Assembly (NCBI RefSeq): GCF_030730865.1
Contig: NZ_JAVALZ010000003.1
Span: 620,001-684,000 of the forward strand
Direction: 5' to 3'
Origin: Uliginosibacterium sp. 31-16
GTDB lineage: Bacteria; Pseudomonadota; Gammaproteobacteria; Burkholderiales; Rhodocyclaceae
Length of the DNA: 64,000 nucleotides
Shown here piece by piece: positions 1 to 64,000 of the stretch (positions are counted from its first letter, which is position 1; every line of letters starts with the position of its first letter). The notes beneath the pieces were generated by a model, which had not been told where the DNA came from, did not search any database, and worked only from the letters and a program-made list of their open reading frames with translations. The translations under genes were made by a program, and so were the position numbers.

Positions 1-310
1 CGATGATGTCACCCGCAATATCCACAGCGCTGAGTACCATGCGCAGACCCAGTCCCATGCCGATGCCGATCAGGATCTGCTGTACGAAAACCGCCATGCC
101 GAACCAGGTGCCGGGCTGAAGCGGTGGCGGCGGTGGCAGCACGGAGGCTATTGCTGCGCCGATGACCAGGCCGGCGACCAGTCGCAGGCGGCGTGGCACG
201 ACGGCACTGCCAAATATCGGGGCGGTGGCGATCATGCCCAGCACGCGCGCGACGGGATAGATCCAGGCCAGGAGCAGCGCGTCGAGCTGGGCGCTGGTGA
301 TCGAGAGCAT
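1..310 (-). CDS. fliR: Flagellar export apparatus protein FliR (5' part only)
   Basis: This is the N-terminal part (about 103 codons) of FliR, a membrane component of the flagellar type III export gate that works with FliP and FliQ. The start is an ATG three bases after the fliQ stop, and the gene runs off the window edge. The visible sequence begins MLSITSAQLDALLLAW and shows hydrophobic segments around residues 15-35 and 40-65 and a PPPPPLQPGTW loop, as expected for the family. It is the last visible gene of the fliOPQR group. The call rests on position as much as on sequence, because only about 40% of the usual 250-260 residues is present. Confidence 0.88.
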   Translation of the reverse strand, partial: MLSITSAQLDALLLAWIYPVARVLGMIATAPIFGSAVVPRRLRLVAGLVIGAAIASVLPPPPPLQPGTWFGMAVFVQQILIGIGMGLGLRMVLSAVDIAGDII

Positions 311-313
311 GCG

Positions 314-583
314 TCAGCCGATGAGAGTGGGTATCGCGATGAAGAGCCGGCGGATGTAGTCGGTGAGCATGGTGATCATCCACGGCCCGACCAGCAGCAG
401 GGTCAGAAACATCACAACCAGCTTCGGTACGAATGAAAGCGTCACTTCATTGATCTGCGTGGCGGCCTGCAGCACGCTGATGATCAGACCGGTGGCGAGC
501 GCTGCAGCAAACATGGGTGCGGCAACGAGCAATGCCACTTCAAGGGCGCCGCGGCCCAGTTCCATGACGGTGGTGGGGGTCAT
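314..583 (-). CDS. fliQ: Flagellar export apparatus protein FliQ
   Basis: This 89-residue protein has the normal size and layout of FliQ, a two-helix membrane subunit of the flagellar type III export gate. It has two hydrophobic helices (about residues 15-38 and 50-75) and the family signature TQINEVTLSFVPK between them. A ribosome site (AGGAG) lies about 7 bases before the ATG. It is separated by 11 bases from fliP upstream and 3 bases from fliR downstream, so the three are almost certainly co-transcribed. Confidence 0.97.
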   Translation of the reverse strand: MTPTTVMELGRGALEVALLVAAPMFAAALATGLIISVLQAATQINEVTLSFVPKLVVMFLTLLLVGPWMITMLTDYIRRLFIAIPTLIG

Positions 584-594
584 GCCTATCTCCT

Positions 595-1341
595 TTATCC
601 GAAACTCTGTACCAGCGAAGTAACCAGCAGGGCCCAGCCATCGACCAGCACGAAGAGCATGATCTTGAATGGCAGCGAGACGATGACGGGTGACATCATC
701 ATCATGCCCATCGACATCAGTACCGAGGCGACCACCATGTCGATGATCAGGAACGGGATGAAGACGATGAAGCCGATCTGAAAAGCGGTTTTCAGTTCGC
801 TGGTGACAAAGGCCGGCACGATCACGCGCATGGGCAGATCGGCAGCCTTGTCGACTTTGGGGGTCTTGGCCAGATTGGCGAAGAGCGATAGATCGGGTTC
901 GCGGATCTGTTTGAGCATGAAAGCCTTCATCGGCACGCTGGCACGGTTGAGGGCTTCATCAAACTGGATCCGGTTCTCCGCCAGCGGCTGGTAGGCATCC
1001 TGATAGACCTTGTCGAGCACCGGCGACATGATGAAAAAGGTCAGGAACAAGGATAGCCCGAGCATCACCTGGTTCGGCGGGGAAGTCTGCGTGCCCAGCG
1101 CATGGCGCAACAGCGAGAAGACGATGATGATCCGGGTGAAGCTGGTCATCATCAGTATCACGGCGGGCAGGAAGCTCAGGGCCGTGAGCATCAGCAGGGT
1201 CTGCACCGGCAGGCTGTAGGTCGTGCCACCGCCGGCGGCCGGCGAGGTGGTCAGCGCCGGCATGGATTGAGCCGCGGCCAGTGCCGGTATCAGAGCCAGC
1301 AGCAGGGGCAGGGCAGCGAACAGGGCGCGTTTAATCTTCAC
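595..1341 (-). CDS. fliP: Flagellar export apparatus protein FliP
   Basis: FliP is the main membrane subunit of the flagellar export gate. I place the start at a GTG that overlaps the end of fliO by 11 bases, giving 248 residues (family size about 245-250). The frame stays open for 60 more codons upstream, but that part lies inside fliO and looks nothing like FliP. The N-terminus ([25 protein letters not shown], read as two adjacent parts) is a signal peptide, as in other FliP proteins. After it come the conserved LTALSFLPA and MMTSFTRI segments, and the C-terminal membrane helices include [10 protein letters not shown]. Confidence 0.95.
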
Positions 1342-1747
1342 GGCGACGCTCCAGCATCTGTTTGAGGCGGCTGGCAAACTCCCCGGCGCCGGGCATGGCG
1401 ACAGGGGCCGGGGCGGCCGGCACCTCGTCGGCATCCAGTGCATGCAGGGCCGAGATGTGTCCCGGTGAGACACCCAGTACCAGCACCTGCTTGCCGATGG
1501 CGACAAGAACGACTTTTTCACGCGGACCGACGGCTGTTGCGCCGATGACGCGCAAGGCGCCGGGCTGGCTGGCGCGCGTCCCCTGCAGGCGTTTGAGCAG
1601 ATACAGCCCGCCGACCAGCAGCGCGAGGGTCGCGCCCAAGCCCAGCAGCATCTGCAGCAGACTGCCGGCGGGAGAAGGCAGGGCTTCGGCGGCGAGCGCG
1701 GGAGCAGGGAGGAGAAACAGGAACAGGCGGATGTTCACGACAGTCAC
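1331..1747 (-). CDS. fliO: Flagellar biosynthesis protein FliO
   Basis: This 138-residue protein matches FliO, the small bitopic membrane protein that helps FliP assemble. It has an N-terminal signal-like segment (residues 4-20), one strong transmembrane helix (about 32-50, [18 protein letters not shown]), and a cytoplasmic part carrying the typical [21 protein letters not shown] core. The tail is proline/alanine-rich and ends in basic and acidic residues. It begins the fliOPQR group, which is cut off from fliMN by a chemoreceptor gene and a terminator. It therefore probably needs its own promoter in 1748-1810, where I did not recognise one. Confidence 0.92.
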
Positions 1748-1813
1748 CGGGGGATTCGGGATGGTGTGAGCTTAGCCCCGCAGCCTGTCGCGGCAGGGGT
1801 GGAAAAGAATGGC

Positions 1814-1845
1814 AAAAGGGCGGCAAATCCTGCCGCCCGGTTTTT
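1814..1845. terminator. Bidirectional rho-independent terminator
   Basis: An 8-bp perfect stem (GGGCGGCA at 1818-1825, TGCCGCCC at 1831-1838) with a 5-base loop is flanked by A-rich sequence on one side and T-rich sequence on the other, so it can work in both directions. On the minus strand it ends the chemoreceptor transcript, which stops at 1990, before fliO begins. Confidence 0.75.
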
Positions 1846-1911
1846 CCGGTTGCCTGCCTGCGCTGCCGCATCCAGTGGTCTCCGACGGGCAGGGGGTCTG
1901 CCGAGCCGCAT

Positions 1912-1941
1912 GCAGCCTGCCTGTGCGGGCCGGCAGGCTGC
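1912..1941. repeat. 10-bp inverted repeat downstream of the chemoreceptor gene
   Basis: GCAGCCTGCC (1912-1921) and GGCAGGCTGC (1932-1941) are perfect inverted arms with a 10-base loop. There is no T-run, so on its own it is not a classic terminator. It may act together with the terminator-like hairpin at 1818-1838. Confidence 0.6.
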
Positions 1942-1989
1942 ACAAGCCCGCCCCATGCGGCTGTGCAGCGAGTGCCTGACGACCCCGTT

Positions 1990-3624
1990 TTATACCTTGT
2001 ACTGCGCCACCGCCTTGCGCATGCGTTCGACGTTGCCCTGCAAGGCATGCGAAGTGGCTTCGGTATCACGGGCTACGCCAAGATTCTCTTCGGTCAGGCG
2101 GGCAACCTGTTCGACGCTTTGCGCCATCATCGTCATGGCACTGCTTTGCTCGGCGGAGGAGTGCGAGATTTCCGAAACCATCTGTGCGGTGGTGTTCATC
2201 TGCTGGTTGATCGCCAGCAATGCGTCGTGAGCCTCATGCACGAGGGAAACGCTGGTGCCGACCTGATCTGCGCTCTGGCGCATGCCATCGACGGCGCTGG
2301 TGGTATCCGCCTGGATGCGCACGATCATCTGGTCAATTTCCCGGGTTGCACTGGCCGTGCGTTCGGCGAGTTTGCGAACTTCATCGGCTACCACGGCGAA
2401 GCCGCGTCCCTGTTCGCCGGCACGGGCGGCTTCGATTGCGGCATTCAGGGCGAGCAGGTTGGTCTGGTCGGCGATTTCCTTGATCACGCCGGCAACCTTG
2501 CCAATCTCGTCGGTGCGCGAGCCCAGTTGCTCGACGGTTTCTGCCGAGCGGGCAACCGTCGTCGACAGGGTCCTGATCGTGGCGGACGCCTTGTCTGACA
2601 GATCGGCGCCGGCGCCGGCCTGCTGTCCGGCTTGCTGGGCCACGCTCTGGGTGCTTGCCGCATGATGGGCGACTTCGGCGATGGATACGGTCATTTCCTC
2701 CACACCGGCGGCTGCCGTCGAGGTGCTGGCGCTTTGCACGGCAGCGGCGGCGACCAGCGATTCGACTGACTGATTCAGGCCATTGGTGGTTTCCGCCACT
2801 TCGCGGGTGGTGTCGCCAATGATCTGCAGGGTGGCGCGCACAGCCGACACAAGCGTATCGATGCGTCCGGCAATTTCACCGATGAGGTCATTGTAGGTGG
2901 GCGTCAGGGTTGCGCTCAGGTCGCCTGCACCCAGCGCCTTTTCGAGAAAGTTGCGTACGTTTTTCAGACGCTGAAGAGCGCGTGGCAAGTACCAGAAAAG
3001 CATGTAAAAAGCCGCCACAAGCAGCACGGCTGCGCTGATTTTATGCACGGTTTGCAACCAGCCCCACTCGACAGCTCCGGCAAGCAGGCGGCTGATCTCG
3101 GTAAAGATCGCCAGCAGGACAAAGCTGAACAGGCGCGTCTGAAAGGCTAGCAGGGTGTCCACCAGCGGAGAGTGATTTCGAGTGACCCGTCCGTCCTGAA
3201 CGCGTATCGATCGGTCTCCTGCACGCAGATGCTGGTAGGCTTTTTCTGCTCCGGCAACCTGCTCACGGGTGGGCGGTGTCCGGACCGACTGATAGCCGAC
3301 GACCTGACCCTTTTCGCGGACCGGTGAAGCATTGGCCACAACCCAGTAAAAATCGCCGTTCTTGCGCCGGTTCTTGACGATGCCCTTCCAGGGGCGACCG
3401 GCTTTGAGGTTGTGCCACATGTCCGCAAACGCTTCGACCGGCATGTCCGGGTGACGGATCAGGTTGTGGGGCTCACCCACCATTTCCTCGGGGAGAAAAC
3501 CGCTGATGTCAGCAAAGGCTTGATTGACTTCGGTGATGCGCCCCTTGAGATCAGTCCGCGAATAGATGAAAACGCCTTCCGGGACGAGGTATTCGCGCTG
3601 GGTGATGGGCTGATTGTTGCGCAT
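1990..3624 (-). CDS. PAS-domain methyl-accepting chemotaxis protein (Aer-like)
   Basis: This is a chemoreceptor of 544 residues from the ATG at 3624, which has an AGGAAG ribosome site. An N-terminal PAS domain (about residues 15-115) resembles the redox or energy sensor of Aer. Next come one or two membrane segments (about 160-215), a linker, and a long coiled-coil signalling domain. Its hairpin tip carries the near-invariant [20 protein letters not shown] and [14 protein letters not shown] motifs. There is no large periplasmic ligand domain, so it probably reports internal state, and no C-terminal CheR/CheB pentapeptide. It sits inside the flagellar operon between fliN and fliO. Its promoter region is duplicated (see repeats at 3614-3887), and it probably uses sigma-28. 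Confidence 0.93.
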
Positions 3625-3744
3625 TGTGTCTTCCTGAGTGTGCGATGTGTCGGGCGGGGCAAGCTGTGGCAAAGGTCATAACCCATTTGGCTATCGACAT
3701 ATCGGCACGCGCCATCTGCCCTTAAGGGCAGAATATGCGTTATT
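3614..3744. repeat. Tandem duplication, copy A (chemoreceptor promoter and start)
   Basis: This copy is about 131 bp long and spans the first codons, the ribosome site and the promoter region of the chemoreceptor gene. Copy B follows 11 bases further on (3756-3887). Both copies share a 25-bp identical block around the start codon (a subset reads GCGCATTGTGTCTTCCTGAG) and end in a CTGCCC...GGGCAG inverted repeat followed by GAATATGCG. Confidence 0.85.
3699..3724 (-). promoter_or_regulatory. Sigma-28 (FliA)-like promoter for the chemoreceptor
   Basis: On the minus strand, TAAG (3724-3721) is followed after 14 bases by GCCGATAT (3706-3699). The sigma-28 consensus is TAAA, about 15 bases, then GCCGATAA. 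The -35 lies in a 16-bp perfect palindrome (CTGCCCTTAAGGGCAG, 3716-3731). It sits about 75 bases before the start codon. Late chemotaxis genes are typical sigma-28 targets. Confidence 0.6.
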
Positions 3745-3755
3745 TGGCGAACTGG

Positions 3756-3887
3756 TTGTTGCGCATTGTGTCTTCCTGAGCGCGCGATGTGCCGGTCAAG
3801 GCCTGCTGTTGAGAAGGCCATAAGCCCCTTGGCTATCAACATAGCGGCACGCGCTTATCTGCCCTGAAGGGCAGAATATGCGCTATT
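3756..3887. repeat. Tandem duplication, copy B (vestigial start)
   Basis: This is a diverged second copy of 3614-3744. It still carries the ribosome site and an ATG, but the reading frame on the minus strand ends after eight codons (MRNNQFAK), against MRNNQPITQ in the real gene. The promoter -10 is altered to GCCGCTAT. It looks like the scar of a duplicated chemoreceptor gene that was later deleted, or of a small local duplication. Confidence 0.8.
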
Positions 3888-3995
3888 CCAGATTTCATAT
3901 ATCTCAGGGATAGAGGACGCTCGCAGCGCCCTTCTGCCCGGCAAACTGCATGCAGGGCAAAGCTGGGGTGTGGTGGCTGCCGTGGGAGGGGCGGG

Positions 3996-4439
3996 TCAGG
4001 GGCGCAGTTTCCGTACGCGTTCGGATGGCGTGATGATGTCGGTGAGGCGGATACCGAATTTATCATTCACGACAACGACTTCGCCTTGAGCGATCAAAGT
4101 TCCATTGACCAGTACATCCATCGGTTCGCCCGCCAGCGCATCAAGCTCGACGACCGAGCCGTGCGCGAGTTGCAGCAGGTTGCGGATCGAGATGCGGGTG
4201 CGCCCCAGTTCCACGGTCAGATGCACCGGAATATCGAGGATCAGCTCATAGTCGTTCATGCTGCCCGGTTTGGTGCCGCCATCGAAATTCTGGAAAACGG
4301 CAGGCTGCGCGATTGAAGCGGCTTCTTTTGACGCGGCGACTGCGTCGACATCAGCCTGCTCCTGCATGGCGGCAGCCCAATCGTCTTCGCTGATCTGGTT
4401 TTCCGTGTCAGCGGCAGTGTTGAGTTCTTCTTCAGCCAT
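3996..4439 (-). CDS. fliN: Flagellar motor switch protein FliN
   Basis: FliN forms the lower part of the cytoplasmic C-ring and takes part in motor switching and export. The protein has 147 residues: an acidic, poorly conserved first 60 residues, then the SpoA domain (about 63-145) with the recognisable DIPVHLTVELGRTRISIRNLL, GEPMDVLVNGTLIAQGEVVVV and FGIRLTDIITP segments. Its start overlaps the end of fliM by 8 bases, showing translational coupling. Downstream, instead of fliO, comes the chemoreceptor gene. Confidence 0.97.
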   Translation of the reverse strand: MAEEELNTAADTENQISEDDWAAAMQEQADVDAVAASKEAASIAQPAVFQNFDGGTKPGSMNDYELILDIPVHLTVELGRTRISIRNLLQLAHGSVVELDALAGEPMDVLVNGTLIAQGEVVVVNDKFGIRLTDIITPSERVRKLRP

Positions 4440-5463
4440 GATTTGCTTCTCCTTGCCCGCCCAGTTTGGTGGCGATCAGATTGATTTCGGTGTCTTCCGG
4501 GCGGATGAATTTCTCGACCCGCAGAGCGTAGTGCGCGCTCTGGATGCCGTACTTGCATTCGAGGATCTTGACCCCGTCGACGTTGGCTTCGATGTTTTCC
4601 GGAATATCGAGCGGAATGACATCGCCAACCTTGAAATTCACGATATCGCGCAGCGAAATTTTCGTGGTGCCCAGATTGGCGACCAGATCGACATCCACGC
4701 CGTTGATCTGTTTGGACATCAGGCTGATCCAGCGTTTGTCCTGGGTGATGTGATCAGACTGCATCGAGCTGTAAAGGATGTCGCGGATCGGCTCGACCAT
4801 CGAGTACGGGAAGCAGATGTGCATGTCGGCCTGGGCGCCGCCGAACTCCAGCGTGAAGGTGGTGGCCACCACGATTTCGCTGGGTGTGGCGATGTTGGCA
4901 AACTGCGAGTTCATCTCGCTGCGGATGTATTCGAACTGGATCTGGAAGACCGGCGACCAGGCCCGCTCGTATTCGGCGAAGACCACGCGCAGCAGGCCCT
5001 GAATGATGCGCTGTTCGGTGGCGGTGAAGTCGCGGCCTTCCACCCGGGTGTGGAAGCGTCCGTCGCCGCCGAACATGTTGTCGACCACCAGGAACACCAG
5101 ATTCGGGTCGAACACGATCAAGCCGGTACCGCGCAGCGGCTTGGCCATGATCAGGTTGAGGTTGGTCGGCACCACCAGATTGCGCACGAACTCGCTGTAC
5201 TTCTGCACGCGGATCGGGCCGACCGAGACCTCCGCGTTGCGGTGCATGTAGTTGAACAGGCCGATGCGCAGGTAGCGGGCATAGCGCTCATGGATCAGCT
5301 CCAGGGTGGGCATGCGCCCGCGGACGATGCGCTCCTGGGTCGCGATGTTGTACGAGCGGATGCCCGTACCGTCATCCCCCGTCTGTTCCGGTTCGTCCAG
5401 TTCGCCGGTCACGCCCTTGAGTAGTGCGTCGACCTCTTCCTGCGAGAGAAAATCCTGGGCCAT
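4432..5463 (-). CDS. fliM: Flagellar motor switch protein FliM
   Basis: FliM is the C-ring protein that binds phosphorylated CheY. The start chosen is MAQDFLSQEEVDALLKG (343 residues). The LSQEEVDALL segment near the N-terminus is the CheY-P binding helix, and the open frame upstream of it overlaps fliL. A middle CheC-like domain (about 45-235) and a C-terminal SpoA domain (about 255-330) follow. It overlaps fliN by 8 bases, and its start is 34 bases after the fliL stop. Confidence 0.97.
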   Translation of the reverse strand: MAQDFLSQEEVDALLKGVTGELDEPEQTGDDGTGIRSYNIATQERIVRGRMPTLELIHERYARYLRIGLFNYMHRNAEVSVGPIRVQKYSEFVRNLVVPTNLNLIMAKPLRGTGLIVFDPNLVFLVVDNMFGGDGRFHTRVEGRDFTATEQRIIQGLLRVVFAEYERAWSPVFQIQFEYIRSEMNSQFANIATPSEIVVATTFTLEFGGAQADMHICFPYSMVEPIRDILYSSMQSDHITQDKRWISLMSKQINGVDVDLVANLGTTKISLRDIVNFKVGDVIPLDIPENIEANVDGVKILECKYGIQSAHYALRVEKFIRPEDTEINLIATKLGGQGEANHG

Positions 5464-5497
5464 GTTCTGCCTCGATTCCTGCAGCCTGTTCGCTTGC

Positions 5498-6091
5498 CTA
5501 TTGCACGATGAATTGGGTGAAGAACACCGACACAACGGGGCCTACGGCTTCCTGTGCTGTCGCTTTCTTCTTTTTGGACACGGGTGGAGCCTCCCAGCCC
5601 ATGATTTCGTTGATGATTTCCTTCATTTCCTCCGCCAGGGTTTCGCGTCCCTCCGGCGAGGTGATTTCCGAAGGCTTCTTGCCGGCCAGAAGTCCGAGTA
5701 CCTCATGCCGGATCTGCGGCATGTAGGCCTTGACCTGATCGCCCACATGCGCGTCGATGACGCGCAATGAAGCAACGACCTGCAGGAACTGTTCGCCGTT
5801 TTCGGGCTGCAGATTCACGGTAAAGGGTTCGAGTGGCAGGAAAACCGGGGGTTTGGTCGGATCGAATTTAGGCCATACGTGAGCCGCATGTGCCGCCGGC
5901 TCATCCGCTGCAGCATCTTCTTCACCATCGGCCGCTGCCTTCTTCTTGCTCAGCAGCATGAAGGCCCCGCCGGCGATCAGGCACAACAGGACAACCGCAG
6001 CAACGATGATGATCAGCAGCTTTTTGCTCTTTTTCGGGGGGGCCACCTCGGCGGCTTCTTCTTTTTTCGGTGCGTCCTTGCTGGTCGCCAT
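5498..6091 (-). CDS. fliL: Flagellar basal-body-associated protein FliL
   Basis: FliL is an inner-membrane protein near the stator and supports motor torque. The protein has 197 residues: a lysine-rich cytoplasmic start, one transmembrane helix (about 26-48, LLIIIVAAVVLLCLIAGGAF), an acidic linker and the periplasmic FliL domain with PFTVNLQPENGEQFLQV. It is slightly longer than usual because of the acidic linker (residues 52-75) and a basic insertion near the C-terminus (VSKKKKATAQEA). An AGGAA ribosome site precedes the ATG. Confidence 0.94.
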   Translation of the reverse strand: MATSKDAPKKEEAAEVAPPKKSKKLLIIIVAAVVLLCLIAGGAFMLLSKKKAAADGEEDAAADEPAAHAAHVWPKFDPTKPPVFLPLEPFTVNLQPENGEQFLQVVASLRVIDAHVGDQVKAYMPQIRHEVLGLLAGKKPSEITSPEGRETLAEEMKEIINEIMGWEAPPVSKKKKATAQEAVGPVVSVFFTQFIVQ

Positions 6092-6252
6092 GATGGGAGT
6101 TCCTTGTCCAATCCGTCATTGCCACAATTGTGTCGCATGAATCACGACTCTCAAGCCCTGATTAACGGACGTTGCAGCCCCCAAATGAAGGGTATGGGTC
6201 CCAAAAAACGCGTTTCCCGCCTTTGTTGGCAGTGTTGAGTTCATTTTCGGTC

Positions 6253-7485
6253 TCAGGCAAACGTATCAATCATTCCGTTACCCTGACGCAGCCAACTGCT
6301 GCGTGTCGTACCTGCGGCGGCATCCACGCCGGACAGGCTGTCGCCCGAGCTTGCGAAACGGCTGCTCAGGCTCCGCTTGCCTGATGTGTCGGATTGCGCC
6401 TGACCGCTGTTACCGGCATTGACGTTGGCCTGGCCCAGCTGGATGCCTGACTGTGCCAGCACTTCGCGCAGGCGTGGCATGGCGTCCTGCAAGGCTTCAC
6501 GCGCTGCCGGGCTGGCTGCCACGAAGGTCGCGCTGGCCTGGTCACCCTGCATGTTGATGGACACTTCCACGCGACCGAGAGAGGGCGGGGTGAGGACAAG
6601 CTCTGCCCGGCCATTGTCGCGGTTGGCGATCCAGCTGACCTTCTGCCCGACTTCCTCTGCCCAGCCACGTGTGGCGACTGGGGTGCTGACCTCGTGCTGA
6701 GGCAAGGGCTGGCTGGTGCGATTGTTGTGCGCCGCACTCAGAACGCCGTGCGTTTGCGGGGAGGCCTCTACGTTCAGATTCTGGCTGGCGTTGGCCAGCT
6801 CGGCTGCGAATGAGCCGGCCTTGTCTTGCGAGCGGGCAGCCAGGAGCTTTTCTGCTGTGTCGTCCGTGGAGACTGCGTCAGTCTCCGTCCGTGTTCCGGC
6901 CTCGCTGCGAAGCTGGCTGGCGAGGGACTTGTCATCATTCCCGGCCGACAGGCCTGTTACAGGCCGGGTTGCCGCTTCGTCTTGCAGGGCATTTGTGTCG
7001 ACGGGGCTGTTGGTTGATGCGTTGCCGGCAAGGCTTGCCGCACGGGCGGCGAGGGCTGCCGTCGTGGCGGCAAGCAGCGCGCTTGCGTCCTGAGTGCCCC
7101 CAGTCTCGGTCGCCTGCAGGTCGGCGGTGCTGTTGTCTTGAGCGGTCTGGCGCTGTGCGGCGGCGGCAAGCAGCAGGGTCGGGTCCATGCCGGCTGTCGT
7201 GGTCGTCTGCGTGACTGGATCAAGGCTTGAAGCGGTCTCTGTATCGGTCCTGGACTTGTCTGCAGGAGCGTCTGCGGCCTTGTCGGTGCGGTCTTTGGCC
7301 GATGTGCCCGGCGTTTTGGCCGGAGCGGCCTTGGCGGCATCCTGAGCCTGACTGCGCGACTTCAGCACCTGCGCAAAACTCGGTTGTCCGGACTGCTCGG
7401 CCGGCTGTGCCGAGCCCTGACTGGCAGGGGTGCGCTGCACCACGGGGGCGACGGCGGCAAGCGCGGAAACATTGACTTCGGCCAT
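6253..7485 (-). CDS. fliK: Flagellar hook-length control protein FliK
   Basis: FliK measures hook length and switches export from hook to filament proteins. The protein has 410 residues. The first 270 or so are low-complexity, rich in alanine, glutamine, serine and threonine, as in other FliK rulers. The conserved C-terminal domain (about 275-370) carries the hallmark GRAELVLTPPSLGRVEVSINMQ region and the LREVLAQSGIQLGQANVNAG region. A consensus sigma-54 promoter lies 39 bases upstream of the start, so fliK-L-M-N may be transcribed separately from fliF-J. Confidence 0.93.
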   Translation of the reverse strand: MAEVNVSALAAVAPVVQRTPASQGSAQPAEQSGQPSFAQVLKSRSQAQDAAKAAPAKTPGTSAKDRTDKAADAPADKSRTDTETASSLDPVTQTTTTAGMDPTLLLAAAAQRQTAQDNSTADLQATETGGTQDASALLAATTAALAARAASLAGNASTNSPVDTNALQDEAATRPVTGLSAGNDDKSLASQLRSEAGTRTETDAVSTDDTAEKLLAARSQDKAGSFAAELANASQNLNVEASPQTHGVLSAAHNNRTSQPLPQHEVSTPVATRGWAEEVGQKVSWIANRDNGRAELVLTPPSLGRVEVSINMQGDQASATFVAASPAAREALQDAMPRLREVLAQSGIQLGQANVNAGNSGQAQSDTSGKRSLSSRFASSGDSLSGVDAAAGTTRSSWLRQGNGMIDTFA

Positions 7486-7523
7486 GGGGACTACCTCGAT
7501 ATGCGGTGTTGTGCGCTCTCTTC

Positions 7524-7539
7524 AGCAAGGGGTGTGCCA
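7524..7539 (-). promoter_or_regulatory. Sigma-54 promoter upstream of fliK
   Basis: On the minus strand the sequence reads TGGCAC-ACCCC-TTGCT, a match to the sigma-54 consensus with GG and GC exactly 12 bases apart. It lies 39 bases before the fliK ATG. FlrC, encoded nearby, is the likely activator. Confidence 0.8.
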
Positions 7540-7663
7540 GATAGCGAAAAGATGGGGCGTCTCAAAAGAGGTGAAACTCGGGTATGGCTGGAGAGGCTCT
7601 TCTGGTAAGGGTTTTCAGGCAGGCCTGCTGAAGACTGTTGTCTGTATTGGGTGTAACGGCTGG

Positions 7664-7698
7664 CAGGCTGAAGAGTGTTGTCAGAGGCGGCTCCTGGG
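7664..7698 (+). repeat. Dispersed intergenic hairpin-type repeat (copy between fliJ and fliK)
   Basis: This copy begins CAGGCTGAAGAG and contains CAGAGGCGGCTC. It aligns with the elements at 10369, 28053, 36969 and 55047, which share GCTGAAGAAG...GCGGCTCTTC. It is the most diverged copy I list. Confidence 0.45.
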
Positions 7699-8157
7699 CT
7701 AGGTTCCGCCATCCTCCTGCTGCTTGCGGTAATGCTTGATGGCGTGTTCGTCGCTCTGGTTCTGCTCGCGTTTGTTCTGGCGTTTCTGTTCGTGCAGGTC
7801 CTGGCGATGCGAGAGGGTGTCGAAAGCTTTGGCGCGGGAATGTTCCGAGGCCCAGTTCTGCTGACCGCTGGCGGTCGCTTTCTTCGAATGCTCGACGATC
7901 AGCTGCTGGGCATTGATCGCATCGTCAAGCTTGATCAGGAAACCCGAATAGTTGCGCCAGGCGTTCGGGTCGATGCCACTGCGGGCCGTCTGCATGAAGC
8001 GCTCGCGGTATTCGACCCGGTACTGCTGGAGCATCTGCAGCTTGACCTCGCAGGCCTGTTCGCTGGCGATCAGTTCGCCCAGCCTGCGAGTGGCTTCGTC
8101 TACGCGCGTATGGGCCAGTTCCTGCAAGGTCTTCAGTGGCGTCTTGTGGCTGCTCAT
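7699..8157 (-). CDS. fliJ: Flagellar export chaperone FliJ
   Basis: FliJ is a small coiled-coil protein that couples the FliI ATPase to the export gate. I start it at MSSHKTPLKTLQELA (152 residues, usual size about 145-150). The longer open frame upstream begins inside the fliI-fliJ gap and adds 28 unrelated residues. The sequence is almost entirely helical and charged, with long heptad-like stretches and a glutamine/lysine-rich tail. It lies 58 bases after fliI. Confidence 0.9.
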   Translation of the reverse strand: MSSHKTPLKTLQELAHTRVDEATRRLGELIASEQACEVKLQMLQQYRVEYRERFMQTARSGIDPNAWRNYSGFLIKLDDAINAQQLIVEHSKKATASGQQNWASEHSRAKAFDTLSHRQDLHEQKRQNKREQNQSDEHAIKHYRKQQEDGGT

Positions 8158-8215
8158 GTTTTTATGTTCTGACTTCTCTGACTGCGTTTTGCTACGTTTT
8201 GCTGCGGTTTGTTGC

Positions 8216-9628
8216 TTACAGTGGCTGACCGAACAGGGCATTCAATTGGGCCAGACTTTCTTCATAGTCGGCGCGTTCTTCAATCTGCTGCTGAAGGAAT
8301 TTCTCCAGCGCCGGATACATGCGCACCGCCTCATCCAGCAGCGGGTCGCCCCCTGGCTGATAGGCCCCGACTGCAATCAGGTCCCGCGAGCGCTGATACC
8401 TTGAGAATAGCTGCTTGAAGCGGCGAACGAGATCGAAATGACTGGGGCGGATCAGGCCGTGCATGGCGCGTGAGATGGATTGCTCGATATCCAGTGCCGG
8501 GTAATGCCCCTGATCGGCCAGGGCCCGCGAGAGCACGAAGTGTCCATCCAGAATCGCGCGTGCCGAGTCGGCAATCGGGTCCTGCTGGTCGTCGCCCTCT
8601 GCGAGTACGGTGTAGAAAGCGGTGATCGAGCCGCCGCCATCCGGGCCGTTGCCGGCGCGCTCGACCAGCGCGGGCAGGCGGGCGAATACCGACGGCGGAT
8701 AGCCACGCGTGACCGGCGGCTCGCCGATGGCGAGCGCAATCTCGCGCTGGGCCATGGCGTAGCGGGTGAGCGAATCCATGATCAGCAGCACCTGCTTGCC
8801 CTGATCACGGAAATGCTCGGCAATCGTGGTGGCATAGGCCGCGCCCTGCAGGCGCATCAGCGGGCTGGTATCGGCCGGCGCGGCCACCACTACCGAGCGT
8901 GACAGACCGTAGGCGCCAAGGTTCTGTTCGATGAATTCCTTTACCTCGCGGCCGCGTTCGCCGATCAGGCCGACGACCACCACATCGGCCGAGGTGTAAC
9001 GCGCCATCATGCCGATGAGTACGGATTTACCCACGCCCGAGCCGGCGAAAAGGCCGACGCGCTGCCCTCGGCCGACGGTCATCAGTGCATTGATGGCGCG
9101 GATGCCGACGTCCAGACTGTTGCTGATCGAGGCACGTGCCAGCGGGTTGATCGGGCGGCTTTGCAGCGAGCGAGTCTGGGTGGTGCCCAGGGGGCCGAGA
9201 GAGTCGAGCGGGCGACCGGCGCCGTCGATGACGCGACCGAGCAGTTCGTCGCCGACCGGCAGATGTTTGGCGCGATCGGAGGCGCGGCGACGCGGCTCGA
9301 CGCGCTCATTGGCGCTCGGCGTGGGCTGCACCGGTTCGTTGGGCATCACATGCGCGCCGGGGCCCAGACCAAAGACATCATCGGTCGGCATCATGTACAG
9401 CTTGTCACCATTGAAGCCGACGACCTCGGCCTCTACCGTGCCCCCGCCGGGCACCATGACGCGACAACCGGAACCGAGCGGCAGCTTCAGGCCACCGGCT
9501 TCCATGACCATGCCGTTGATGCGTGTCAGCCGGCCGAGCACCTGATAAGGCGGGGTGGCACGCACGATCTTGCGGCAATCCGTCAGGAAGCCGCGCCAGA
9601 CCTTGCCGAAGTGTTCATTGGAACTCAT
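8216..9628 (-). CDS. fliI: Flagellum-specific ATPase FliI
   Basis: FliI is the F1-type ATPase that energises unloading of export substrates. The protein has 470 residues, with an N-terminal beta-barrel domain (about 25-120), Walker [14 protein letters not shown] (about 193-205), the conserved [15 protein letters not shown], Walker [18 protein letters not shown], and the C-terminal [18 protein letters not shown] region. All catalytic motifs are intact. It lies between fliH and fliJ, its two binding partners. Confidence 0.97.
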
Positions 9629-9679
9629 GTCATTCCTGCAGGTTGCTGAATCGCTGTGTGTTTGCGCCGTACGCCTGGA

Positions 9680-10351
9680 TCATTCGTCGAGAAATTCCGA
9701 GGCGGTCAGCGTGAGGTTTTCCACCACGCGACGCCAGCGCGTCTGGACCTGAGCGTCGATCTGGCCACCTGCGGATTCGATGCTGCAGCCGCCGGGCAGG
9801 ATGCTGTCGTCTTCCACCACACGATGGCCGATACCTTCGTAATGCTCTTCCATGTAGCGCCGCAGCAACTGCACATCGGTCGGGTTGGCATGGATGATCG
9901 CGCCCTGCTGGGGCAGGCTCTGCAAGGCCTCGCGGCAGACCGCCAGAATGATTTCCGGGCGCACCGAAAGCGTTTCACGCACTACCTGACGGGCAATCTC
10001 GATGGCCAGTGCCTGGATTTCGTCAGCGACCTGCTGGTCCAGCGTGCTCATGGCCTCATCGAGCGCCTGCACCATCTGGTGCAGTTCGGCGGCCTCCATG
10101 CGGCCACGCGCGATGCCCTCCTCGTAGCCGGCGGCGTAGCCATCGCGCTGCGCCTCCTGCTGGATGCGTTCGATGTCTTCCAGCGTGGGCAGACTGACGC
10201 CAGGCGCAATTTCCAGCGGAGCATCGACCGCAGGTGTTACCGGCTCCGGTGGCGAGGCAGGCCGCTCCTGAACCGGCGGGGCATCGAATTGCTCGAAAGC
10301 CAGGCGCTGGTAAGCGTTGGAGGCCTGATTGCGGGGAATTACCTCGGCCAT
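9680..10351 (-). CDS. fliH: Flagellar assembly protein FliH
   Basis: FliH is the peripheral stalk-like regulator of FliI. The protein has 223 residues. It has a proline-rich N-terminal third, then the glycine-repeat helix region typical of FliH (GYAAGYEEGIARGRMEAAEL, about 93-112), and the V-ATPase subunit-E-like C-terminal domain (LAIEIARQVVRETLSVRPEII). It starts 148 bases after the fliG stop. That gap holds two hairpin repeats, so fliF-G may be partly uncoupled from fliH-J. Confidence 0.94.
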   Translation of the reverse strand: MAEVIPRNQASNAYQRLAFEQFDAPPVQERPASPPEPVTPAVDAPLEIAPGVSLPTLEDIERIQQEAQRDGYAAGYEEGIARGRMEAAELHQMVQALDEAMSTLDQQVADEIQALAIEIARQVVRETLSVRPEIILAVCREALQSLPQQGAIIHANPTDVQLLRRYMEEHYEGIGHRVVEDDSILPGGCSIESAGGQIDAQVQTRWRRVVENLTLTASEFLDE

Positions 10352-10368
10352 TCAGCAGCTCCCTTGCG

Positions 10369-10402
10369 TGCCTGAAGACCCGCTTCTGGCGGTCTTCTTC
10401 AG
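10369..10402 (-). repeat. Intergenic hairpin repeat between fliG and fliH
   Basis: An imperfect inverted repeat runs from GCCTGAAGACC to GGTCTTCTTCAGG, with a CGCTTCTGGC centre. Read on the minus strand it matches the dispersed element at 55047 (GAAGAAG, CCGCCAG, AGCGG and TCTTC blocks in the same order). A weaker related sequence lies at about 10455-10485 on the plus strand. It may attenuate transcription between fliG and fliH. Confidence 0.6.
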
Positions 10403-10499
10403 GCATGTGCCGTGGGGATAAGCGCCCGTGGCGGGTTTCCGGGTGTGCATGCTGGAGAGCGCCGTCCTGCGCGGCTTTCCGGGCATGGCTTGCAGCGTG

Positions 10500-11507
10500 T
10501 CAGACAAAGGCATCGTCGCCACCCTTGCCGCCCAGCATGATCTGGCCTTCTTCCGAGAGGCGCCGGGCCGTCTTGAGAATCTCTTTTTGCGCCGTTTCGA
10601 CTTCGGACAGGCGAACCGGTCCGCGCGATTCCAGATCCTCGCGCAACATTTCGGCGGCCCGACTGGACATGTTCTTGAAGATCTTCTCGCGCATCTCGGG
10701 CTGCGCCCCCTTGAGGGCGATGACCAGCTGGTCGCCCTGGACTTCGCGCAGGATGGTCTGGATGCCGCGGTCGTCCACATCCATGAGGTTTTCGAACACG
10801 AACATCTCGTCGAGGATGCGCTGGGCCAGATCCGGATCGTATTCGCGCACGTTGTCGAGAATGGCCGTCTCTGCCGCGTTGCCGACAAAGTTGAGGATTT
10901 CGGCGGCGTGGCGGGTGCCGCCCATCGACGCTTTCTTGAGGCTCTGCGCCGAGCCGGACAGCACGCGGGCCAGTGCTTCGTTGAGTTCCTTCAGGGCTGT
11001 CGGTTGCACCCCGTCCAGTGTCGCGATCCGCAGCAGGATGTCGTTGCGCTGGCGGTCGTTGAAATGCCGCAGGATTTCTCCGGCATGGTCGAATTCCAGG
11101 TGCACCAGGATCGTTGCAATGATCTGCGGGTGCTCGTTCTTGATCAGGTCGGCTGCGGTGGCAGCATCCATCCATTTCAGGGACTCGATGCCGGCCGTGT
11201 CAGAGCCTTGCAGCACGCGCGAGATGAGATTGGCGGCACGTTCATCGCCCAGCGCCTTGGTCAGCATCGTGCGGATAGCTTCCTCGTCCGGCTCGATGTG
11301 CGAGCCGCGTGCCGCGTGCATCTGCAGTTCTTCAAGCAGCTTCTCGACACGTTCGCGCGATTGCGGCGTCATCCGGGCCATGCCGGAGCCCAGCTTCTGC
11401 ACCTCGCGTGGAGACAAGTGTTTGAGAATTTCTGCCGCTTCGTCGCCCCCCAGCGTGAGCAGCAGCAGGGCACTCTTTTCCAGTCCTTCGTTAGCGTCCT
11501 TCGCCAC
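10500..11507 (-). CDS. fliG: Flagellar motor switch protein FliG
   Basis: FliG is the C-ring protein that contacts the stator and generates torque. The protein has 335 residues in the standard three domains: an N-terminal domain bound by FliF (MAKDANEGLEKSALLLLTLG), a middle domain with EHPQIIATILVHLE (the EHPQ motif binds FliM), and a C-terminal domain with the charged torque helix around DDRGIQTILREVQGDQLVIALKG. Its start overlaps the end of fliF by 17 bases, which suits the tight FliF-FliG stoichiometry. Confidence 0.97.
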   Translation of the reverse strand: MAKDANEGLEKSALLLLTLGGDEAAEILKHLSPREVQKLGSGMARMTPQSRERVEKLLEELQMHAARGSHIEPDEEAIRTMLTKALGDERAANLISRVLQGSDTAGIESLKWMDAATAADLIKNEHPQIIATILVHLEFDHAGEILRHFNDRQRNDILLRIATLDGVQPTALKELNEALARVLSGSAQSLKKASMGGTRHAAEILNFVGNAAETAILDNVREYDPDLAQRILDEMFVFENLMDVDDRGIQTILREVQGDQLVIALKGAQPEMREKIFKNMSSRAAEMLREDLESRGPVRLSEVETAQKEILKTARRLSEEGQIMLGGKGGDDAFV

Positions 11508-13194
11508 TTGCGCCTCCTCCCATCCATTCCTTGATCAACTGCGCCACCATCTTTGGATCCTTCTTGGCGACTTCGCGTGCCCGGGCCAGTTTCTTCTCGA
11601 AACTCATCTTCGCCAGCTCCAGCTCCAGCACCTCGGGCGGGATGTCGGAGTCGACCATCTGGGCGCGCTCTTCCAGATTCTCTGCCGAGAGCGGCGCTTC
11701 GATTTCTTCCTCCTCCTCTTCCGGCTTGGGCGGTGCCACGCTGCGCATCAGAGGCTGGATCACTTTCTTGATCACGAACAGGATCACCAGCGCCAGGACC
11801 AGCCAGCGTGCGAGCTCCTTGAGCAGGGCGATGACTTCGGGATCCTTGTACATCGGCAAAGCGACCACATCTTCTTTTGCCGGATCGGTAAAGGCCGTAT
11901 TGGTGACGTTGATGGTGTCGCCGCGTTTTTCGCTGTAGCCCACCGCTTCACGCACCAGATCATTGATCTTCTTCACCTCGGCTTCGGTCAGCGGTACGGT
12001 TTTGAAATTGCCCTTGGCGTCCTTTTCACTCTTGTGATTGACCAGCAGTGCGACTGACAGGCGCTTGACCTGGCCCAGCGCGCGCTTGACGTGCTGCACG
12101 GTCTTGTCGACCTCGAAATTGGTGGTGGCGGTCTTGCTCGAATTCAGCGGGATCGGCACGGGCCCGGACTGGGCAACGGTGCCTGGCACCACCGGCGAGG
12201 TGATCGGTGCAGTGGCCGGCACGGGTGGCTGATTGGAAAGTGCGCCCGGCACGCCGAGCGGGCCGGGGTTGTTGGCAATGTTTTCGCTGGTCTGCAAGCT
12301 GCGAATCGATGTGTTCGGTGGCGGGTTGGGCTTGTAGGTTTCGGAGGTCTGCTCGGCGTCGTCGAAATCCACGTCGGCCATGACCTGGGCGCGGAAGTTG
12401 GTGGAGCCCAGCATCGGATCAAGGATCTTCTGGATGCGCGTGATATAGCTTTCTTCCACATTGCGCACATATTCGAGCTGGGTGTCGTCCAGTGCCGGGC
12501 CACCCTGTTTGCGCTGGCGGGCCAGCAGGTTGCCGTTCTGGTCGATCACGCTGACCTGGTTGGCGGCCAGCTCGGGTACGCTGGACGAGACCAGATGCAC
12601 GATGCCGGCAATCTGTGCGGCGTCCAGCGTGCGGCCGGCGCGCAGGCTGACGACGATCGAGGCGGTGGGCTTCTGTTCGTTGCGCAGAAAAGCGCTTTGC
12701 TTGGGAATGGCCAGATGCACCCGGGCGCCGGCGACTGCAGCAATGGACTGGATGGTGCGGGCCAGTTCGCCTTCCAGTGCGCGTTGGTAATTCACCTGTT
12801 CGTGAAATTGCGACAGACCGAGTTTCTGGTTTTCCAGCAGTTCGAAGCCGACCGAGCCACCGCGCGGCAAGCCCTGCGCAGCCAGCGTCAGGCGCAATTC
12901 ATTGGCGCGGGTGGAGGGCACCATGATCGTGGCGCCACCATTTTCGATCTGGTAAGGCACGTTCTGCTGCTGCAACGCGGTGACGATGGCGCCACCGTCC
13001 TTCTCTTCGACATTGGAGAACAGTACCGAGTATTGCGGCTGCTGGCTCCACAGCCAGACACCGACGAGCAGGGCGATCGCAAGCGCCAGCGCAGCCGCGC
13101 CGGCCATCTTCTGGCGCGGCGAAAGCCGGTTGAAATTGTCGATCATCACCTGCATAGGTGAGGCGGGCGGCGTGGGCAGTGCTTCTTCGGCCAT
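11491..13194 (-). CDS. fliF: Flagellar MS-ring protein FliF
   Basis: FliF forms the MS ring, the membrane base of the flagellum. The protein has 567 residues, with two transmembrane helices (about 31-51, MAGAAALALAIALLVGVWLW, and about 455-475, WLVLALVILFVIKKVI). Between them is a large periplasmic part with the ring-building motifs (YSVLFSNVEEKDGGAIV, ARVHLAIPKQSAFLR). The C-terminal cytoplasmic tail carries the FliG-binding segment and an acidic EEEEEEIEAP stretch. It is the first gene of the minus-strand fli operon. I did not find a clear sigma-54 site in the 183-bp divergent gap to flrB. Confidence 0.97.
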   Translation of the reverse strand: MAEEALPTPPASPMQVMIDNFNRLSPRQKMAGAAALALAIALLVGVWLWSQQPQYSVLFSNVEEKDGGAIVTALQQQNVPYQIENGGATIMVPSTRANELRLTLAAQGLPRGGSVGFELLENQKLGLSQFHEQVNYQRALEGELARTIQSIAAVAGARVHLAIPKQSAFLRNEQKPTASIVVSLRAGRTLDAAQIAGIVHLVSSSVPELAANQVSVIDQNGNLLARQRKQGGPALDDTQLEYVRNVEESYITRIQKILDPMLGSTNFRAQVMADVDFDDAEQTSETYKPNPPPNTSIRSLQTSENIANNPGPLGVPGALSNQPPVPATAPITSPVVPGTVAQSGPVPIPLNSSKTATTNFEVDKTVQHVKRALGQVKRLSVALLVNHKSEKDAKGNFKTVPLTEAEVKKINDLVREAVGYSEKRGDTINVTNTAFTDPAKEDVVALPMYKDPEVIALLKELARWLVLALVILFVIKKVIQPLMRSVAPPKPEEEEEEIEAPLSAENLEERAQMVDSDIPPEVLELELAKMSFEKKLARAREVAKKDPKMVAQLIKEWMGGGASGEGR

Positions 13195-13377
13195 GTCGTG
13201 GGCTCCGTTATCGCCGTCGCAGGGGCGGCTTTTTTCACGAGCGCAGTGTGCGCTGCCTTGCGCAAGAGCGAGCGTGGAATAAGCGGCAGTTTTTGCCGGT
13301 TAATCCGGCGCTGATTGCGGTGCGGGCAGGGCTACAGTGGCGACCATCCCGCAAAGTGCCAAAGTGCCTGTGTGACC

Positions 13378-14508
13378 ATGAACCAGACCCCGCCTCCGAT
13401 GGATGCAGCCAGCCTCGCCGAAGCCTTCCAGGCTTTTGCGCGAGCATCTGATGAGCTGACCCAGGCCTACAACGGTCTGCAAGGGCAGGTCGGCGAGCTG
13501 ACTGAACGCCTGACCCTGCTGATGGCGGCGCTGCCTGCCGGTGTGGTGCTGCTTGATGGCACGGGGGCCGTGGAACAGCTCAACCGCGCTGCCATCCGCA
13601 TGCTGGGGGCGGTGCCTGCTACCACTCCGTGGAGCGTGCTGCTGGCGCGTTTCGAGCATACCGACACACCCGGCGAGTACTTCCTGCCGCAGGATGGCGA
13701 TGCGGCCCTGCGGGTTTCCATTTCGGAGACCCCGCTGGATACCCGTGGCGGGCGCATCGTGCTGCTGCATGATGTGACCGAGGCCTGGCAGATGCGTACG
13801 CAGACCACGCGTACCGAGCGCCTGGCCGCGATGGGCGAAATGGTGGCGAGTCTGGCGCATCAGTTGCGCACCCCGCTGGCGGCCGCATTGCTGTACACCG
13901 GCCACATGGCCACCACCGATCTTGATCCGCTGGCGCGTGCCAGGGTGTCGGAGCGTGCCCTGGAGCGTCTGCGTCATCTTGAAAAACTGATTCAGGACAT
14001 GCTGATTTTCGCGCGCGGCGAAGCCCTGGGGCGGGAGTCCTTTGGCGTGTGTGATCTGGTTGCCGAGCTGGCGCATACCATCGAACCTGTTGCACAGCGG
14101 CGCGGGGTGGCCTTCTCCGCTGATTGCGCGGCCGGCGCCCGCCAGCTCTTCGGCAATCGCAAGGAAATCGCCGGGGCGCTGATCAATCTGCTCGAAAACG
14201 CCCTGCAGGCCGTCGGTGAGGGCGGTACGGTGGCTTTCACGGCATGCGAGGATGGCGCGAATGCCATGTTCGCGGTGCAGGACAACGGTCGTGGCATCCC
14301 GCAGGAACTGCAGGCACGCCTGTTTGAACCTTTCTACACCACGCGTGCAGACGGCACGGGCCTGGGTCTGGCGATCGCGCGTGGCGTGGCGCGCGCCCAT
14401 GGCGGCGAGATCAACCTCAAGTCCGCGCCTGGTGAAGGCACGGAATTTTCACTTGTCATTCCTCTGGCCGCCGTTGCGGACAGCGACAAAAGCGGAGCAA
14501 ACCCATGA
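13378..14508 (+). CDS. flrB: Sensor histidine kinase FlrB/FleS-like
   Basis: This is a soluble histidine kinase of 376 residues from MNQTPPPMDAASLAEAF. It has an N-terminal PAS-like sensor (about 40-140), the phosphoacceptor H161 in LAHQLRTPLAAALLY, and an HATPase domain with an N-box (LINLLENALQA), G1 (DNGRGIP) and G2 (GTGLGLAIARGVARAHGG). There are no transmembrane segments, as in FlrB/FleS, the kinase that controls the middle flagellar checkpoint. Its stop overlaps the flrC start (ATGA). It is divergent from fliF. The ribosome site is weak, and the open frame extends 21 codons further upstream. Confidence 0.88.
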   Translation: MNQTPPPMDAASLAEAFQAFARASDELTQAYNGLQGQVGELTERLTLLMAALPAGVVLLDGTGAVEQLNRAAIRMLGAVPATTPWSVLLARFEHTDTPGEYFLPQDGDAALRVSISETPLDTRGGRIVLLHDVTEAWQMRTQTTRTERLAAMGEMVASLAHQLRTPLAAALLYTGHMATTDLDPLARARVSERALERLRHLEKLIQDMLIFARGEALGRESFGVCDLVAELAHTIEPVAQRRGVAFSADCAAGARQLFGNRKEIAGALINLLENALQAVGEGGTVAFTACEDGANAMFAVQDNGRGIPQELQARLFEPFYTTRADGTGLGLAIARGVARAHGGEINLKSAPGEGTEFSLVIPLAAVADSDKSGANP

Positions 14509-15932
14509 TCGAGACGCTCACCATCCTTGTCGTCGACGACGATGCCAGTCTGCGCGACGCCATCAGCCTGATCCTTGAATCCGCCGGGCACTGCGTGGTG
14601 CTTGCGGCCAGCGGACCGGAGGCGCTTGCGGCGCTTGAGAAGCAGCGTTTCAATCTCGTGATCAGTGATCTGCGCATGGATCCGATGGACGGGCTCGAAC
14701 TGCTCTCGCGCATCCGTGCTGCCAACCCCAAGCTGCCGGTGTTGCTGATGACCGCCTTTGGTGACGTCGACAAAGCCGTGGCCGCCATGCGCGGCGGTGC
14801 CTGCGAATTCCTCATGAAGCCGTTTGAATCCACGGTGTTGCTTGAAAATGTGCGGCGGTTCGCGACGGTCGCGCCGAGCAAGGAAGACATGGTGGCCGAA
14901 GACCCGCGCACGCGCAGCGTGCTGGCGATGGCTGCACGGGTCGCCGAAACCGATGCCTCGGTGTTGCTGACCGGCGAATCCGGCACCGGCAAGGAGGTTT
15001 TTGCCAACTACATTCATCAGCATTCGCGGCGCAAGAGCGGCCCCTTTGTGGCGATCAACTGTGCGGCGATTCCCGAGAACCTGCTCGAGGCAACGCTCTT
15101 CGGCTATGAGAAGGGCAGTTTCACCGGAGCGGTCACGGCGCAGGCCGGCAAGTTCGAGCAGGCGCAGGGTGGCACCATCCTGCTTGATGAAATTTCGGAA
15201 ATGCCCATGGGCCTGCAGGCCAAGCTGTTGCGTGTGCTGCAGGAACGTGAAGTCGAACGCGTGGGGGGCAAGAAACCGATTGCGCTGGATATCCGCGTGT
15301 TGTCGACCAGCAACCGCGACATGTTGCGCGAAGTGCAGGCCGGGCGCTTCCGCGAAGATCTGTATTACCGCCTCAATGTTTTTCCGGTCGAGATCCCGAG
15401 CTTGCGTGAACGCCCGGCCGACATCCTGCCGCTGGCTCGCTACTTCATCACCCGGCATGGCGAACGAATTGGCAAAACGGCAAGAATTGCCGGCAATGCA
15501 GCGGAAATTCTTGCCGCCTGGCGCTGGCCCGGCAATGTGCGCGAGCTGGAAAACACGGTCCAGCGAGCCCTGATTCTGGCCAGTGGTGACACCATCGTGG
15601 CGGATGACGTGAAACTGTGTCTGCCCGGGTGGGACGGCAGTATTGCTCCGACAGCCGCACCCGTACAGGGTCTGCAGGCAGCCGCCTCGTACACCGGCGC
15701 TCCGCCTGCCTTTGCCGGCATGCCTTTGCAGATGCCCGTCAGCAGCGGCTCTCCGGGCAGCTTTGAGGCAGTACCGACCAACATGAAAGATCTGGAGAAG
15801 CAGCACATCCTGGATGTCTTGCGTACCGTGGGCGGCTCGCGCAAGAAAGCGGTGGAGAAACTCGGCATCTCGGAACGAACCCTGCGCTACAAGCTGCAAC
15901 AGTACCGCGACGAGGGCTGGGTGGAGCAGTGA
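14505..15932 (+). CDS. flrC: Sigma-54-dependent response regulator FlrC/FleR-like
   Basis: This is an NtrC-type activator of 475 residues. It has a receiver domain (1-120, phosphoacceptor D55 in LVISDLRMD), an AAA+ domain (about 130-360) with Walker A GESGTGKE and loop L1 read as GSFTGA, and a Fis-type helix-turn-helix at the C-terminus (GGSRKKAVEKLGISERTLRYKL). The sigma-54 contact loop is usually GAFTGA, so the alanine-to-serine change is worth noting. A proline/alanine-rich linker (about 375-425) precedes the DNA-binding part. Coupled to flrB by a 4-base overlap, it should activate the sigma-54 promoters seen at fliE and fliK. Confidence 0.9.
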   Translation: MIETLTILVVDDDASLRDAISLILESAGHCVVLAASGPEALAALEKQRFNLVISDLRMDPMDGLELLSRIRAANPKLPVLLMTAFGDVDKAVAAMRGGACEFLMKPFESTVLLENVRRFATVAPSKEDMVAEDPRTRSVLAMAARVAETDASVLLTGESGTGKEVFANYIHQHSRRKSGPFVAINCAAIPENLLEATLFGYEKGSFTGAVTAQAGKFEQAQGGTILLDEISEMPMGLQAKLLRVLQEREVERVGGKKPIALDIRVLSTSNRDMLREVQAGRFREDLYYRLNVFPVEIPSLRERPADILPLARYFITRHGERIGKTARIAGNAAEILAAWRWPGNVRELENTVQRALILASGDTIVADDVKLCLPGWDGSIAPTAAPVQGLQAAASYTGAPPAFAGMPLQMPVSSGSPGSFEAVPTNMKDLEKQHILDVLRTVGGSRKKAVEKLGISERTLRYKLQQYRDEGWVEQ

Positions 15933-16031
15933 GGGGCAGGCGGACTGGCGCAATGAGCGGCCGTGTGAAATTTGCCACAGCCTGCGGCCATCCCTGATCG
16001 CAATCGTGCGGAACGCCTGCTAGATTGGAAG

Positions 16032-16057
16032 CCAGCCACACTTCTGTGGCTGGTTTT
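16032..16057 (+). terminator. Rho-independent terminator after flrC
   Basis: CCAGCCACA and TGTGGCTGG form a 9-bp perfect stem around a CTTC loop, followed by TTTT. It lies about 100 bases after the flrC stop and just before the fliE promoter, separating the two units. Confidence 0.8.
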
Positions 16058-16063
16058 CACATT

Positions 16064-16081
16064 TGGGCACAAAAACTGCTT
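16064..16081 (+). promoter_or_regulatory. Sigma-54 promoter of fliE
   Basis: GGCAC-AAAAA-CTGC has the GG (16066-16067) and GC (16078-16079) spaced exactly 12 bases apart, as sigma-54 requires. The predicted transcript starts about 20 bases before the fliE ATG. Confidence 0.75.
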
Positions 16082-16109
16082 CTAATCCCGTACTGACACG
16101 GAGCCCGTC

Positions 16110-16427
16110 ATGGACACTCGCGCTATAGAACAGATGATTGGTCAAATGCGTGCCGCAACAGATGTTGCTGCAGGCAAAAGCACGGCCACTTCTGCCGCAG
16201 GCGGCGCGGATTTCTCTTCCGCCCTGCAGAGCGCCATGCAGCAGGTCAGTCAGGCTCAGGAATCGGCCCAGCAAATGGCCCAGGATTTCTCTGCGGGTAA
16301 CAGTGAAGTGAACCTGCAGGATGTAATGGTCAATCTGCAAAAGGCCAATTTGTCCTTCCAGCAGATGGTGCAGGTGCGCAACAAGCTGGTCTCTGCCTAT
16401 CAGGACATCATGAACATGCCGGTTTGA
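16110..16427 (+). CDS. fliE: Flagellar hook-basal body protein FliE
   Basis: FliE is the adaptor between the MS ring and the rod and is the first exported rod protein. The protein has 105 residues, with a variable alanine-rich start and the conserved C-terminal half ([39 protein letters not shown], read in short blocks). Unlike in many genomes, fliE is not upstream of fliF but about 2.9 kb away on the other strand, beyond flrBC, with its own sigma-54 promoter and terminator. Confidence 0.96.
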
Positions 16428-16487
16428 GTTCTCCGGCGGAGCCCCAGCTTGCGCTGGAGCCTCTGGTAATGGCAGGACATGCACGCA

Positions 16488-16518
16488 TAAAACACCCGGT
16501 TTTGCCGGGTGTTTTGTT
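16488..16518. terminator. Bidirectional terminator between fliE and cysB
   Basis: ACACCCGG and CCGGGTGT arms flank TTTTG, with A-rich sequence before and TTTTGTTTTG after. It can end fliE on the plus strand and cysTWAB on the minus strand. Confidence 0.8.
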
Positions 16519-16527
16519 TTGTGAGGC

Positions 16528-17466
16528 TCAGAAGCCGTTCTCCCGGTGCGGTGCAACCGCTGCCCGGACATTGGTTTCGGTCAGCTCCGGCGAGCAAAGC
16601 TCGATGAAGCGGAACGCGAAGCCGCGCAGATAGTGGCCGCGACGTACGGCGATCAGGGTCGTGTTGCGGGCGAACAGATGTGAGGCGTCGATCAGGCGCA
16701 AGTCCTGATCCCTGGCTGGATTGAAGGCTCCGGGCGCAATGATGCCGACGCCTAGCCCCAGTTCGACATAGGATTTGATCACATCAGCATCCAGTGCCGA
16801 CATCACGATATCGGGTGACAGATTGGCTTCGGCAAAGGCCTTGTCGATCTTGCTGCGGCCGGTAAAACCGGTGTGGTAGGTAATCAGCGGGTGTTCGGCC
16901 AGCGCCGTCAGCGTCAGTTCTGGCTCATTCAGCAAGGGATGGCCGGCGGGCACCAGCACGGCGTGATGCCAGTCGTAGTAAGGGAAAGTCACCAGTTCCG
17001 GCTCGTTGTCGAGCGATTCGGTGGCAATGCCGATGTCGGCTTCGCCCGAGAGCAGTTGCTGGACGATTTCCTGCGGGCTGCCCTGATGCAGCGCCAGATG
17101 CACCTTCGGATACTCCTGCTTGAAGGTTGTGACCACCTTGGGGATCGCGTAGCGTGCTTGGGTGTGAGTGGTGACGACGGTCAGCTGCCCCTGATCCCGC
17201 TGGGTGAACTGGTCGGCGAGTTTCTTGATGTTGCGGGCGTCGAGCAGCATGCGTTCGACGATGACCACCAGTTCCTTGCCTGGCTCGGTCAGGCCGAGCA
17301 AGCGCTTGCCGCGCCGGATGAAGAGTTCGACCCCCAGTTCATCTTCAAGATCCTTGATGTGCTTGGAGACCCCGGGCTGGGAGGTGAACAGGGCATTGGC
17401 CACCTCGGTGAGGTTGTAATTCTGGCGCACGGTTTCGCGCACGATACGTAATTGCTGGAAGTTCAT
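16528..17466 (-). CDS. cysB: LysR-type sulfur regulator CysB
   Basis: This is a LysR-type activator of 312 residues closely resembling CysB/Cbl, the master regulator of sulfur assimilation. It has an N-terminal winged helix (MNFQQLRIVRETVRQNYNLTEVANALFTSQPGVSKHIKDLE, read in parts) and an effector domain with the CysB-type TTHTQARYAIP, HQGSPQEIV and GLGVGIIAPGAF segments. It is the last gene of the cysTWA operon, 2 bases after cysA. It could control several sulfur operons in this window. Cbl/SsuR cannot be excluded without a tree. Confidence 0.9.
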   Translation of the reverse strand: MNFQQLRIVRETVRQNYNLTEVANALFTSQPGVSKHIKDLEDELGVELFIRRGKRLLGLTEPGKELVVIVERMLLDARNIKKLADQFTQRDQGQLTVVTTHTQARYAIPKVVTTFKQEYPKVHLALHQGSPQEIVQQLLSGEADIGIATESLDNEPELVTFPYYDWHHAVLVPAGHPLLNEPELTLTALAEHPLITYHTGFTGRSKIDKAFAEANLSPDIVMSALDADVIKSYVELGLGVGIIAPGAFNPARDQDLRLIDASHLFARNTTLIAVRRGHYLRGFAFRFIELCSPELTETNVRAAVAPHRENGF

Positions 17467-17468
17467 GG

Positions 17469-18578
17469 TCAGATTCCTGCTGCAATGTAAGGGGCTGTAT
17501 GAGGCTGCGAGGGCGTCTGGAATACCTTGAGATGCGAAGGCGTGATCCGTACTTCACTCCCGGTTCTCAGTTGCAGGGCAATCAAGCGCTCAAGGGTCAA
17601 TTCGACTTCGTAGTGATGCAATGTGCCGGAGGTGTCGATGCGTTCCAGTTCGACCCGCGCAGTCAGGCCAAACGCCTGAATACGGGCAATCCTGGCGCGT
17701 AGCCCCTCTACCTGCGTCAGATCGGTATCGATATCCAGCTCGTGAGGCCGGGCAAAGGCAATGACCTCGGCTCCCTGCGGGATATTGTCCTCCGCATGCG
17801 TCAGCGAGTGTTCATCAACCTGTAACGCACCTTGCCCTGCGCGGCCGTGAAACAGATTAACGGACCCCAGGAAGCTGTAGACGAAGGGCGTTTTCGGGGC
17901 GTTCCAGACTTCTTCCGGAGTACCGATCTGCTCGACGCTGCCGTGATTCATCAAGACCACGCGATCCGCAACCTCCAGCGCTTCTTCCTGATCGTGGGTG
18001 ACGAAGATGCTGGTGATGTGCAGCTCATCGTGCAGGCGCCGCAGCCAGCGCCGCAATTCCTTGCGCACTTTCGCATCCAGCGCGCCAAAGGGTTCGTCGA
18101 GCAGCAGCACGCGGGGTTCCACAGCCAGAGCCCGCGCCAGGGCGATGCGCTGACGCTGGCCGCCGGAGAGTTGCGAGGGGAAGCGATCCGCCAGCCAGTC
18201 CAGCTGAACCAGCTTGAGCAGTTCGGTAACCTTCTTGCGGATCACGTCTTCGGATGGGCGCTCGTTGCGCGGTTTCACGCGCAGGCCGAAGGCAATGTTG
18301 TCGAACACGCTCATGTGGCGGAACAGCGCGTAGTGCTGGAACACAAAACCGACCTGACGATCGCGTACGTGCGTGGCGGAGGCGTCCGTTCCTTCTAGGA
18401 TGACATTGCCTTTGTCCGCCTGCTCGAGGCCGGCAATGATGCGCAGCAAGGTGGTCTTGCCGCAACCGGAGGGGCCGAGCAGGGCGACCAGTTCTCCGGT
18501 CGGGAAGTCGAGCGAAACGTCGTTCAGTGCGACGAAGCTGCCGAATTGCTTGCGAATGTTCTGGACCTGGATGCTCAT
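17469..18578 (-). CDS. cysA: Sulfate/thiosulfate ABC transporter ATPase CysA
   Basis: This is the ATP-binding subunit of the sulfate/thiosulfate importer, 369 residues. Walker [15 protein letters not shown] (about 32-45), signature [15 protein letters not shown], Walker [13 protein letters not shown] and the switch histidine ([15 protein letters not shown]) are intact. The C-terminal TOBE-like domain (about 240-350) is typical of CysA. It overlaps cysW by 4 bases and precedes cysB. Confidence 0.95.
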
Positions 18579-19492
18579 GGCGTTTCTTCCTGTTGGCTGT
18601 CACGGGCAGTGCGCGCGGCCTGCCACTCGATATAGGTTTTCAGTATCAGGGTGATCAGTGCCAGTACCGCCAGCAGTGAAGCCACTGCAAACGATGCTGC
18701 AAACTGGTACTCGTTGTAGAGGATTTCGATCTGCAGGGGCAGCGTGTTGGTCATGCCGCGGATATGCCCGGAGACCACACTGACTGCGCCGAACTCGCCC
18801 ATGGCACGGGCATTACACAACACCACGCCATACAGTAATCCCCATTTGATGTTGGGCAGGGTGACGTGCCAGAAAGTCTGCCAGCCGCTGGCGCCCAGCA
18901 CGATGGCAGCCTCTTCTTCCTCCTTGCCCTGAGCCTGCATCAGCGGGATCAGTTCGCGGGCAATGAAAGGGAATGTGACGAATATGGTGGCCAGCACGAT
19001 GCCCGGTACGGCAAACACGATCTTGATGTTGTATTCCGACAGGTAAGGCCATAGCCAGCCTTGTGCGCCGAAAAGCAGTACATAAATGAGGCCTGCCACC
19101 ACGGGCGATACAGAGAACGGCAGATCAATCAGCGTGATCAGCAGCTGCTTGCCGCGGAATTCAAACTTGGCAATTGCCCAGGCTGCTGACACGCCAAACA
19201 CCAGATTCAGGGGGACGGCGATCGCTGCCGCCAGCAGTGTCAGACGTACCGCTGCCAGCGCATCCGCTTCGGTAATCGCGGCCAGATAGACATCCCAGCC
19301 TTTCTTGAAGGCTTCGACGAAAACGGTGGCCAGAGGCAGCAGCAGGAAGCCTGCAAAGAACAGCAGCGAAATGCTCAGGATCGTCCATTTGACGAGCGGA
19401 TTGTCGCGTGTGGCGGGACTGTCTTCGTAGTGACGTGCCTGATTCAGCGACGCCAGATGTGCCGCGTTCAATGTTGCTGTAGCGCCTGCCAT
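18575..19492 (-). CDS. cysW: Sulfate/thiosulfate ABC transporter permease CysW
   Basis: This is the second inner-membrane permease of the sulfate importer, 305 residues with about six transmembrane helices. The conserved [24 protein letters not shown] loop docks to CysA. It has an unusually long cytoplasmic N-terminus (about 35 residues) before the first helix. It overlaps cysA by 4 bases and cysT by 1 base. Confidence 0.94.
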
Positions 19493-20331
19493 CAGACAGT
19501 CCTCCCGATACGGCGGGTCGACCAGGCTTGCAACCCGTTGATGATGAACAGCAAGACGAAGGAAACCAGCAGCATCACGGCTGCAATGCCCGTGGCGCCG
19601 GTGTAATCGTATTGCTCAAGTTTGGTGATGATCAGCAATGGCGTGATTTCAGAAACCAGCGGAATATTGCCGGCGATGAAGATCACCGAGCCGTACTCAC
19701 CGACAGCGCGGGCAAACGACAGTGCAAAACCGGTCAGCAGTGCGGGCAGCAAGGCGGGAAAGATCACCCTGCGGAAGGTTTCCCAGCGGTTTGCTCCCAG
19801 ACTGGATGCCGCTTCCTCAAGCTCGACCTCCAGATCTTCAAGAACTGGCTGCACCGTGCGCACCACGAAAGGCAGGCCAATGAAGATGAGTGCGATCAAT
19901 ACCCCCCAGGGGGTGAACGCGATCTTGATCCCGTAGCCTTCTGCCAGGCTGCCGACCCAACCCTTGGGCGCATAGATGGCAGTCAGCGCGATGCCGGCAA
20001 CGGCGGTTGGCAGGGCAAAGGGCAGATCGATCAAGGCGTCTACAATCTTGCGGCCGGGAAAGCGGTAACGCACCAGAGACCAGGTCAGCAGCAGCCCGAA
20101 AACGCTGTTGATGGCTGCTGCCAGCAATGAAGCTCCAAACGAGAGGCGAAATGAAGCGAGGACGCGAGGCGATGTGACGGATAGCCAGAAGTGTTCCCAG
20201 CCGCCGCTGGCGGTCTTGATGAACACGGCTGAAAGCGGGATCAATACCAGCAGTGACAGATAGAGCAGGGTGTAACCCAGCGTCAGATTGAAGCCAGGCA
20301 GGACTCTGAAGGGTTTGTTGTGGGCGGCCAT
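19492..20331 (-). CDS. cysT: Sulfate/thiosulfate ABC transporter permease CysT (CysU)
   Basis: This is the first permease of the sulfate importer, 279 residues with about six transmembrane helices. The coupling loop reads [23 protein letters not shown]. It begins the cysT-W-A-B operon. The periplasmic binding-protein gene (sbp or cysP), often found just upstream, is absent here. The 226-bp upstream gap is AT-rich and contains TTATATGCAATG and TTCTTATTCCTTATATG, possible CysB contacts. Confidence 0.94.
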
Positions 20332-20557
20332 GTCTGTGTTGCGTTATATGCAATGACCACAGTTTATGGCTGCCTATATATGGAGCTAACTAATAAAAAG
20401 TGAAGTTCTTATTCCTTATATGAGTAAGTGCAGCGATGCACTCCGTACCCTTTTCGCTGACATCTGAATTTTGATATGGGAAAGATGTATGAATGATTGT
20501 CGGGTTGCAGCGCAAAATTGCGTCAACGCTTTGTCTGTTTCTGCCGTTACTCTTCCC

Positions 20558-21334
20558 ATGTGCCAATTGCTTGGAATGAATTCGCTGAAACCTGCCCGGT
20601 TGAGTTTCTCGCTGGAAGGTTTCCTGCGCCGTGGCGGCGAAACCGGTGAGCATGCTGATGGCTGGGGTATTGCACTGTATGAAGAGCAGCGTTGCCATTT
20701 GCTGATTGATGAGCAGCCCTCGTGCCAATCGCCCCTGGCGCAATGGATCCAGCAATATTCGCGGCGCTCGCGCAACATCATCGCGCATATCCGCAAGGCC
20801 ACGCAGGGCGTAGTCAGCGCCACCAACTGCCATCCCTTCCTGCGCCATTTGTGGGGGCAGGAGTGGGCTTTTGCCCACAATGGCAATCTGGATCTGGCCG
20901 CTTTGCCCCGACCACAGAACTTCCAGCCTTGCGGTCAGACGGACAGCGAATTGGCGTTTTGCCTGTTGCTGGATGGCTTGCATGCGCGTTTCGGAAGCCA
21001 GATTCCCGACGTGGCCGAAATCCACGCCTGCCTCAGCGAGCTGAGCCAGAAAATCTCCGCTGCAGGCAATTTCAACTTCGTCCTGTCCAATGGGCAATGG
21101 CTGTTTGCCCATCGCAGCACCGACCTGCATTACCTGGTGCGTGCCTATCCCTTCGGTCGGGCGCAGTTGCTGGATTGCGCGCTGGGTATCGATTTCGCCC
21201 GCCACAACGAGAGCGATGACCGCATGGTGATCATCGCCACTCAGCCGCTGACGGATGAAGCCTGGCTGGCCTTGCCACAAGGTGAGGTGGTGACCTTCGC
21301 CGAGGGGCTTCAGCTAAGGTTTGACAGCTACTGA
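20558..21334 (+). CDS. Class II glutamine amidotransferase (YafJ-like)
   Basis: This is an N-terminal-nucleophile hydrolase domain protein of 258 residues. The start MCQLLGMNS exposes Cys2 as the catalytic residue after methionine removal, and the 29 codons upstream that stay open are not conserved-looking. The family motifs GFLRRGGETGEHADGWGIALY, IIAHIRKATQG and AFAHNGNL are present. The acceptor substrate of YafJ-type proteins is unknown to me. It is divergent from cysT and 277 bases upstream of the large signalling protein. Confidence 0.9.
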   Translation: MCQLLGMNSLKPARLSFSLEGFLRRGGETGEHADGWGIALYEEQRCHLLIDEQPSCQSPLAQWIQQYSRRSRNIIAHIRKATQGVVSATNCHPFLRHLWGQEWAFAHNGNLDLAALPRPQNFQPCGQTDSELAFCLLLDGLHARFGSQIPDVAEIHACLSELSQKISAAGNFNFVLSNGQWLFAHRSTDLHYLVRAYPFGRAQLLDCALGIDFARHNESDDRMVIIATQPLTDEAWLALPQGEVVTFAEGLQLRFDSY

Positions 21335-21611
21335 TTGCTCTCCGGGTTTGCCAGCGTCCTTGAACAAGTGCGCCTGCACGCGGCCTTCAATGGTTTCTTG
21401 AGGTACGTGCTGGCTTTCGATGGCGGCGTCCTTTAACCCCGTTGCCAATGCCCTGTACAAGGGGGCTGGGCCGGCTGGCCAAGGCGAGGGGCTGATCTAT
21501 CATGGAGATCGCAGCATTTCTCCGGTCACGATCTGTGGGCGAACCGCGTTCAGGCTCCTGGCCGGTGGTTTGTGCAGGCCAGGTCTCCATCGAGGCAGAG
21601 GTTGGGACGTG

Positions 21612-24600
21612 ATGAATGAAGTGCCGCCCATCAATCCATTGAGCTGTGTTCCCGAGTATCAGCGTCTTTTCGATGCGGCGCCGGGCTTGTATCTGGTGCT
21701 TGATCCACAACTGAGGATCGTGGCCGTCAATCAGGCCTATGCGCGCGCCACGATGACCCGCCCGGAAGATATCCTTGGCAAGTGGATGTTCGAGGTCTTT
21801 CCGGATAATCCGGATGATCCCGAGGCCGAAGGGGTCCGGAATCTGCGAGTGTCACTGCTGCGTGTGCTGCAGACTGCTCAGGCCGACACCATGTCGGTGC
21901 AGAAATACGATATCCGCAAGCCGGTCGAGGAGGGCGGTGGTTTCGAGGCGCGCTACTGGAGTCCGCTCAATACCCCGGTGATGGGCGCCAACGGACAACT
22001 GGCCTACATTATCCATCGCGTCGAGGATGTGACCGAATTCGTGCGCCTTAAGCAGCAGGGCGTGGAGGAGAGCCGTCTCAACGATACTTTGCGCCAGCAG
22101 GCGCTACGCATGGAAACAGAGGTTTTCGCGCGTGCCCGCGAGGTGGCTGAAGCTAGTGCCCGCCTCAAGAGTGCCAACGAAGAGCTTGATCGTCTGTATC
22201 ACAAAACCCGCGAACTTGACGAGCTGAAGACCCGCTTCTTCGCCAATGTCAGTCACGAGCTGCGCACCCCATTGACATTGATTCTCGGGCCGCTGACGCA
22301 TCTGCTCGAATCGCCGCGCCTGGACGAAGCCGAACGGCACAGCCTGCAAGTGGTGCAGCGGAATGCACGGCTGCTGCACCGTCAGGTCGACAATCTGCTG
22401 GATCTCGCCAAGCTTGATGCCGGGCATATGAGCGTGCATTACACCCAGTTCGATCTGGCTGGACTGGTGCGGGTATTCGCCTCCAATTTCGATACTGTCG
22501 CTGCCGATCGCCGGATTCGCTACCGGCTGGACTGCCCGGAACAGCTGATGGTGCAAGCCGATGTACAGAAATGCGAGCGGGTGCTGCTGAATCTGCTCTC
22601 GAATGCTTTCAAGTTCGTTCCGGATGGTGGCATCGTGCAGGTTTCCTTGCTCCACGAGGGCAATCAAATTGCGCTGGAGATTCGAGATAGCGGCCCAGGC
22701 ATTCCGGAAAACATGCACGAAACGGTGTTTGAACGCTTCCGCCAGATCGACGACAGCGCCGAGCGCCGAGTCGGCGGCACCGGGCTGGGCCTTTCCATCG
22801 TTCGCGAATTTGTGACCCTGCAGCACGGCTCGGTAGTGGTGAGGCGGGCGCCTGAAGGCGGGGCGGCTTTTATGGTAAGCCTGCCGGTGCTGGCGCCACC
22901 GGGCAGTGTGGTTGGCAGTCTGGTGGCGAGCGAAGCCTTCCTGGCTGATGTGCCGGTCGAAGAACTGCGCCCCCTGATCCGGCAGGACCTGCAGTCGGAG
23001 CAGAACGATAGGCTTCCTCTGGTTCTCGTGATCGAGGACAACCCGGACATGAATGCTTTTGTCAGCTCAGCGCTGGCCGGGCGTTATCGTGTGGCAAATG
23101 CCTTCGACGGACATGCCGGGCTGCGACTGGCACTCGATCTGCGGCCTGCATTGATTCTCTCCGATGTGATGATGCCGGGCATGAGTGGCGACCGCCTGGT
23201 CGAGATCATCCGCCAGCACCCGGATCTGGACGCCACGCCCATCATCATGTTGACGGCCAAGGCCGACGATGCCTTGCGCACCGAACTCCTGCGTCATGGC
23301 GTGCAGGACTACATCCAGAAACCTTTCACCGTTGACGAACTGCTGGCGCGTATCGACAGCCTGCTCAAGGAGCGGCAACGCGTCGGGCGCCAGCTGCATA
23401 GTCTCGAAGAGCGTTTCCGCGCGACCTTCGAACAGGCCGCTGTCGGAATTGCTCATGTTGCACCGGACGGGCGCTGGCTGCGAGTCAACCGCAAATTATG
23501 CGAGATCGTTGGCTACAGCTACGAGGAGTTGCTCAAACTGAGCTTTCAGGACATCACTTACCCGGATGATCTGGATCTGGATGTCGGACTGGTTGGCAAT
23601 GTCCTCAGTGGTGACCTGTCCAGCTACGAGCTGGAGAAGCGCTATATCACCAAGAGCGGGAAAGTGGTGTGGGTCAAGCTCACCGTCGCCCTGGTTCGCA
23701 ACGAGCATGGAGGGGCCGAGTATTTCATCTCGGTGGTCGAGGACATCGGTGCGCGCAAAGCCGCCGAGCAGGCGCTGCTGGAAAGCGAGGAGCGTTTCCG
23801 CCTGATTGCGGCGACGATTCCGCAGGTTATCTGGCTGATCGAAGCATCGCCATATCGTTACGTATATGTCAGCCCCGCATTTGAAACCATCTGGCAGCGT
23901 CCTTGCGCGGAGCTCTACGCAAACCCTTCATTCAAGCTGCAGGTGCTTGACGAGCCGGATCGTGAGCGGGTCTGGCAGAGCATGCAGCAGGCCATGCAGG
24001 CCGGACAGCCGTTTGAACTCGAGTATCAGGTTGTGCGGCCCGACGGCAGTCGATGCTGGGTGCGCGAACACGGCCATCCTGTGACTACACAGCATGGTCC
24101 GGAAGGGCGTTACGTGGGCATCATCAGTGATATAACCGAAAGCCGTCAGATCGAGGAGCATCTGCGACAGGCTGCCGCCGTGTTCGAAAGCGCACGCGAA
24201 GCGGTGATCATCACCGCGCCGGGGGGTGAAATACTGGCCGTCAACCAGGCATTCACCGATATGACGGATTACTCCGAGCCCGAAGTGCTGGGCCACAGCA
24301 CCCGGATCCTGCGCTCGGACCGACATGGACCAGAGTTCTATCAGGGCCTGTGGGCCAGTCTGTTGCAGACGGGGCAGTGGCAGGGCGAAATCTGGAACCG
24401 GCGCAAGAACGGCGAACTCTATCTGTGCTGGATGACCATCTCCCGGGTAGTCGACGGAGACGGCCAGGCAAGTCGCTACGTGGCCCTGATGACGGATATC
24501 AGTCAGCAGCGTCGTAGCGAGGAACAACTCGCTCATCTGGCGCACTACGATCCATTGACCGAGTTGCCCAACCGTTTGTTGCTGCAGTCCCGTCTGGATC

Positions 24601-25856
24601 ACTCGTTGAAGCAGACCACGCGGTCTCGGCGCCGTGTGGCGGTGCTATTCGTGAATCTTGACCGCTTTCAGACGGTCAACGACAGCCTCGGACACCAGGC
24701 GGGTGACCAGTTACTCGTCGAGGTTGCCGAGCGCCTGCGCCAGCGGGTGCGCAACGAAGACACGCTGGGACGTCTGGGCGGCGACGAGTTCCTGCTGATC
24801 CTCGAGGCGATCGAGCGTCCCGATGCGGCTGCCGAAGTGGCTCAGGCGATCCTCAAGGCGCTGGCTGAACCCTTCCGCTTGCCGGATGGTGCGGAGCTCT
24901 ACGTTGGTGCCAGCATTGGCATCAGCATTTATCCCGACGACGGGGGTAATTCCGGTGAATTGCTGCGCAATGCTGACGCGGCCCTGCATCAGGCCAAGGC
25001 ACAGGGGCGTAACCGCTTCTGCTTCTATGCTGCAGCGATGAACGTCGATGCCCTGCAGAAACTGGAACTCGATGCTGCCCTGCGCAAAGCCGTGGAGCGG
25101 CGGGAATTCGAGCTTCACTACCAGGCGAAAGCCGATTTGCGCACTGGTGGCATCTGCGGTGCCGAGGCCCTGATCCGCTGGCGTCAGAGCGATGGCCGGC
25201 TGGTCTCGCCCGGGCAGTTCATCCCGTTGGCCGAAGCAACCGGCCTGATCGTGCCGATCGGTACATGGGTGATCGACGAAAGCTGCCGTCAGTTGCGTGC
25301 ATGGCATGATGAAGGGATGACCGGATGCCGTCTTGCACTGAATGTTTCAGCGCGCCAGTTCCATGCCGCTGATCTGCCGACGGTGGTTCGGGACGCGCTG
25401 GACCGGCACCACCTTGACGCGGAGTATCTTGAACTGGAACTGACCGAGAGCATGCTGATGGATGACCCGCAGCGCACCATTGCGGTCCTGCAGGCGCTCA
25501 AGCAACTGGGCGTACGCTTGTCGCTGGATGATTTTGGCACCGGCTATTCCAGCTTCGGTTATCTCCAGCGCTTCCCTATTGATGCGCTCAAGATTGATCA
25601 ATCCTTTGTGCGCGATCTGGGCTCCGACCATGGTGCGGGCGTGATCGCCGCCGCCATCATTGATCTGGCACATCGCCTTGGCCTCAAGGTCGTTGGCGAA
25701 GGTGTCGAAACGGCGGGACAACTGGATTGTTTGCGTGCTCAAGGCTGCGATGAAATCCAGGGTTATCACTTTGCCAGACCACTGCCCGCCGATGAACTTG
25801 CTGCTCTGTGTCGTGCGGGACACTCCCTTCCCATTGATCCGGCTGGTTCTGGTTGA
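21612..25856 (+). CDS. Hybrid histidine kinase - receiver - PAS - GGDEF - EAL signalling protein
   Basis: This is a 1414-residue soluble protein from MNEVPPINPL. Domains in order: PAS (about 15-145), coiled coil (150-205), HisKA with phosphoacceptor H215 (NVSHELRTPL), HATPase (320-425, DSGPGIP and GGTGLGLSIV), receiver (468-585, D518 in LILSDVMMPG), three PAS domains (about 598-715, 725-845, 852-965), GGDEF (about 972-1140) and EAL (about 1145-1400). The EAL site looks complete (EAL 1185-1187, NVSARQF, ELTES, DDFGTGYSS, KIDQSF, EGVET). The GGDEF motif is intact, but the metal-binding Asp is Asn (N1015 in VNLDRF), so cyclase activity is doubtful. It probably couples phosphorelay to cyclic-di-GMP turnover. 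Confidence 0.92.
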   Translation: MNEVPPINPLSCVPEYQRLFDAAPGLYLVLDPQLRIVAVNQAYARATMTRPEDILGKWMFEVFPDNPDDPEAEGVRNLRVSLLRVLQTAQADTMSVQKYDIRKPVEEGGGFEARYWSPLNTPVMGANGQLAYIIHRVEDVTEFVRLKQQGVEESRLNDTLRQQALRMETEVFARAREVAEASARLKSANEELDRLYHKTRELDELKTRFFANVSHELRTPLTLILGPLTHLLESPRLDEAERHSLQVVQRNARLLHRQVDNLLDLAKLDAGHMSVHYTQFDLAGLVRVFASNFDTVAADRRIRYRLDCPEQLMVQADVQKCERVLLNLLSNAFKFVPDGGIVQVSLLHEGNQIALEIRDSGPGIPENMHETVFERFRQIDDSAERRVGGTGLGLSIVREFVTLQHGSVVVRRAPEGGAAFMVSLPVLAPPGSVVGSLVASEAFLADVPVEELRPLIRQDLQSEQNDRLPLVLVIEDNPDMNAFVSSALAGRYRVANAFDGHAGLRLALDLRPALILSDVMMPGMSGDRLVEIIRQHPDLDATPIIMLTAKADDALRTELLRHGVQDYIQKPFTVDELLARIDSLLKERQRVGRQLHSLEERFRATFEQAAVGIAHVAPDGRWLRVNRKLCEIVGYSYEELLKLSFQDITYPDDLDLDVGLVGNVLSGDLSSYELEKRYITKSGKVVWVKLTVALVRNEHGGAEYFISVVEDIGARKAAEQALLESEERFRLIAATIPQVIWLIEASPYRYVYVSPAFETIWQRPCAELYANPSFKLQVLDEPDRERVWQSMQQAMQAGQPFELEYQVVRPDGSRCWVREHGHPVTTQHGPEGRYVGIISDITESRQIEEHLRQAAAVFESAREAVIITAPGGEILAVNQAFTDMTDYSEPEVLGHSTRILRSDRHGPEFYQGLWASLLQTGQWQGEIWNRRKNGELYLCWMTISRVVDGDGQASRYVALMTDISQQRRSEEQLAHLAHYDPLTELPNRLLLQSRLDHSLKQTTRSRRRVAVLFVNLDRFQTVNDSLGHQAGDQLLVEVAERLRQRVRNEDTLGRLGGDEFLLILEAIERPDAAAEVAQAILKALAEPFRLPDGAELYVGASIGISIYPDDGGNSGELLRNADAALHQAKAQGRNRFCFYAAAMNVDALQKLELDAALRKAVERREFELHYQAKADLRTGGICGAEALIRWRQSDGRLVSPGQFIPLAEATGLIVPIGTWVIDESCRQLRAWHDEGMTGCRLALNVSARQFHAADLPTVVRDALDRHHLDAEYLELELTESMLMDDPQRTIAVLQALKQLGVRLSLDDFGTGYSSFGYLQRFPIDALKIDQSFVRDLGSDHGAGVIAAAIIDLAHRLGLKVVGEGVETAGQLDCLRAQGCDEIQGYHFARPLPADELAALCRAGHSLPIDPAGSG

Positions 25857-25974
25857 TGAGGTGCCTGAAGGGGGCGGGTGAAAATCCCGTCTGATTTCTG
25901 GATTGGTCCGCGATCAGGGCACACGGAGAAATGCTGATGAACAAGGTCAGCTGGGGGAGACGCTGAAGGCGCGC

Positions 25975-26988
25975 TCAGTAGCGTAATCCGGACTCAAGTC
26001 GCCTGGCACTGCAGGACAATGCGTAGCAAAAAATCCAGTAGATCAGCGCGATGAACAGATAGCCTTCGAGATAGAAACTGCGCCACTCGGCGTCGCCGCC
26101 CAGCGAGATCGCCAGCGCGCCAGTCAGCTCATGCAGGCTGACAATCGAGATCAGCGAGCTGTCCTTGAAAATGCCGACGAAGCTGTTAACCAGCGCAGGC
26201 AGGGCGGTGCGCAGGGCTTGCGGCAGCACGATGTGTCGTGTGGCTTGCCACCAGGTCATGCCAATGGCCAGCGCGGCGGTATATTGACCGCTTGGCACCG
26301 CCTGCAGGCCACCACGAATGACTTCGGCCAGATAAGCCGCCGCAAAGGCAGCGATGGTGAAGACCACGCGCGGCAGGATGTCTGGCCGCCATTGCGCGGG
26401 CAGGAGCAGCGGGAAGAGGAAAGCGGCCATGAACAGCAGGCTGATCAGCGGCACCCCGCGCACCAGCTCGATGTAGAGTGTGCATAGCTGGCGCAGCAGC
26501 GGCAGGCGGGAGCGTCGCCCGAGCGCCAGCAGGATGGCAAATGGGAAGGCCAGCAGGGTGCTGCCCAGCGAAATCAGCAGTGTCAGCGGCAGGCCTCCCC
26601 ACAGCTTGGTCGGCACGAAGCTCAGACTGGCAAGGCCGCCAAGCATCAACAGCGTGGCGATGGACAGGGTGATGAGTGCCAGTACGGCGAAGCGGGGCTG
26701 CCACAACCGGCGCCAGGTGGCGAGACCCAGCACGGCGACGATGAGCAGGGTTGCAATGAGCGGCCGCCATTGTTCTGCGAACGGATAGCGGCCAAAGAAG
26801 AGCAGTCGATGTTTTTCGACGATCACGCCCCAGCAAGCACCGACGCCGCGCGCAGCCCGGCATGCCTCAAGATCCGCGCCCCATATGGCATGCAGCACTG
26901 CCCAGCTGAAGATCGGCCACAGCAGCGCGCCTGCGAGCAGGGTCCAGAAAATCGTACGTTTGCGCGGGAATCGGATCATGGGGATCAT
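25975..26988 (-). CDS. aapM: L-amino-acid ABC transporter permease AapM
   Basis: This is the second permease of the general L-amino-acid importer, 337 residues from MIPMIRFPRKRT, whose ATG overlaps the aapQ stop by 4 bases. It has an N-terminal helix, a long cysteine-containing periplasmic loop (DLEACRAARGVGACWG), two further helices, then the HisM-type core with the coupling loop QYTAALAIGMTWWQATRHIVLPQALR. It is the last gene of this operon. The ATPase gene aapP that normally follows is missing, and the next gene on that side is the convergent signalling protein. Confidence 0.92.
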   Translation of the reverse strand: MIPMIRFPRKRTIFWTLLAGALLWPIFSWAVLHAIWGADLEACRAARGVGACWGVIVEKHRLLFFGRYPFAEQWRPLIATLLIVAVLGLATWRRLWQPRFAVLALITLSIATLLMLGGLASLSFVPTKLWGGLPLTLLISLGSTLLAFPFAILLALGRRSRLPLLRQLCTLYIELVRGVPLISLLFMAAFLFPLLLPAQWRPDILPRVVFTIAAFAAAYLAEVIRGGLQAVPSGQYTAALAIGMTWWQATRHIVLPQALRTALPALVNSFVGIFKDSSLISIVSLHELTGALAISLGGDAEWRSFYLEGYLFIALIYWIFCYALSCSARRLESGLRY

Positions 26989-27953
26989 CGCGTGCCTCGC
27001 AGCGCGACACGCGTGTTGTACCGATTCATCAGCAGCGCCGTGAGGAGCGACAGGCTCAGGTACACCGCCATCACGATGACGATGCACTCAAAGGCGCGGC
27101 CGGTCTGGTTCAGCGAGGTGTTGGCGACTGACACCAGCTCCGGATAGCCGACGGCCACCGCCAGAGAAGAATTCTTGATCAGGTTCAGATACTGGTTGCC
27201 CAGTGGCGGCACGATGGCGCGCAAGGCCAGCGGAGCGATCACTACGCGCAATACCTGCAGTGGGCGCAGTCCCAGGGCGCGGGCTGCGTCGATCTGGCCA
27301 CGCGACACGGACTGGATGCCGCCACGTACGATCTCGGCGATGAACACTGCGCTGTACAGGCTCAGCGCAATCAGCACGGCGAGAAACTCCGGGCTCAGGG
27401 ACCAGCCGCCGCTGATGCCGAAGCCCTCCGCGGCCGGCAGGTCCAGCATGCATGTTTGCGTACAGTCCAGTGCGGGCAGGAATAGTCCGCCCTTGCTGAG
27501 CAGGAAGCCGGGCAGGGGTGCAATCGCTTCGCTGGCTTCCGGCAGCAGGCTGGTCAGCGCGAAGTAGCACATCAGCAATTGCAGCAACAGCGGGATGTTG
27601 CGCAGGGTTTCGACCAGCGCGCCACACAGTTTGCGCGGCACCGGGTGCTCGGCCAGACGCCCCAGACCGATCAGGGCTCCGAGCAGGGTAGCCGCCACGA
27701 TGGCCGGCAAGCCCACACGCAGGGTGTTCAGCGTTCCGGTAAGGAACGCGCGCCACAGCGGCTGGCTGGCATCGTAATCAAGCAGACCTTCGCCTATTTC
27801 GAAGCCGGCGGGGTCGCGCAGAAAATCGAAACCGGCATGAATGCCACGACCGCGCATGTTTTCCAGCACGTTATGGCCCATCCAGCCCAGCAGCAGGGCG
27901 AGCAGAATGACGAGCGCAATCTGGGGCAACCAGCGAAACAGGGTTTGACGCAT
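26985..27953 (-). CDS. aapQ: L-amino-acid ABC transporter permease AapQ
   Basis: This is the first permease of the Aap/Bzt-type amino-acid importer, 322 residues. It shows the characteristic N-terminal helix, a periplasmic insertion with FGISGGWSLSPEF, and a coupling loop (QIDAARALGLRPLQVLRVVIAPLALR). It lies 209 bases downstream of aapJ; the gap holds a dispersed hairpin repeat. It is coupled to aapM by a 4-base overlap. Confidence 0.92.
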   Translation of the reverse strand: MRQTLFRWLPQIALVILLALLLGWMGHNVLENMRGRGIHAGFDFLRDPAGFEIGEGLLDYDASQPLWRAFLTGTLNTLRVGLPAIVAATLLGALIGLGRLAEHPVPRKLCGALVETLRNIPLLLQLLMCYFALTSLLPEASEAIAPLPGFLLSKGGLFLPALDCTQTCMLDLPAAEGFGISGGWSLSPEFLAVLIALSLYSAVFIAEIVRGGIQSVSRGQIDAARALGLRPLQVLRVVIAPLALRAIVPPLGNQYLNLIKNSSLAVAVGYPELVSVANTSLNQTGRAFECIVIVMAVYLSLSLLTALLMNRYNTRVALRGTR

Positions 27954-28052
27954 TCAACCGGAGTCCTGGCGATGAAAAGTGATACGCGTCGCTGCGAGAG
28001 CATGCGTGAGCGGAGTCTTGCCAGATTACCGCAAAGCCCTTGATGGAGTGCA

Positions 28053-28083
28053 TGCCGAAGAGCCGCATGTGGCGGACTTCTTC
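28053..28083 (-). repeat. Intergenic hairpin repeat between aapJ and aapQ
   Basis: Read on the minus strand this is GAAGAAGTCCGCC, then ACATG, then CGGCTCTTCGGC. It matches the plus-strand element at 55047 in 25 or more of about 30 positions. It may reduce read-through from the abundant binding-protein message into the permease genes. Confidence 0.65.
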
Positions 28084-28162
28084 ATGCATGCAGGCTGTAG
28101 ATCAAGGCGGGGCGCGGCTCTGCAGGCATATGCAGCCGCGGCCCCTGGCGGGTTTCGGCTCT

Positions 28163-29200
28163 TCAGCGCACCGGCGGTGCGTACAGAATGCCGCCCTTGT
28201 TCCACAGGTTGTTGAGTCCGCGCGGCAACTTCAGGACCGACTCCGGACCGACGTTGCGCGCGAAGATCTCGCCGTAGTTGCCCACTGATTTGATCGCACG
28301 GTAAGCCCAGTCGCGATCCAGTCCGAGCAGCTTGCCGGTATCTTCCGTCGAGCCCAGCAGGCGGCCGATGGCGGGGTCTTTGTTCTCGGCCTTGATGGCG
28401 TCGACATTGGCCCGGGTGATGCCGTATTCCTCGGCCTCGATCAAGGCGAAGGCGACCCAGCGCACGATGGCGAACCATTCATCGTCGCCACGGCGTACGG
28501 CCGGGCCGAGCGGCTCCTTGGAGATCACTTCCGGCAGGATCACGTAGTCATCCGGGTTCTTGGCTTCCTTGTTGCGTACGCCGGCCAGCCCCGAGATATC
28601 GGTCGTGTAGGCCTGGCAGCGGCCGGAGAAGAAGGCCTTGAAGGAAGCTTCAAAACCTTCGAACACGACCGGCTTGATCTTCACGTTCTGACTGCGGAAA
28701 TAGTCCGCCAGGTTCTTCTCGTTGGTAGTGCCGGACTGCACGCAGACCTCGGCGTTCTTCAGCTGCCTGGCGCTGGTGACTTTCAGCTTCTTCGGAACCA
28801 GAAAACCCTGGCCGTCGTAATAGGTGACACCGGTAAAGGACAGGCCCAGCGACGCATCGCGATTCAGCGTCCAGGTCGTGTTGCGTGCCAGCACATCCAC
28901 TTCGCCGGACTGGATTGCCGAGAAGCGCTGCTGCGAGTTCAGTGGCACGAAATTGACCTTGTTGGCGTCGCCCAGCAAGGCTGCGGCGATACCACGGCAC
29001 AGATCCACATCAAATCCTGACCAGTTGCCCTGGCTGTCAGGCAGCGAGAAACCCGCTACGCCAGTACTCACGCCGCACTGAATGCTACCGCGCTGCTTGA
29101 TGGCATCGACAGTTTTGCCGGCATGTGCGGTCTGGGTTGCCACGGCGCTGAGTGTCAAGGCACACAGCAGGCCGAGTTTGCGAAGTCTTGAAGAGCTCAT
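28163..29200 (-). CDS. aapJ: L-amino-acid ABC transporter substrate-binding protein AapJ
   Basis: This is the periplasmic binding protein of the general amino-acid importer, 345 residues from MSSSRLRKLGLL with a GAGAGG ribosome site. It has a signal peptide (residues 1-27, cut after QTAHA). The conserved GVSTGVAGFSLPD, GFDVDLCRGIAAA and NTTWTLNRD segments follow, then a four-cysteine core (IQCGV, DLCRG, EVCVQ, GRCQA) typical of AapJ/BztA. Its upstream region (29201-29558) is AT-rich and shared with a divergent porin gene. Confidence 0.93.
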   Translation of the reverse strand: MSSSRLRKLGLLCALTLSAVATQTAHAGKTVDAIKQRGSIQCGVSTGVAGFSLPDSQGNWSGFDVDLCRGIAAALLGDANKVNFVPLNSQQRFSAIQSGEVDVLARNTTWTLNRDASLGLSFTGVTYYDGQGFLVPKKLKVTSARQLKNAEVCVQSGTTNEKNLADYFRSQNVKIKPVVFEGFEASFKAFFSGRCQAYTTDISGLAGVRNKEAKNPDDYVILPEVISKEPLGPAVRRGDDEWFAIVRWVAFALIEAEEYGITRANVDAIKAENKDPAIGRLLGSTEDTGKLLGLDRDWAYRAIKSVGNYGEIFARNVGPESVLKLPRGLNNLWNKGGILYAPPVR

Positions 29201-29558
29201 CGGTGATCCTCTCTTTGGGGCGATCAGGGGAACTGTAATCGTAGCGAGCAAGAGGCGAACATGGAAACCATATTCTCATTCTATGCAAATCACCATTGGA
29301 CACATCGGAGCCTGCGATGCCGCATTTTTTTCTCGCGCACGGACTCGTCTCGTGTGATGCAAAAAAACTAAATGCATATTGGATTTGTTTGATTTGAAAA
29401 TAAAAAAGATTCTGAAATCAAAATAAAAAATCATTGGTTAGGCGTTTGTGTGTCGATGTTTAGGATGGCTCTCACCCGCTGACTGTTCGAATGCAAAACG
29501 CATTCGTTGTATGGACGTGGCGATCTTCTTCATATCAATACATACGAGAGTCAATACA
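29201..29558. other. AT-rich divergent regulatory region between aapJ and the porin gene
   Basis: This 358-bp stretch has no gene. It is much more AT-rich than its surroundings, especially at 29350-29450. It contains a perfect inverted repeat CGAATGC-AAAAC-GCATTCG (29488-29506) about 50 bases before the porin start, a plausible operator. On the aapJ side the motif ATTCTCATTCT (29270-29280) recurs upstream of the binding-protein gene at 33554. I could not assign exact promoter boxes. Confidence 0.6.
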
Positions 29559-30734
29559 ATGAAAAATCATAAAATCAGCAGCATTGCTGCTGCCGTAGCA
29601 CTTGCTTCCATTTCCGCAGCGCATGCTGCCGAGCCTGTTGTTGCAGGCGATGAAGCGGGTACCTTCAAGATTCCGGGGTCTGAAACGTCTGTAGGCTTCT
29701 ATGGCTACGTGCATGTTGATGTGATCAAGGATGTGAACGCCGGTACGAAAGACTGGGCGTACGACGCCGGATCCATTGGTATCAAGGATGATCCGAGCGG
29801 AGTGAATGCCGATTCGCGCGAGGGCAAGCTCAATGTCACTGCCCAGACCTCACGTTTTGGCATCAAGAGCAGTACCCCGACTGAAATCGGCAAGGTTCGT
29901 ACCGTGCTGGAAGGCGATTTCGTGGGCAGCACTTTCCGCCTGCGTCATGCCTATGGCGATCTGTCGTCGTCCTGGGGTTCGCTGATTGCCGGTCAGTACT
30001 GGACGCTGTTCCGCAGTGGCGAGGCGATTCCGGAAACAGTCGATTTCAACGGGCAGGGTAGCGTGGCTTCCGCACGCAAGCCGCAGGTGCGCTACACCAC
30101 CACGCCGGGCGCTGCGGGCAGCTTTGCGGTCGGCATCGAAGTGCCGGCGAATCCGGTCAGCGATGCAATCGTAAAGGCTCCTGCCGTAACTGCCGCGTGG
30201 GTGAAGGGTGGCGACTGGGGGACGGTTTCGGTGCGCGGTATCGCCAACCAGATTGCCTTTGAAACGATTCCCACCACGACCACCGATTCAAGCTCCAAAA
30301 CCAAATACGGTTTTGCCGGAAGCATCGGCGGCGCCTTCAAACTCGGACAGGCCGACACCTTGCAGGCGCTGGTGACTGCCGGCAACGGCATCAGCCAATA
30401 CGTGGCTGCGGCCAACTACAACCCCGAGGCCGTCGAAGGTTCTGAAATCAAGCTGACGACGGTCACCGCCTACACCGCAGGCTGGCAGCATCGCTGGTCC
30501 ACGTCTGTGCGTACCAACCTGTCCTACGGCCATACCCGTCTGGGTGATCAATACCTTGACGCAGTCGGTCATGCCGCCAACCGGACGGTTGATGGCGGAT
30601 TTGCCAACGTGATCTGGTCACCAGCCAAGAACACCGAATTCGGCTTCGAATTCGGCCATGGTCAGCGCAAATTGAGCAGTGGCGAGAGCGGCAAGTTCAA
30701 CCGGGTCCAGGCTTCGTTCCATTACGGATTCTGA
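29559..30734 (+). CDS. DcaP-like outer-membrane porin
   Basis: This protein of 391 residues has a signal peptide (1-24, cut after SAAHA) and then a beta-barrel with alternating hydrophobic residues and a terminal phenylalanine (SFHYGF), the outer-membrane assembly signal. The segments TSVGFYGYVHVDVI, TSRFGIKSSTP, VLEGDFVGSTFRLRHAYGDL and LIAGQYWTLFRSGEA resemble DcaP-family porins, which admit small anionic solutes. There is no clear coiled coil at the start. Its position between amino-acid and methionine importers suggests it supplies them. The family assignment is from motif memory. Confidence 0.8.
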   Translation: MKNHKISSIAAAVALASISAAHAAEPVVAGDEAGTFKIPGSETSVGFYGYVHVDVIKDVNAGTKDWAYDAGSIGIKDDPSGVNADSREGKLNVTAQTSRFGIKSSTPTEIGKVRTVLEGDFVGSTFRLRHAYGDLSSSWGSLIAGQYWTLFRSGEAIPETVDFNGQGSVASARKPQVRYTTTPGAAGSFAVGIEVPANPVSDAIVKAPAVTAAWVKGGDWGTVSVRGIANQIAFETIPTTTTDSSSKTKYGFAGSIGGAFKLGQADTLQALVTAGNGISQYVAAANYNPEAVEGSEIKLTTVTAYTAGWQHRWSTSVRTNLSYGHTRLGDQYLDAVGHAANRTVDGGFANVIWSPAKNTEFGFEFGHGQRKLSSGESGKFNRVQASFHYGF

Positions 30735-30823
30735 TCCGTCCGGTGCAGGTTCCTGCCGGGGCGCTTGGCGCTTCGGCAGTCCCGCCTTCCTTTCTCAAAG
30801 AACTTGAACACGGCTCGTGACAC

Positions 30824-31837
30824 ATGATTCATCTGGAGAACGTCAGCAAGACCTACCGTATTGGTGCGCGCGAAATTCATGCTGCCAAAGGGGTCAACCT
30901 GCATGTAAAAACTGGCGAAATTTTTGGAGTGGTCGGCCATTCCGGCGCAGGAAAATCGACGCTGGTTCGTCTGATCAACCGCCTTGAAACGGCAGATGCC
31001 GGACGCATCCTCGTCGATGGTGATGAAGTCTTGTCTCTTGATCCTGATGAGCTGCGTGCCCTGCGCCGGCGCGTAGGCATGATCTTTCAGCATTTCAATC
31101 TGCTCGGTTCTCGCACTGTTGCGCAAAACGTTGCCATTCCGCTGCGGGTGGCTGGATTGACGGATTCAGAGCAGATCAATGCACGCGTGGCTGAATTGCT
31201 TGATCTGGTGGGGCTGGCTGACCAGCGTCACGAGTACCCCGCACAGTTGTCAGGTGGCCAGAAGCAACGGGTGGGAATCGCCCGGGCGCTGGCGAACAGG
31301 CCGAAGGTTCTGCTTTGCGATGAAGCGACCAGTGCGCTCGATCCACAGACCACACGTTCGGTGCTTGAACTGCTGGAGCAGATCAACCGGAGCCTGGGTC
31401 TGACCATCGTTCTGATTACGCACGAAATGAATGTGGTGCGCTCGATCTGCGATCGGGTGGCGGTCATGGATGGTGGCGAGATCGTTGAATCCGGGGCGGT
31501 GACGCAGGTCTTCCTGCATCCGCAGCACCCGACCAGTCGGGCATTCGTGAACGAGGCTGAGCATCTTGACGAGCTTGAAGAGGTCCTCAAAGTTGCCAAT
31601 GTCGAGGGACGCGTTGTGCGCCTGACCTTCATAGGTGACGACGCATATGCTCCGCATCTGGCGCATGCAGTACGGGAACACGGTCTCGATTTCACGATTC
31701 TCTCCGGGCACATCGAAAGGATCAAGACGACGCCGTGCGGGCAACTTACTCTGGCGTTGCGGGGAACTTCCCGTGCCCAGGATGTGGCGATTTCCCACCT
31801 GAAGCAGCAGGGCGTGGGTGTGGAGTTCCTGCAATGA
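30824..31837 (+). CDS. metN: Methionine ABC transporter ATPase MetN
   Basis: This is the ATPase of the methionine importer, 337 residues. Walker [18 protein letters not shown], signature [15 protein letters not shown], Walker [13 protein letters not shown] and [18 protein letters not shown] are intact. The C-terminal NIL domain (about 265-335), which binds methionine to inhibit transport, is present. A 4-base overlap couples it to metI. The gene order metN-I-Q is standard. Confidence 0.95.
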
Positions 31838-32499
31838 GCGAATTGTTTGCCCGTCTGGATTGGGCGGGAATCCTGTTTGCAGGCTTCGACACGCTGACCA
31901 TGCTGAGCGCCTCCTTGCTGTTCACGGTGCTGCTGGGGTTGCCATTGGGCGTGGTCTTGTTCCTGTCCGGAAAACGTCAGCTGCTCGAGCGGCCGAAGTT
32001 GTACGGTGCGCTCTCGGTCGTCGTGAATGTTGTGCGCTCGTTGCCTTTCATCATTCTGTTGATCGTGATGATTCCGATCACGGTGCGCCTGGTCGGAACC
32101 TCACTTGGCGTGGCCGGCTCGATTCCTCCGCTGGTTGTGGCCACGACGCCGTTTTTTGGTCGTTTGGTGGAGAGCGCCTTGCGTGAGGTTGATCGAGGTG
32201 TTGTCGAGGCCATGCTGGCCGCTGGCGCCACGATTCGCCAGATCGTTCTGTGGGCCTTATTGCCTGAAGCCTTGCCGGGCATTCTGGCGGCCGTCACGGT
32301 TACTGCAATAACGCTGGTGTCGTACTCCGCGATGTCTGGCGTCGTGGGTGGTGGTGGCCTTGGCGATCTGGCTGTTCGCTTTGGATATCAGCGATTCCGT
32401 ACTGACGTGATGATCGTCACGGTGCTTCTGTTGCTGATCCTGGTTCAAGCCTTGCAGATGATCGGTGACCGCCTCGTTCATCACTTCAGTCGCACATGA
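31834..32499 (+). CDS. metI: Methionine ABC transporter permease MetI
   Basis: This is the permease of the methionine importer, 221 residues from [12 protein letters not shown], with five transmembrane helices. The coupling loop reads [27 protein letters not shown], and the conserved [26 protein letters not shown] segment follows. The ATG overlaps the metN stop, so the longer open frame upstream is not used. Confidence 0.95.
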
Positions 32500-32555
32500 T
32501 TTACCCGTTTGCCTGCCTTCTGCAGGCCTTTACTCAACCCTGAAAAGGAAAAGCC

Positions 32556-33338
32556 ATGAAACCCTTGAAAACGCTGACTGCTCTTGCAGCCATTAGCCTG
32601 GTTTTTTCCGCACATGCGGCGGACAAACTGACAATTGGAGCGACCCCGGTGCCGCAAGCTGAAATCCTCGAATTCATCAAGCCTCAGCTGGCCAAACAAG
32701 GCGTAGATCTGAATGTGAAAGTTTTTACCGATTACGTGCAACCCAATACGCAGGTCGAAGAGAAAGGGCTGGATGCCAATTTCTTCCAGCACAAGCCGTA
32801 TCTCGACAATTTCAACAAGGAAAGGGGGACTCATCTTGTTGCTGTGGCCGCAGTGCATGTCGAGCCCTTTGGCGTTTATAGCCAGAAAGTGAAAGCCTTG
32901 AAGGATCTCCGGCAAGGGGCTGTCGTGGCGATCCCGAACGACCCAACCAATGGTGGCCGGGCATTGCTGTTGCTGGAAAAAGCGGGCCTGATCAAGCTCA
33001 AGGACAGCAGCAACATCCAGTCGACCGTGAAGGACATCGTCAACAACCCGAAAAAGCTGGAGTTCAAGGAACTTGAAGCCGCCACCCTGCCGCGTGTGCT
33101 GGATCAGGTGGATCTGGCAGCGATCAATTCCAACTACGCGCTGGAAGCCAAGCTTGTACCGACCCGGGACGCTCTCGCCATCGAAGGCAGCAAGTCACCG
33201 TACGCCAATTTCCTGGTCACGCGCCTCGACAACAAGGATTCATCTGCTGTCAAAAAACTGGCGCTGGCACTGACCACGCCTGAAGTGAAGAAATTCATCG
33301 AAGAGAAGTACAAGGGCGCCGTGGTTCCTGCATTCTGA
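32556..33338 (+). CDS. metQ: Methionine-binding protein MetQ (NlpA family)
   Basis: This is the substrate-binding protein of the methionine importer, 260 residues. The signal peptide ends AHAA with no lipobox cysteine, so it is predicted to be a soluble periplasmic protein rather than the lipoprotein form. Family motifs GATPVPQAEILEF, FQHKPYLDNFN, VAIPNDPTNGGRALLLL and YANFLVTR are present. It lies 56 bases after metI. Confidence 0.94.
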   Translation: MKPLKTLTALAAISLVFSAHAADKLTIGATPVPQAEILEFIKPQLAKQGVDLNVKVFTDYVQPNTQVEEKGLDANFFQHKPYLDNFNKERGTHLVAVAAVHVEPFGVYSQKVKALKDLRQGAVVAIPNDPTNGGRALLLLEKAGLIKLKDSSNIQSTVKDIVNNPKKLEFKELEAATLPRVLDQVDLAAINSNYALEAKLVPTRDALAIEGSKSPYANFLVTRLDNKDSSAVKKLALALTTPEVKKFIEEKYKGAVVPAF

Positions 33339-33354
33339 TTGATTCATCCACTCG

Positions 33355-33385
33355 TGGTCCGCTCCCTGCAACGGTTTGCGGACCA
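33355..33385. repeat. Inverted repeat downstream of metQ
   Basis: TGGTCCGC (33355-33362) and GCGGACCA (33378-33385) are perfect 8-bp arms with a 15-base spacer, 17 bases after the metQ stop. There is no T-run, so it is a possible factor-dependent end or transcript stabiliser. Confidence 0.45.
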
Positions 33386-33553
33386 TGCGTCATCTCATGA
33401 AAGCGGAACGCCTGTCCGCTTCGCTCAACGTTGTCAGTAGCTTCTAAGCAATGCAGGAATACGTATTTCTCATTCTCATCTCCGATTGATAGGGTGATCG
33501 TCATTGATTCCGATTGCGGATCTTTCTTTTTCAACTTTTCGAAGAATTCAATC

Positions 33554-34369
33554 ATGAAATTGCACTCTTTCGTTCTCGTCGGACTGCTGCTGGTTTCAGG
33601 CTTGGCTCAGGCCGACCGTCTGGATGACATCAAGAAGGCCGGTGTGCTGCGCGTCGCCGCATTCGACGGTAACCCGCCGTTTGGCTACATCGACGAACAC
33701 AGCAAGAAAATCGTCGGTCTGGATGTCGACTATGCCGAAGCGCTGGCCAGGAAACTCGGCGTCAAGCTGGAACTGGTGCCGACCAATCCGGCCAACCGGA
33801 TTCCCTTGCTGAGCTCAAACAAGGTTGATCTGGTGTTCGCCAATTTCACGATCACCGAAGAGCGTGCCAAGGTCATCGATTTTTCGATTCCCTATATCGC
33901 TTCTGGTCAGCAGTTTCTGGCGAAGAAGGGCGTGCTGAAGTCGCCCGATCAGATCAAGGATCTGAAGATCGGGGCGGACAAGGGCACCACCATGGAAAGC
34001 ACTCTGCGCGAGAAATATCCGAGCGCCCGTGTCATTTCTTTCGACGATACCCCCTTCGCGCTGGCTGCCCTGCGTAATGGCAACGTGCAGGCCATCACTC
34101 AGGATGGCACCAAGCTGGTTGCGCTGCTGGCTAACTTGCCGGATCGGGACAAGTACGAAATCCCGTCCTTTGCGATCTCTGAAGAACTTGAAGGAGTCGG
34201 GGTTCCAAAAGGTGAAAAGCGCCTGGTCGAGTACATCAATACGTGGCTGCTTGATGCGGAAAAAGACGGTACGGCAAAGCGCATTTATGACAAATATTTC
34301 GGCCCGAAGAGCAAGTCACCGCTGCCGCGTCTGTTCAAGATCGGGGATAGCCATATCCGCGAGAAATGA
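33554..34369 (+). CDS. Amino-acid ABC transporter substrate-binding protein (family 3)
   Basis: This is a periplasmic solute-binding protein of 271 residues from MKLHSFVLVGLLLVSG, with a signal peptide (1-20, cut after GLAQA). The motifs GVLRVAAFDGNPPFGYID, GLDVDYAEALARKLGVKLELV, ANFTITEERAKVIDFS and the late YINTWLLDAEKDGTAKRIYDKYFG are those of polar or sulfur amino-acid binders (FliY/HisJ group). Given metNIQ next door and the sulfur setting, cystine or a related compound is a guess. Two permease genes follow, but no ATPase gene. Confidence 0.88.
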   Translation: MKLHSFVLVGLLLVSGLAQADRLDDIKKAGVLRVAAFDGNPPFGYIDEHSKKIVGLDVDYAEALARKLGVKLELVPTNPANRIPLLSSNKVDLVFANFTITEERAKVIDFSIPYIASGQQFLAKKGVLKSPDQIKDLKIGADKGTTMESTLREKYPSARVISFDDTPFALAALRNGNVQAITQDGTKLVALLANLPDRDKYEIPSFAISEELEGVGVPKGEKRLVEYINTWLLDAEKDGTAKRIYDKYFGPKSKSPLPRLFKIGDSHIREK

Positions 34370-34501
34370 AGCTTGACGTGTTTCCAGGCTTGCAAGCAGC
34401 AGGCCTGGTTACGCCAAGTATTTTTGTAGTCTCCTTGTCTCCTTATGGTGCTGATCGTTGCCTTGCAGCGTCAGCACCGCTTCTTTTTGTGGTCCCCGAT
34501 A

Positions 34502-35233
34502 ATGATGTTTGAACTTCTGCGACCGGAATACCTGTTCTGGCTGTTCAAGGGTTTTCTGCTTACCTTGCAGATCGGGCTTGTCGTGATTCCGGCCGCCACC
34601 TTACTCGGATTTCTTGCCACGCTGGCCGCCGGCAGTGCCTGGCGACCCGTGGCATGGCTGGCGACAGGTCTGGTGGCCGTATTGCGCAATTCTCCGCTGC
34701 TGGTGCAGTTGTTCTTCTGGTACTTCGGTGCTCCGGCACTCCTGCCTGATGCTGTTCGCGAGTGGCTCAACATTACCCAGAGTGTCAGCTTGCCCGGCGG
34801 ACTGAGCCTGCCATGGCCATCGTATGAATTCCTCTGTGGTGTGCTGGGTCTTACCCTTTACTCCGCAGCATTCGTCTCCGAAGAAATTCGTGCTGGCATG
34901 CAAGGCGTGCCCCGGACTCAGCAGCATGCGGCGGAGGCGCTCGGCATGCGGCCCTGGCAGATATTCCGGTACGTGATCGCACCGCAAGCCCTGAGAATTG
35001 CCTTGCCGCTACTGATGGGGCAGTACATGAACATCGTCAAGAATTCCTCGCTGACCATGGCTATCGGCGTGATGGAGCTGTCCTACGCTTCGCGTCAGGT
35101 CGAAACGGTCAGTTTCAAGACCTTCCAGGCCTTTGGTGTTGCCACTCTGCTTTACGTGCTGATCATAGCCGTGCTTGAAGCGATGGCTCTGCTGGTACAA
35201 CACCGTCTGCCGGTCTTCGGGACAAGGCGCTGA
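34502..35233 (+). CDS. Amino-acid ABC transporter permease (HisM family)
   Basis: This is an inner-membrane permease of 243 residues with about five helices. It has the NSPLLVQLFFWYFG segment and the coupling loop QQHAAEALGMRPWQIFRYVIAPQALR typical of polar amino-acid importers. Two adjacent ATG codons (34502, 34505) are possible starts. It is followed one base later by a second, different permease, with which it should form a heterodimer. Confidence 0.92.
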   Translation: MMFELLRPEYLFWLFKGFLLTLQIGLVVIPAATLLGFLATLAAGSAWRPVAWLATGLVAVLRNSPLLVQLFFWYFGAPALLPDAVREWLNITQSVSLPGGLSLPWPSYEFLCGVLGLTLYSAAFVSEEIRAGMQGVPRTQQHAAEALGMRPWQIFRYVIAPQALRIALPLLMGQYMNIVKNSSLTMAIGVMELSYASRQVETVSFKTFQAFGVATLLYVLIIAVLEAMALLVQHRLPVFGTRR

Positions 35234-35234
35234 T

Positions 35235-35927
35235 ATGGATTTCTCTGTCATTCATGGCAACCTCGCCTACCTGCTGTGGGGCTCCTGGCCGGATGGTCCG
35301 CTGGGTGGCGCGGCGCTCACCGCGCTGCTGAGTATTGGATCAGCGCTGGCCTCCGCTGCGTTGGGCTTGCTGCTTGGTGTCATGCTGGCGATGAGCTGCG
35401 GCCGTTTGAAAACTGCACTGATTCTGGGGCTCGGATTCTTCCGAGCGATCCCTGTACTGATGCTGATTTTCTGGACGTACTTTCTGCTGCCGATCGCCTT
35501 CGGTATCGACGTGCCGGGCATATTATCGGTGATGTGCGCGCTGTCACTGATCGGCGGTGCCTACCTGGCGCACTCGGTTTGCGCCGGAATTCGAGGGATT
35601 GGCCGGGGTCAGTGGCAAGCAGGCCTGTCGCTCGGATTCAGTCGCCTTAATGTCCTACGCTACATCGTGCTGCCACAAGCCCTGCGCATGATGCTGCCGT
35701 CTTTCATCAATCAGTGGGTATCGCTGATCAAGGACACATCGCTGGCCTACATCGTCGGTGTGGGAGAACTGTCTTTCCTGGCCGCACAGGTCAATAGTCG
35801 TACCATGGTCTATCCGGCTGAGATATTTCTATTCGTCGGCGCGATCTACTTCACTTTGTGTAGCGCGCTTGACGTGATGGCGCGACAACTCGGAAAGCGC
35901 TACCGGAGCGCCACGCACTCGCACTGA
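35235..35927 (+). CDS. Amino-acid ABC transporter permease (HisM family), second subunit
   Basis: This is an inner-membrane permease of 230 residues from MDFSVIHGNLAYLLWG, starting one base after the preceding stop. It shows FFRAIPVLMLIFWTYF and the coupling loop QWQAGLSLGFSRLNVLRYIVLPQALR. The cognate ATPase is missing, and the 290 bases after it carry no gene that I can support. Confidence 0.92.
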   Translation: MDFSVIHGNLAYLLWGSWPDGPLGGAALTALLSIGSALASAALGLLLGVMLAMSCGRLKTALILGLGFFRAIPVLMLIFWTYFLLPIAFGIDVPGILSVMCALSLIGGAYLAHSVCAGIRGIGRGQWQAGLSLGFSRLNVLRYIVLPQALRMMLPSFINQWVSLIKDTSLAYIVGVGELSFLAAQVNSRTMVYPAEIFLFVGAIYFTLCSALDVMARQLGKRYRSATHSH

Positions 35928-36217
35928 TGCGCCGTTTCGCATGGAGAAGTTCTTCCGGTCCAGGCCGTGGTTTGATCATTCGGCTAACCGCGGGTGATGT
36001 TGTCTGGAAAAGATAGTTTTCCTGCCGCGATGCGAAGCCTTCGCCGGCTACTGGGGCCGCTCCAGCTTGTTTGTCGGAAGGCTTTTTTCAGTGTCACAAA
36101 CGAGTAGAGTCAGACCGATTGACAGCCCGGTCAGACAGATTGTCTGGCGCCAGCGTGGCAAAGCTTGATGTCAGCTACACTCGGCTCCCTTCATAAAACT
36201 CGACGGCATACGTGATC

Positions 36218-36919
36218 ATGAGAAATCCGCTCAAAATTTTTCAATACATCTTTGGTGGCATTGGCGCTGTCACTCTGATTATTGCCCTGATCCTGTTTGC
36301 CAATACACGCAGCTTCCTGAGTGAGGCGCAGCGCGCTCCAGGTGTGATCCTCGAACTTGTTGCTTCGGAAAGTGACGATTCCACGGTGTATCACCCGGTT
36401 GTGGGCTACCAGACACCGGATGGGGAAAACCGGTTTTTCCAGTCATCTGTCGGCAGCAATCCGCCTGCATACGAAGAGGGTGAGAAAGTCGAGGTGCTTT
36501 ATTCACCGTCAAAGCCTGATGATGCGCGGATCAACAGTTTCTTTTCCTTGTGGGGAGGCGCGCTGATTGTGGGTGGGCTTGGCTCGATATTCTTTGCCGT
36601 CGGTGCGGGCCTCTGGTTGATCGTGCTACGTGGTACGCGGCGCGAAGCGCGCTTGCGCAAACTTGGGCATGTGGTTGAAGCCGCATATTTGCGTGTTGAG
36701 AAAAACACCAGTCTGGAGCTCAATGGCGCGAATCCCTGGCGCATTGTGTGCCAGTGGCAGGATCCGAAGACGACGAAGCTTCATATGTTCTTCAGCCAGA
36801 ATCTGTGGTTCAACCCTGAATCCCGTATCGACCGTCAGAGCATTCCGGTTTTCATCGATCCCTTGAATCCGCAAAGCTACTTTGTTGACACAAGTTTCCT
36901 GCCAGAACTGGCTGACTGA
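36218..36919 (+). CDS. DUF3592-like membrane protein
   Basis: This protein of 233 residues has two transmembrane helices (about 8-28 and 110-138). Between them is an extracytoplasmic beta-rich domain with YHPVVGYQTPDGENRFFQSSVGSNPPAYEEGEKVEVLYSPSKPDDARI, the layout of DUF3592 proteins (similar to MMPL-free NfeD-like folds). The C-terminal part (about 140-233) repeats a related fold (FIDPLNPQSYFVD). Function is unknown. I start it at the ATG at 36218; an in-frame GTG lies two codons earlier. It is isolated and convergent with the radical-SAM cluster. Confidence 0.72.
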   Translation: MRNPLKIFQYIFGGIGAVTLIIALILFANTRSFLSEAQRAPGVILELVASESDDSTVYHPVVGYQTPDGENRFFQSSVGSNPPAYEEGEKVEVLYSPSKPDDARINSFFSLWGGALIVGGLGSIFFAVGAGLWLIVLRGTRREARLRKLGHVVEAAYLRVEKNTSLELNGANPWRIVCQWQDPKTTKLHMFFSQNLWFNPESRIDRQSIPVFIDPLNPQSYFVDTSFLPELAD

Positions 36920-36968
36920 CTATTGTCCGAAGCGCCGCATCCAGCGGCGCTCTGCAGATAGCCGGCCT

Positions 36969-36999
36969 GAAGAAGTCCGCTGCGCGCGGCTCTCCGGGC
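36969..36999 (+). repeat. Intergenic hairpin repeat before the radical-SAM gene end
   Basis: GAAGAAGTCCGC followed by TGCGCGCGGCTCTCCGGGC is a close match to the elements at 55047 and 28053. It lies between two convergent genes and may act as a weak terminator. Confidence 0.6.
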
Positions 37000-37006
37000 A
37001 GTGCAT

Positions 37007-38377
37007 TCAGGCGGTCAACCTGCCGCTGAAGTGATCGTTGATCTCGGCGTAGAGAGCTTGCAGGCGCTCCGGCGGGATGCTGCAGATGCCTTCGTAGGCT
37101 TTGGTGAAGTGCACTTCCGTGTGATTCAGGGCGTAGGGCTGGATCAGGCCTTCGGCAATCAGATCGTCGTATAGCGGTGAGCCAGGCAGGGGGCTGTAGA
37201 TGCTCCAGCTCCAGCGGTCCTGCTCGATGGATTTAGCGAGCTCGAAGGTCTGCTGCACGTCGTCCTCGGTTTCGCCTGGCACGCCGATCATGAAGAAGCC
37301 GAAGACGCGCACGTGCTTCTTCGCCAGCGCCACGCCAGCACGGATCTCGTCGACGGTGATCTTCTTGTTCAGGCGTTTGAGGGTGTTCGGCGAGCCGGAT
37401 TCGATGCCCAGATCAATCTGGGTCAGGCCGGCTTCTTTCATCATCGCCAGTTCGGCGTCATCGAGAAGGTTGATGCGGGTGAGTGCCTGCCATTCGACTC
37501 CGACTTTTCGCTCGATCATCAGACGACAGAATTCACGGGTCCAGTCTTTCTTCAGGTTGAAGATACTGTCCTTGAACCATACGCCCTGGATGCCATGTTC
37601 ATCGCGAAGTTTCTCGATCTGCTCGACCACGCCGAGCGCCGAGCGGAAACGCCACTTGTGGCCCATGGTCTGTTGTACGGCGCAGAAGGAGCAGGAGTAG
37701 GGGCAACCCCGCGAGACGATCATCGAGATGCCGCGCACGCTGCGCAGCAAGCCGTTGTGCTCGATGTAACGCTCGACCGGGAAGGCGTTGTAATCAGCCG
37801 GCGGAATGGCATTGAGGTCGCGGATCAGCGGCGCACGCTCCGAAATGTGCAGGCCCTGATCCGTGCGGTAACACAGGCCGGGTACCTCGGCGAGCGTGCC
37901 TGCCGTTTTTTCGTGGCCTCCGGTCAGAACATCAAGCAGGGCGACGATGGCTTCTTCGCCTTCGCCGCGCATCACGAAGTCGACAGCCGGATGGGCGAGC
38001 ACGCCTTCGGGGTCCAGCGTGGGGTGCACACCGCCCAGCGCGATGTGTGCCTGCGGCAGGATCTTGCGGGCCAGTTCGGCGACGCGGATGGCTTCCGGAT
38101 AAGTCGGCGTCATTGCGGTGATGCCGACGAAGTCCGGCTGCTCATTGTGCAGGCGCTGTTCCAGTGCCTCGCTGTCCATCATCAGGCCCTGCATGTCGAG
38201 AAGTTCAACATCGTGTCCATGCTGCTTGGCGGCGGCGGTCAGATAGGCAAGGCCCAGCGGCGGCTCGAAAGGCGCGACATACAGATTGCCGCCACGAATC
38301 CACTTGGTGTAATCCTCGAAGCGGTTGCGAAATTCGCTGTGATCGAAGAACGCCGGATTGATCAGGAATATTTTCAT
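37007..38377 (-). CDS. B12-binding-domain radical SAM protein
   Basis: This is a class B-like radical SAM enzyme of 456 residues. The N-terminal Rossmann-like cobalamin-binding domain (1-150) lacks the DxHxxG base-off motif (it reads LLDMQGLMMD). The radical SAM core (about 215-400) carries C225-x3-C229-x2-C232 in SRGCPYSCSFC. Further core motifs are GVWFKDSIFNLKK, DLGIESGSPNTLKRLNK and FFMIGVPGETEDD. Relatives methylate unactivated carbons or close rings. It is the last gene of a trio with a split-barrel protein and a second radical SAM enzyme; the substrate is unknown. Confidence 0.88.
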   Translation of the reverse strand: MKIFLINPAFFDHSEFRNRFEDYTKWIRGGNLYVAPFEPPLGLAYLTAAAKQHGHDVELLDMQGLMMDSEALEQRLHNEQPDFVGITAMTPTYPEAIRVAELARKILPQAHIALGGVHPTLDPEGVLAHPAVDFVMRGEGEEAIVALLDVLTGGHEKTAGTLAEVPGLCYRTDQGLHISERAPLIRDLNAIPPADYNAFPVERYIEHNGLLRSVRGISMIVSRGCPYSCSFCAVQQTMGHKWRFRSALGVVEQIEKLRDEHGIQGVWFKDSIFNLKKDWTREFCRLMIERKVGVEWQALTRINLLDDAELAMMKEAGLTQIDLGIESGSPNTLKRLNKKITVDEIRAGVALAKKHVRVFGFFMIGVPGETEDDVQQTFELAKSIEQDRWSWSIYSPLPGSPLYDDLIAEGLIQPYALNHTEVHFTKAYEGICSIPPERLQALYAEINDHFSGRLTA

Positions 38378-38397
38378 GGCGGATCTCTGTCTGTGGC

Positions 38398-38865
38398 TCA
38401 GTGCGCGGCGATGCGGTCCAGATGGATGAAGCTCGGGTGGGCGGCGTCTTCGGTGGCGCGTCTATCCTTGAAGCTTTGCTCGATGACCTGCTCCGGCTCG
38501 ATGACCCACACCCCGGCAAGATCAACATCGCCCAGGCGCTCGCGCACCGCGTTGTAGTGATGCAGGTAGAGCGGGCCGGTGATGTGGTACTTGAGGACGC
38601 GTCCCTTGATCTGCACGCTGCGCTTGTCCGTGCCACGCAGCAGGATGGTGACCTTGCGTTCGAACCAGATGCTGCCGACGAGATTGCGGCCGGTGGTGGA
38701 GGATTCGATCAATTCGAGTGAATGGATGCGACCGTCTTCGCCAAGGTGCAGCGATTGCTTGAAGACGGCGTGCGGCACGCCATTGCCATCTACGCTGGCC
38801 AACACCTTGATGGTGTCGCGGTCGTTGAGGAGCTCAATGACGTCCTGTGAAAGTTCGATGCTCAT
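38398..38865 (-). CDS. Pyridoxamine-5'-phosphate-oxidase-like FMN split-barrel protein
   Basis: This is a small protein of 155 residues resembling the PPOX/FMN split-barrel family. It has a VIELLNDRDTIKVLASVDGNGVPHAVFKQSL strand-turn-strand start, SSTTGRNLVGSIWFERKVTILLRG, and a C-terminal IEPEQVIEQSFKDRR. In such proteins the fold binds FMN, F420 or haem. It lies between two radical SAM genes on the same strand, 20 bases before one and 12 bases after the other. It may supply electrons or bind a flavin product, but this is inference. Confidence 0.75.
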   Translation of the reverse strand: MSIELSQDVIELLNDRDTIKVLASVDGNGVPHAVFKQSLHLGEDGRIHSLELIESSTTGRNLVGSIWFERKVTILLRGTDKRSVQIKGRVLKYHITGPLYLHHYNAVRERLGDVDLAGVWVIEPEQVIEQSFKDRRATEDAAHPSFIHLDRIAAH

Positions 38866-38877
38866 GGTGTAGTCCTC

Positions 38878-40131
38878 TCAGATTCGGGCCAGATCGGTGT
38901 CGGGGTGGTTGCCGCAGCGGCGGTAGTCGTCGAAGTCGACCGACAGGCCGTACTTGATGCGCAGATCCTGCAGGCCACGAGCGAGACGGATGAAGTAATC
39001 CAGCGACGGCGCTTTTTGCCCGGCGAAGGCCGAGCCGGGGCGCGGCACCCAGGCGATGTAGACCGTGGTGACGCCACGCTCGGCGAGGTATTCCGCTTCA
39101 CTCAGGGTGGATTCCAGCGCGTCCTTTTCGCTCTTGAAACCGAGCGGTTGCGCCATCTCCACGCCGCCAACGATGCCGGTGCCGACATTGCCGCGACCGA
39201 AGATGTCGACCGCCCCGATCAGGCGATCACGCCAGCCCTTGTAGCCGATGTGTTTGGCTTTGCCGGGGCAGATCCAGTTGAACAGTTCTTCGTTGAGCAC
39301 TTCCAGATCGCTGGTGTAGCTCGACAGGCCGGTTTCCTCATACAGGCGGCGCAACTGGCGTTCATTGAAGGCCGAGCCGATGAGCTGGCTGGGGAATTTT
39401 TTGGTGGTGAAGTTCTCGCCGATGGCTTGCAGCAGCTCGATGTAGAAATCCACTTCGAGGTCGAAAATTTCCTTGCCTTTGATCACTGAGCCGGCGGTGA
39501 GGCACAGGTTGGTGAAGCGGCCCGGCTCTTTGATGGCTTCAGCCAGGGTTTCCTTCACGTCTTGCGGGCGCAGGCGGTTCGGCACGCCGAGCTCGTCGCG
39601 CTGCTGTTTGGTGTGGGTGACGATGTCGCAGAAACGGCAGCCTTCGTTCTCCGCCCAGAAGTAGCAGAAGCTGGACTGGAATACGTTCAGGCGCTGCGGG
39701 CGGGCACTGATGATGTGGCTCATCGGCAGGCCGGTACTTGTCTGCTTGTCGTAGTAGGCGGGCTTGGGCCACAGGTCGACCTCTTCCAGTTCGCGGCCTT
39801 CGTCGAGAAGCACGAAGCGCCCGTCACGATAATCGACGGTGTAGGGGGCCTGCTCAAGCGGGGTCGGATCGACGAGGATGGTGCTGCCATCGCGCAGCAG
39901 CAGGGATTCGGGCAGCGGTTTGATGACTCCGTCACGCGAACCAAAGATGTAGGGGCTGCGCAACTGGTGGATGGCCGGATCAACCGCCGCTTCGGCACGC
40001 GGGGTGTAGAACACGCCACGGCGTTGCACGTCGATTTTCAGGGCGACCAGACGCGGGAAGTCGGGATGGGCGGCGAGGGTGTCCTCGAAAGAGGATTCTT
40101 CGCGATAACGAGGTTTAAGCAGGGCAACCAT
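38878..40131 (-). CDS. Radical SAM protein with an atypical CX8CX2C cluster motif
   Basis: This protein of 417 residues begins MVALLKPRYREESS and has a strong AGGAG site. The first 150 residues are non-core and include a beta-rich part with DGSTILVDPTPLEQAPYTVDYRDGRF. The probable [4Fe-4S] ligands are C156, C165 and C168 (CYFWAENEGCRFC), a spacing of eight rather than the usual three. Downstream, the sequence NLCLTAGSVIKGKEIFDLEVD and GRGNVGTGIVGGVEMAQP fits a radical SAM barrel. It is the first gene of the trio and divergent from a GntR gene. I do not recognise a specific subfamily. Confidence 0.75.
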   Translation of the reverse strand: MVALLKPRYREESSFEDTLAAHPDFPRLVALKIDVQRRGVFYTPRAEAAVDPAIHQLRSPYIFGSRDGVIKPLPESLLLRDGSTILVDPTPLEQAPYTVDYRDGRFVLLDEGRELEEVDLWPKPAYYDKQTSTGLPMSHIISARPQRLNVFQSSFCYFWAENEGCRFCDIVTHTKQQRDELGVPNRLRPQDVKETLAEAIKEPGRFTNLCLTAGSVIKGKEIFDLEVDFYIELLQAIGENFTTKKFPSQLIGSAFNERQLRRLYEETGLSSYTSDLEVLNEELFNWICPGKAKHIGYKGWRDRLIGAVDIFGRGNVGTGIVGGVEMAQPLGFKSEKDALESTLSEAEYLAERGVTTVYIAWVPRPGSAFAGQKAPSLDYFIRLARGLQDLRIKYGLSVDFDDYRRCGNHPDTDLARI

Positions 40132-40237
40132 GTGGGCTCCTTGACAGACGGGTTTCGGTGCGTGGGTCACAAGACCCTGTTTGATGAATGGATTATCCGA
40201 AGGGCGCTGTCCGGTGCGAACCAATTAGTTCTGCTGA

Positions 40238-40255
40238 GCTTATGCAATCCTTATA
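40238..40255. promoter_or_regulatory. AT-rich motif shared with sulfur-gene promoters
   Basis: GCTTATGCAATCCTTATA lies about 110 bases upstream of the radical SAM gene at 40131. Similar strings occur upstream of cysT (GTTATATGCAATG at 20343) and ssuA (GCTTATGC at 45653). It could be a CysB-type contact, but the match is short. Confidence 0.35.
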
Positions 40256-40258
40256 TGA

Positions 40259-40272
40259 CCTGTCATGACAGG
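40259..40272. promoter_or_regulatory. 14-bp perfect palindrome, candidate GntR operator
   Basis: CCTGTCATGACAGG is a perfect palindrome in the divergent gap between the radical SAM gene and the GntR gene, 128 bases from one start and 86 from the other. GntR/HutC regulators usually bind palindromes of this size near their own gene. Confidence 0.55.
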
Positions 40273-40357
40273 CTGTGGCAAGCTGTTGTTTGAGATACAA
40301 ATATTTTTATGGCACTTGCCATTGGGATTGTGGTGCTGGTTGTTTAAAGGACTGGAA

Positions 40358-41098
40358 ATGAAGGATTCAGCGTTCGGGCACGGTGCGCCGCAGCCGCTTT
40401 ACCAGCAATTGCGTGAGGCGCTGCGAAAGAGGATTCTCGATGGTGATTTGCGCCAGCATGAACGCCTGCCTTCGGAAAGCGAGTTGATCAGCAGTTTCGG
40501 AGTGAGCCGGATTACGGTACGCCAGGCATTGAACGATCTGGCGCGCGAAGGTCTGATCTTCAAACTGGCGGGCAAGGGCTCATATGTGTCCAAACCACGC
40601 CCGATGCAGAGCCTTTCACGCCTGCAAGGTTTTGGTGAGGCGATGTCGCGACTGGGCTACCAGACGGTGAACCGGGTGCTCGGTCTGAGTAATGTCCCGG
40701 CCGACGCCACTGTAGCGGCAGGGCTGGAGCTGGAGCCTGGGGCGCTGGTGACGGAAGTGCGTCGGGTGCGTTACCTTGACAGTACGCCGGTATCGCTCGA
40801 TCTGACCTTTGTTCGCCCCGAACTTGGTGCGCGACTGTCACGCGAGGATCTGGTGAGTCGCGACATCTTCCTGATTCTTGAAAATGATTACCGCATCTCA
40901 CTTTGACATGCCGATGTGATCATCGACTCGGTGCTTGCCACGCCGGAGCAGGCTGCTTATCTGCAAGTCGAAGCTGGTGCAGCGCTGCTGCACATCGAAC
41001 GTCTGACCTGCGGCCGGGATGGTGCTCCGCTGGAGTTTGATCACCTGTATTTCCGGGGTGATACCTTCCGCTATCAGGCCCGCGTGGAGCGGGACTGA
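40358..41098 (+). pseudogene. GntR/HutC-family regulator interrupted by an in-frame TGA
   Basis: From MKDSAFGHG the frame encodes a GntR winged helix (about 10-80, SRITVRQALNDLAREGLIFKLAGKGSYV) and the start of a UTRA effector domain. It then stops at TGA (40904-40906, after YRISL). The same frame continues after the stop with HADVIIDSVLATPEQAAYLQVEAGAALLHIERL and ends at 41098 with FRYQARVERD, which is the expected rest of a UTRA domain. Without the stop the protein would have about 246 residues, the usual size. So this is one nonsense change, not a frameshift. The truncated 182-residue product keeps the DNA-binding domain. Confidence 0.85.
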
Positions 41099-41118
41099 TG
41101 GCGAAGGTCAGGCGGCGC

Positions 41119-41676
41119 TCAGGCAGCGATCTGCTCGTGCGGGTTGCGCGGAAGCTTGCTCAGAAAAGCATCCAGGCCATCCTGCAGACGTTGGATGACT
41201 TCTTCAGTCAGATACGATTCAATCTCCGTGCCAGCACGCGTGAACTCCTGGTCGGCAACATTGATGCCGGGCAGGATGTGGCTGGTTTCAAGAGTTTTCA
41301 GCACAGGCAATAGCGCGAACTCGAGTGACTGGCGATAAGCGATGCTGCCGCTGGTAGAGAGACTGAGTACGCTCTTGCCATTCAGGCCTCGATGCTGGAT
41401 CTGGTCGAGAATGGCCTTCAGTGCCGCAGTGAAGGAACCCTGATAAACCGGCGAAGCGATTACCACACCTTGAGCGCGGGCGATGGCAGCATTCAGGGCC
41501 TGATGGGCAGGCGTCCCCGATCTGGCGTGGATCAGGTCTTCCGCATTGAAATCGTCAATGCTGAAGCGGGTGACCGTGAAGCCAAGTCGGGCAAGTTGCT
41601 GCTCAACACAACGCAGAAGATATGAAGAGCGCGACTGTGGATTGGGGCTGCCCGCCAGGGTGACGATATGTGACAT
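41119..41676 (-). CDS. ssuE: NADPH-dependent FMN reductase SsuE
   Basis: This is a flavodoxin-fold FMN reductase of 185 residues that supplies FMNH2 to the alkanesulfonate monooxygenase. Motifs TLAGSPNPQSRSSYLLR (phosphate-binding loop), ASPVYQGSFTAALKAILDQ and LSTSGSIAY are typical of SsuE. It is the last gene of the ssu operon here (A-D-C-B-E on the minus strand), 24 bases after ssuB. In E. coli ssuE is first, so the order differs. Confidence 0.92.
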   Translation of the reverse strand: MSHIVTLAGSPNPQSRSSYLLRCVEQQLARLGFTVTRFSIDDFNAEDLIHARSGTPAHQALNAAIARAQGVVIASPVYQGSFTAALKAILDQIQHRGLNGKSVLSLSTSGSIAYRQSLEFALLPVLKTLETSHILPGINVADQEFTRAGTEIESYLTEEVIQRLQDGLDAFLSKLPRNPHEQIAA

Positions 41677-41700
41677 ATTTTTTCCTTTAAAGTCAGAGAC

Positions 41701-42501
41701 TCAGGCCGCCAGGGCGTCCGGTTTTATAAGGGTCTTGCCGAGCAGTTGATTCAGCAGCAATTCTTCCAGTGCAGCAAAAGCTGCATCGCTGCGCGCCCGC
41801 GGCCGTGGCAGGCGCACATGCAGATCCTGGGTGATCTGCCCGTCTTCGATAAGGATTACGCGATCAGCGAGCGCTATGGCTTCGTGCACGTCATGCGTCA
41901 CCAGCAGGGCTGTGAAGCCATGTTCGCGCCACAGCGATTCGATCAGGGCGTGCATTTCGATGCGGGTCAGGGCGTCCAATGCACCGAGTGGTTCATCCAG
42001 CAGCAGCAGACGCGGGCGGTGTACGAGGGCACGGGCCAGTGCGACCCGCTGACGCTGCCCGCCGGAGAGACGGCTGGGCCAGTCGAAGCGTCGGTCGGCG
42101 AGGCCGACTTCATTCAGCACGTCGAGTACTTCCAGATAGCGATCCCGCGTGAGTCCGAGACTGACATTGGCAAGCACCTTCTTCCAGGGGAGCAGGCGGG
42201 ACTCCTGAAACATGATGCGGGTGTCGTCATGTGTGGACTCCTGGCGACCATCATGCAACTGAACACCACTCTGGATTTCTTCCAGCCCGGCGATCACGCG
42301 CAGGAGTGTGCTTTTGCCGCAGCCACTACGCCCGACGATGGCAACGAACTCACCGGGCTGAATGTCCAGGTCGATGCTGCGCAGAACTTCGCGCTCGCCA
42401 TAGCGTTTGACGATACTGCGCAGGCTCAGGCCCGTACCTTTTGCATTGACGATGGCAGCACTGCTGGCCAAGGCTTCAGTTTCACGTGAATTGTGGTTCA
42501 T
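41701..42501 (-). CDS. ssuB: Alkanesulfonate ABC transporter ATPase SsuB
   Basis: This is the ATPase of the aliphatic sulfonate importer, 266 residues from [17 protein letters not shown]. The longer open frame upstream overlaps ssuC and is rejected. Walker [16 protein letters not shown], signature [15 protein letters not shown], Walker [13 protein letters not shown] and [15 protein letters not shown] are intact. The [15 protein letters not shown]-loop is characteristic of sulfonate/nitrate/taurine ATPases. Confidence 0.93.
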
Positions 42502-42523
42502 GGCTTTCACCTCCTGATTCAGT

Positions 42524-43303
42524 TCAGTGTTGATATCCGGGATGCCAGCGCAGCCAGAAGCGCTCCAGCCCTCGCGCCGTGAGATCGGCAAACTTGCCGA
42601 GCAGGGCGTAGAGCAGGATTCCGACCAGCACAATGTCGGTTTGCAGGAATTCGCGGGCATTCATGGTCATGTAACCGATGCCTGAGCTGGCCGAAATGGT
42701 TTCAGCCACGATCAGGATTACCCACATGAAGCCTAGCGAGAAGCGCACGCCGACCAGGATCGAAGCGGTTGCGCCGGGAAGGATGACGTCGCGATACAGG
42801 CCCCAGCCGGAAAGGCCATAGCTGCGTCCCATCTCGATGAGCGTGGCGTCAACCGAGCGGATGCCGTGATAGGTGTTCAGATAGATCGGGAAGAAAACCC
42901 CGATGGATACCAGAAACAGCTTGGCCCCTTCATCGATACCGAACCACAGGATCACCAGCGGGATCAGCGCCAGCGGCGGGATGTTGCGCACCATCTGCAA
43001 GCTGGTGTCGAGCAGGATTTCAGCGCGCCTGAAACTGCCTGTTAACAACCCCAGCAGCAGCCCGGCCCCCCCGCCAATGGCAAAACCGGACAAGGCCCGA
43101 CGGGCGCTGACCGCCACGTGTTGCCATAGCTCTCCTGACAACGCGAGAGTCCAGGCGGCTTTGCCGATAGCCAGTGGCGCTGGCAAGACGCGGCTGGAGA
43201 GCCAGCCAGTCTGGGCTGCGAGTTGCCACAGGAGCAGCAGCAAGACCGGTGCCACCCAGGGAAGTGATCGTTGCCAGACGAGACGGGGCAGGGACTGACT
43301 CAT
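42524..43303 (-). CDS. ssuC: Alkanesulfonate ABC transporter permease SsuC
   Basis: This is the permease of the sulfonate importer, 259 residues with about six transmembrane helices. It shows [28 protein letters not shown] and the coupling loop [28 protein letters not shown]. It overlaps ssuD by 4 bases. The best alternatives are taurine or nitrate permeases, but the neighbouring ssuD supports sulfonates. Confidence 0.93.
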
Positions 43304-44499
43304 GCAGGAACCTTTCTGTCTTCATGTTCCGGTCGCCCTGTTCTGGCTGGAACAAAGTGGTTGCCGACGATTTCGCCGAATGGGCCAGTCAGCGTCTTCC
43401 CCGGCAGGCGATCGGATGTGGTGTGCTCCAGCGGCAGCAACGGAAAGACCAGTTCGGCAAAGCGATAAGCCTCTTCCAGATGCGGGTAGCCTGAAAGCAC
43501 GAAAGCCTCTGCACCGATAGCCTGATACTCGCGCAGCTTGGCCGCTACCTGTTGCGGATTACCGACGATGGCGGTGCCTGCACCACCTCGTACGAGGCCG
43601 ACACCCGCCCACAGATGCGGGTCTATTTCCAGGTCGGCACGTGTCCGACCCTTGCCTTGACCATGCAGGGCAGCCATGCGGCGTTGGCCTTCGGATTCCA
43701 TCTTGCCCAGAGCGCCCTGAGCACGTGCCACGGTCTCGTCATCGAGCCGGCTGATCAGGGACTCAGCTGCGGCCCAGGCTTCTTCCTCGGTTTCGCGAAC
43801 GATCACGTGCAGGCGTACGCCGAACTTCACCTTGCGCCCATGTCTGGCGGCGCGGGCGCGCACATCATCGAATTTCTTCCTGACCTCTGCTGGTGGCTCA
43901 CCCCATGACAGATAAGTCTCAACCTGTTCGGCCGCCAGATCATGGGCAACGTCCGAGGAGCCGCCGAACCACACTGGCGGATGCGGATTCTGGATCGGCG
44001 GGTAGAGAAGACGGGCTCCGGATACCTGCAGGTGCTCGCCCTTGAAGTCAAAACTTTCATTGGAGTGACTGCGGGCGATGATTTCCCGCCAGATCCGGAT
44101 GAATTCGCCTGCTGCGGCATAGCGCTCGGCATGTGACTGGAACAGTCCATCACCCGCGAGTTCGCTGGAGTCTCCACCGGTAACCAGATTGACCAGCAGG
44201 CGTCCGCCGGAGAGACGGTCAAACGTTGCTGCCATGCGTGCGGCGAGCGCAGGTTGAGTAAGTCCGGGGCGCAGCGCAACGAGAAAGCGCAAATTGCGAG
44301 TGGCACCGATCAGGCTGGCGGTGACGACCCACGGATCTTCGCAGGAACGCCCGGTGGGCGTGAGTACGCCGTAATAGCCAAGCTGATCGGCTGCCTGTGC
44401 GATCTGGCGCAGATAGTCGAGACTGACTTCGCGAGCCCCTTCGCTGGTGCCGAGGTAGCGACTGTCGCCGTGGGTGGGCAGAAACCAAAGGATTTTCAT
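43300..44499 (-). CDS. ssuD: FMNH2-dependent alkanesulfonate monooxygenase SsuD
   Basis: SsuD cleaves alkanesulfonates to an aldehyde and sulfite. The protein has 399 residues in a luciferase-like TIM barrel. Family motifs are [32 protein letters not shown] (conserved Cys near residue 54), [19 protein letters not shown] and [27 protein letters not shown]. Length and motifs match SsuD (about 380) with a slightly longer tail. Its sulfite product would feed sulfide and cysteine synthesis encoded nearby. Confidence 0.94.
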
Positions 44500-44585
44500 T
44501 GTGCTTTTCTCTGTGGGAATGAAACGGTGAAAACACCGAATGGCCGGGGCGCTGTACCGCGCCTCCAGCCCTGGGTTAATGAGGA

Positions 44586-45545
44586 TCAGCGTTTCAGGGC
44601 GGCGTCACGCACCTTGATGGCCTTCGGAATCAGCTTCAGTTCGAAGAAGGTGTCGGCCACCTTCTGCTGGTTGTCGAGGATCTTGTCGTCAATGGCCACG
44701 GTTTGCAGCTCATAGCGCGTCAATGCCTGTTCCACGATGGCAGGATCAAGCCCTTGCAGTGGCGCGATGATGGCTGCCGCTGCTTTCACGTCCTTCTTGA
44801 TGATCAGCGCATGCTTCTGTGACTCCTCGAAAATCAGCTTGATCACGTCAGCTCGTTTCTCCGCGAATTCGCGTTCGGCCAGGAAGAAGTTGTAGTTGCT
44901 GACGATGCCGGTGCCATCGGCAAGGATGCGGGCATTAGCCTGCTTCTCGGCTGCCGAGAGGAAGGGCTCCCAGATGACCCAGGCATCGATACTGCCTTTT
45001 TCGAATGCGGCACGTGCGTCGGCGGGGGGCAGGAATACAGGGGTGATGTCGCTGTACTTCAGACCAGCCTTCTCAAGCGCCTTGACCAGCAGGTAATGCA
45101 CGTTGGAGCCCTTGTTCAGTACAACCTTCTTGCCCTTCAGGTCGGCTACGGTTTTGATGGCCGAGTTTTTCGGCACAAGGATCGCTTCGGCCTGGGGGGA
45201 GGGGATTTCGGTGCCGACGTAAATGAAATTCGCACCGGCCGCCTGAGCGAAGATTGGCGGAGCTTCGCCGACGTTGCCGATATCGATGGCGCCAACATTC
45301 AGACCTTCAAGAAGTTGCGGGCCAGCCGGAAATTCAACCCATTTCACTTCGATGCCTTTCGGCGCGAGCAGCTTCTCGAGGGTGCCTTGTGACCTGATCA
45401 GAGACAGGATGCTGGCGGACTTCTGGAATCCGATGCGCAGCTGCTTCGGGTTGTATTCGGCAGAGGCTGGCGTTGCCATGCCAAGTGTGGCCATAGCCAG
45501 GACGGCAGCAAGCAGCTGGCGATGGAAACTCTTCGGTGTATTCAT
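44586..45545 (-). CDS. ssuA: Alkanesulfonate-binding protein SsuA
   Basis: This is the periplasmic binding protein of the sulfonate importer, 319 residues from [12 protein letters not shown], with a signal peptide (1-30, cut after TPASA). Motifs [54 protein letters not shown] and [21 protein letters not shown] are diagnostic of SsuA. It is the first gene of the ssu operon. The 285-bp gap upstream is shared with the divergent rhodanese gene. Confidence 0.93.
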
Positions 45546-45652
45546 TTGATTGCTCCCTGTGGTGAGTGAGTGATTCGTCGGCATCTGCATGCTCTGGACA
45601 TGACGCACTCTATTCAGGGGAGACATCCAAGGGAACGAAGGATTTCAGAATT

Positions 45653-45708
45653 GCTTATGCACAAGGCGCGAGGTGATCTGGTTGTGCTTATCAACATTCT
45701 GGATAAGC
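45653..45708. promoter_or_regulatory. Dyad-symmetric site between ssuA and the rhodanese gene
   Basis: GCTTATC (45686-45692) and GATAAGC (45702-45708) form a perfect 7-bp dyad with a 9-base spacer, typical of LysR-type contacts. GCTTATGC occurs 26 bases before it (45653). The gap drives two divergent sulfur operons, so CysB or a related regulator is the likely binder. Confidence 0.5.
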
Positions 45709-45830
45709 GAACAACTTTTTATTCGTTTTGCTGGTTAAAGCCAGCACATATGCTGCAGTCCATTCCCAAGGCCAGCATTCATTCCTGATGGATGCATGGT
45801 GCTCGCCAAATACCGAATATGGAGGAAGTG

Positions 45831-46358
45831 ATGCCTTTATCTACTCTTCAGGATGCTCCTGCAAATGCGGCAAACCGTCATGGCTTGAGTCAGGCTCTGT
45901 CTGCCGATGAAACTTATGCAAAAGAAATTCTTGTTCGGGCACGTGAACGCGCTGCAGAGCGGAGTCTCCCGTTCTCGGGTGGTGTAACGCCTGTCGAAGC
46001 CTGGGAGTTGTTCAATCAGGGAGCCGCTTTGATCGTCGATGTCCGTAGTGCAGAAGAGCGCAAGTTTGTAGGACACGTTCCGGAAACCTTGCATGTTGCC
46101 TGGGCGACCGGGACTGCACTGACACGCAATCCGCGTTTCGCCAGAGAACTTGAGGCAAAAGTCGGAAAAGAGGCTGTTGTTCTTCTTCTGTGCCGCAGTG
46201 GGAAACGTTCTGCTCTGGCGGCAGAAGTTGCAGCCAAGGCTGGTTTCAAGAATGTTTTCAATGTGTTCGAAGGCTTCGAAGGCGACTTGAACGACCTGCA
46301 GCAGCGTGGCGAGAGCAACGGCTGGAAGCACTGGAATCTACCTTGGGTACAGGACTGA
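45831..46358 (+). CDS. Rhodanese-domain sulfurtransferase
   Basis: This is a single-domain rhodanese of 175 residues from MPLSTLQDAP, placed after a GGAGGA ribosome site. Another in-frame ATG lies at 45819. The active-site loop is C121-R-S-G-K-R in VLLLCRSGKRSALAA, and VEAWELFNQGAALIVDVRSAEER gives the fold. The first 45 residues are extra and charged. It starts a plus-strand run of sulfur genes that leads to the encapsulin, and it may move sulfane sulfur between thiosulfate, cysteine pools and the compartment. Confidence 0.9.
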   Translation: MPLSTLQDAPANAANRHGLSQALSADETYAKEILVRARERAAERSLPFSGGVTPVEAWELFNQGAALIVDVRSAEERKFVGHVPETLHVAWATGTALTRNPRFARELEAKVGKEAVVLLLCRSGKRSALAAEVAAKAGFKNVFNVFEGFEGDLNDLQQRGESNGWKHWNLPWVQD

Positions 46359-46408
46359 TCATTTGGTTCTGAACGAAAGAATTTCAATCAGAAGTCGGAG
46401 ATACAAAC

Positions 46409-47383
46409 ATGTCTAAATGGTTTTCAGATAATTCCAGATCCATTGGTGGAACGCCGCTGGTCAAGCTCAACCGCATCACCGGTGGCGCTGGTGCCACGGT
46501 GCTGGCGAAGATAGAAGGACGGAATCCCGCATACTCTGTCAAATGCCGGATCGGTGCCGCCTTGATCGACGACGCGGAAAAGCGTGGCCTGCTCGGGCCG
46601 GGCAAGGAACTGGTCGAGCCTACCAGTGGCAACACCGGGATTGCACTGGCCTTCGTCGCCGCTGCACGCGGCATTCCGCTGACCCTGACGATGCCTGAGA
46701 CGATGAGCCTGGAGCGGCGCAAGCTGCTGGTTGCTTACGGAGCCAGGCTGGTGCTGACCGAAGGCGCCAAGGGTATGAGTGGTGCGATTGCCAAGGCAGA
46801 GGAAATTGCGGCGTCGGACCCCAAGTATGTGCTGCTGCAGCAGTTCAAGAATCCGGCCAACCCGGCCATCCACGAAGCCACCACGGGCCCCGAGATCTGG
46901 GATGCTACCGATGGTGCGGTGGATATCTTCGTTTCCGGCGTGGGTACGGGCGGCACGATTACCGGGGTGTCGCGCTATATCAAAAAAGCCAAAGGCAAGG
47001 CGATTACTTCCGTGGCGGTTGAGCCGGCGTCCAGTCCGGTGTTGAGCCAGACGCGCAATGGCGAGCCGGTCAAGCCGGGGCCGCACAAGATCCAGGGCAT
47101 CGGCGCCGGTTTCGTGCCTGGCGTTCTGGATCTGTCGCTGGTAGATAGCATCGAGCAGGTCAGCAATGAAGATGCTGTCGAGTTTGCCCGTCGCCTGGCG
47201 CGCGAAGAAGGGATTCTGTCCGGTATCTCCAGCGGTGCTGCTGCAGCCGTCGCTGTGCGTCTGGCCCAGAAGCCCGAAAATGCGGGCAAGACCATCGTGG
47301 CAATCCTGCCGGATTCGGGTGAGCGCTATCTGAGCTCGGTGTTGTTTGAGGGGCTTTTTGACGCGGCCGGGATCGCGGCATGA
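46409..47383 (+). CDS. cysK: Cysteine synthase (O-acetylserine sulfhydrylase)
   Basis: This is a PLP enzyme of 324 residues that makes cysteine from O-acetylserine and sulfide. PLP lysine K45 lies in [11 protein letters not shown], followed by the substrate loop [10 protein letters not shown], the phosphate-binding [11 protein letters not shown] and [15 protein letters not shown]. It ends 4 bases into the acetyltransferase gene, so the substrate producer and user are translationally coupled. A and B isozymes (CysK, CysM) are hard to separate by eye. Confidence 0.93.
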
Positions 47384-48357
47384 ACATCAGGCTTTCGTCC
47401 CTGGATGGGGCCGGTGCTTCAATGCTGGCCTCCGCCACGCCGAACTGGGATCTGGACCGTGTCGTTGCCGGCCTGCGTGAAGTACGCGAAAGCTGGCGTG
47501 AGGCCCAGCAGCGCCGCCATGAATATGGCGGGCGCGAGCTGCCGTCGCCGGAAACCCTGCGTCAGCTTCTGCTGTCCCTGCGGGGGGCACTGTTTCCAAT
47601 GCGTCTCGGTCCAGCCGACTTGCGTCAGGAAAGCGAGGATTTCTACGTCGGCCATACCCTGGATGCGGCCTTGAACAACTTGCTCGTCCAGGTACGGCTT
47701 GAGTTGCGCTATGCAGCCCGCCAGACAAACGCGGGGGCTACCTCGCTGGAACTTCAGGCAGCAGGCATTGTGCGTGATTTTGCTGGCGCCTTGCCGGATA
47801 TCCGTCGCCTGCTTGATACCGACGTGGCGGCAGCTTTTCGCGGTGACCCTGCCGCGCGCAGCGTGGATGAAGTGCTGCTGTGCTATCCCGGCGTCGTGGC
47901 AATGATTCATCACCGCATTGCCCACAAGCTGCATCAGCTTGGCGTTCCTCTGCTGGCACGCATCGTGGCGGAGCTGGCGCATTCCGAAACCGGAATTGAC
48001 ATTCATCCCGGTGCGCAGATCGGCCCGGGGTTCTTCATCGATCACGGGACGGGTGTGGTGATCGGAGAAACCGCCATCATCGGCCGCAACGTGCGTGTCT
48101 ACCAGGCGGTCACCCTGGGGGCCAAGCGTTTTAGCAGCGATGAGGCAGGCACGTTGCACAAGGGCTTGCCGCGTCATCCGATTGTTGAAGATGACGTGGT
48201 GATCTACGCCGGCGCATCGGTACTGGGGCGGGTCACCATCGGCAAGGGCTCGGTGATTGGCGGCAATGTCTGGCTGACGCGCAGTGTTTCAGCGGGAAGC
48301 AACGTGACGCAGGCCAATTCCCAGCATGAAGTGCTGAACCACGGTGGAGGGATTTAA
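47380..48357 (+). CDS. epsC: Serine O-acetyltransferase (EpsC/CysE type)
   Basis: This protein of 325 residues makes O-acetylserine for cysteine synthase. An all-helical N-terminal region (1-190) precedes a left-handed beta-helix of hexapeptide repeats (about 195-300) with [33 protein letters not shown] and VTLGAKRF. The long N-terminal half is that of the EpsC-type enzymes commonly found beside family 2A encapsulins. It overlaps cysK by 4 bases; the XRE gene starts 2 bases after its stop. Confidence 0.92.
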
Positions 48358-48359
48358 GC

Positions 48360-48581
48360 ATGAGTCCGGTCGTCAACCGATTCCCTGCCGTCGTACGCCA
48401 GTTGCGCGAAGCGCGTGGCTGGTCGCAGGAAGAGCTCGCCGAGCGTGCCGATCTGAACCGTTCCTATGTGGGTGAGATCGAGCGCGGTATTGCCATGCCT
48501 TCACTGGTGACCATCAACAAACTTGCCTGCGGTTTCGAGCTTTTGCCCTCCTATCTGCTGGCGCGCTGTGAGCAACATTGA
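48360..48581 (+). CDS. Small XRE-family helix-turn-helix regulator
   Basis: This is a protein of 73 residues that is little more than one lambda-repressor-type helix-turn-helix (VVRQLREARGWSQEELAERADLNRSYVGEIERGIAMPSLVTINKLACGF, read in parts). It is at the end of the rhodanese-cysK-epsC unit and just upstream of the encapsulin promoter, so it may regulate the compartment genes. Its single cysteine pair (C57, C70) could sense redox state, which is speculative. Confidence 0.88.
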   Translation: MSPVVNRFPAVVRQLREARGWSQEELAERADLNRSYVGEIERGIAMPSLVTINKLACGFELLPSYLLARCEQH

Positions 48582-48605
48582 TGGCTTTGTGCTGGCGATA
48601 GCATG

Positions 48606-48634
48606 TTGAGACACGCTTAGAAGAAAAGCATATT
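48606..48634 (+). promoter_or_regulatory. Sigma-70-like promoter for the encapsulin gene
   Basis: TTGAGA (48606-48611) and CATATT (48629-48634) are 17 bases apart, about 50 bases before the encapsulin start. A strong AAGGAG site follows at 48671-48676, 6 bases before the ATG. The boxes suggest that shell and cargo can be expressed separately from the upstream cysteine genes. Confidence 0.5.
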
Positions 48635-48682
48635 TGGTAAGACGTTTTCCTGATAAACCCTGAATCTTGCAAGGAGCCATGA

Positions 48683-49612
48683 ATGGCCGCAAATGAAGTC
48701 CAGCAAGCGCTTGGCGATAACGCCGCACGCCAGCTTGCGAATGCCACCAAGACTGTCCCGCAGCTTTCCATCATCACGCCGCGCTGGCTGACCCATCTGC
48801 TGCAGTGGCAACCCGTCGAGGCTGGTATCTACCGCCTGAACAAGGTCAAGAATCCGCTGGATGTGCAGGTAACCTGCACTCAGCGCGAAGGCTTCGGCGA
48901 ACTGCCGAACACCTTCGTTGATTACGAAGAAGCCCCGCGCGAGTACTTCCTCAATGCAGTCAGCACCGTGCTGGACGTGCAGACCCGCGTGTCCGATCTC
49001 TACAGCAGCCCGCATGACCAGATCAAGGAACAACTGCGCCTGACGATCGAAACGATCAAGGAGCGTCAGGAGTCCGAACTCATCAACAATCCGGACTACG
49101 GCCTGCTTGCGAGCGTGCATCCGGATCAGATCATCTATCCGCTGACAGGCGCACCGACGCCGGACGATCTGGACGAGCTGCTCACCAAGGTGTGGAAAGA
49201 GCCGGCCTTCTTCCTGACTCACCCGCTGGCGATTGCCGCCTTCGGCCGTGAGTGCACGCGCCGTGGCGTGCCGCCCCCCACAGTGTCGCTCTTCGGCTCG
49301 CAGTTCCTGACCTGGCGCGGCATCCCGCTGATCCCGTCGGACAAGGTGCCGGTGGCCGATGGCAAGACCAAGATTTTGCTGATCCGCGTGGGCGAGAAGC
49401 GCCAGGGCGTGGTTGGCCTGTTCCAGCCGGGTCTGGCGGGCGAACAAAGCCCGGGTCTGTCTGTGCGCTTCATGGGCATCAACCGCAACGCCATCGCGTC
49501 CTACCTGATTTCGCTGTACTGCTCGCTGGCTGTGCTGACCGACGACGCGCTGGCCGTGCTTGATGATGTGGAGATCGGCAAGTTCCATGACTACCCAGAC
49601 ACCTACAAGTAA
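48683..49612 (+). CDS. Family 2A encapsulin shell protein (SrpI-like)
   Basis: This is a protein of 309 residues highly similar in layout and wording to cyanobacterial SrpI, a phage-HK97-fold shell protein that self-assembles into a hollow nanocompartment. Recognisable blocks are DNAARQLANATKTVPQLSIITPRWL, QWQPVEAGIYRLNKVKNP, DQIKEQLRLTIETIKERQESELI, PTPDDLDELLTKVWKEPAFFLTHPLAIAAFGRECTRRGVPPPTVSLFGS and MGINRNAIASYLISLYCSLAVLTDDALAVL. It overlaps its cargo gene by 26 bases. Known members package a cysteine desulfurase; the shell and cargo here match that rule. Confidence 0.95.
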   Translation: MAANEVQQALGDNAARQLANATKTVPQLSIITPRWLTHLLQWQPVEAGIYRLNKVKNPLDVQVTCTQREGFGELPNTFVDYEEAPREYFLNAVSTVLDVQTRVSDLYSSPHDQIKEQLRLTIETIKERQESELINNPDYGLLASVHPDQIIYPLTGAPTPDDLDELLTKVWKEPAFFLTHPLAIAAFGRECTRRGVPPPTVSLFGSQFLTWRGIPLIPSDKVPVADGKTKILLIRVGEKRQGVVGLFQPGLAGEQSPGLSVRFMGINRNAIASYLISLYCSLAVLTDDALAVLDDVEIGKFHDYPDTYK

Positions 49613-51524
49613 TCCTGCAGGCGCAGGCAGCTTGGGTGGTGTGACGGGGCTGACGCCGCCGGCTGGCCTTCCCGAGGGGCCTCCCTCGGGCCTGCCGGAT
49701 GTGGCAAGCCTGGCAAAGCTGGCGGGCGAATTCTTTTCCGCCTTGCCGACGACAGCGCTCCCAGGTGGTGCCACTAATGGTTTGCCCCTCGGGCTGAGCC
49801 ATCTGGGTGGCCCGTCGCAGCTCGCTACGCCGCCTCAGCCATCCGAGCCGGTGTTGGCACTTGGTGCGCGAGCCCCTGCGCTCGCTCCGGTTGCCCAGAC
49901 ACAGACCGGGCTGCCTGAAAAGGCGGTGGATTCTGCTGGCGTATCGAGCCGTTCTCCGGCGCAGGGCGTGCCCGAAGCCTATGCGGCCTCGCTGCCCAGC
50001 ATCGATCTGCCGCAAGCCCCCGTGCAAGCGCCAGCAACGCCGCCCAGCTCACCGTATTACTTCCTCGGTGAAACGAGCGCGTATCCGGTTGCCGACGAAG
50101 TCGATGTGCCGCGTGAAGATCGCGTGACAGCCCGTTCTTTCGGTTTGCCCGGTGAGGACGAGTTGTGTGCGTTGCTCGGTGGTGTGCCGCCAACCGCTGC
50201 TGCTCCGACTGCCGAACCTGCGAAGAAGGATCAGTGGTTCTACTTCACGGATCTGACTCGTAACGAGAATGGTCGTGCTCCGGCGTCGCAAGCCGGCGCA
50301 CGTCCGCCTTTCGATGTGAACGCCGTGCGCCGCGACTTTCCGATCCTGCAGGAACGCGTTAATGGCAAGCAGCTGGTCTGGTTCGACAACGCTGCCACCA
50401 CCCACAAGCCGCAGGCCGTGATCGACCGTCTGGCTTACTTCTACGCCCACGAGAATTCCAATATTCACCGTGCGGCGCATGAACTGGCTGCGCGGGCGAC
50501 GGATGCCTACGAGGGGGCGCGCAACAAGGTCAAACGCTTCATCGGTGCCAGCTCCACGGAGGAAATCATCTTCGTGCGCGGCGCCACCGAAGCGATCAAT
50601 CTGGTTGCCAAGACCTGGGGCGCGCAGAACATCGGCGAGGGGGACGAGATCATCGTCTCCAATCTGGAGCACCATGCCAACATCGTTCCCTGGCAGCAGC
50701 TGGCTGCTGCCAAGGGTGCGAAGCTGCGTGTGATACCGGTGGATGACACGGGGCAGATCCTGCTCGACGAGTATCGCAAGTTGCTCAACGACAAGACCAG
50801 GATCGTCGCGGTGACGCAAGTCTCCAACGCGCTCGGCACCGTCACGCCGATCAAGGATATTGTCGCCCTCGCACACAGCGTGGGTGCCAAGGCGCTGGTC
50901 GACGGCGCGCAATCCGTGTCGCACATGCGGGTGAATGTGCAGCAGCTGGATGCCGACTTCTTCGTCTTCTCGGGCCACAAGATCTTCGGCCCGACCGGCA
51001 TCGGCGTGGTCTACGGCAAACGCGACATCCTCGAAAACATGCCGCCCTGGCAGGGTGGGGGCAACATGATCGCGGACGTCACGTTTGAGCGCACGATCTA
51101 TCAGCCGCCGCCCAACCGCTTCGAAGCCGGCACCGGCAACATCGCGGATGCGGTAGGCCTCGGCGCGGCGCTGGATTATGTGGATCGCATCGGCATCGAG
51201 AATATCGGGAGCTACGAGCACGATCTGCTGGCTTATGCCACGCAAGGCTTGCTGACGATTCCGGGTATCCGCCTGATCGGCACGGCGGCCGAGAAAGCCA
51301 GTGTTGCGTCCTTCGTGCTCAAGGGCTTCACCACGCAGGAAGTGGGCGAAGCACTGAACCGCGAAGGCATTGCGGTGCGTACCGGCCACCATTGCGCCCA
51401 GCCGATTCTGCGGCGCTTCGGTGTCGAGCAGACCGTGCGGCCCTCGCTGGCTTTCTACAACACCTGCGAAGAGGTCGATCGCATGGTGCGCGTGGTGTAT
51501 CAGCTGGCGACTTCGCGTCGTTGA
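49587..51524 (+). CDS. Encapsulin cargo: SufS-type cysteine desulfurase with long N-terminal loading domain
   Basis: This is a protein of 645 residues. The C-terminal part (about 243-645) is a class II cysteine desulfurase that releases sulfur from cysteine as a persulfide: PLP lysine K465 in FSGHKIFGPTGIG, catalytic C603 in RTGHHCAQPILRRFG, and EHHANIVPWQ. The first 242 residues are proline/alanine-rich and probably disordered, with three islands of conserved-looking character: ASLAKLAGEFFSALP (40-54), SPYYFLGE (155-162) and QWFYFTDL (216-223). Such extensions load family 2A cargo into the shell. The ATG lies inside the shell gene. Confidence 0.94.
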   Translation: MTTQTPTSNPAGAGSLGGVTGLTPPAGLPEGPPSGLPDVASLAKLAGEFFSALPTTALPGGATNGLPLGLSHLGGPSQLATPPQPSEPVLALGARAPALAPVAQTQTGLPEKAVDSAGVSSRSPAQGVPEAYAASLPSIDLPQAPVQAPATPPSSPYYFLGETSAYPVADEVDVPREDRVTARSFGLPGEDELCALLGGVPPTAAAPTAEPAKKDQWFYFTDLTRNENGRAPASQAGARPPFDVNAVRRDFPILQERVNGKQLVWFDNAATTHKPQAVIDRLAYFYAHENSNIHRAAHELAARATDAYEGARNKVKRFIGASSTEEIIFVRGATEAINLVAKTWGAQNIGEGDEIIVSNLEHHANIVPWQQLAAAKGAKLRVIPVDDTGQILLDEYRKLLNDKTRIVAVTQVSNALGTVTPIKDIVALAHSVGAKALVDGAQSVSHMRVNVQQLDADFFVFSGHKIFGPTGIGVVYGKRDILENMPPWQGGGNMIADVTFERTIYQPPPNRFEAGTGNIADAVGLGAALDYVDRIGIENIGSYEHDLLAYATQGLLTIPGIRLIGTAAEKASVASFVLKGFTTQEVGEALNREGIAVRTGHHCAQPILRRFGVEQTVRPSLAFYNTCEEVDRMVRVVYQLATSRR

Positions 51525-51544
51525 GTGTGTTGTAAGCAATCGCA

Positions 51545-51577
51545 AGCCGGCAGCCGGGAAACCGCTGCCGGCTTTTT
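51545..51577 (+). terminator. Rho-independent terminator after the encapsulin cargo gene
   Basis: AGCCGGCAG (51545-51553) pairs with CTGCCGGCT (51565-51573) and is followed by a T-run. It lies 21 bases after the stop and 20 bases before the OsmC-like gene, so OsmC is partly insulated. Confidence 0.8.
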
Positions 51578-51596
51578 CATTTGAGAGAGTCCGAAT

Positions 51597-52019
51597 ATGG
51601 AATGCACCGTCAGCTGGGCCGGGGAGGCCCGTTTTATTGCCTCAACCGGCAGTGGTCACGAAGTCCGCATGGAAGGCGGGGCAGGCGAGCTGGGAGGGAA
51701 AAACCAGTTTCCCCGACCGATGGAAATGATTCTGGCCGGCGCTGGCGGCTGCACTGCTTACGACATCGTTGTGCTTCTCAGGCGTGAGGGCTATGCGGTA
51801 GAGGGATGCAAGATTCGTCTTGATGCCGAGCGAGCAGGAAGCGAGCCCAAAGTATTCACACGCATCCATTATCACTACACGGTGAGCGGGCGTGACATTG
51901 AGCCAGACGCCGTGGCGCGTGCGATCGCGCTGTCTGCCGGAAAGTACAGCTCAGCGGCGAACATGCTGTGCAAGACCGCACAGCTCGTTCACGACTTCGA
52001 GGTCGTCAACGCGGTCTGA
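51597..52019 (+). CDS. OsmC/Ohr-family thiol protein (YhfA-like)
   Basis: This is a protein of 140 residues with the OsmC fold. Its two redox cysteines are C52 (in GAGGCTAYDIV) and C125 (in AANMLCKTAQL), the pair that reduces peroxides or handles persulfides in this family. It follows the desulfurase gene and overlaps the convergent MFS gene by 31 bases. A role in resolving persulfide or peroxide stress from released sulfur is plausible inference. Confidence 0.88.
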   Translation: MECTVSWAGEARFIASTGSGHEVRMEGGAGELGGKNQFPRPMEMILAGAGGCTAYDIVVLLRREGYAVEGCKIRLDAERAGSEPKVFTRIHYHYTVSGRDIEPDAVARAIALSAGKYSSAANMLCKTAQLVHDFEVVNAV

Positions 52020-53245
52020 GCGGAGATGTTTTCGACTCGCCCGATCTCCGGTTCGCGGATGGGCAGGTTCACCAGTGCGGCGAACGCGGCCAGGCCCATG
52101 TCGGCCCACCACATCGGCGTCAGGCTGTTCCAGCGTGCCAGTGCCAGGCCACCCAGCCAGGCACCGAGAAAGCCGCCGATCTGGTGTGAGAGCAGGGTCA
52201 GGCCGAAGAGTGTCGACAGATAGCGATTGCCGAAGAGTTTGCTGACCACACCAGCGGTGGGCGGCACGGTGGCGAGCCAGGTGGCGCCGAGGCCGGCGGC
52301 GAAGAGGTAGAAGCTGGCGGATGTGCGCGGGCTGGCGAGAAAGAGCAGGACCATCGCGGCGCGTGCGCCATACAGCCAGACCAGAATCAGTTTGCTGCGC
52401 AAGTGCTGCACCAGCCAGCCGGCGGTGAGGCTGCCGAGGATGTTGAAGAGGCCGATCACCGCCAGCGAGCCGCTCGCCACGCCAGCGGGCAGCACGCACA
52501 GACTTACTTCGCCGGGCAGATGGGTGACGAGAAAGGCAATGTGGAAGCCGCAGGTAAAAAAGCCCGCATGCAGCAGCAGGTAACTGCGATCCCGCAATGC
52601 CGTGCGGAGCACGCTGGAGAGCCGCTCCCCGCCTTGCTCTGCAGCATGCATGCGCGCAGAGGTAATGCTGGCGGGCCTCTTCAGGATGCGGGCCAGGGGC
52701 AGGGCGCACAGCGTGATGAAGGCAAGCCCGCACAAGGCACCGACCCAGCCACTGAACAGGATCAAGCCTTGCACCAGCGGCGCAAAGAGGAACTGGCCGA
52801 CGCTGCCGCCCGCGTTGATGATGCCGGCGCTCATGCCACGGTGTTGCGGCGGCAGGCGCTGGGCAATCGCTCCGATCAGCACCGAGAAAGCACCGGAACC
52901 GGTGCCGGCGGCCATCAAGACGCCGAGCACCAGACTCAGGCCCGGCGTCGAGTGCATCAGCGGCGTCAGCAGCAAGCCGACAGCCTGCAGAATCAGTGCG
53001 GCCACCAGTACGCGGCCCGGACCATAGCGGTCAGCCACCGCGCCGGCAACTGGCTGGATCGCGCCCCACACGAACTGGTTCACGGCCATTGCCAGGCTGA
53101 TGCTGGCGATGCCCAGGCCGGTGGCGGTATTCAGTGGCGAGACGAACAGCCCGAGCGACAAGCGCGTGCCCAAGGTGACGGCGAGTACTGCGGCGGCGGC
53201 CAGGGCGAGCCTGATCCAGTGGTTCGGGTGAGGAGTGCCGGTCAT
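51989..53245 (-). CDS. Major facilitator superfamily transporter
   Basis: This is a 12-helix MFS exporter or importer of 418 residues from MTGTPHPNHWIRLAL. The open frame extends 34 codons upstream but with no supporting features. The signature VADRYGPGRVLV lies between helices 2 and 3, and TLFGLTLLSHQIGGFLGAWLGGLA near the end is typical of YbfB/oxalate-formate-like members. Substrate is unknown. Its 3' end runs 31 bases into the OsmC-like gene on the other strand. Confidence 0.85.
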   Translation of the reverse strand: MTGTPHPNHWIRLALAAAAVLAVTLGTRLSLGLFVSPLNTATGLGIASISLAMAVNQFVWGAIQPVAGAVADRYGPGRVLVAALILQAVGLLLTPLMHSTPGLSLVLGVLMAAGTGSGAFSVLIGAIAQRLPPQHRGMSAGIINAGGSVGQFLFAPLVQGLILFSGWVGALCGLAFITLCALPLARILKRPASITSARMHAAEQGGERLSSVLRTALRDRSYLLLHAGFFTCGFHIAFLVTHLPGEVSLCVLPAGVASGSLAVIGLFNILGSLTAGWLVQHLRSKLILVWLYGARAAMVLLFLASPRTSASFYLFAAGLGATWLATVPPTAGVVSKLFGNRYLSTLFGLTLLSHQIGGFLGAWLGGLALARWNSLTPMWWADMGLAAFAALVNLPIREPEIGRVENISAQTALTTSKS

Positions 53246-53437
53246 GACGATGGAAAACTTGACGGAGCAGCAGCCTCGCAGGTCGCGCTGTGACAGACAA
53301 GCGGCGATGACCAGCATGCATATCAGATGATGTGATAAGCAAGGCACAAGAATTTCGTTCGCACCGAAAGACCCTTCTTTTAAGGTGGTCGGCTTTCACG
53401 GCGCCATTCGGTGCCACCTCCGCGAAAGGAAAACCGC

Positions 53438-53689
53438 ATGGCCTTGCTGGTCACCGAGGATTGCATCAATTGTGATGTCTGCCAGAGCCTGTGCCCCAAT
53501 GGTGCGATCAGCCAGGCTGAGGGCGCGTCGCTCATCGATCCGGTGTTGTGCACGGAGTGTGTCGGGCATTTCGACGCGCCACAGTGCGTGGAAAACTGCC
53601 CGAGCGACTGCGTGATCGAAGATCCGGACCACCGCGAAAGTACCGGGACATTGCTGCAGAAGCATCAGCTTATCGCCAGCTTTGGTTGA
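53438..53689 (+). CDS. YfhL-type 2[4Fe-4S] ferredoxin
   Basis: This is a ferredoxin of 83 residues with two cluster motifs: C9-x2-C12-x2-C15-x3-C19-P, and C38-x2-C41-x8-C50-x3-C54-P. This unequal spacing matches the YfhL/Allochromatium-type ferredoxins, which have very low potential clusters. It is located just before apt, without clear functional ties. An electron donor to the radical SAM enzymes in this window is possible but unsupported by position. Confidence 0.93.
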   Translation: MALLVTEDCINCDVCQSLCPNGAISQAEGASLIDPVLCTECVGHFDAPQCVENCPSDCVIEDPDHRESTGTLLQKHQLIASFG

Positions 53690-53701
53690 GCCGGATGGAT
53701 C

Positions 53702-54238
53702 ATGCCGACACATATCATCAGAAAGGCCATCCGCACCGTGCCGGACTGGCCGCAGGCGGGTATCTGCTTCCGCGATATCACTCCTTTGCTGCAGGACCCC
53801 AAGGCCTTCCGCCTGTTGATTGGATTACTTGCTGAACGTTATCGCACCCGGCCACCCGACTACGTGGCAGGCATCGATGCGCGCGGCTTCATCCTTGGCG
53901 CGGCGCTGGCGTACGAGATGGGTGTCGGCTTCATCCCGGTACGCAAGAAGGGCAAGCTGCCTTTTGCCACCGTGTCCGAAGATTACGCGCTGGAGTACGG
54001 CACGGCCTGCGTTGAAATCCATGCCGACGCCTGTTGTCCGGGCGACCGTGTGCTGCTGGTCGACGATCTGGTGGCAACTGGCGGTACCATGCTCGCCGCA
54101 GCGCGCCTGATCCGCAGATTGGGCGCTGAAATTGTCGAGGCCGCAGCCATCGTGGATCTGCCCGAGCTCGGCGGCTCCAGCCTGATCCGGGCGGCGGGCA
54201 TCAACGTTTACGCGGCGTGTGATTTTGCCGGGCATTGA
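53702..54238 (+). CDS. apt: Adenine phosphoribosyltransferase
   Basis: This is a type I phosphoribosyltransferase of 178 residues that salvages adenine to AMP. The PRPP loop [17 protein letters not shown], the [11 protein letters not shown] start and [15 protein letters not shown] motifs are those of Apt. It is followed 18 bases later by mtnN, which releases adenine from methylthioadenosine and S-adenosylhomocysteine, so the two genes form an adenine salvage pair. Radical SAM enzymes, two of which are in this window, generate 5'-deoxyadenosine, another MtnN substrate. Confidence 0.93.
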
Positions 54239-54256
54239 TTTTTTGAGGAGTAGAAA

Positions 54257-54946
54257 TTGATCGTCATTCTGGGCGCCATGGACAGCGAGATCGCTGAGTT
54301 CCTGTCGGTGATGGAGCAGCGCGAGACCTCGGTCTGGCAAGGCATCGAGGAACATCGCGGACTCATCGACGGCCACCGCGTGCTGGTCAGCAAGACGGGC
54401 GTGGGCAAGGCCATGGCCGCCATGCGCACCCAGCATTTCATCGACAAGGCCGCGCCGCGTGCGCTGCTGTTCACCGGTCTCGCCGGCAGCCTCAAGACCG
54501 ACATCCGCATTGGTGACACCGTGCTCGGCCGTGATCTGGTGCAGCACGATCTGGAAAGTGTGGTGCTGGGGCTGCCGCGCGGGCAGATCCCTTTCACCGA
54601 GATCCGCTTCCTGACGCCGGACCCGGCCTTGCTGGCCCGCGCGACTCAATATCAGCCGCCGGAGGGCAAAGTCCATCTGGGCCGCATCTGCACCGGTGAT
54701 CAGTTCATCACGCACCGCGAAATGAGCAGCCACGCCTACCTGCATCAAGAGCTGGCCGGCGACGCCGTGGAGATGGAAGGCGCCGCCGTAGCGCTGGTGT
54801 GCTCGCTCAACGCCATTCCCTACCTCGTGGCCCGCACCATCTCCGACATGGCCGACGAGGATGCCGTCAGCAACTTCGAAGAGATCCTGCCGCGTGCCAG
54901 CCAGAACAGTCTGGCGCTGGTCCGCCATCTGCTGGCGGGAATGTAG
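54257..54946 (+). CDS. mtnN: 5'-methylthioadenosine/S-adenosylhomocysteine nucleosidase
   Basis: This is a nucleosidase of 229 residues. Motifs LGAMDSEI (active-site Glu), GLAGSL, VEMEGAAVALV and ISDMADED (catalytic Asp) are intact. The start codon is TTG at 54257, with GAGGAG 6 bases before it; no upstream ATG fits. It clears methylthioadenosine, SAH and 5'-deoxyadenosine, linking sulfur and SAM turnover. Confidence 0.92.
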   Translation: MIVILGAMDSEIAEFLSVMEQRETSVWQGIEEHRGLIDGHRVLVSKTGVGKAMAAMRTQHFIDKAAPRALLFTGLAGSLKTDIRIGDTVLGRDLVQHDLESVVLGLPRGQIPFTEIRFLTPDPALLARATQYQPPEGKVHLGRICTGDQFITHREMSSHAYLHQELAGDAVEMEGAAVALVCSLNAIPYLVARTISDMADEDAVSNFEEILPRASQNSLALVRHLLAGM

Positions 54947-55046
54947 GTCTGGTCGAGGTGATGCCCTGAATGCTGCTACTGGCGGCGCTCTTCAGCCTGC
55001 TGTGCTGCAGAGTGTCGTCAGATGCGCCTGTATGGAAGAGCAGGCT

Positions 55047-55077
55047 GAAGAAGTCCGCCAGTAGCGGCTCTTCGCGG
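55047..55077 (+). repeat. Intergenic hairpin repeat (best copy)
   Basis: GAAGAAGTCCGCCAGTAG followed by CGGCTCTTCGCGG is an imperfect hairpin whose GAAGA/TCTTC and CCGC/GCGG arms pair around CAGTA. Related copies lie at 7664, 10369, 28053 and 36969. A further inverted partial copy lies just upstream (54969-54985, GGCGGCGCTCTTCAGCC). Confidence 0.65.
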
Positions 55078-55088
55078 TATTGAAAATA

Positions 55089-55110
55089 AAAAAGCCCGCG
55101 CGGGCTTTTT
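55089..55110. terminator. Bidirectional terminator between mtnN and the aldo/keto reductase gene
   Basis: A 22-bp perfect palindrome: AAAAAGCCCG then CG then CGGGCTTTTT. Both strands end in a T-run, so it can stop transcription from mtnN and from the convergent reductase operon. Confidence 0.88.
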
Positions 55111-55191
55111 GCAGCGCAGGCCAGCATCGAATCAGGGCGTGTGGGCCTGACTTGCTCACCCGGGGGCGCTACCGCCTGCTCTGATGAAGGA

Positions 55192-56214
<1,023 letters not shown>

Positions 56215-57306
56215 TCAGCGGTCCAGCTGGTGCTTGTGCAGGAAATCCGACATCAGATCGGCAATCTGCAGGTTGTTCAGGTCGGAGAACGGAAAATGGG
56301 TATTGCCCTTGATGCCGATCTCCGGCAAGTGCACGACTGAGGCATTACCGCCATGGCGATTGATGGCGTCCGCCCACAAACGCGCCATTGCGAGCCGTAC
56401 TCGCCAGCCATCCTGGCCGGGGTTGGCGCTGGGCTCTGTCGGAATGAAGTCCCCGTAGTAGATGACAATGGGAATCTTGGTGAGTTTGAGGAACTCCGCC
56501 GGAGGGATTGCAACGGCTTCCAGAGCGCCGGCTGAGCTCGCCATGGCAGGGGGAAGCTCGTTCTGCGGAAACACAAAGCCGCTTCCGGGCTCGTAGGAAA
56601 CGATGGCGCGGATCTGCGGATTCTTCATGGCTGCGAGCCAGCCCATGCCCCCGCTGTGCGAGTGAGTGACCAGAACGCCCGGGCCGATCTTGTCGAACAA
56701 AGCCGAGACGGCATCACTGGTCACCTGCACATCAATCGGGCCGGTATCCGGCGTCATGGCGCGGAAATACTGATCCAGTGCGTCTTTGGAGCGGGAGAAC
56801 TGCACGCCGGGGAAATAGTCCGGCCACACGCCGACCCGAAAAGTGTTGAACCAGCGTTGCTCGTCTGGTACAGCGCTGACGCTTCCACCCTGCGTGCCGC
56901 GTCCGGCGGCACCACGCCGTGGCTGGTCAATCAGATAGGTGGCGAACTGTCGCCGAAGGAAGATGTTCTGATAACCCTCACGACCGTCCGCAGTTGTTTC
57001 CCAGGTCTTGGAAAACTGGCCGAAGCCATGCCACATCACCAGGGGCAGCTTCCTGGCCTTTACCGGGACCTGATAGAAAACACGGGCGTGATCGCCGTGC
57101 AGCGTCTGTCCACCCGAAGAGAGGTTGGTGGTATCAAAAACGCCCGTGCTCTGGATGACCGTACCTCCTACTGCAAAACTGCCCTGCTCTTGAATCATGA
57201 GGGGCTTTGCCGATTTGATCGGGCCCGCGAGGGCCAGCGGCGACGCGATGATCGTGGCGAATGCGAGTGTGATGAGCACTCGAGCACTGTTGTATTGGAT
57301 GTTCAT
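56215..57306 (-). CDS. Exported alpha/beta hydrolase
   Basis: This is a protein of 363 residues with a signal peptide (1-28, cut near SPLALA) and an alpha/beta-hydrolase fold. The nucleophile serine lies in VTHSHSGGMGW (GxSxGG form), the oxyanion region in LVMWHGFGQFSKTWE, and a late histidine in GNTHFPFSDLNN. It resembles esterases of the DUF or haloperoxidase type. It is located between two reductase genes, so it may act on the same esters or lactones. Substrate unknown. Confidence 0.82.
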   Translation of the reverse strand: MNIQYNSARVLITLAFATIIASPLALAGPIKSAKPLMIQEQGSFAVGGTVIQSTGVFDTTNLSSGGQTLHGDHARVFYQVPVKARKLPLVMWHGFGQFSKTWETTADGREGYQNIFLRRQFATYLIDQPRRGAAGRGTQGGSVSAVPDEQRWFNTFRVGVWPDYFPGVQFSRSKDALDQYFRAMTPDTGPIDVQVTSDAVSALFDKIGPGVLVTHSHSGGMGWLAAMKNPQIRAIVSYEPGSGFVFPQNELPPAMASSAGALEAVAIPPAEFLKLTKIPIVIYYGDFIPTEPSANPGQDGWRVRLAMARLWADAINRHGGNASVVHLPEIGIKGNTHFPFSDLNNLQIADLMSDFLHKHQLDR

Positions 57307-57377
57307 CTTGTTCCTTTGCTATTGATGGCCGGCTCAAGGCTGAAAATAGTCAGGCGAGCGGCTGAAGTCACAGGGCC

Positions 57378-58532
<1,155 letters not shown>

Positions 58533-58585
58533 TTTTTATCCCTTTGTTTCATACCACGCATCGTTGATGAGTGTCCGTGAGCGCT

Positions 58586-59641
58586 TCAGAGCGTCCTGCC
58601 GTAAAACTGCCCGAGCTTATTTACTGCCTGATCCACGTATTTCGGCACCCAGTAGGTTTCGATGTGAGTGGCGCCTTCGATCTTGAACAGCTCTTTGTCT
58701 TGCGTGCCGGTGGCCTTGGCGAAAGCGTCCTCACTCATATATAGGCTGTCGGCCTTGCTGCCGGCAATCAGCAGCAGGGGCTTGTCGATCAGCCCGACCT
58801 GGCTGGTGGCATCCCAGCGCATCAAGTCGAGCAAGCTGCTGGTGGTGTACTTGAAGGTCGAGTTCGGATGGGCGTGCGTTTTCCAGTAGTACTCATACCC
58901 TTGGCGATACAGATCAAACGGCAATTTGGCGATCTGCTCGTCGCTCAGATTGGCGTCGCCCGAGTACAGGACGGGGCCGCCGGCCGCCTCCTGAGCGCGT
59001 GCAGCCGAGGCCTGCTGTAGACGGGTCTGGATCGTGTTCAGGGCTGAATCCACGTAGCCATTGCGGCGCACCCGACCCGAATTGAACATGCTCAGCGTGG
59101 CAATGGACTTGAAGCGTTTGTCGGTTTGCGCCGCCGCCAGCGAATAGCCGCCACCACCACACAAACCCAGCAGGCCCAGACGTGCGCTATCGGCGCCAGC
59201 GTACTGACTGATGAAGTCAGCCATGCCGTGGATGTCTTCAATGCGATGGGACGGTTTATCCACACTGCGTGGCTCGCCACCACTGGCGCCCTGGTAGGCA
59301 GCATCTGCGGCGATGGTGATGTAGCCACGCTCAGCCATACGCTGGGCATACAAGCCGGCGACCTGTTCCTTCACTCCACCATTGGGATGTGCGACGACCA
59401 GGGTGGGGTATTTTTTTGCGGGATCGTAGTTCGCTGGCGTATAGACGTTGGCCGCAATCGTGAGGCCGTTGAGCTTGTAGCTTACGGGGTGAATATTCAC
59501 CTTGCCGGGCACGTTGGCGGAGATTGCTCCGTCATAGGCCAGCGTGAAGGGATTCTGTTTGTAGTCGGCAGCGATAACTGCGCCCGACGATGCACTGACG
59601 ACAGCGGCCACGATGCTGGCATTGAGTAGATTGAGGTACAT
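58586..59641 (-). CDS. Exported dienelactone-hydrolase-like protein
   Basis: This is a protein of 351 residues with a signal peptide (1-25, cut after AVIAA). The nucleophile is probably a cysteine, in LLGLCGGGGYSLAAA (GxCxGG), as in dienelactone hydrolases. Further motifs are LVVAHPNGGVKEQV, and a late histidine in KIEGATHIETYW. It belongs to the same cluster as the two reductases and the cupin fusion. Substrate unknown. Confidence 0.83.
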   Translation of the reverse strand: MYLNLLNASIVAAVVSASSGAVIAADYKQNPFTLAYDGAISANVPGKVNIHPVSYKLNGLTIAANVYTPANYDPAKKYPTLVVAHPNGGVKEQVAGLYAQRMAERGYITIAADAAYQGASGGEPRSVDKPSHRIEDIHGMADFISQYAGADSARLGLLGLCGGGGYSLAAAQTDKRFKSIATLSMFNSGRVRRNGYVDSALNTIQTRLQQASAARAQEAAGGPVLYSGDANLSDEQIAKLPFDLYRQGYEYYWKTHAHPNSTFKYTTSSLLDLMRWDATSQVGLIDKPLLLIAGSKADSLYMSEDAFAKATGTQDKELFKIEGATHIETYWVPKYVDQAVNKLGQFYGRTL

Positions 59642-59665
59642 GTGAATGCTCCGAAATGTAAAAAC

Positions 59666-60529
59666 CTAGCGCGCGGCGGGCGCCGGCGTGTTCTGGAAGA
59701 CTTCCTTGGCCACCGCGGTGGCCGAGACGGCGCTTGGCCAGCCGGCATAGAAAGCCAGATGCGTAATCAGCTCGGACAACTCGGTGCGGCTCACGCCGTT
59801 CAGCTGAGCGAGTGCAAGATGAGACTTCAACTGGTCCGGGCGATTCATCGCCAGCAGCGCGCTGACGGTAATCAGGCTGCGGTCGCGCTTGGATAATTCC
59901 GGGCGCTCCCAGATGTCTGCATACAGCACCTGATCGGTGAGTTCGGCGAGCTTCGGCGCAGTGGCGCCCATCAGCTGCTGGGCTCGGGAGACCTGTGGCG
60001 CAGCCGGAGTTGTGGGGGCGGGAGCGGGTGCAATGCCGTACTGCGCATCGCTGACCTTTTCCATCCAGTCAGCGGTTTTCCCGGCCTCATGCTCCTGCAC
60101 GGACAGATGCGTCATGCTGGCTTCCTGTGTGGCGCCATGCCAGTGTTTCTGCCCAGGCGGAATCCACACCACATCGCCCTGAGTGATCTTGCGGCGCTCG
60201 CCGCCCCAGAACTGCACATAACCCGCGCCGCGAATCACATGCAGATGTTGTCCGACCGGGTGCGAATGCCAGGCGGTGCGAGCCGCGGGCTCAAACGTAA
60301 CGTGGGCCGCCGACGCACGGGAGGAGCCCTCGGCCGCAAACAGCGGGGCGACAGAGACCTTGCCGGTAAAGCGCTCGGCCGGGCCGATGCTGCCCGGGCG
60401 CTGAGCCTCGGCCGTGACCGGCACCGACAGCGCAGTGGCTTTCGCCGGTGCTTCAGCCGCACTGGCCGGCAAGGCCAGCACGCCCATCAGCGCGGAAGCC
60501 AGCAAACGCGGCAATAACTTCGAATCCAT
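59666..60529 (-). CDS. Exported cupin - carboxymuconolactone decarboxylase fusion
   Basis: This is a protein of 287 residues from MDSKLLPRLLASALM, preceded by GAGGAG. It has a signal peptide (1-24, cut after LPASA), a cupin domain (about 50-145) with metal-binding histidines in TAWHSHPVGQHLHVIRG and PGQKHWHGA, and a C-terminal carboxymuconolactone-decarboxylase/AhpD-like domain (about 180-275, DRSLITVSALLAMNRPDQLKSHLALAQLNGVSRTELSELI). This domain lacks a CxxC motif, so it is not a disulfide reductase. It leads the operon and is divergent from a LysR gene. Confidence 0.88.
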   Translation of the reverse strand: MDSKLLPRLLASALMGVLALPASAAEAPAKATALSVPVTAEAQRPGSIGPAERFTGKVSVAPLFAAEGSSRASAAHVTFEPAARTAWHSHPVGQHLHVIRGAGYVQFWGGERRKITQGDVVWIPPGQKHWHGATQEASMTHLSVQEHEAGKTADWMEKVSDAQYGIAPAPAPTTPAAPQVSRAQQLMGATAPKLAELTDQVLYADIWERPELSKRDRSLITVSALLAMNRPDQLKSHLALAQLNGVSRTELSELITHLAFYAGWPSAVSATAVAKEVFQNTPAPAAR

Positions 60530-60696
60530 TTCATCTCCTCGCGGCATCAAGCCAAAGTAATCCTTGCTGCAATCCCCTCTTCAGCTCCTGATCCTCAGGG
60601 TGCGGTGGGAGGCAAGGGCGTGGATTGATCCTAGGTTGCTGCACACAAATCAACAATGGATGTAAAGTTGCACGACTTGTTCAATATTGCTCAACT

Positions 60697-61605
60697 ATGC
60701 TGCGCGCCGGCCTTTCTGAACTTACCGCCTTCATCACCATCGCCGAGCAGCGCAGCTTTCGCGCGGCCGCGCGGATCTTGGGCGTGTCGCCCTCGGCACT
60801 CAGCCACACGGTGAAAAATCTCGAAGAGAGCCTCAATACGCGCCTCTTCAACCGCACCACCCGCTCGGTGGCGCTGACCGAGGCGGGCGAGCAGTTCCTG
60901 CGCCGCGTGGCGCCCGCACTGGGAGACATTCAGGACGCGGTCAACGAGATGGCTTCAGCGCGCGACCGTCCTTCCGGTTCGATCCGGATCAGCAGCGCGG
61001 AGGCAGGGGCACGAATCTTGATCAGGGATGTGCTGCCGGCTTTTCTGGCGGCCTACCCCGACATTCATGTGGAGTTCGTCGTCGACACCCGCTTCGTGGA
61101 TATCGTGGCCGATGGTTTTGATGCCGGCATTCGCGTGTTTCAGGACGTTCCGCGCGACATGATTGCCGTCAAGTTCGGGCCCGACTGGAGGTTCGTCGCG
61201 GTGGCGTCCCCCGCTTATCTTGCGCAGCACGAATTGCCGCGCACGCCGGAAGACCTCAAGCGGCATCGCTGTCTGCGCTTTCGCTTTTCCAGCGGTGCGC
61301 TGTATCACTGGGATCTGGCGCGCGGCGCAGTCAGCACGACACTCGACGTCGAAGGACCGATGACCCTGGGCAATACCAATCTGATGACCGATGCGGCGCT
61401 GGCTGGCATCGGCGTCGCCTGGGTGCCGGAATATCTGGTGACCGAGCATGTCGCGGCCGGTCGCCTGATTCACCTGCTGCCCGAATGGAGCCCGACGCTG
61501 CCCGGTCTGAGTCTGTATTACCCCGCCAATCGCCATCCGCCTGCTGCGCTCCGACTGTTTACTCAGGCCGTACGGGAGTGGGCGGGTAAATCGGTCGCGG
61601 GGTGA
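60697..61605 (+). CDS. LysR-family transcriptional regulator
   Basis: This is a LysR regulator of 302 residues from MLRAGLSELTAF. It has an N-terminal helix-turn-helix (AEQRSFRAAARILGVSPSALSHTVKNLEE) and an effector domain (about 90-300). It is divergent from the cupin fusion with a 167-bp gap and is the expected activator of the reductase/hydrolase run. The open frame continues 24 codons upstream, but the sequence there is not conserved in style. Confidence 0.9.
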   Translation: MLRAGLSELTAFITIAEQRSFRAAARILGVSPSALSHTVKNLEESLNTRLFNRTTRSVALTEAGEQFLRRVAPALGDIQDAVNEMASARDRPSGSIRISSAEAGARILIRDVLPAFLAAYPDIHVEFVVDTRFVDIVADGFDAGIRVFQDVPRDMIAVKFGPDWRFVAVASPAYLAQHELPRTPEDLKRHRCLRFRFSSGALYHWDLARGAVSTTLDVEGPMTLGNTNLMTDAALAGIGVAWVPEYLVTEHVAAGRLIHLLPEWSPTLPGLSLYYPANRHPPAALRLFTQAVREWAGKSVAG

Positions 61606-61653
61606 TCTGGCAGACAGGCGCTGCGCATCCGTCGGTAAGGTAGCTTCAGGACT

Positions 61654-62835
61654 TCAGGACGCGGAAGGTGCGATCAGTGCCAGCTTCGGGTTCCGGGGGC
61701 GCGGCTGAACTTGCGCAGCTTTGTCCTCCGGCTGCTGGCGCCACCATGCATGCGTGCTGTTGCCGGTGTGGATATCCAGCCGTTCGCCGAATCGTGGCGT
61801 GCTCAGGGCAACGCCGCCTTGTTCGGCCAGTGCAGTGATGCGTTCCAGTGGCTCGGTCCAGGCGTGCAGGGCGAGATCAAAGGTTCCGTTGTGAATCGGC
61901 ACCAGCCGCTTGCCCTTCAAGTCAATGTGCGCCTGAATGCTCTGCTCGGGCTGCATGTGCACGTCGGCCCAAGCTTCGTTGTAGGCCCCGTTTTCAATCA
62001 GCGTGAGATCGAAAGGGCCGAATCTTTCGCCGATCTCCCGGAAACCGTCGAAGTAGCCGCTGTCGCCGCTGAAAAATACGCGGCTTTGCGGCGCGATCAG
62101 CACCCAGGAGGCCCACAGGGTGCTGTTGCGGTCAGTCAGGCTGCGGCCGGAGAAATGCTGCGCGGGGGTGGCGATCAGGCGTAAGGCACCGACCTGTGTT
62201 TCCTCCCACCAGTCGAGCCGTTGGATCTTTGTGGCCGGAATTCCCCAGCCGATCAGGCGCTCGCCGACGCCTAGCGGAGTGACAAACATGCCCACCTTGT
62301 CTGCGATGGAGAGGATGCTTTCCCGGTCAAGATGGTCGTAGTGGTCGTGCGAGAGGATGACGGCTTCGATGGGTGGCAGATCATCGCGGGCGATAGGGGT
62401 GGTGTGAAAGCGCTTCGGCCCGGCAAAGGAGAAAGGCGAGGCACGCTCGGCGAAGACCGGGTCTGTCAGCCAGAATTTCCCCTCCAGCTTGAGCAGGACG
62501 GTGGAATGCCCCAGGCGCCACAGGCTCTGGTCCGGTGCCTGCTGCAGATCAGCGGGACTCAGGGGCAGAACTTCAAGTGCAGCGCCGGGGCTCGCATCGG
62601 GCGATTTTCCGGTCAGATATCGCCAGGTTCCCTTCAGGCTGTCGGCGAAATTCAGGCCCCGCTCCTGGGTGAGATTGTGGAACTGGCCGTTGGCGTAGTG
62701 GCTGGCGCTAGGCCGCTCGCGCTGAATGTCCGGTGCGGCTTCAAAGATCGACGAGTAGGCCATGATGCTTGTTCCAAGTAGTAAAGGCAGGAGCAGCCAG
62801 CGAGGCTTGAGGCGGACGTGCGGCATCTCAGGCAT
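61654..62835 (-). CDS. Metallo-beta-lactamase-fold hydrolase (NAPE-PLD/UlaG-like)
   Basis: This is a protein of 393 residues with one N-terminal transmembrane segment (about 12-28, PRWLLLPLLLGTSIMAYSS). The metal site SHDHYDHLD, LIATPAQHFSGR, FFSGDSGYFDGF and PIHNGTFDLALHAW is typical of the NAPE-hydrolysing phospholipase D group. Substrate unknown. The start codon (62835, or a second ATG at 62826) overlaps the preceding gene by about 8 bases, so the two are co-translated. Confidence 0.85.
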   Translation of the reverse strand: MPEMPHVRLKPRWLLLPLLLGTSIMAYSSIFEAAPDIQRERPSASHYANGQFHNLTQERGLNFADSLKGTWRYLTGKSPDASPGAALEVLPLSPADLQQAPDQSLWRLGHSTVLLKLEGKFWLTDPVFAERASPFSFAGPKRFHTTPIARDDLPPIEAVILSHDHYDHLDRESILSIADKVGMFVTPLGVGERLIGWGIPATKIQRLDWWEETQVGALRLIATPAQHFSGRSLTDRNSTLWASWVLIAPQSRVFFSGDSGYFDGFREIGERFGPFDLTLIENGAYNEAWADVHMQPEQSIQAHIDLKGKRLVPIHNGTFDLALHAWTEPLERITALAEQGGVALSTPRFGERLDIHTGNSTHAWWRQQPEDKAAQVQPRPRNPKLALIAPSAS

Positions 62836-63496
62836 CCGTCTGGATCTGCGCGGAGCTCAGTACGGATCTGCCTCGCGCGGTGGGCAGGCCTGAAATCAGC
62901 ACCTGGGCAACGTGCAGTGCCTCGACCGGGCGCAGGCCGAGCGGGATCGCGCGCCCGAGCAGTCTGAAGAGCGCAGCAGTCACTTTCTCGGCCAGGCGAG
63001 ACTTCTGCCCCAAAGCTGCGCGATCACCCAGTAGCAGCGAAGGGCGGGCAATCAACAGCGCATCGGTCTCGAGTGCAGCCAGCGCTTCTTCAAGCTCGCC
63101 TTTCACTCGGTTGTAGAACATGCGGGAGCGGGCATTTGCGCCAGCAGCGCTGACGAGGGCGATGCGTTTCGCGCCAGCCGCCAGGGCAGCGTGTGCAACG
63201 GCCAGATTCGCCTCGAAATCCACCGCGTGGAAAGCGGCCTGGCTGCCCGCATCCCGGATCGTGGTGCCGAGTGCCAGGTAGACTTCGTCCACCGGCGGAA
63301 GGGGTGGCAGCGTTTTGAAATCGACCTGATGCACCACGAGATTCGGGTGCCGGATGGCCAGATCACGCCGGCCAAGAGCATGCACTTCGCTCACCGTCTC
63401 GTCCGCCAGCAGCGCTTGCAGGAGGTGTTGCCCGACCAGACCGGAGGCGCCTGCGATGGCGACACGCCGTGCGTGGGGAGGGTTTGGATTTGTCAT
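62828..63496 (-). CDS. NAD(P)-binding atypical short-chain reductase-like protein
   Basis: This is a Rossmann-fold protein of 222 residues. The dinucleotide loop is GASGLVGQHLLQAL (about 15-28), with FYNRVKGELEEAL matching the YxxxK active site, and LIARPSLLLGDR. It resembles HTATIP2/YwnB-type oxidoreductases. A start 12 bases earlier (63508) is also possible. It lies between an MFS gene and the hydrolase gene on the same strand. Confidence 0.85.
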   Translation of the reverse strand: MTNPNPPHARRVAIAGASGLVGQHLLQALLADETVSEVHALGRRDLAIRHPNLVVHQVDFKTLPPLPPVDEVYLALGTTIRDAGSQAAFHAVDFEANLAVAHAALAAGAKRIALVSAAGANARSRMFYNRVKGELEEALAALETDALLIARPSLLLGDRAALGQKSRLAEKVTAALFRLLGRAIPLGLRPVEALHVAQVLISGLPTARGRSVLSSAQIQTDA

Positions 63497-63526
63497 GTTG
63501 TGTTCCATTTCAGGTGACGCGGGCAA

Positions 63527-64000
63527 TCATGCTTGCTGACGCTCAGGGGCGTGCGTAAAGAGGTAACGTGCCGAGATCATCAGTGTCAGAAAGAGCAGCA
63601 GCGCACTGACTTCCAGTGTGTGCCCGGTGCGTTGGGCCAGATCGGCCGCGTCGTGACTGATCTGGCCGCCCGCGGTGAAGACCACCACCAGCACCGCCAG
63701 CCCCAAGGAACCGCCGAACTGGTGGGCCACGTTCACGAGGCCCGAAGCGGCACCGGCATCCCGGCTTTCCACGCCAGCCACGCCGGCCATGGTCAGCGGC
63801 GCCAGCACCCAGCCCTGGCCCAGACCGATCAGGATCATAGGCAGCACCAGCCCGGCGAGATAGGAGAGTTGCGGCGCGGCCAGCCCCTGCCAGAGCAAGC
63901 CCGCCACACACAGCACCAGCCCGCTGAGCAGCACCCGACGCGGCCCGAAGCGGCGCATGACGCGCGGCACCGACATGGAGGAGATCAGCTGCGGAATTGT
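63527..64000 (-). CDS. MFS transporter, C-terminal part (cut by the window edge)
   Basis: This is the last 157 residues of a major-facilitator transporter that continues beyond the window. It has about four transmembrane helices, with GLGQGWVLAPLTMAGVAGV and SGLVNVAHQFGGSLGLAVLVVVF typical of the 14-helix EmrB/QacA drug-efflux group. The true start is not visible; an internal ATG at 63976 is not it. Confidence 0.8.
   Translation of the reverse strand, partial: TIPQLISSMSVPRVMRRFGPRRVLLSGLVLCVAGLLWQGLAAPQLSYLAGLVLPMILIGLGQGWVLAPLTMAGVAGVESRDAGAASGLVNVAHQFGGSLGLAVLVVVFTAGGQISHDAADLAQRTGHTLEVSALLLFLTLMISARYLFTHAPERQQA

Follow-up and report, generated by a model that had tools for sequence, protein, structure and literature searches.

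The window, that is, the whole stretch of 64,000 nucleotides that was analysed, carries on its forward strand an open reading frame of 309 residues (48683..49612; ATG at 48683, stop at 49612) whose product scores 531 bits in a profile search with NF041162, the family 2A encapsulin shell protein (cut-off 380), in agreement with the original prediction of such a shell. The family 2B profile NF041163 is also passed (412 bits, cut-off 400), yet with a score below that for family 2A, and its best stretch covers profile positions 218-449 of 450. SrpI-like is the sole Pfam match (338 bits), with no cyclic-nucleotide-binding domain in the 309 residues. The best solved relative is 8t6r, 'Major membrane protein I' (572 bits). 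A structure prediction for the shell protein gave a pLDDT of 34; its close sequence relatives are solved shells. From homology to these shells, and from published experiments with relatives, we infer that the protein self-assembles and takes up cargo.

What would such a shell contain? The next gene (49587..51524, + strand; ATG at 49587, stop at 51524, 645 residues) codes for a SufS-like cysteine desulfurase with an N-terminal extension, and scores 930 bits against NF041166, 'family 2A encapsulin nanocompartment cargo protein cysteine desulfurase' (cut-off 800); an alternative TTG start at 49560 would make it nine residues longer. The Synechococcus cargo is loaded into its shell via the N-terminus, and two cargo motifs, LARLANEFFS and AASPYYFLDG, have been published for it (PMC8049743). 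Versions of both lie in the present extension, LAKLAGEFFS at residues 42-51 (49710..49739, + strand) and SSPYYFLGET at residues 154-163 (50046..50075, + strand), so the expectation of a known family 2A cargo enzyme with a long N-terminal extension holds. Among related loci from the best 80 of 560 relatives, a strict regular expression finds both motifs in 29 of 79; 35 have a single motif and 15 have neither, several of the latter being cut off or misframed. The 26-base overlap of the two genes was likewise read correctly (49587-49612). Of 79 related loci from the same best 80, 60 have an ATG at the identical -26 position, and the His codon that gives this ATG is CAT in 60 of 78 cases, against 159 of 388 for the other His codons of the shell gene (Fisher 5e-9, kinship ignored). 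The conserved ATG and the CAT bias at its His codon argue that the overlap is not due to chance.

The cassette begins with a gene for a rhodanese-domain protein (45792..46358, + strand; Pfam Rhodanese, 52 bits; its true start may be downstream), followed by cysK, coding for O-acetylserine sulfhydrylase (46409..47383, + strand; TIGR01139, 452 bits), and, overlapping cysK by 4 bp, a serine O-acetyltransferase gene of the EpsC type (47380..48357, + strand; NF041874, 156 bits, cut-off 150). Among the best 80 of 560 relatives, a relative of the rhodanese is found in 74 of the 76 loci with more than 3 kb upstream, the acetyltransferase in 65 of 76, and cysK at most 5 kb from the shell gene in 9 of 76. 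The acetyltransferase ends in NHGGGI, a C-terminal isoleucine being a feature of the cysteine synthase complex. The GGGI ending was rejected as a general trait of the cassette: Ile is last in 3 of 68 complete relatives and the GxGI form occurs in 2. At 72 bp past the desulfurase lies a gene for an OsmC-family protein (51597..52019, + strand; Pfam OsmC, 61 bits), seemingly a lineage-specific addition; a relative occupies this place in 1 of 72 loci with more than 2.5 kb downstream (best 80 of 560 relatives). Rfam gave no match over the gathering threshold in the whole window.

Divergent from the cassette, across a gap of 165 bp, is ssuA, coding for a sulfonate-binding protein (44586..45626, - strand; NF008588, 330 bits, cut-off 299). 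Also on the - strand are ssuD, the FMNH2-dependent alkanesulfonate monooxygenase (43300..44499; TIGR03565, 588 bits, cut-off 518), ssuC, the aliphatic sulfonate ABC permease (42524..43303; NF008470, 378 bits, cut-off 347), and a gene for an SsuB-like ATPase of an aliphatic sulfonate ABC transporter (41701..42660; NF008420, 341 bits, under the cut-off of 395), the true start of which is probably further in. SsuD relatives (at least 60% identity in the flank) lie near the cassette in 6 of the best 80 of 560 relatives against about 0.25 expected, a comparison across differing criteria, the background having been counted over the family cut-off (29 copies in 172.8 Mb, taken as 171 Mb in the calculation, from 30 genomes, these being named isolates chosen from the 80, a set that includes four already known to carry ssuD by the cassette). 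Uliginosibacterium aquaticum, the nearest named relative among the matches listed (99% shell identity), has no SsuD in its genome. With this relative, and with fliI and fliF in the window over their cut-offs, the host is, as had been suggested, a flagellated betaproteobacterium.

The shell-desulfurase pair with rhodanese and serine acetyltransferase as neighbours is already published, and the pair alone is ordinary. The SrpI encapsulin and its cargo CyD in Synechococcus elongatus PCC 7942 (PMC8049743) share with the present system the shell family, the cargo desulfurase, both motifs and a link to sulfur starvation and, to judge by a cited title, cysteine-making enzymes, there on a plasmid. In contrast to the present locus, the available text of that paper mentions no small helix-turn-helix gene or element, and has CysR in a cited title. 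A survey counted 1281 family 2A desulfurase operons in 12 phyla, 813 of them in Proteobacteria, with rhodanese and serine O-acetyltransferase the most enriched accessory genes (PMC8346489). In Rhodobacter capsulatus the same four genes, by annotation alone, are found as sufS2, 'major membrane protein I', serine O-acetyltransferase-2 and rhodanese, adjoining tauABC; on isethionate their transcripts are given as 1005 to 1422 times the sulfate level, growth on isethionate is listed for mutants that lack the desulfurase, shell or rhodanese gene, and the word 'encapsulin' does not occur in the main text (PMC11423573).

The rhodanese, CysK and serine acetyltransferase would serve cysteine synthesis and the handling of persulfide sulfur, and the shell would assemble round the desulfurase, recruited by its two N-terminal motifs. 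The encapsulated enzyme would then convert cysteine to alanine and sulfane sulfur that is stored or relayed; both uptake into the shell and catalysis have been established in a relative and probably extend to the system in the window. One published proposal is that the shell is not a sulfur store but a guarded relay, from which persulfide is taken only by the rhodanese of the cassette (PMC8346489). The rhodanese gene in 74 of 76 loci fits this, and we would give the relay a little under even odds. Against it, a related shell reportedly stores elemental sulfur.

The less expected part of the locus, absent from the original prediction, is a small regulator gene and a promoter element between the acetyltransferase and shell genes. 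The gene (48360..48581, + strand) starts 2 bp after that of the acetyltransferase and codes for a 73-residue helix-turn-helix protein, the proposed regulator of the shell-cargo promoter. Its best PDB sequence matches are C.BclI and C.AhdI, controller proteins of restriction-modification systems, and with an AF2 model (pLDDT 94.5) the best Foldseek matches are C.AhdI (TM 0.80) and C.BclI (TM 0.88, both by query length), with C.Esp1396I among the next. It is a small single-domain protein of the controller fold, presumably dimeric, and shares with all three controllers its size and the recognition-helix R-S/T-Y. The residues R35, T36 and R46 through which C.Esp1396I contacts bases presumably correspond, by PDB match ranges and its customary numbering, to R34, S35 and A45 here, the third not being kept. 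Phage-type regulators (PHROGs, best E 5.7e-10) and, by structure, SinR or DdrO are matched as well; the fold is thus generic, and the resemblance to controllers weaker than the names suggest. No restriction-modification gene was found among the examined neighbours in the window and in related loci (best 80 of 560 relatives). The neighbours in the window are the rhodanese, cysK, acetyltransferase, shell and cargo genes, relatives of which surround the regulator in related loci. Of 76 loci from the best 80 of 560 relatives, 55 have the regulator gene. The main text of the published account of these operons contains neither 'helix-turn-helix' nor 'promoter', although its Fig. S5, on accessory genes, may list such a gene (PMC8346489). 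The regulator was aligned and modelled from the copy in the window and those of 37 loci, out of 57 having the gene. In one genus (g36) a second copy stands beside cysK and the acetyltransferase gene, with no element over 9.3 bits within the 5-7 kb read.

The 20-bp element TGCTGGCGATAGCATGTTGA (48590..48609, + strand) is the proposed operator of this protein. Its last 4 bp overlap the -35 hexamer of a sigma-70-type promoter (48606..48634, + strand; -35 TTGAGA at 48606-48611, 17-bp spacer, -10 CATATT at 48629-48634), and its centre lies about 8 bp before that hexamer, at about -42 from the expected transcription start. This is the only promoter-like site on the + strand in 45500-52100; both strands together have 2, equal to the shuffled mean of 2.0. 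The 17-bp spacer is conserved across loci, with at least four matches to TATAAT in 24 of 58, compared with 11 of 58 for the next best spacer, 22 (spacers 13-22), and the -10 hexamer is a weak one, with 3.1 of 6 positions matching on average. The element keeps a nearly constant distance to the shell start (quartiles 94-99, range 81-233), while its distance to the regulator stop varies widely (quartiles -3 to 30, range -31 to 225). Its layout resembles that of controller operators, which have a TATA centre and outer TG near a -35 hexamer. One controller operator has TG outside GAC-TATA-GTC (PMC3758141), and the element, TG-N-Y-GKC-KATA-GCM, has the same layout with boxes GKC / GCM instead of GAC / GTC. 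Beyond the central 8 bp its halves do not match, and paired positions show no covariation beyond column make-up. Controllers have their site in front of their own gene, whereas the element follows the regulator gene and lies at the encapsulin promoter.

How closely are element and regulator associated? The named loci, the best 80 of 560 relatives, have at least 85% shell identity and are therefore close kin. Of the 57 that have the regulator, 49 carry KATAGCMKGTTGA ahead of the shell gene; none of the 23 lacking the regulator does, and the pattern has no other match in the 1.48 Mb of the 80 loci. A weight matrix, trained on these same loci, reaches at least 15 bits within 260 bp upstream in 55 of 57 with the regulator and 1 of 23 without. 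L020 (mis-set shell start) and L037 (element 233 bp upstream) are kept in these counts. In genomes of the window's family the element accompanies 35 of 35 loci with the regulator and 0 of 38 without, or 23 of 23 and 0 of 34 once 16 loci are removed for having one of three sampled 60-mers per locus in common with the named loci; in this reduced set the lowest score with the regulator is 20.7 bits and the highest without it 1.5. On the tree, the starred branches require the regulator gene to have changed 10 times or more. The element, sought at 15 bits or more within 350 bp upstream, changes with it in 9.7 of 10 independent pairs (sign test with a median p of 0.002 and values up to 0.02). In that analysis L005 and L028, which have the regulator, score low, and L029, which lacks it, retains a partial element. 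The element thus has a fixed place at a conserved promoter and is gained and lost jointly with the regulator gene. In other families of the class, six encapsulin genomes, one of them under the family cut-off, lack both regulator and element in 1.5 kb upstream, so the two are not general to family 2A.

In the named loci (the best 80 of 560 relatives), 18 further matrix sites exceed 9 bits (best score 22.5); one is the element read backwards and 7 lie by the rhodanese gene. A second element of at least 9 bits before the rhodanese gene is present in 5 of 55 regulator-bearing loci (L038, L064, L066, L068 and L069) and 0 of 19 without, against 13 of 3,821 random stretches; two more rhodanese-side sites are in L005 and L006. 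In the window the best score on that side is 2.9 bits, with no second element, and such sites are therefore left out of our claim. Across 297 genomes the 16-mer of the element turns up in 37; 29 of the matches lie directly before the shell gene and 8 in other places. Seven of these eight were inspected, the match in G260 being left out: three fall in one conserved coding frame that by eye resembles hrcA, and three are chance-like. One (L153, G276) follows another helix-turn-helix gene.

Taken together, our reading, to which we assign a probability of about 0.72, is that this is a sulfur-limitation cassette in which the regulator sets an inner shell-cargo promoter by binding the 20-bp element. 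Shell and cargo would have an extra promoter of their own within the operon, and a regulator dimer on the element would set their amount. We infer the binding itself, and that the protein activates rather than represses is a guess from the weak -10 and the class-II-like position. As a repressor it would keep shell and cargo off until a signal. The overlap with the -35 hexamer suits this, as does locus L056 (same site in L110), where the regulator gene is lost, both promoter hexamers are kept and the element has decayed, a pattern more readily explained if a repressor, not an activator, was lost. However, a weak -10 suits an activated promoter, and controller proteins activate from a site adjoining the -35; repression seems to us unlikely, if still a serious contender.

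It is distinctly improbable that shell and cargo come under the general sulfur regulation of the host (CysB or Cbl type), with the helix-turn-helix gene a passenger and the element the site of another factor. A LysR-type gene adjoins a CysA-type ATPase gene in the window, and CysR control of plasmid sulfur genes in Synechococcus, known from a cited title, offers a precedent, but the element is gained and lost with the small regulator gene, and its 16-mer is no commoner off the shell gene than the reversed pattern (8 matches against 13 in the 297 genomes), so it is poorly suited to a global factor. That the element is conserved only as coding for the regulator's C-terminus (...L-M/T-A/S-I-A-C-stop), with no role as DNA, is scarcely credible: the regulator's frame runs into it in 17 of 57 loci, often stopping on its TGA, but in 41 of 58, counting the window, no part of the element falls within that frame and it is conserved all the same, and what stays nearly constant is its distance from the shell gene, not that from the regulator gene.

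If the small regulator does act on the element, the timing of shell and cargo would be separable from that of the cysteine-making genes. We raise, with considerable doubt, the idea that Betaproteobacteria took over a controller protein of the restriction-modification kind to delay the making of a protein organelle, as a timer. An outer promoter would first give the cysteine-synthesis enzymes and the regulator; the regulator would accumulate, and only then would the inner promoter give shell and desulfurase jointly. Cysteine supply and container would thus always be in place before the appearance of an enzyme that breaks down cysteine and produces reactive sulfur. If true, the delay logic that controllers apply to restriction enzymes would have been reused for metabolic compartmentation.

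We found no published description of such control of shell and cargo in the literature searched. A named regulator gene with an exact 20-bp site makes the timing and purpose of family 2A encapsulins directly testable in culturable relatives, and natural losses of the regulator, as in Zoogloea, where it is present in some members and absent from others, are ready-made comparisons. The enrichment of alkanesulfonate genes near the cassette, together with the sulfonate induction in Rhodobacter (PMC11423573), points to a candidate condition. If our reading is true, a controller-type protein would here be serving a metabolic compartment.

Lining up the sequences upstream of encapsulin shell genes reveals a strikingly conserved block, and 53 sites aligned on it give the consensus TG-N-Y-G-K-C-K-A-T-A-G-C-M-K-G-T-T-G-A, followed by little conservation until GANACT, 17 bp past TTGANN. 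These sites are the matches to a loose pattern in 52 loci plus the window; five loci bearing the regulator gene were missed by that pattern. In the window this 20-bp element, a putative operator, occupies 48590-48609, between the gene for a 73-aa helix-turn-helix protein (the candidate regulator, 48360-48581) and the shell gene. Among the named loci (the best 80 of at least 560 relatives, at least 85% shell identity), a strict 13-mer form occurs in 49 of the 57 that carry the regulator and in none of the 23 that lack it, and is present nowhere else on either strand of their 1,483,154 bp. A weight matrix built from the 53 sites was applied to 73 encapsulin loci in genomes of the window's family, excluding the window itself: it scores at least 20.7 bits in all 35 loci with the regulator and at most 1.5 bits in all 38 without. 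Removing the 16 of these 73 loci that have a sampled 60-mer in common with the named ones leaves the element present in 23/23 loci with the regulator, as 14 different site sequences, and in 0/34 without it.

Across 297 genomes, a 16-mer form occurs in 37, just 5' of the shell gene in 29 and elsewhere in 8, and the reversed pattern gives 13 hits (both hand counts). The matrix detects 18 other sites above 9 bits in the best 80 of the at least 560 relatives, and seven of these lie close to the rhodanese gene. Seven loci (L064, L066, L068, L069, L038, L005 and L006) have another, weaker element copy, in either orientation, near the rhodanese gene at the start of the cassette, and one genome (G276, loci L153/L161) carries a 16-bp element without an encapsulin, about 70 bp 3' of a distant helix-turn-helix gene (46% identical).

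In a tree built from 81 shell genes, presence of the regulator switches 13 times, and supported branches force at least 10 of these switches. The element goes with the regulator in 9.7 of 10 independent pairs differing in regulator (averaged over 200 pairings), with a sign-test p of 0.002 at the median and up to 0.02. Discordant cases are L005 and L028, with a regulator and a weak element, and L029, with a partial element and no regulator. A Zoogloea locus lacking the regulator (L056/L110) has a decayed element, CCATACCGGGTTGA, with -35 and -10 still in place. In genus g36 (L162-L167) a second regulator copy (47-56% identical) sits with cysK and serine acetyltransferase genes, apart from the shell gene; no element above 9.3 bits was found in the surrounding 5-7 kb, and this copy may act in trans. 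Neither regulator nor element was found in the 1.5 kb upstream in six encapsulin-bearing genomes that belong to the same class but to other families, and the module is confined to part of the family's range.

An alignment of the regulator (38 rows, the window plus 37 relatives) shows invariant W21, S22, Q23, E24, N33, R34, E41 and R42 and eight further invariant positions. Its nearest solved relatives are the controller proteins C.BclI (E 1.5e-9) and C.AhdI (E 1.6e-9), which are also the top matches of its predicted structure (pLDDT 94.5); C.Esp1396I is among the next matches, with SinR and DdrO not far behind. PMC3758141 gives the C.Esp1396I operator as GAC-TATA-GTC and notes a TG outside it that is also conserved; compared with that description the cassette element has the same layout but other boxes. 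Of the major base-binding residues named in a portion of PMC4041747 (R35, T36, R46), the regulator retains R and S/T but not the third. It is likely that the candidate regulator works like a controller protein. A role as controller of a restriction-modification system was rejected because no such system lies among the neighbouring genes examined.

The element overlaps a promoter on the plus strand, with -35 TTGAGA at 48606-48611 and, 17 bp away, -10 CATATT at 48629-48634, and the spacing of 17 stands out across 58 loci. A general promoter scan of 6.6 kb also picks out this site, and no other on that strand, although its total over both strands, two sites, equals the shuffled mean. No terminator-like site was reported between the regulator and shell genes, so read-through from an outer promoter ahead of the cassette is also possible.

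In the window ssuB-C-D-A, on the minus strand, precede a plus-strand series of rhodanese, cysK, serine acetyltransferase, helix-turn-helix, shell, desulfurase and OsmC genes. There is a 4-bp overlap between cysK and the acetyltransferase gene, and 2 bp separate the latter from the helix-turn-helix gene. Among the best 80 of at least 560 relatives, 76 have more than 3 kb upstream; of these, 74 carry the rhodanese, 65 the acetyltransferase, 55 the helix-turn-helix gene and 9 cysK. Downstream (72 of the 80, with more than 2.5 kb), the desulfurase occurs in 72/72 and OsmC in 1/72. SsuD (at least 60% identity) lies in the available flank of 6 of the same best 80, against a chance expectation of about 0.25 derived from 29 over-cut-off copies in 30 of these genomes; relatives of SsuA, B and C, at any identity, occur together in 14/80. 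The acetyltransferase ends in GGGI (48346-48357), and a GGGI-like tail docks CysE on CysK; the GxGI form also ends the acetyltransferases of L002 and L007, both with cysK alongside. At 16528-19492 (minus strand) a LysR-type regulator, an ABC ATPase with a CysA C-terminal domain and a permease stand side by side. This looks like a sulfate transport locus, which would bring the sulfur genes for sulfate, for sulfonate and of the encapsulin together in a 36-kb part of the window. Further away (6253-13194, minus strand), the flagellar genes fliI and fliF exceed their cut-offs and the fliK match is weak.

The original prediction of a family 2A shell with a cysteine desulfurase cargo holds: both curated models' cut-offs are exceeded, and reading of the ORFs returns the same positions (48683-49612 and 49587-51524) and the same 26-bp overlap. 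Of 79 relatives, 60 retain the desulfurase start codon within the shell gene; it is supplied by CAT, the preferred codon there. Shell, cargo and enzymes are already known; for the regulator, element and inner promoter no description was found in the literature searched, a scope outside which lay most subscription papers and all preprints and supplements.

A related shell reportedly stores elemental sulfur. Experiments described in PMC8049743 show that a relative's cargo is loaded via its N-terminus and that its desulfurase turns over about sevenfold faster inside the shell. In Rhodobacter capsulatus, genes annotated as sufS2, major membrane protein I, serine acetyltransferase-2 and rhodanese are expressed 1005- to 1422-fold more strongly on isethionate than on sulfate, yet isethionate is listed as supporting growth of mutants that lack the desulfurase, shell or rhodanese gene (PMC11423573), so that this set is switched by sulfur source but dispensable for growth on isethionate. 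Its likeness to our cassette is one of annotation; the word 'encapsulin' is absent from that paper's main text. The shell protein has one match in its own genome, which also encodes three further full-length class-V aminotransferases/desulfurases, two additional cysK/cysM-type genes that pass the cut-off, and, apart from the cassette's own cysE-type gene, which falls below its cut-off, one that passes it. The cassette therefore looks like a specialised second set.
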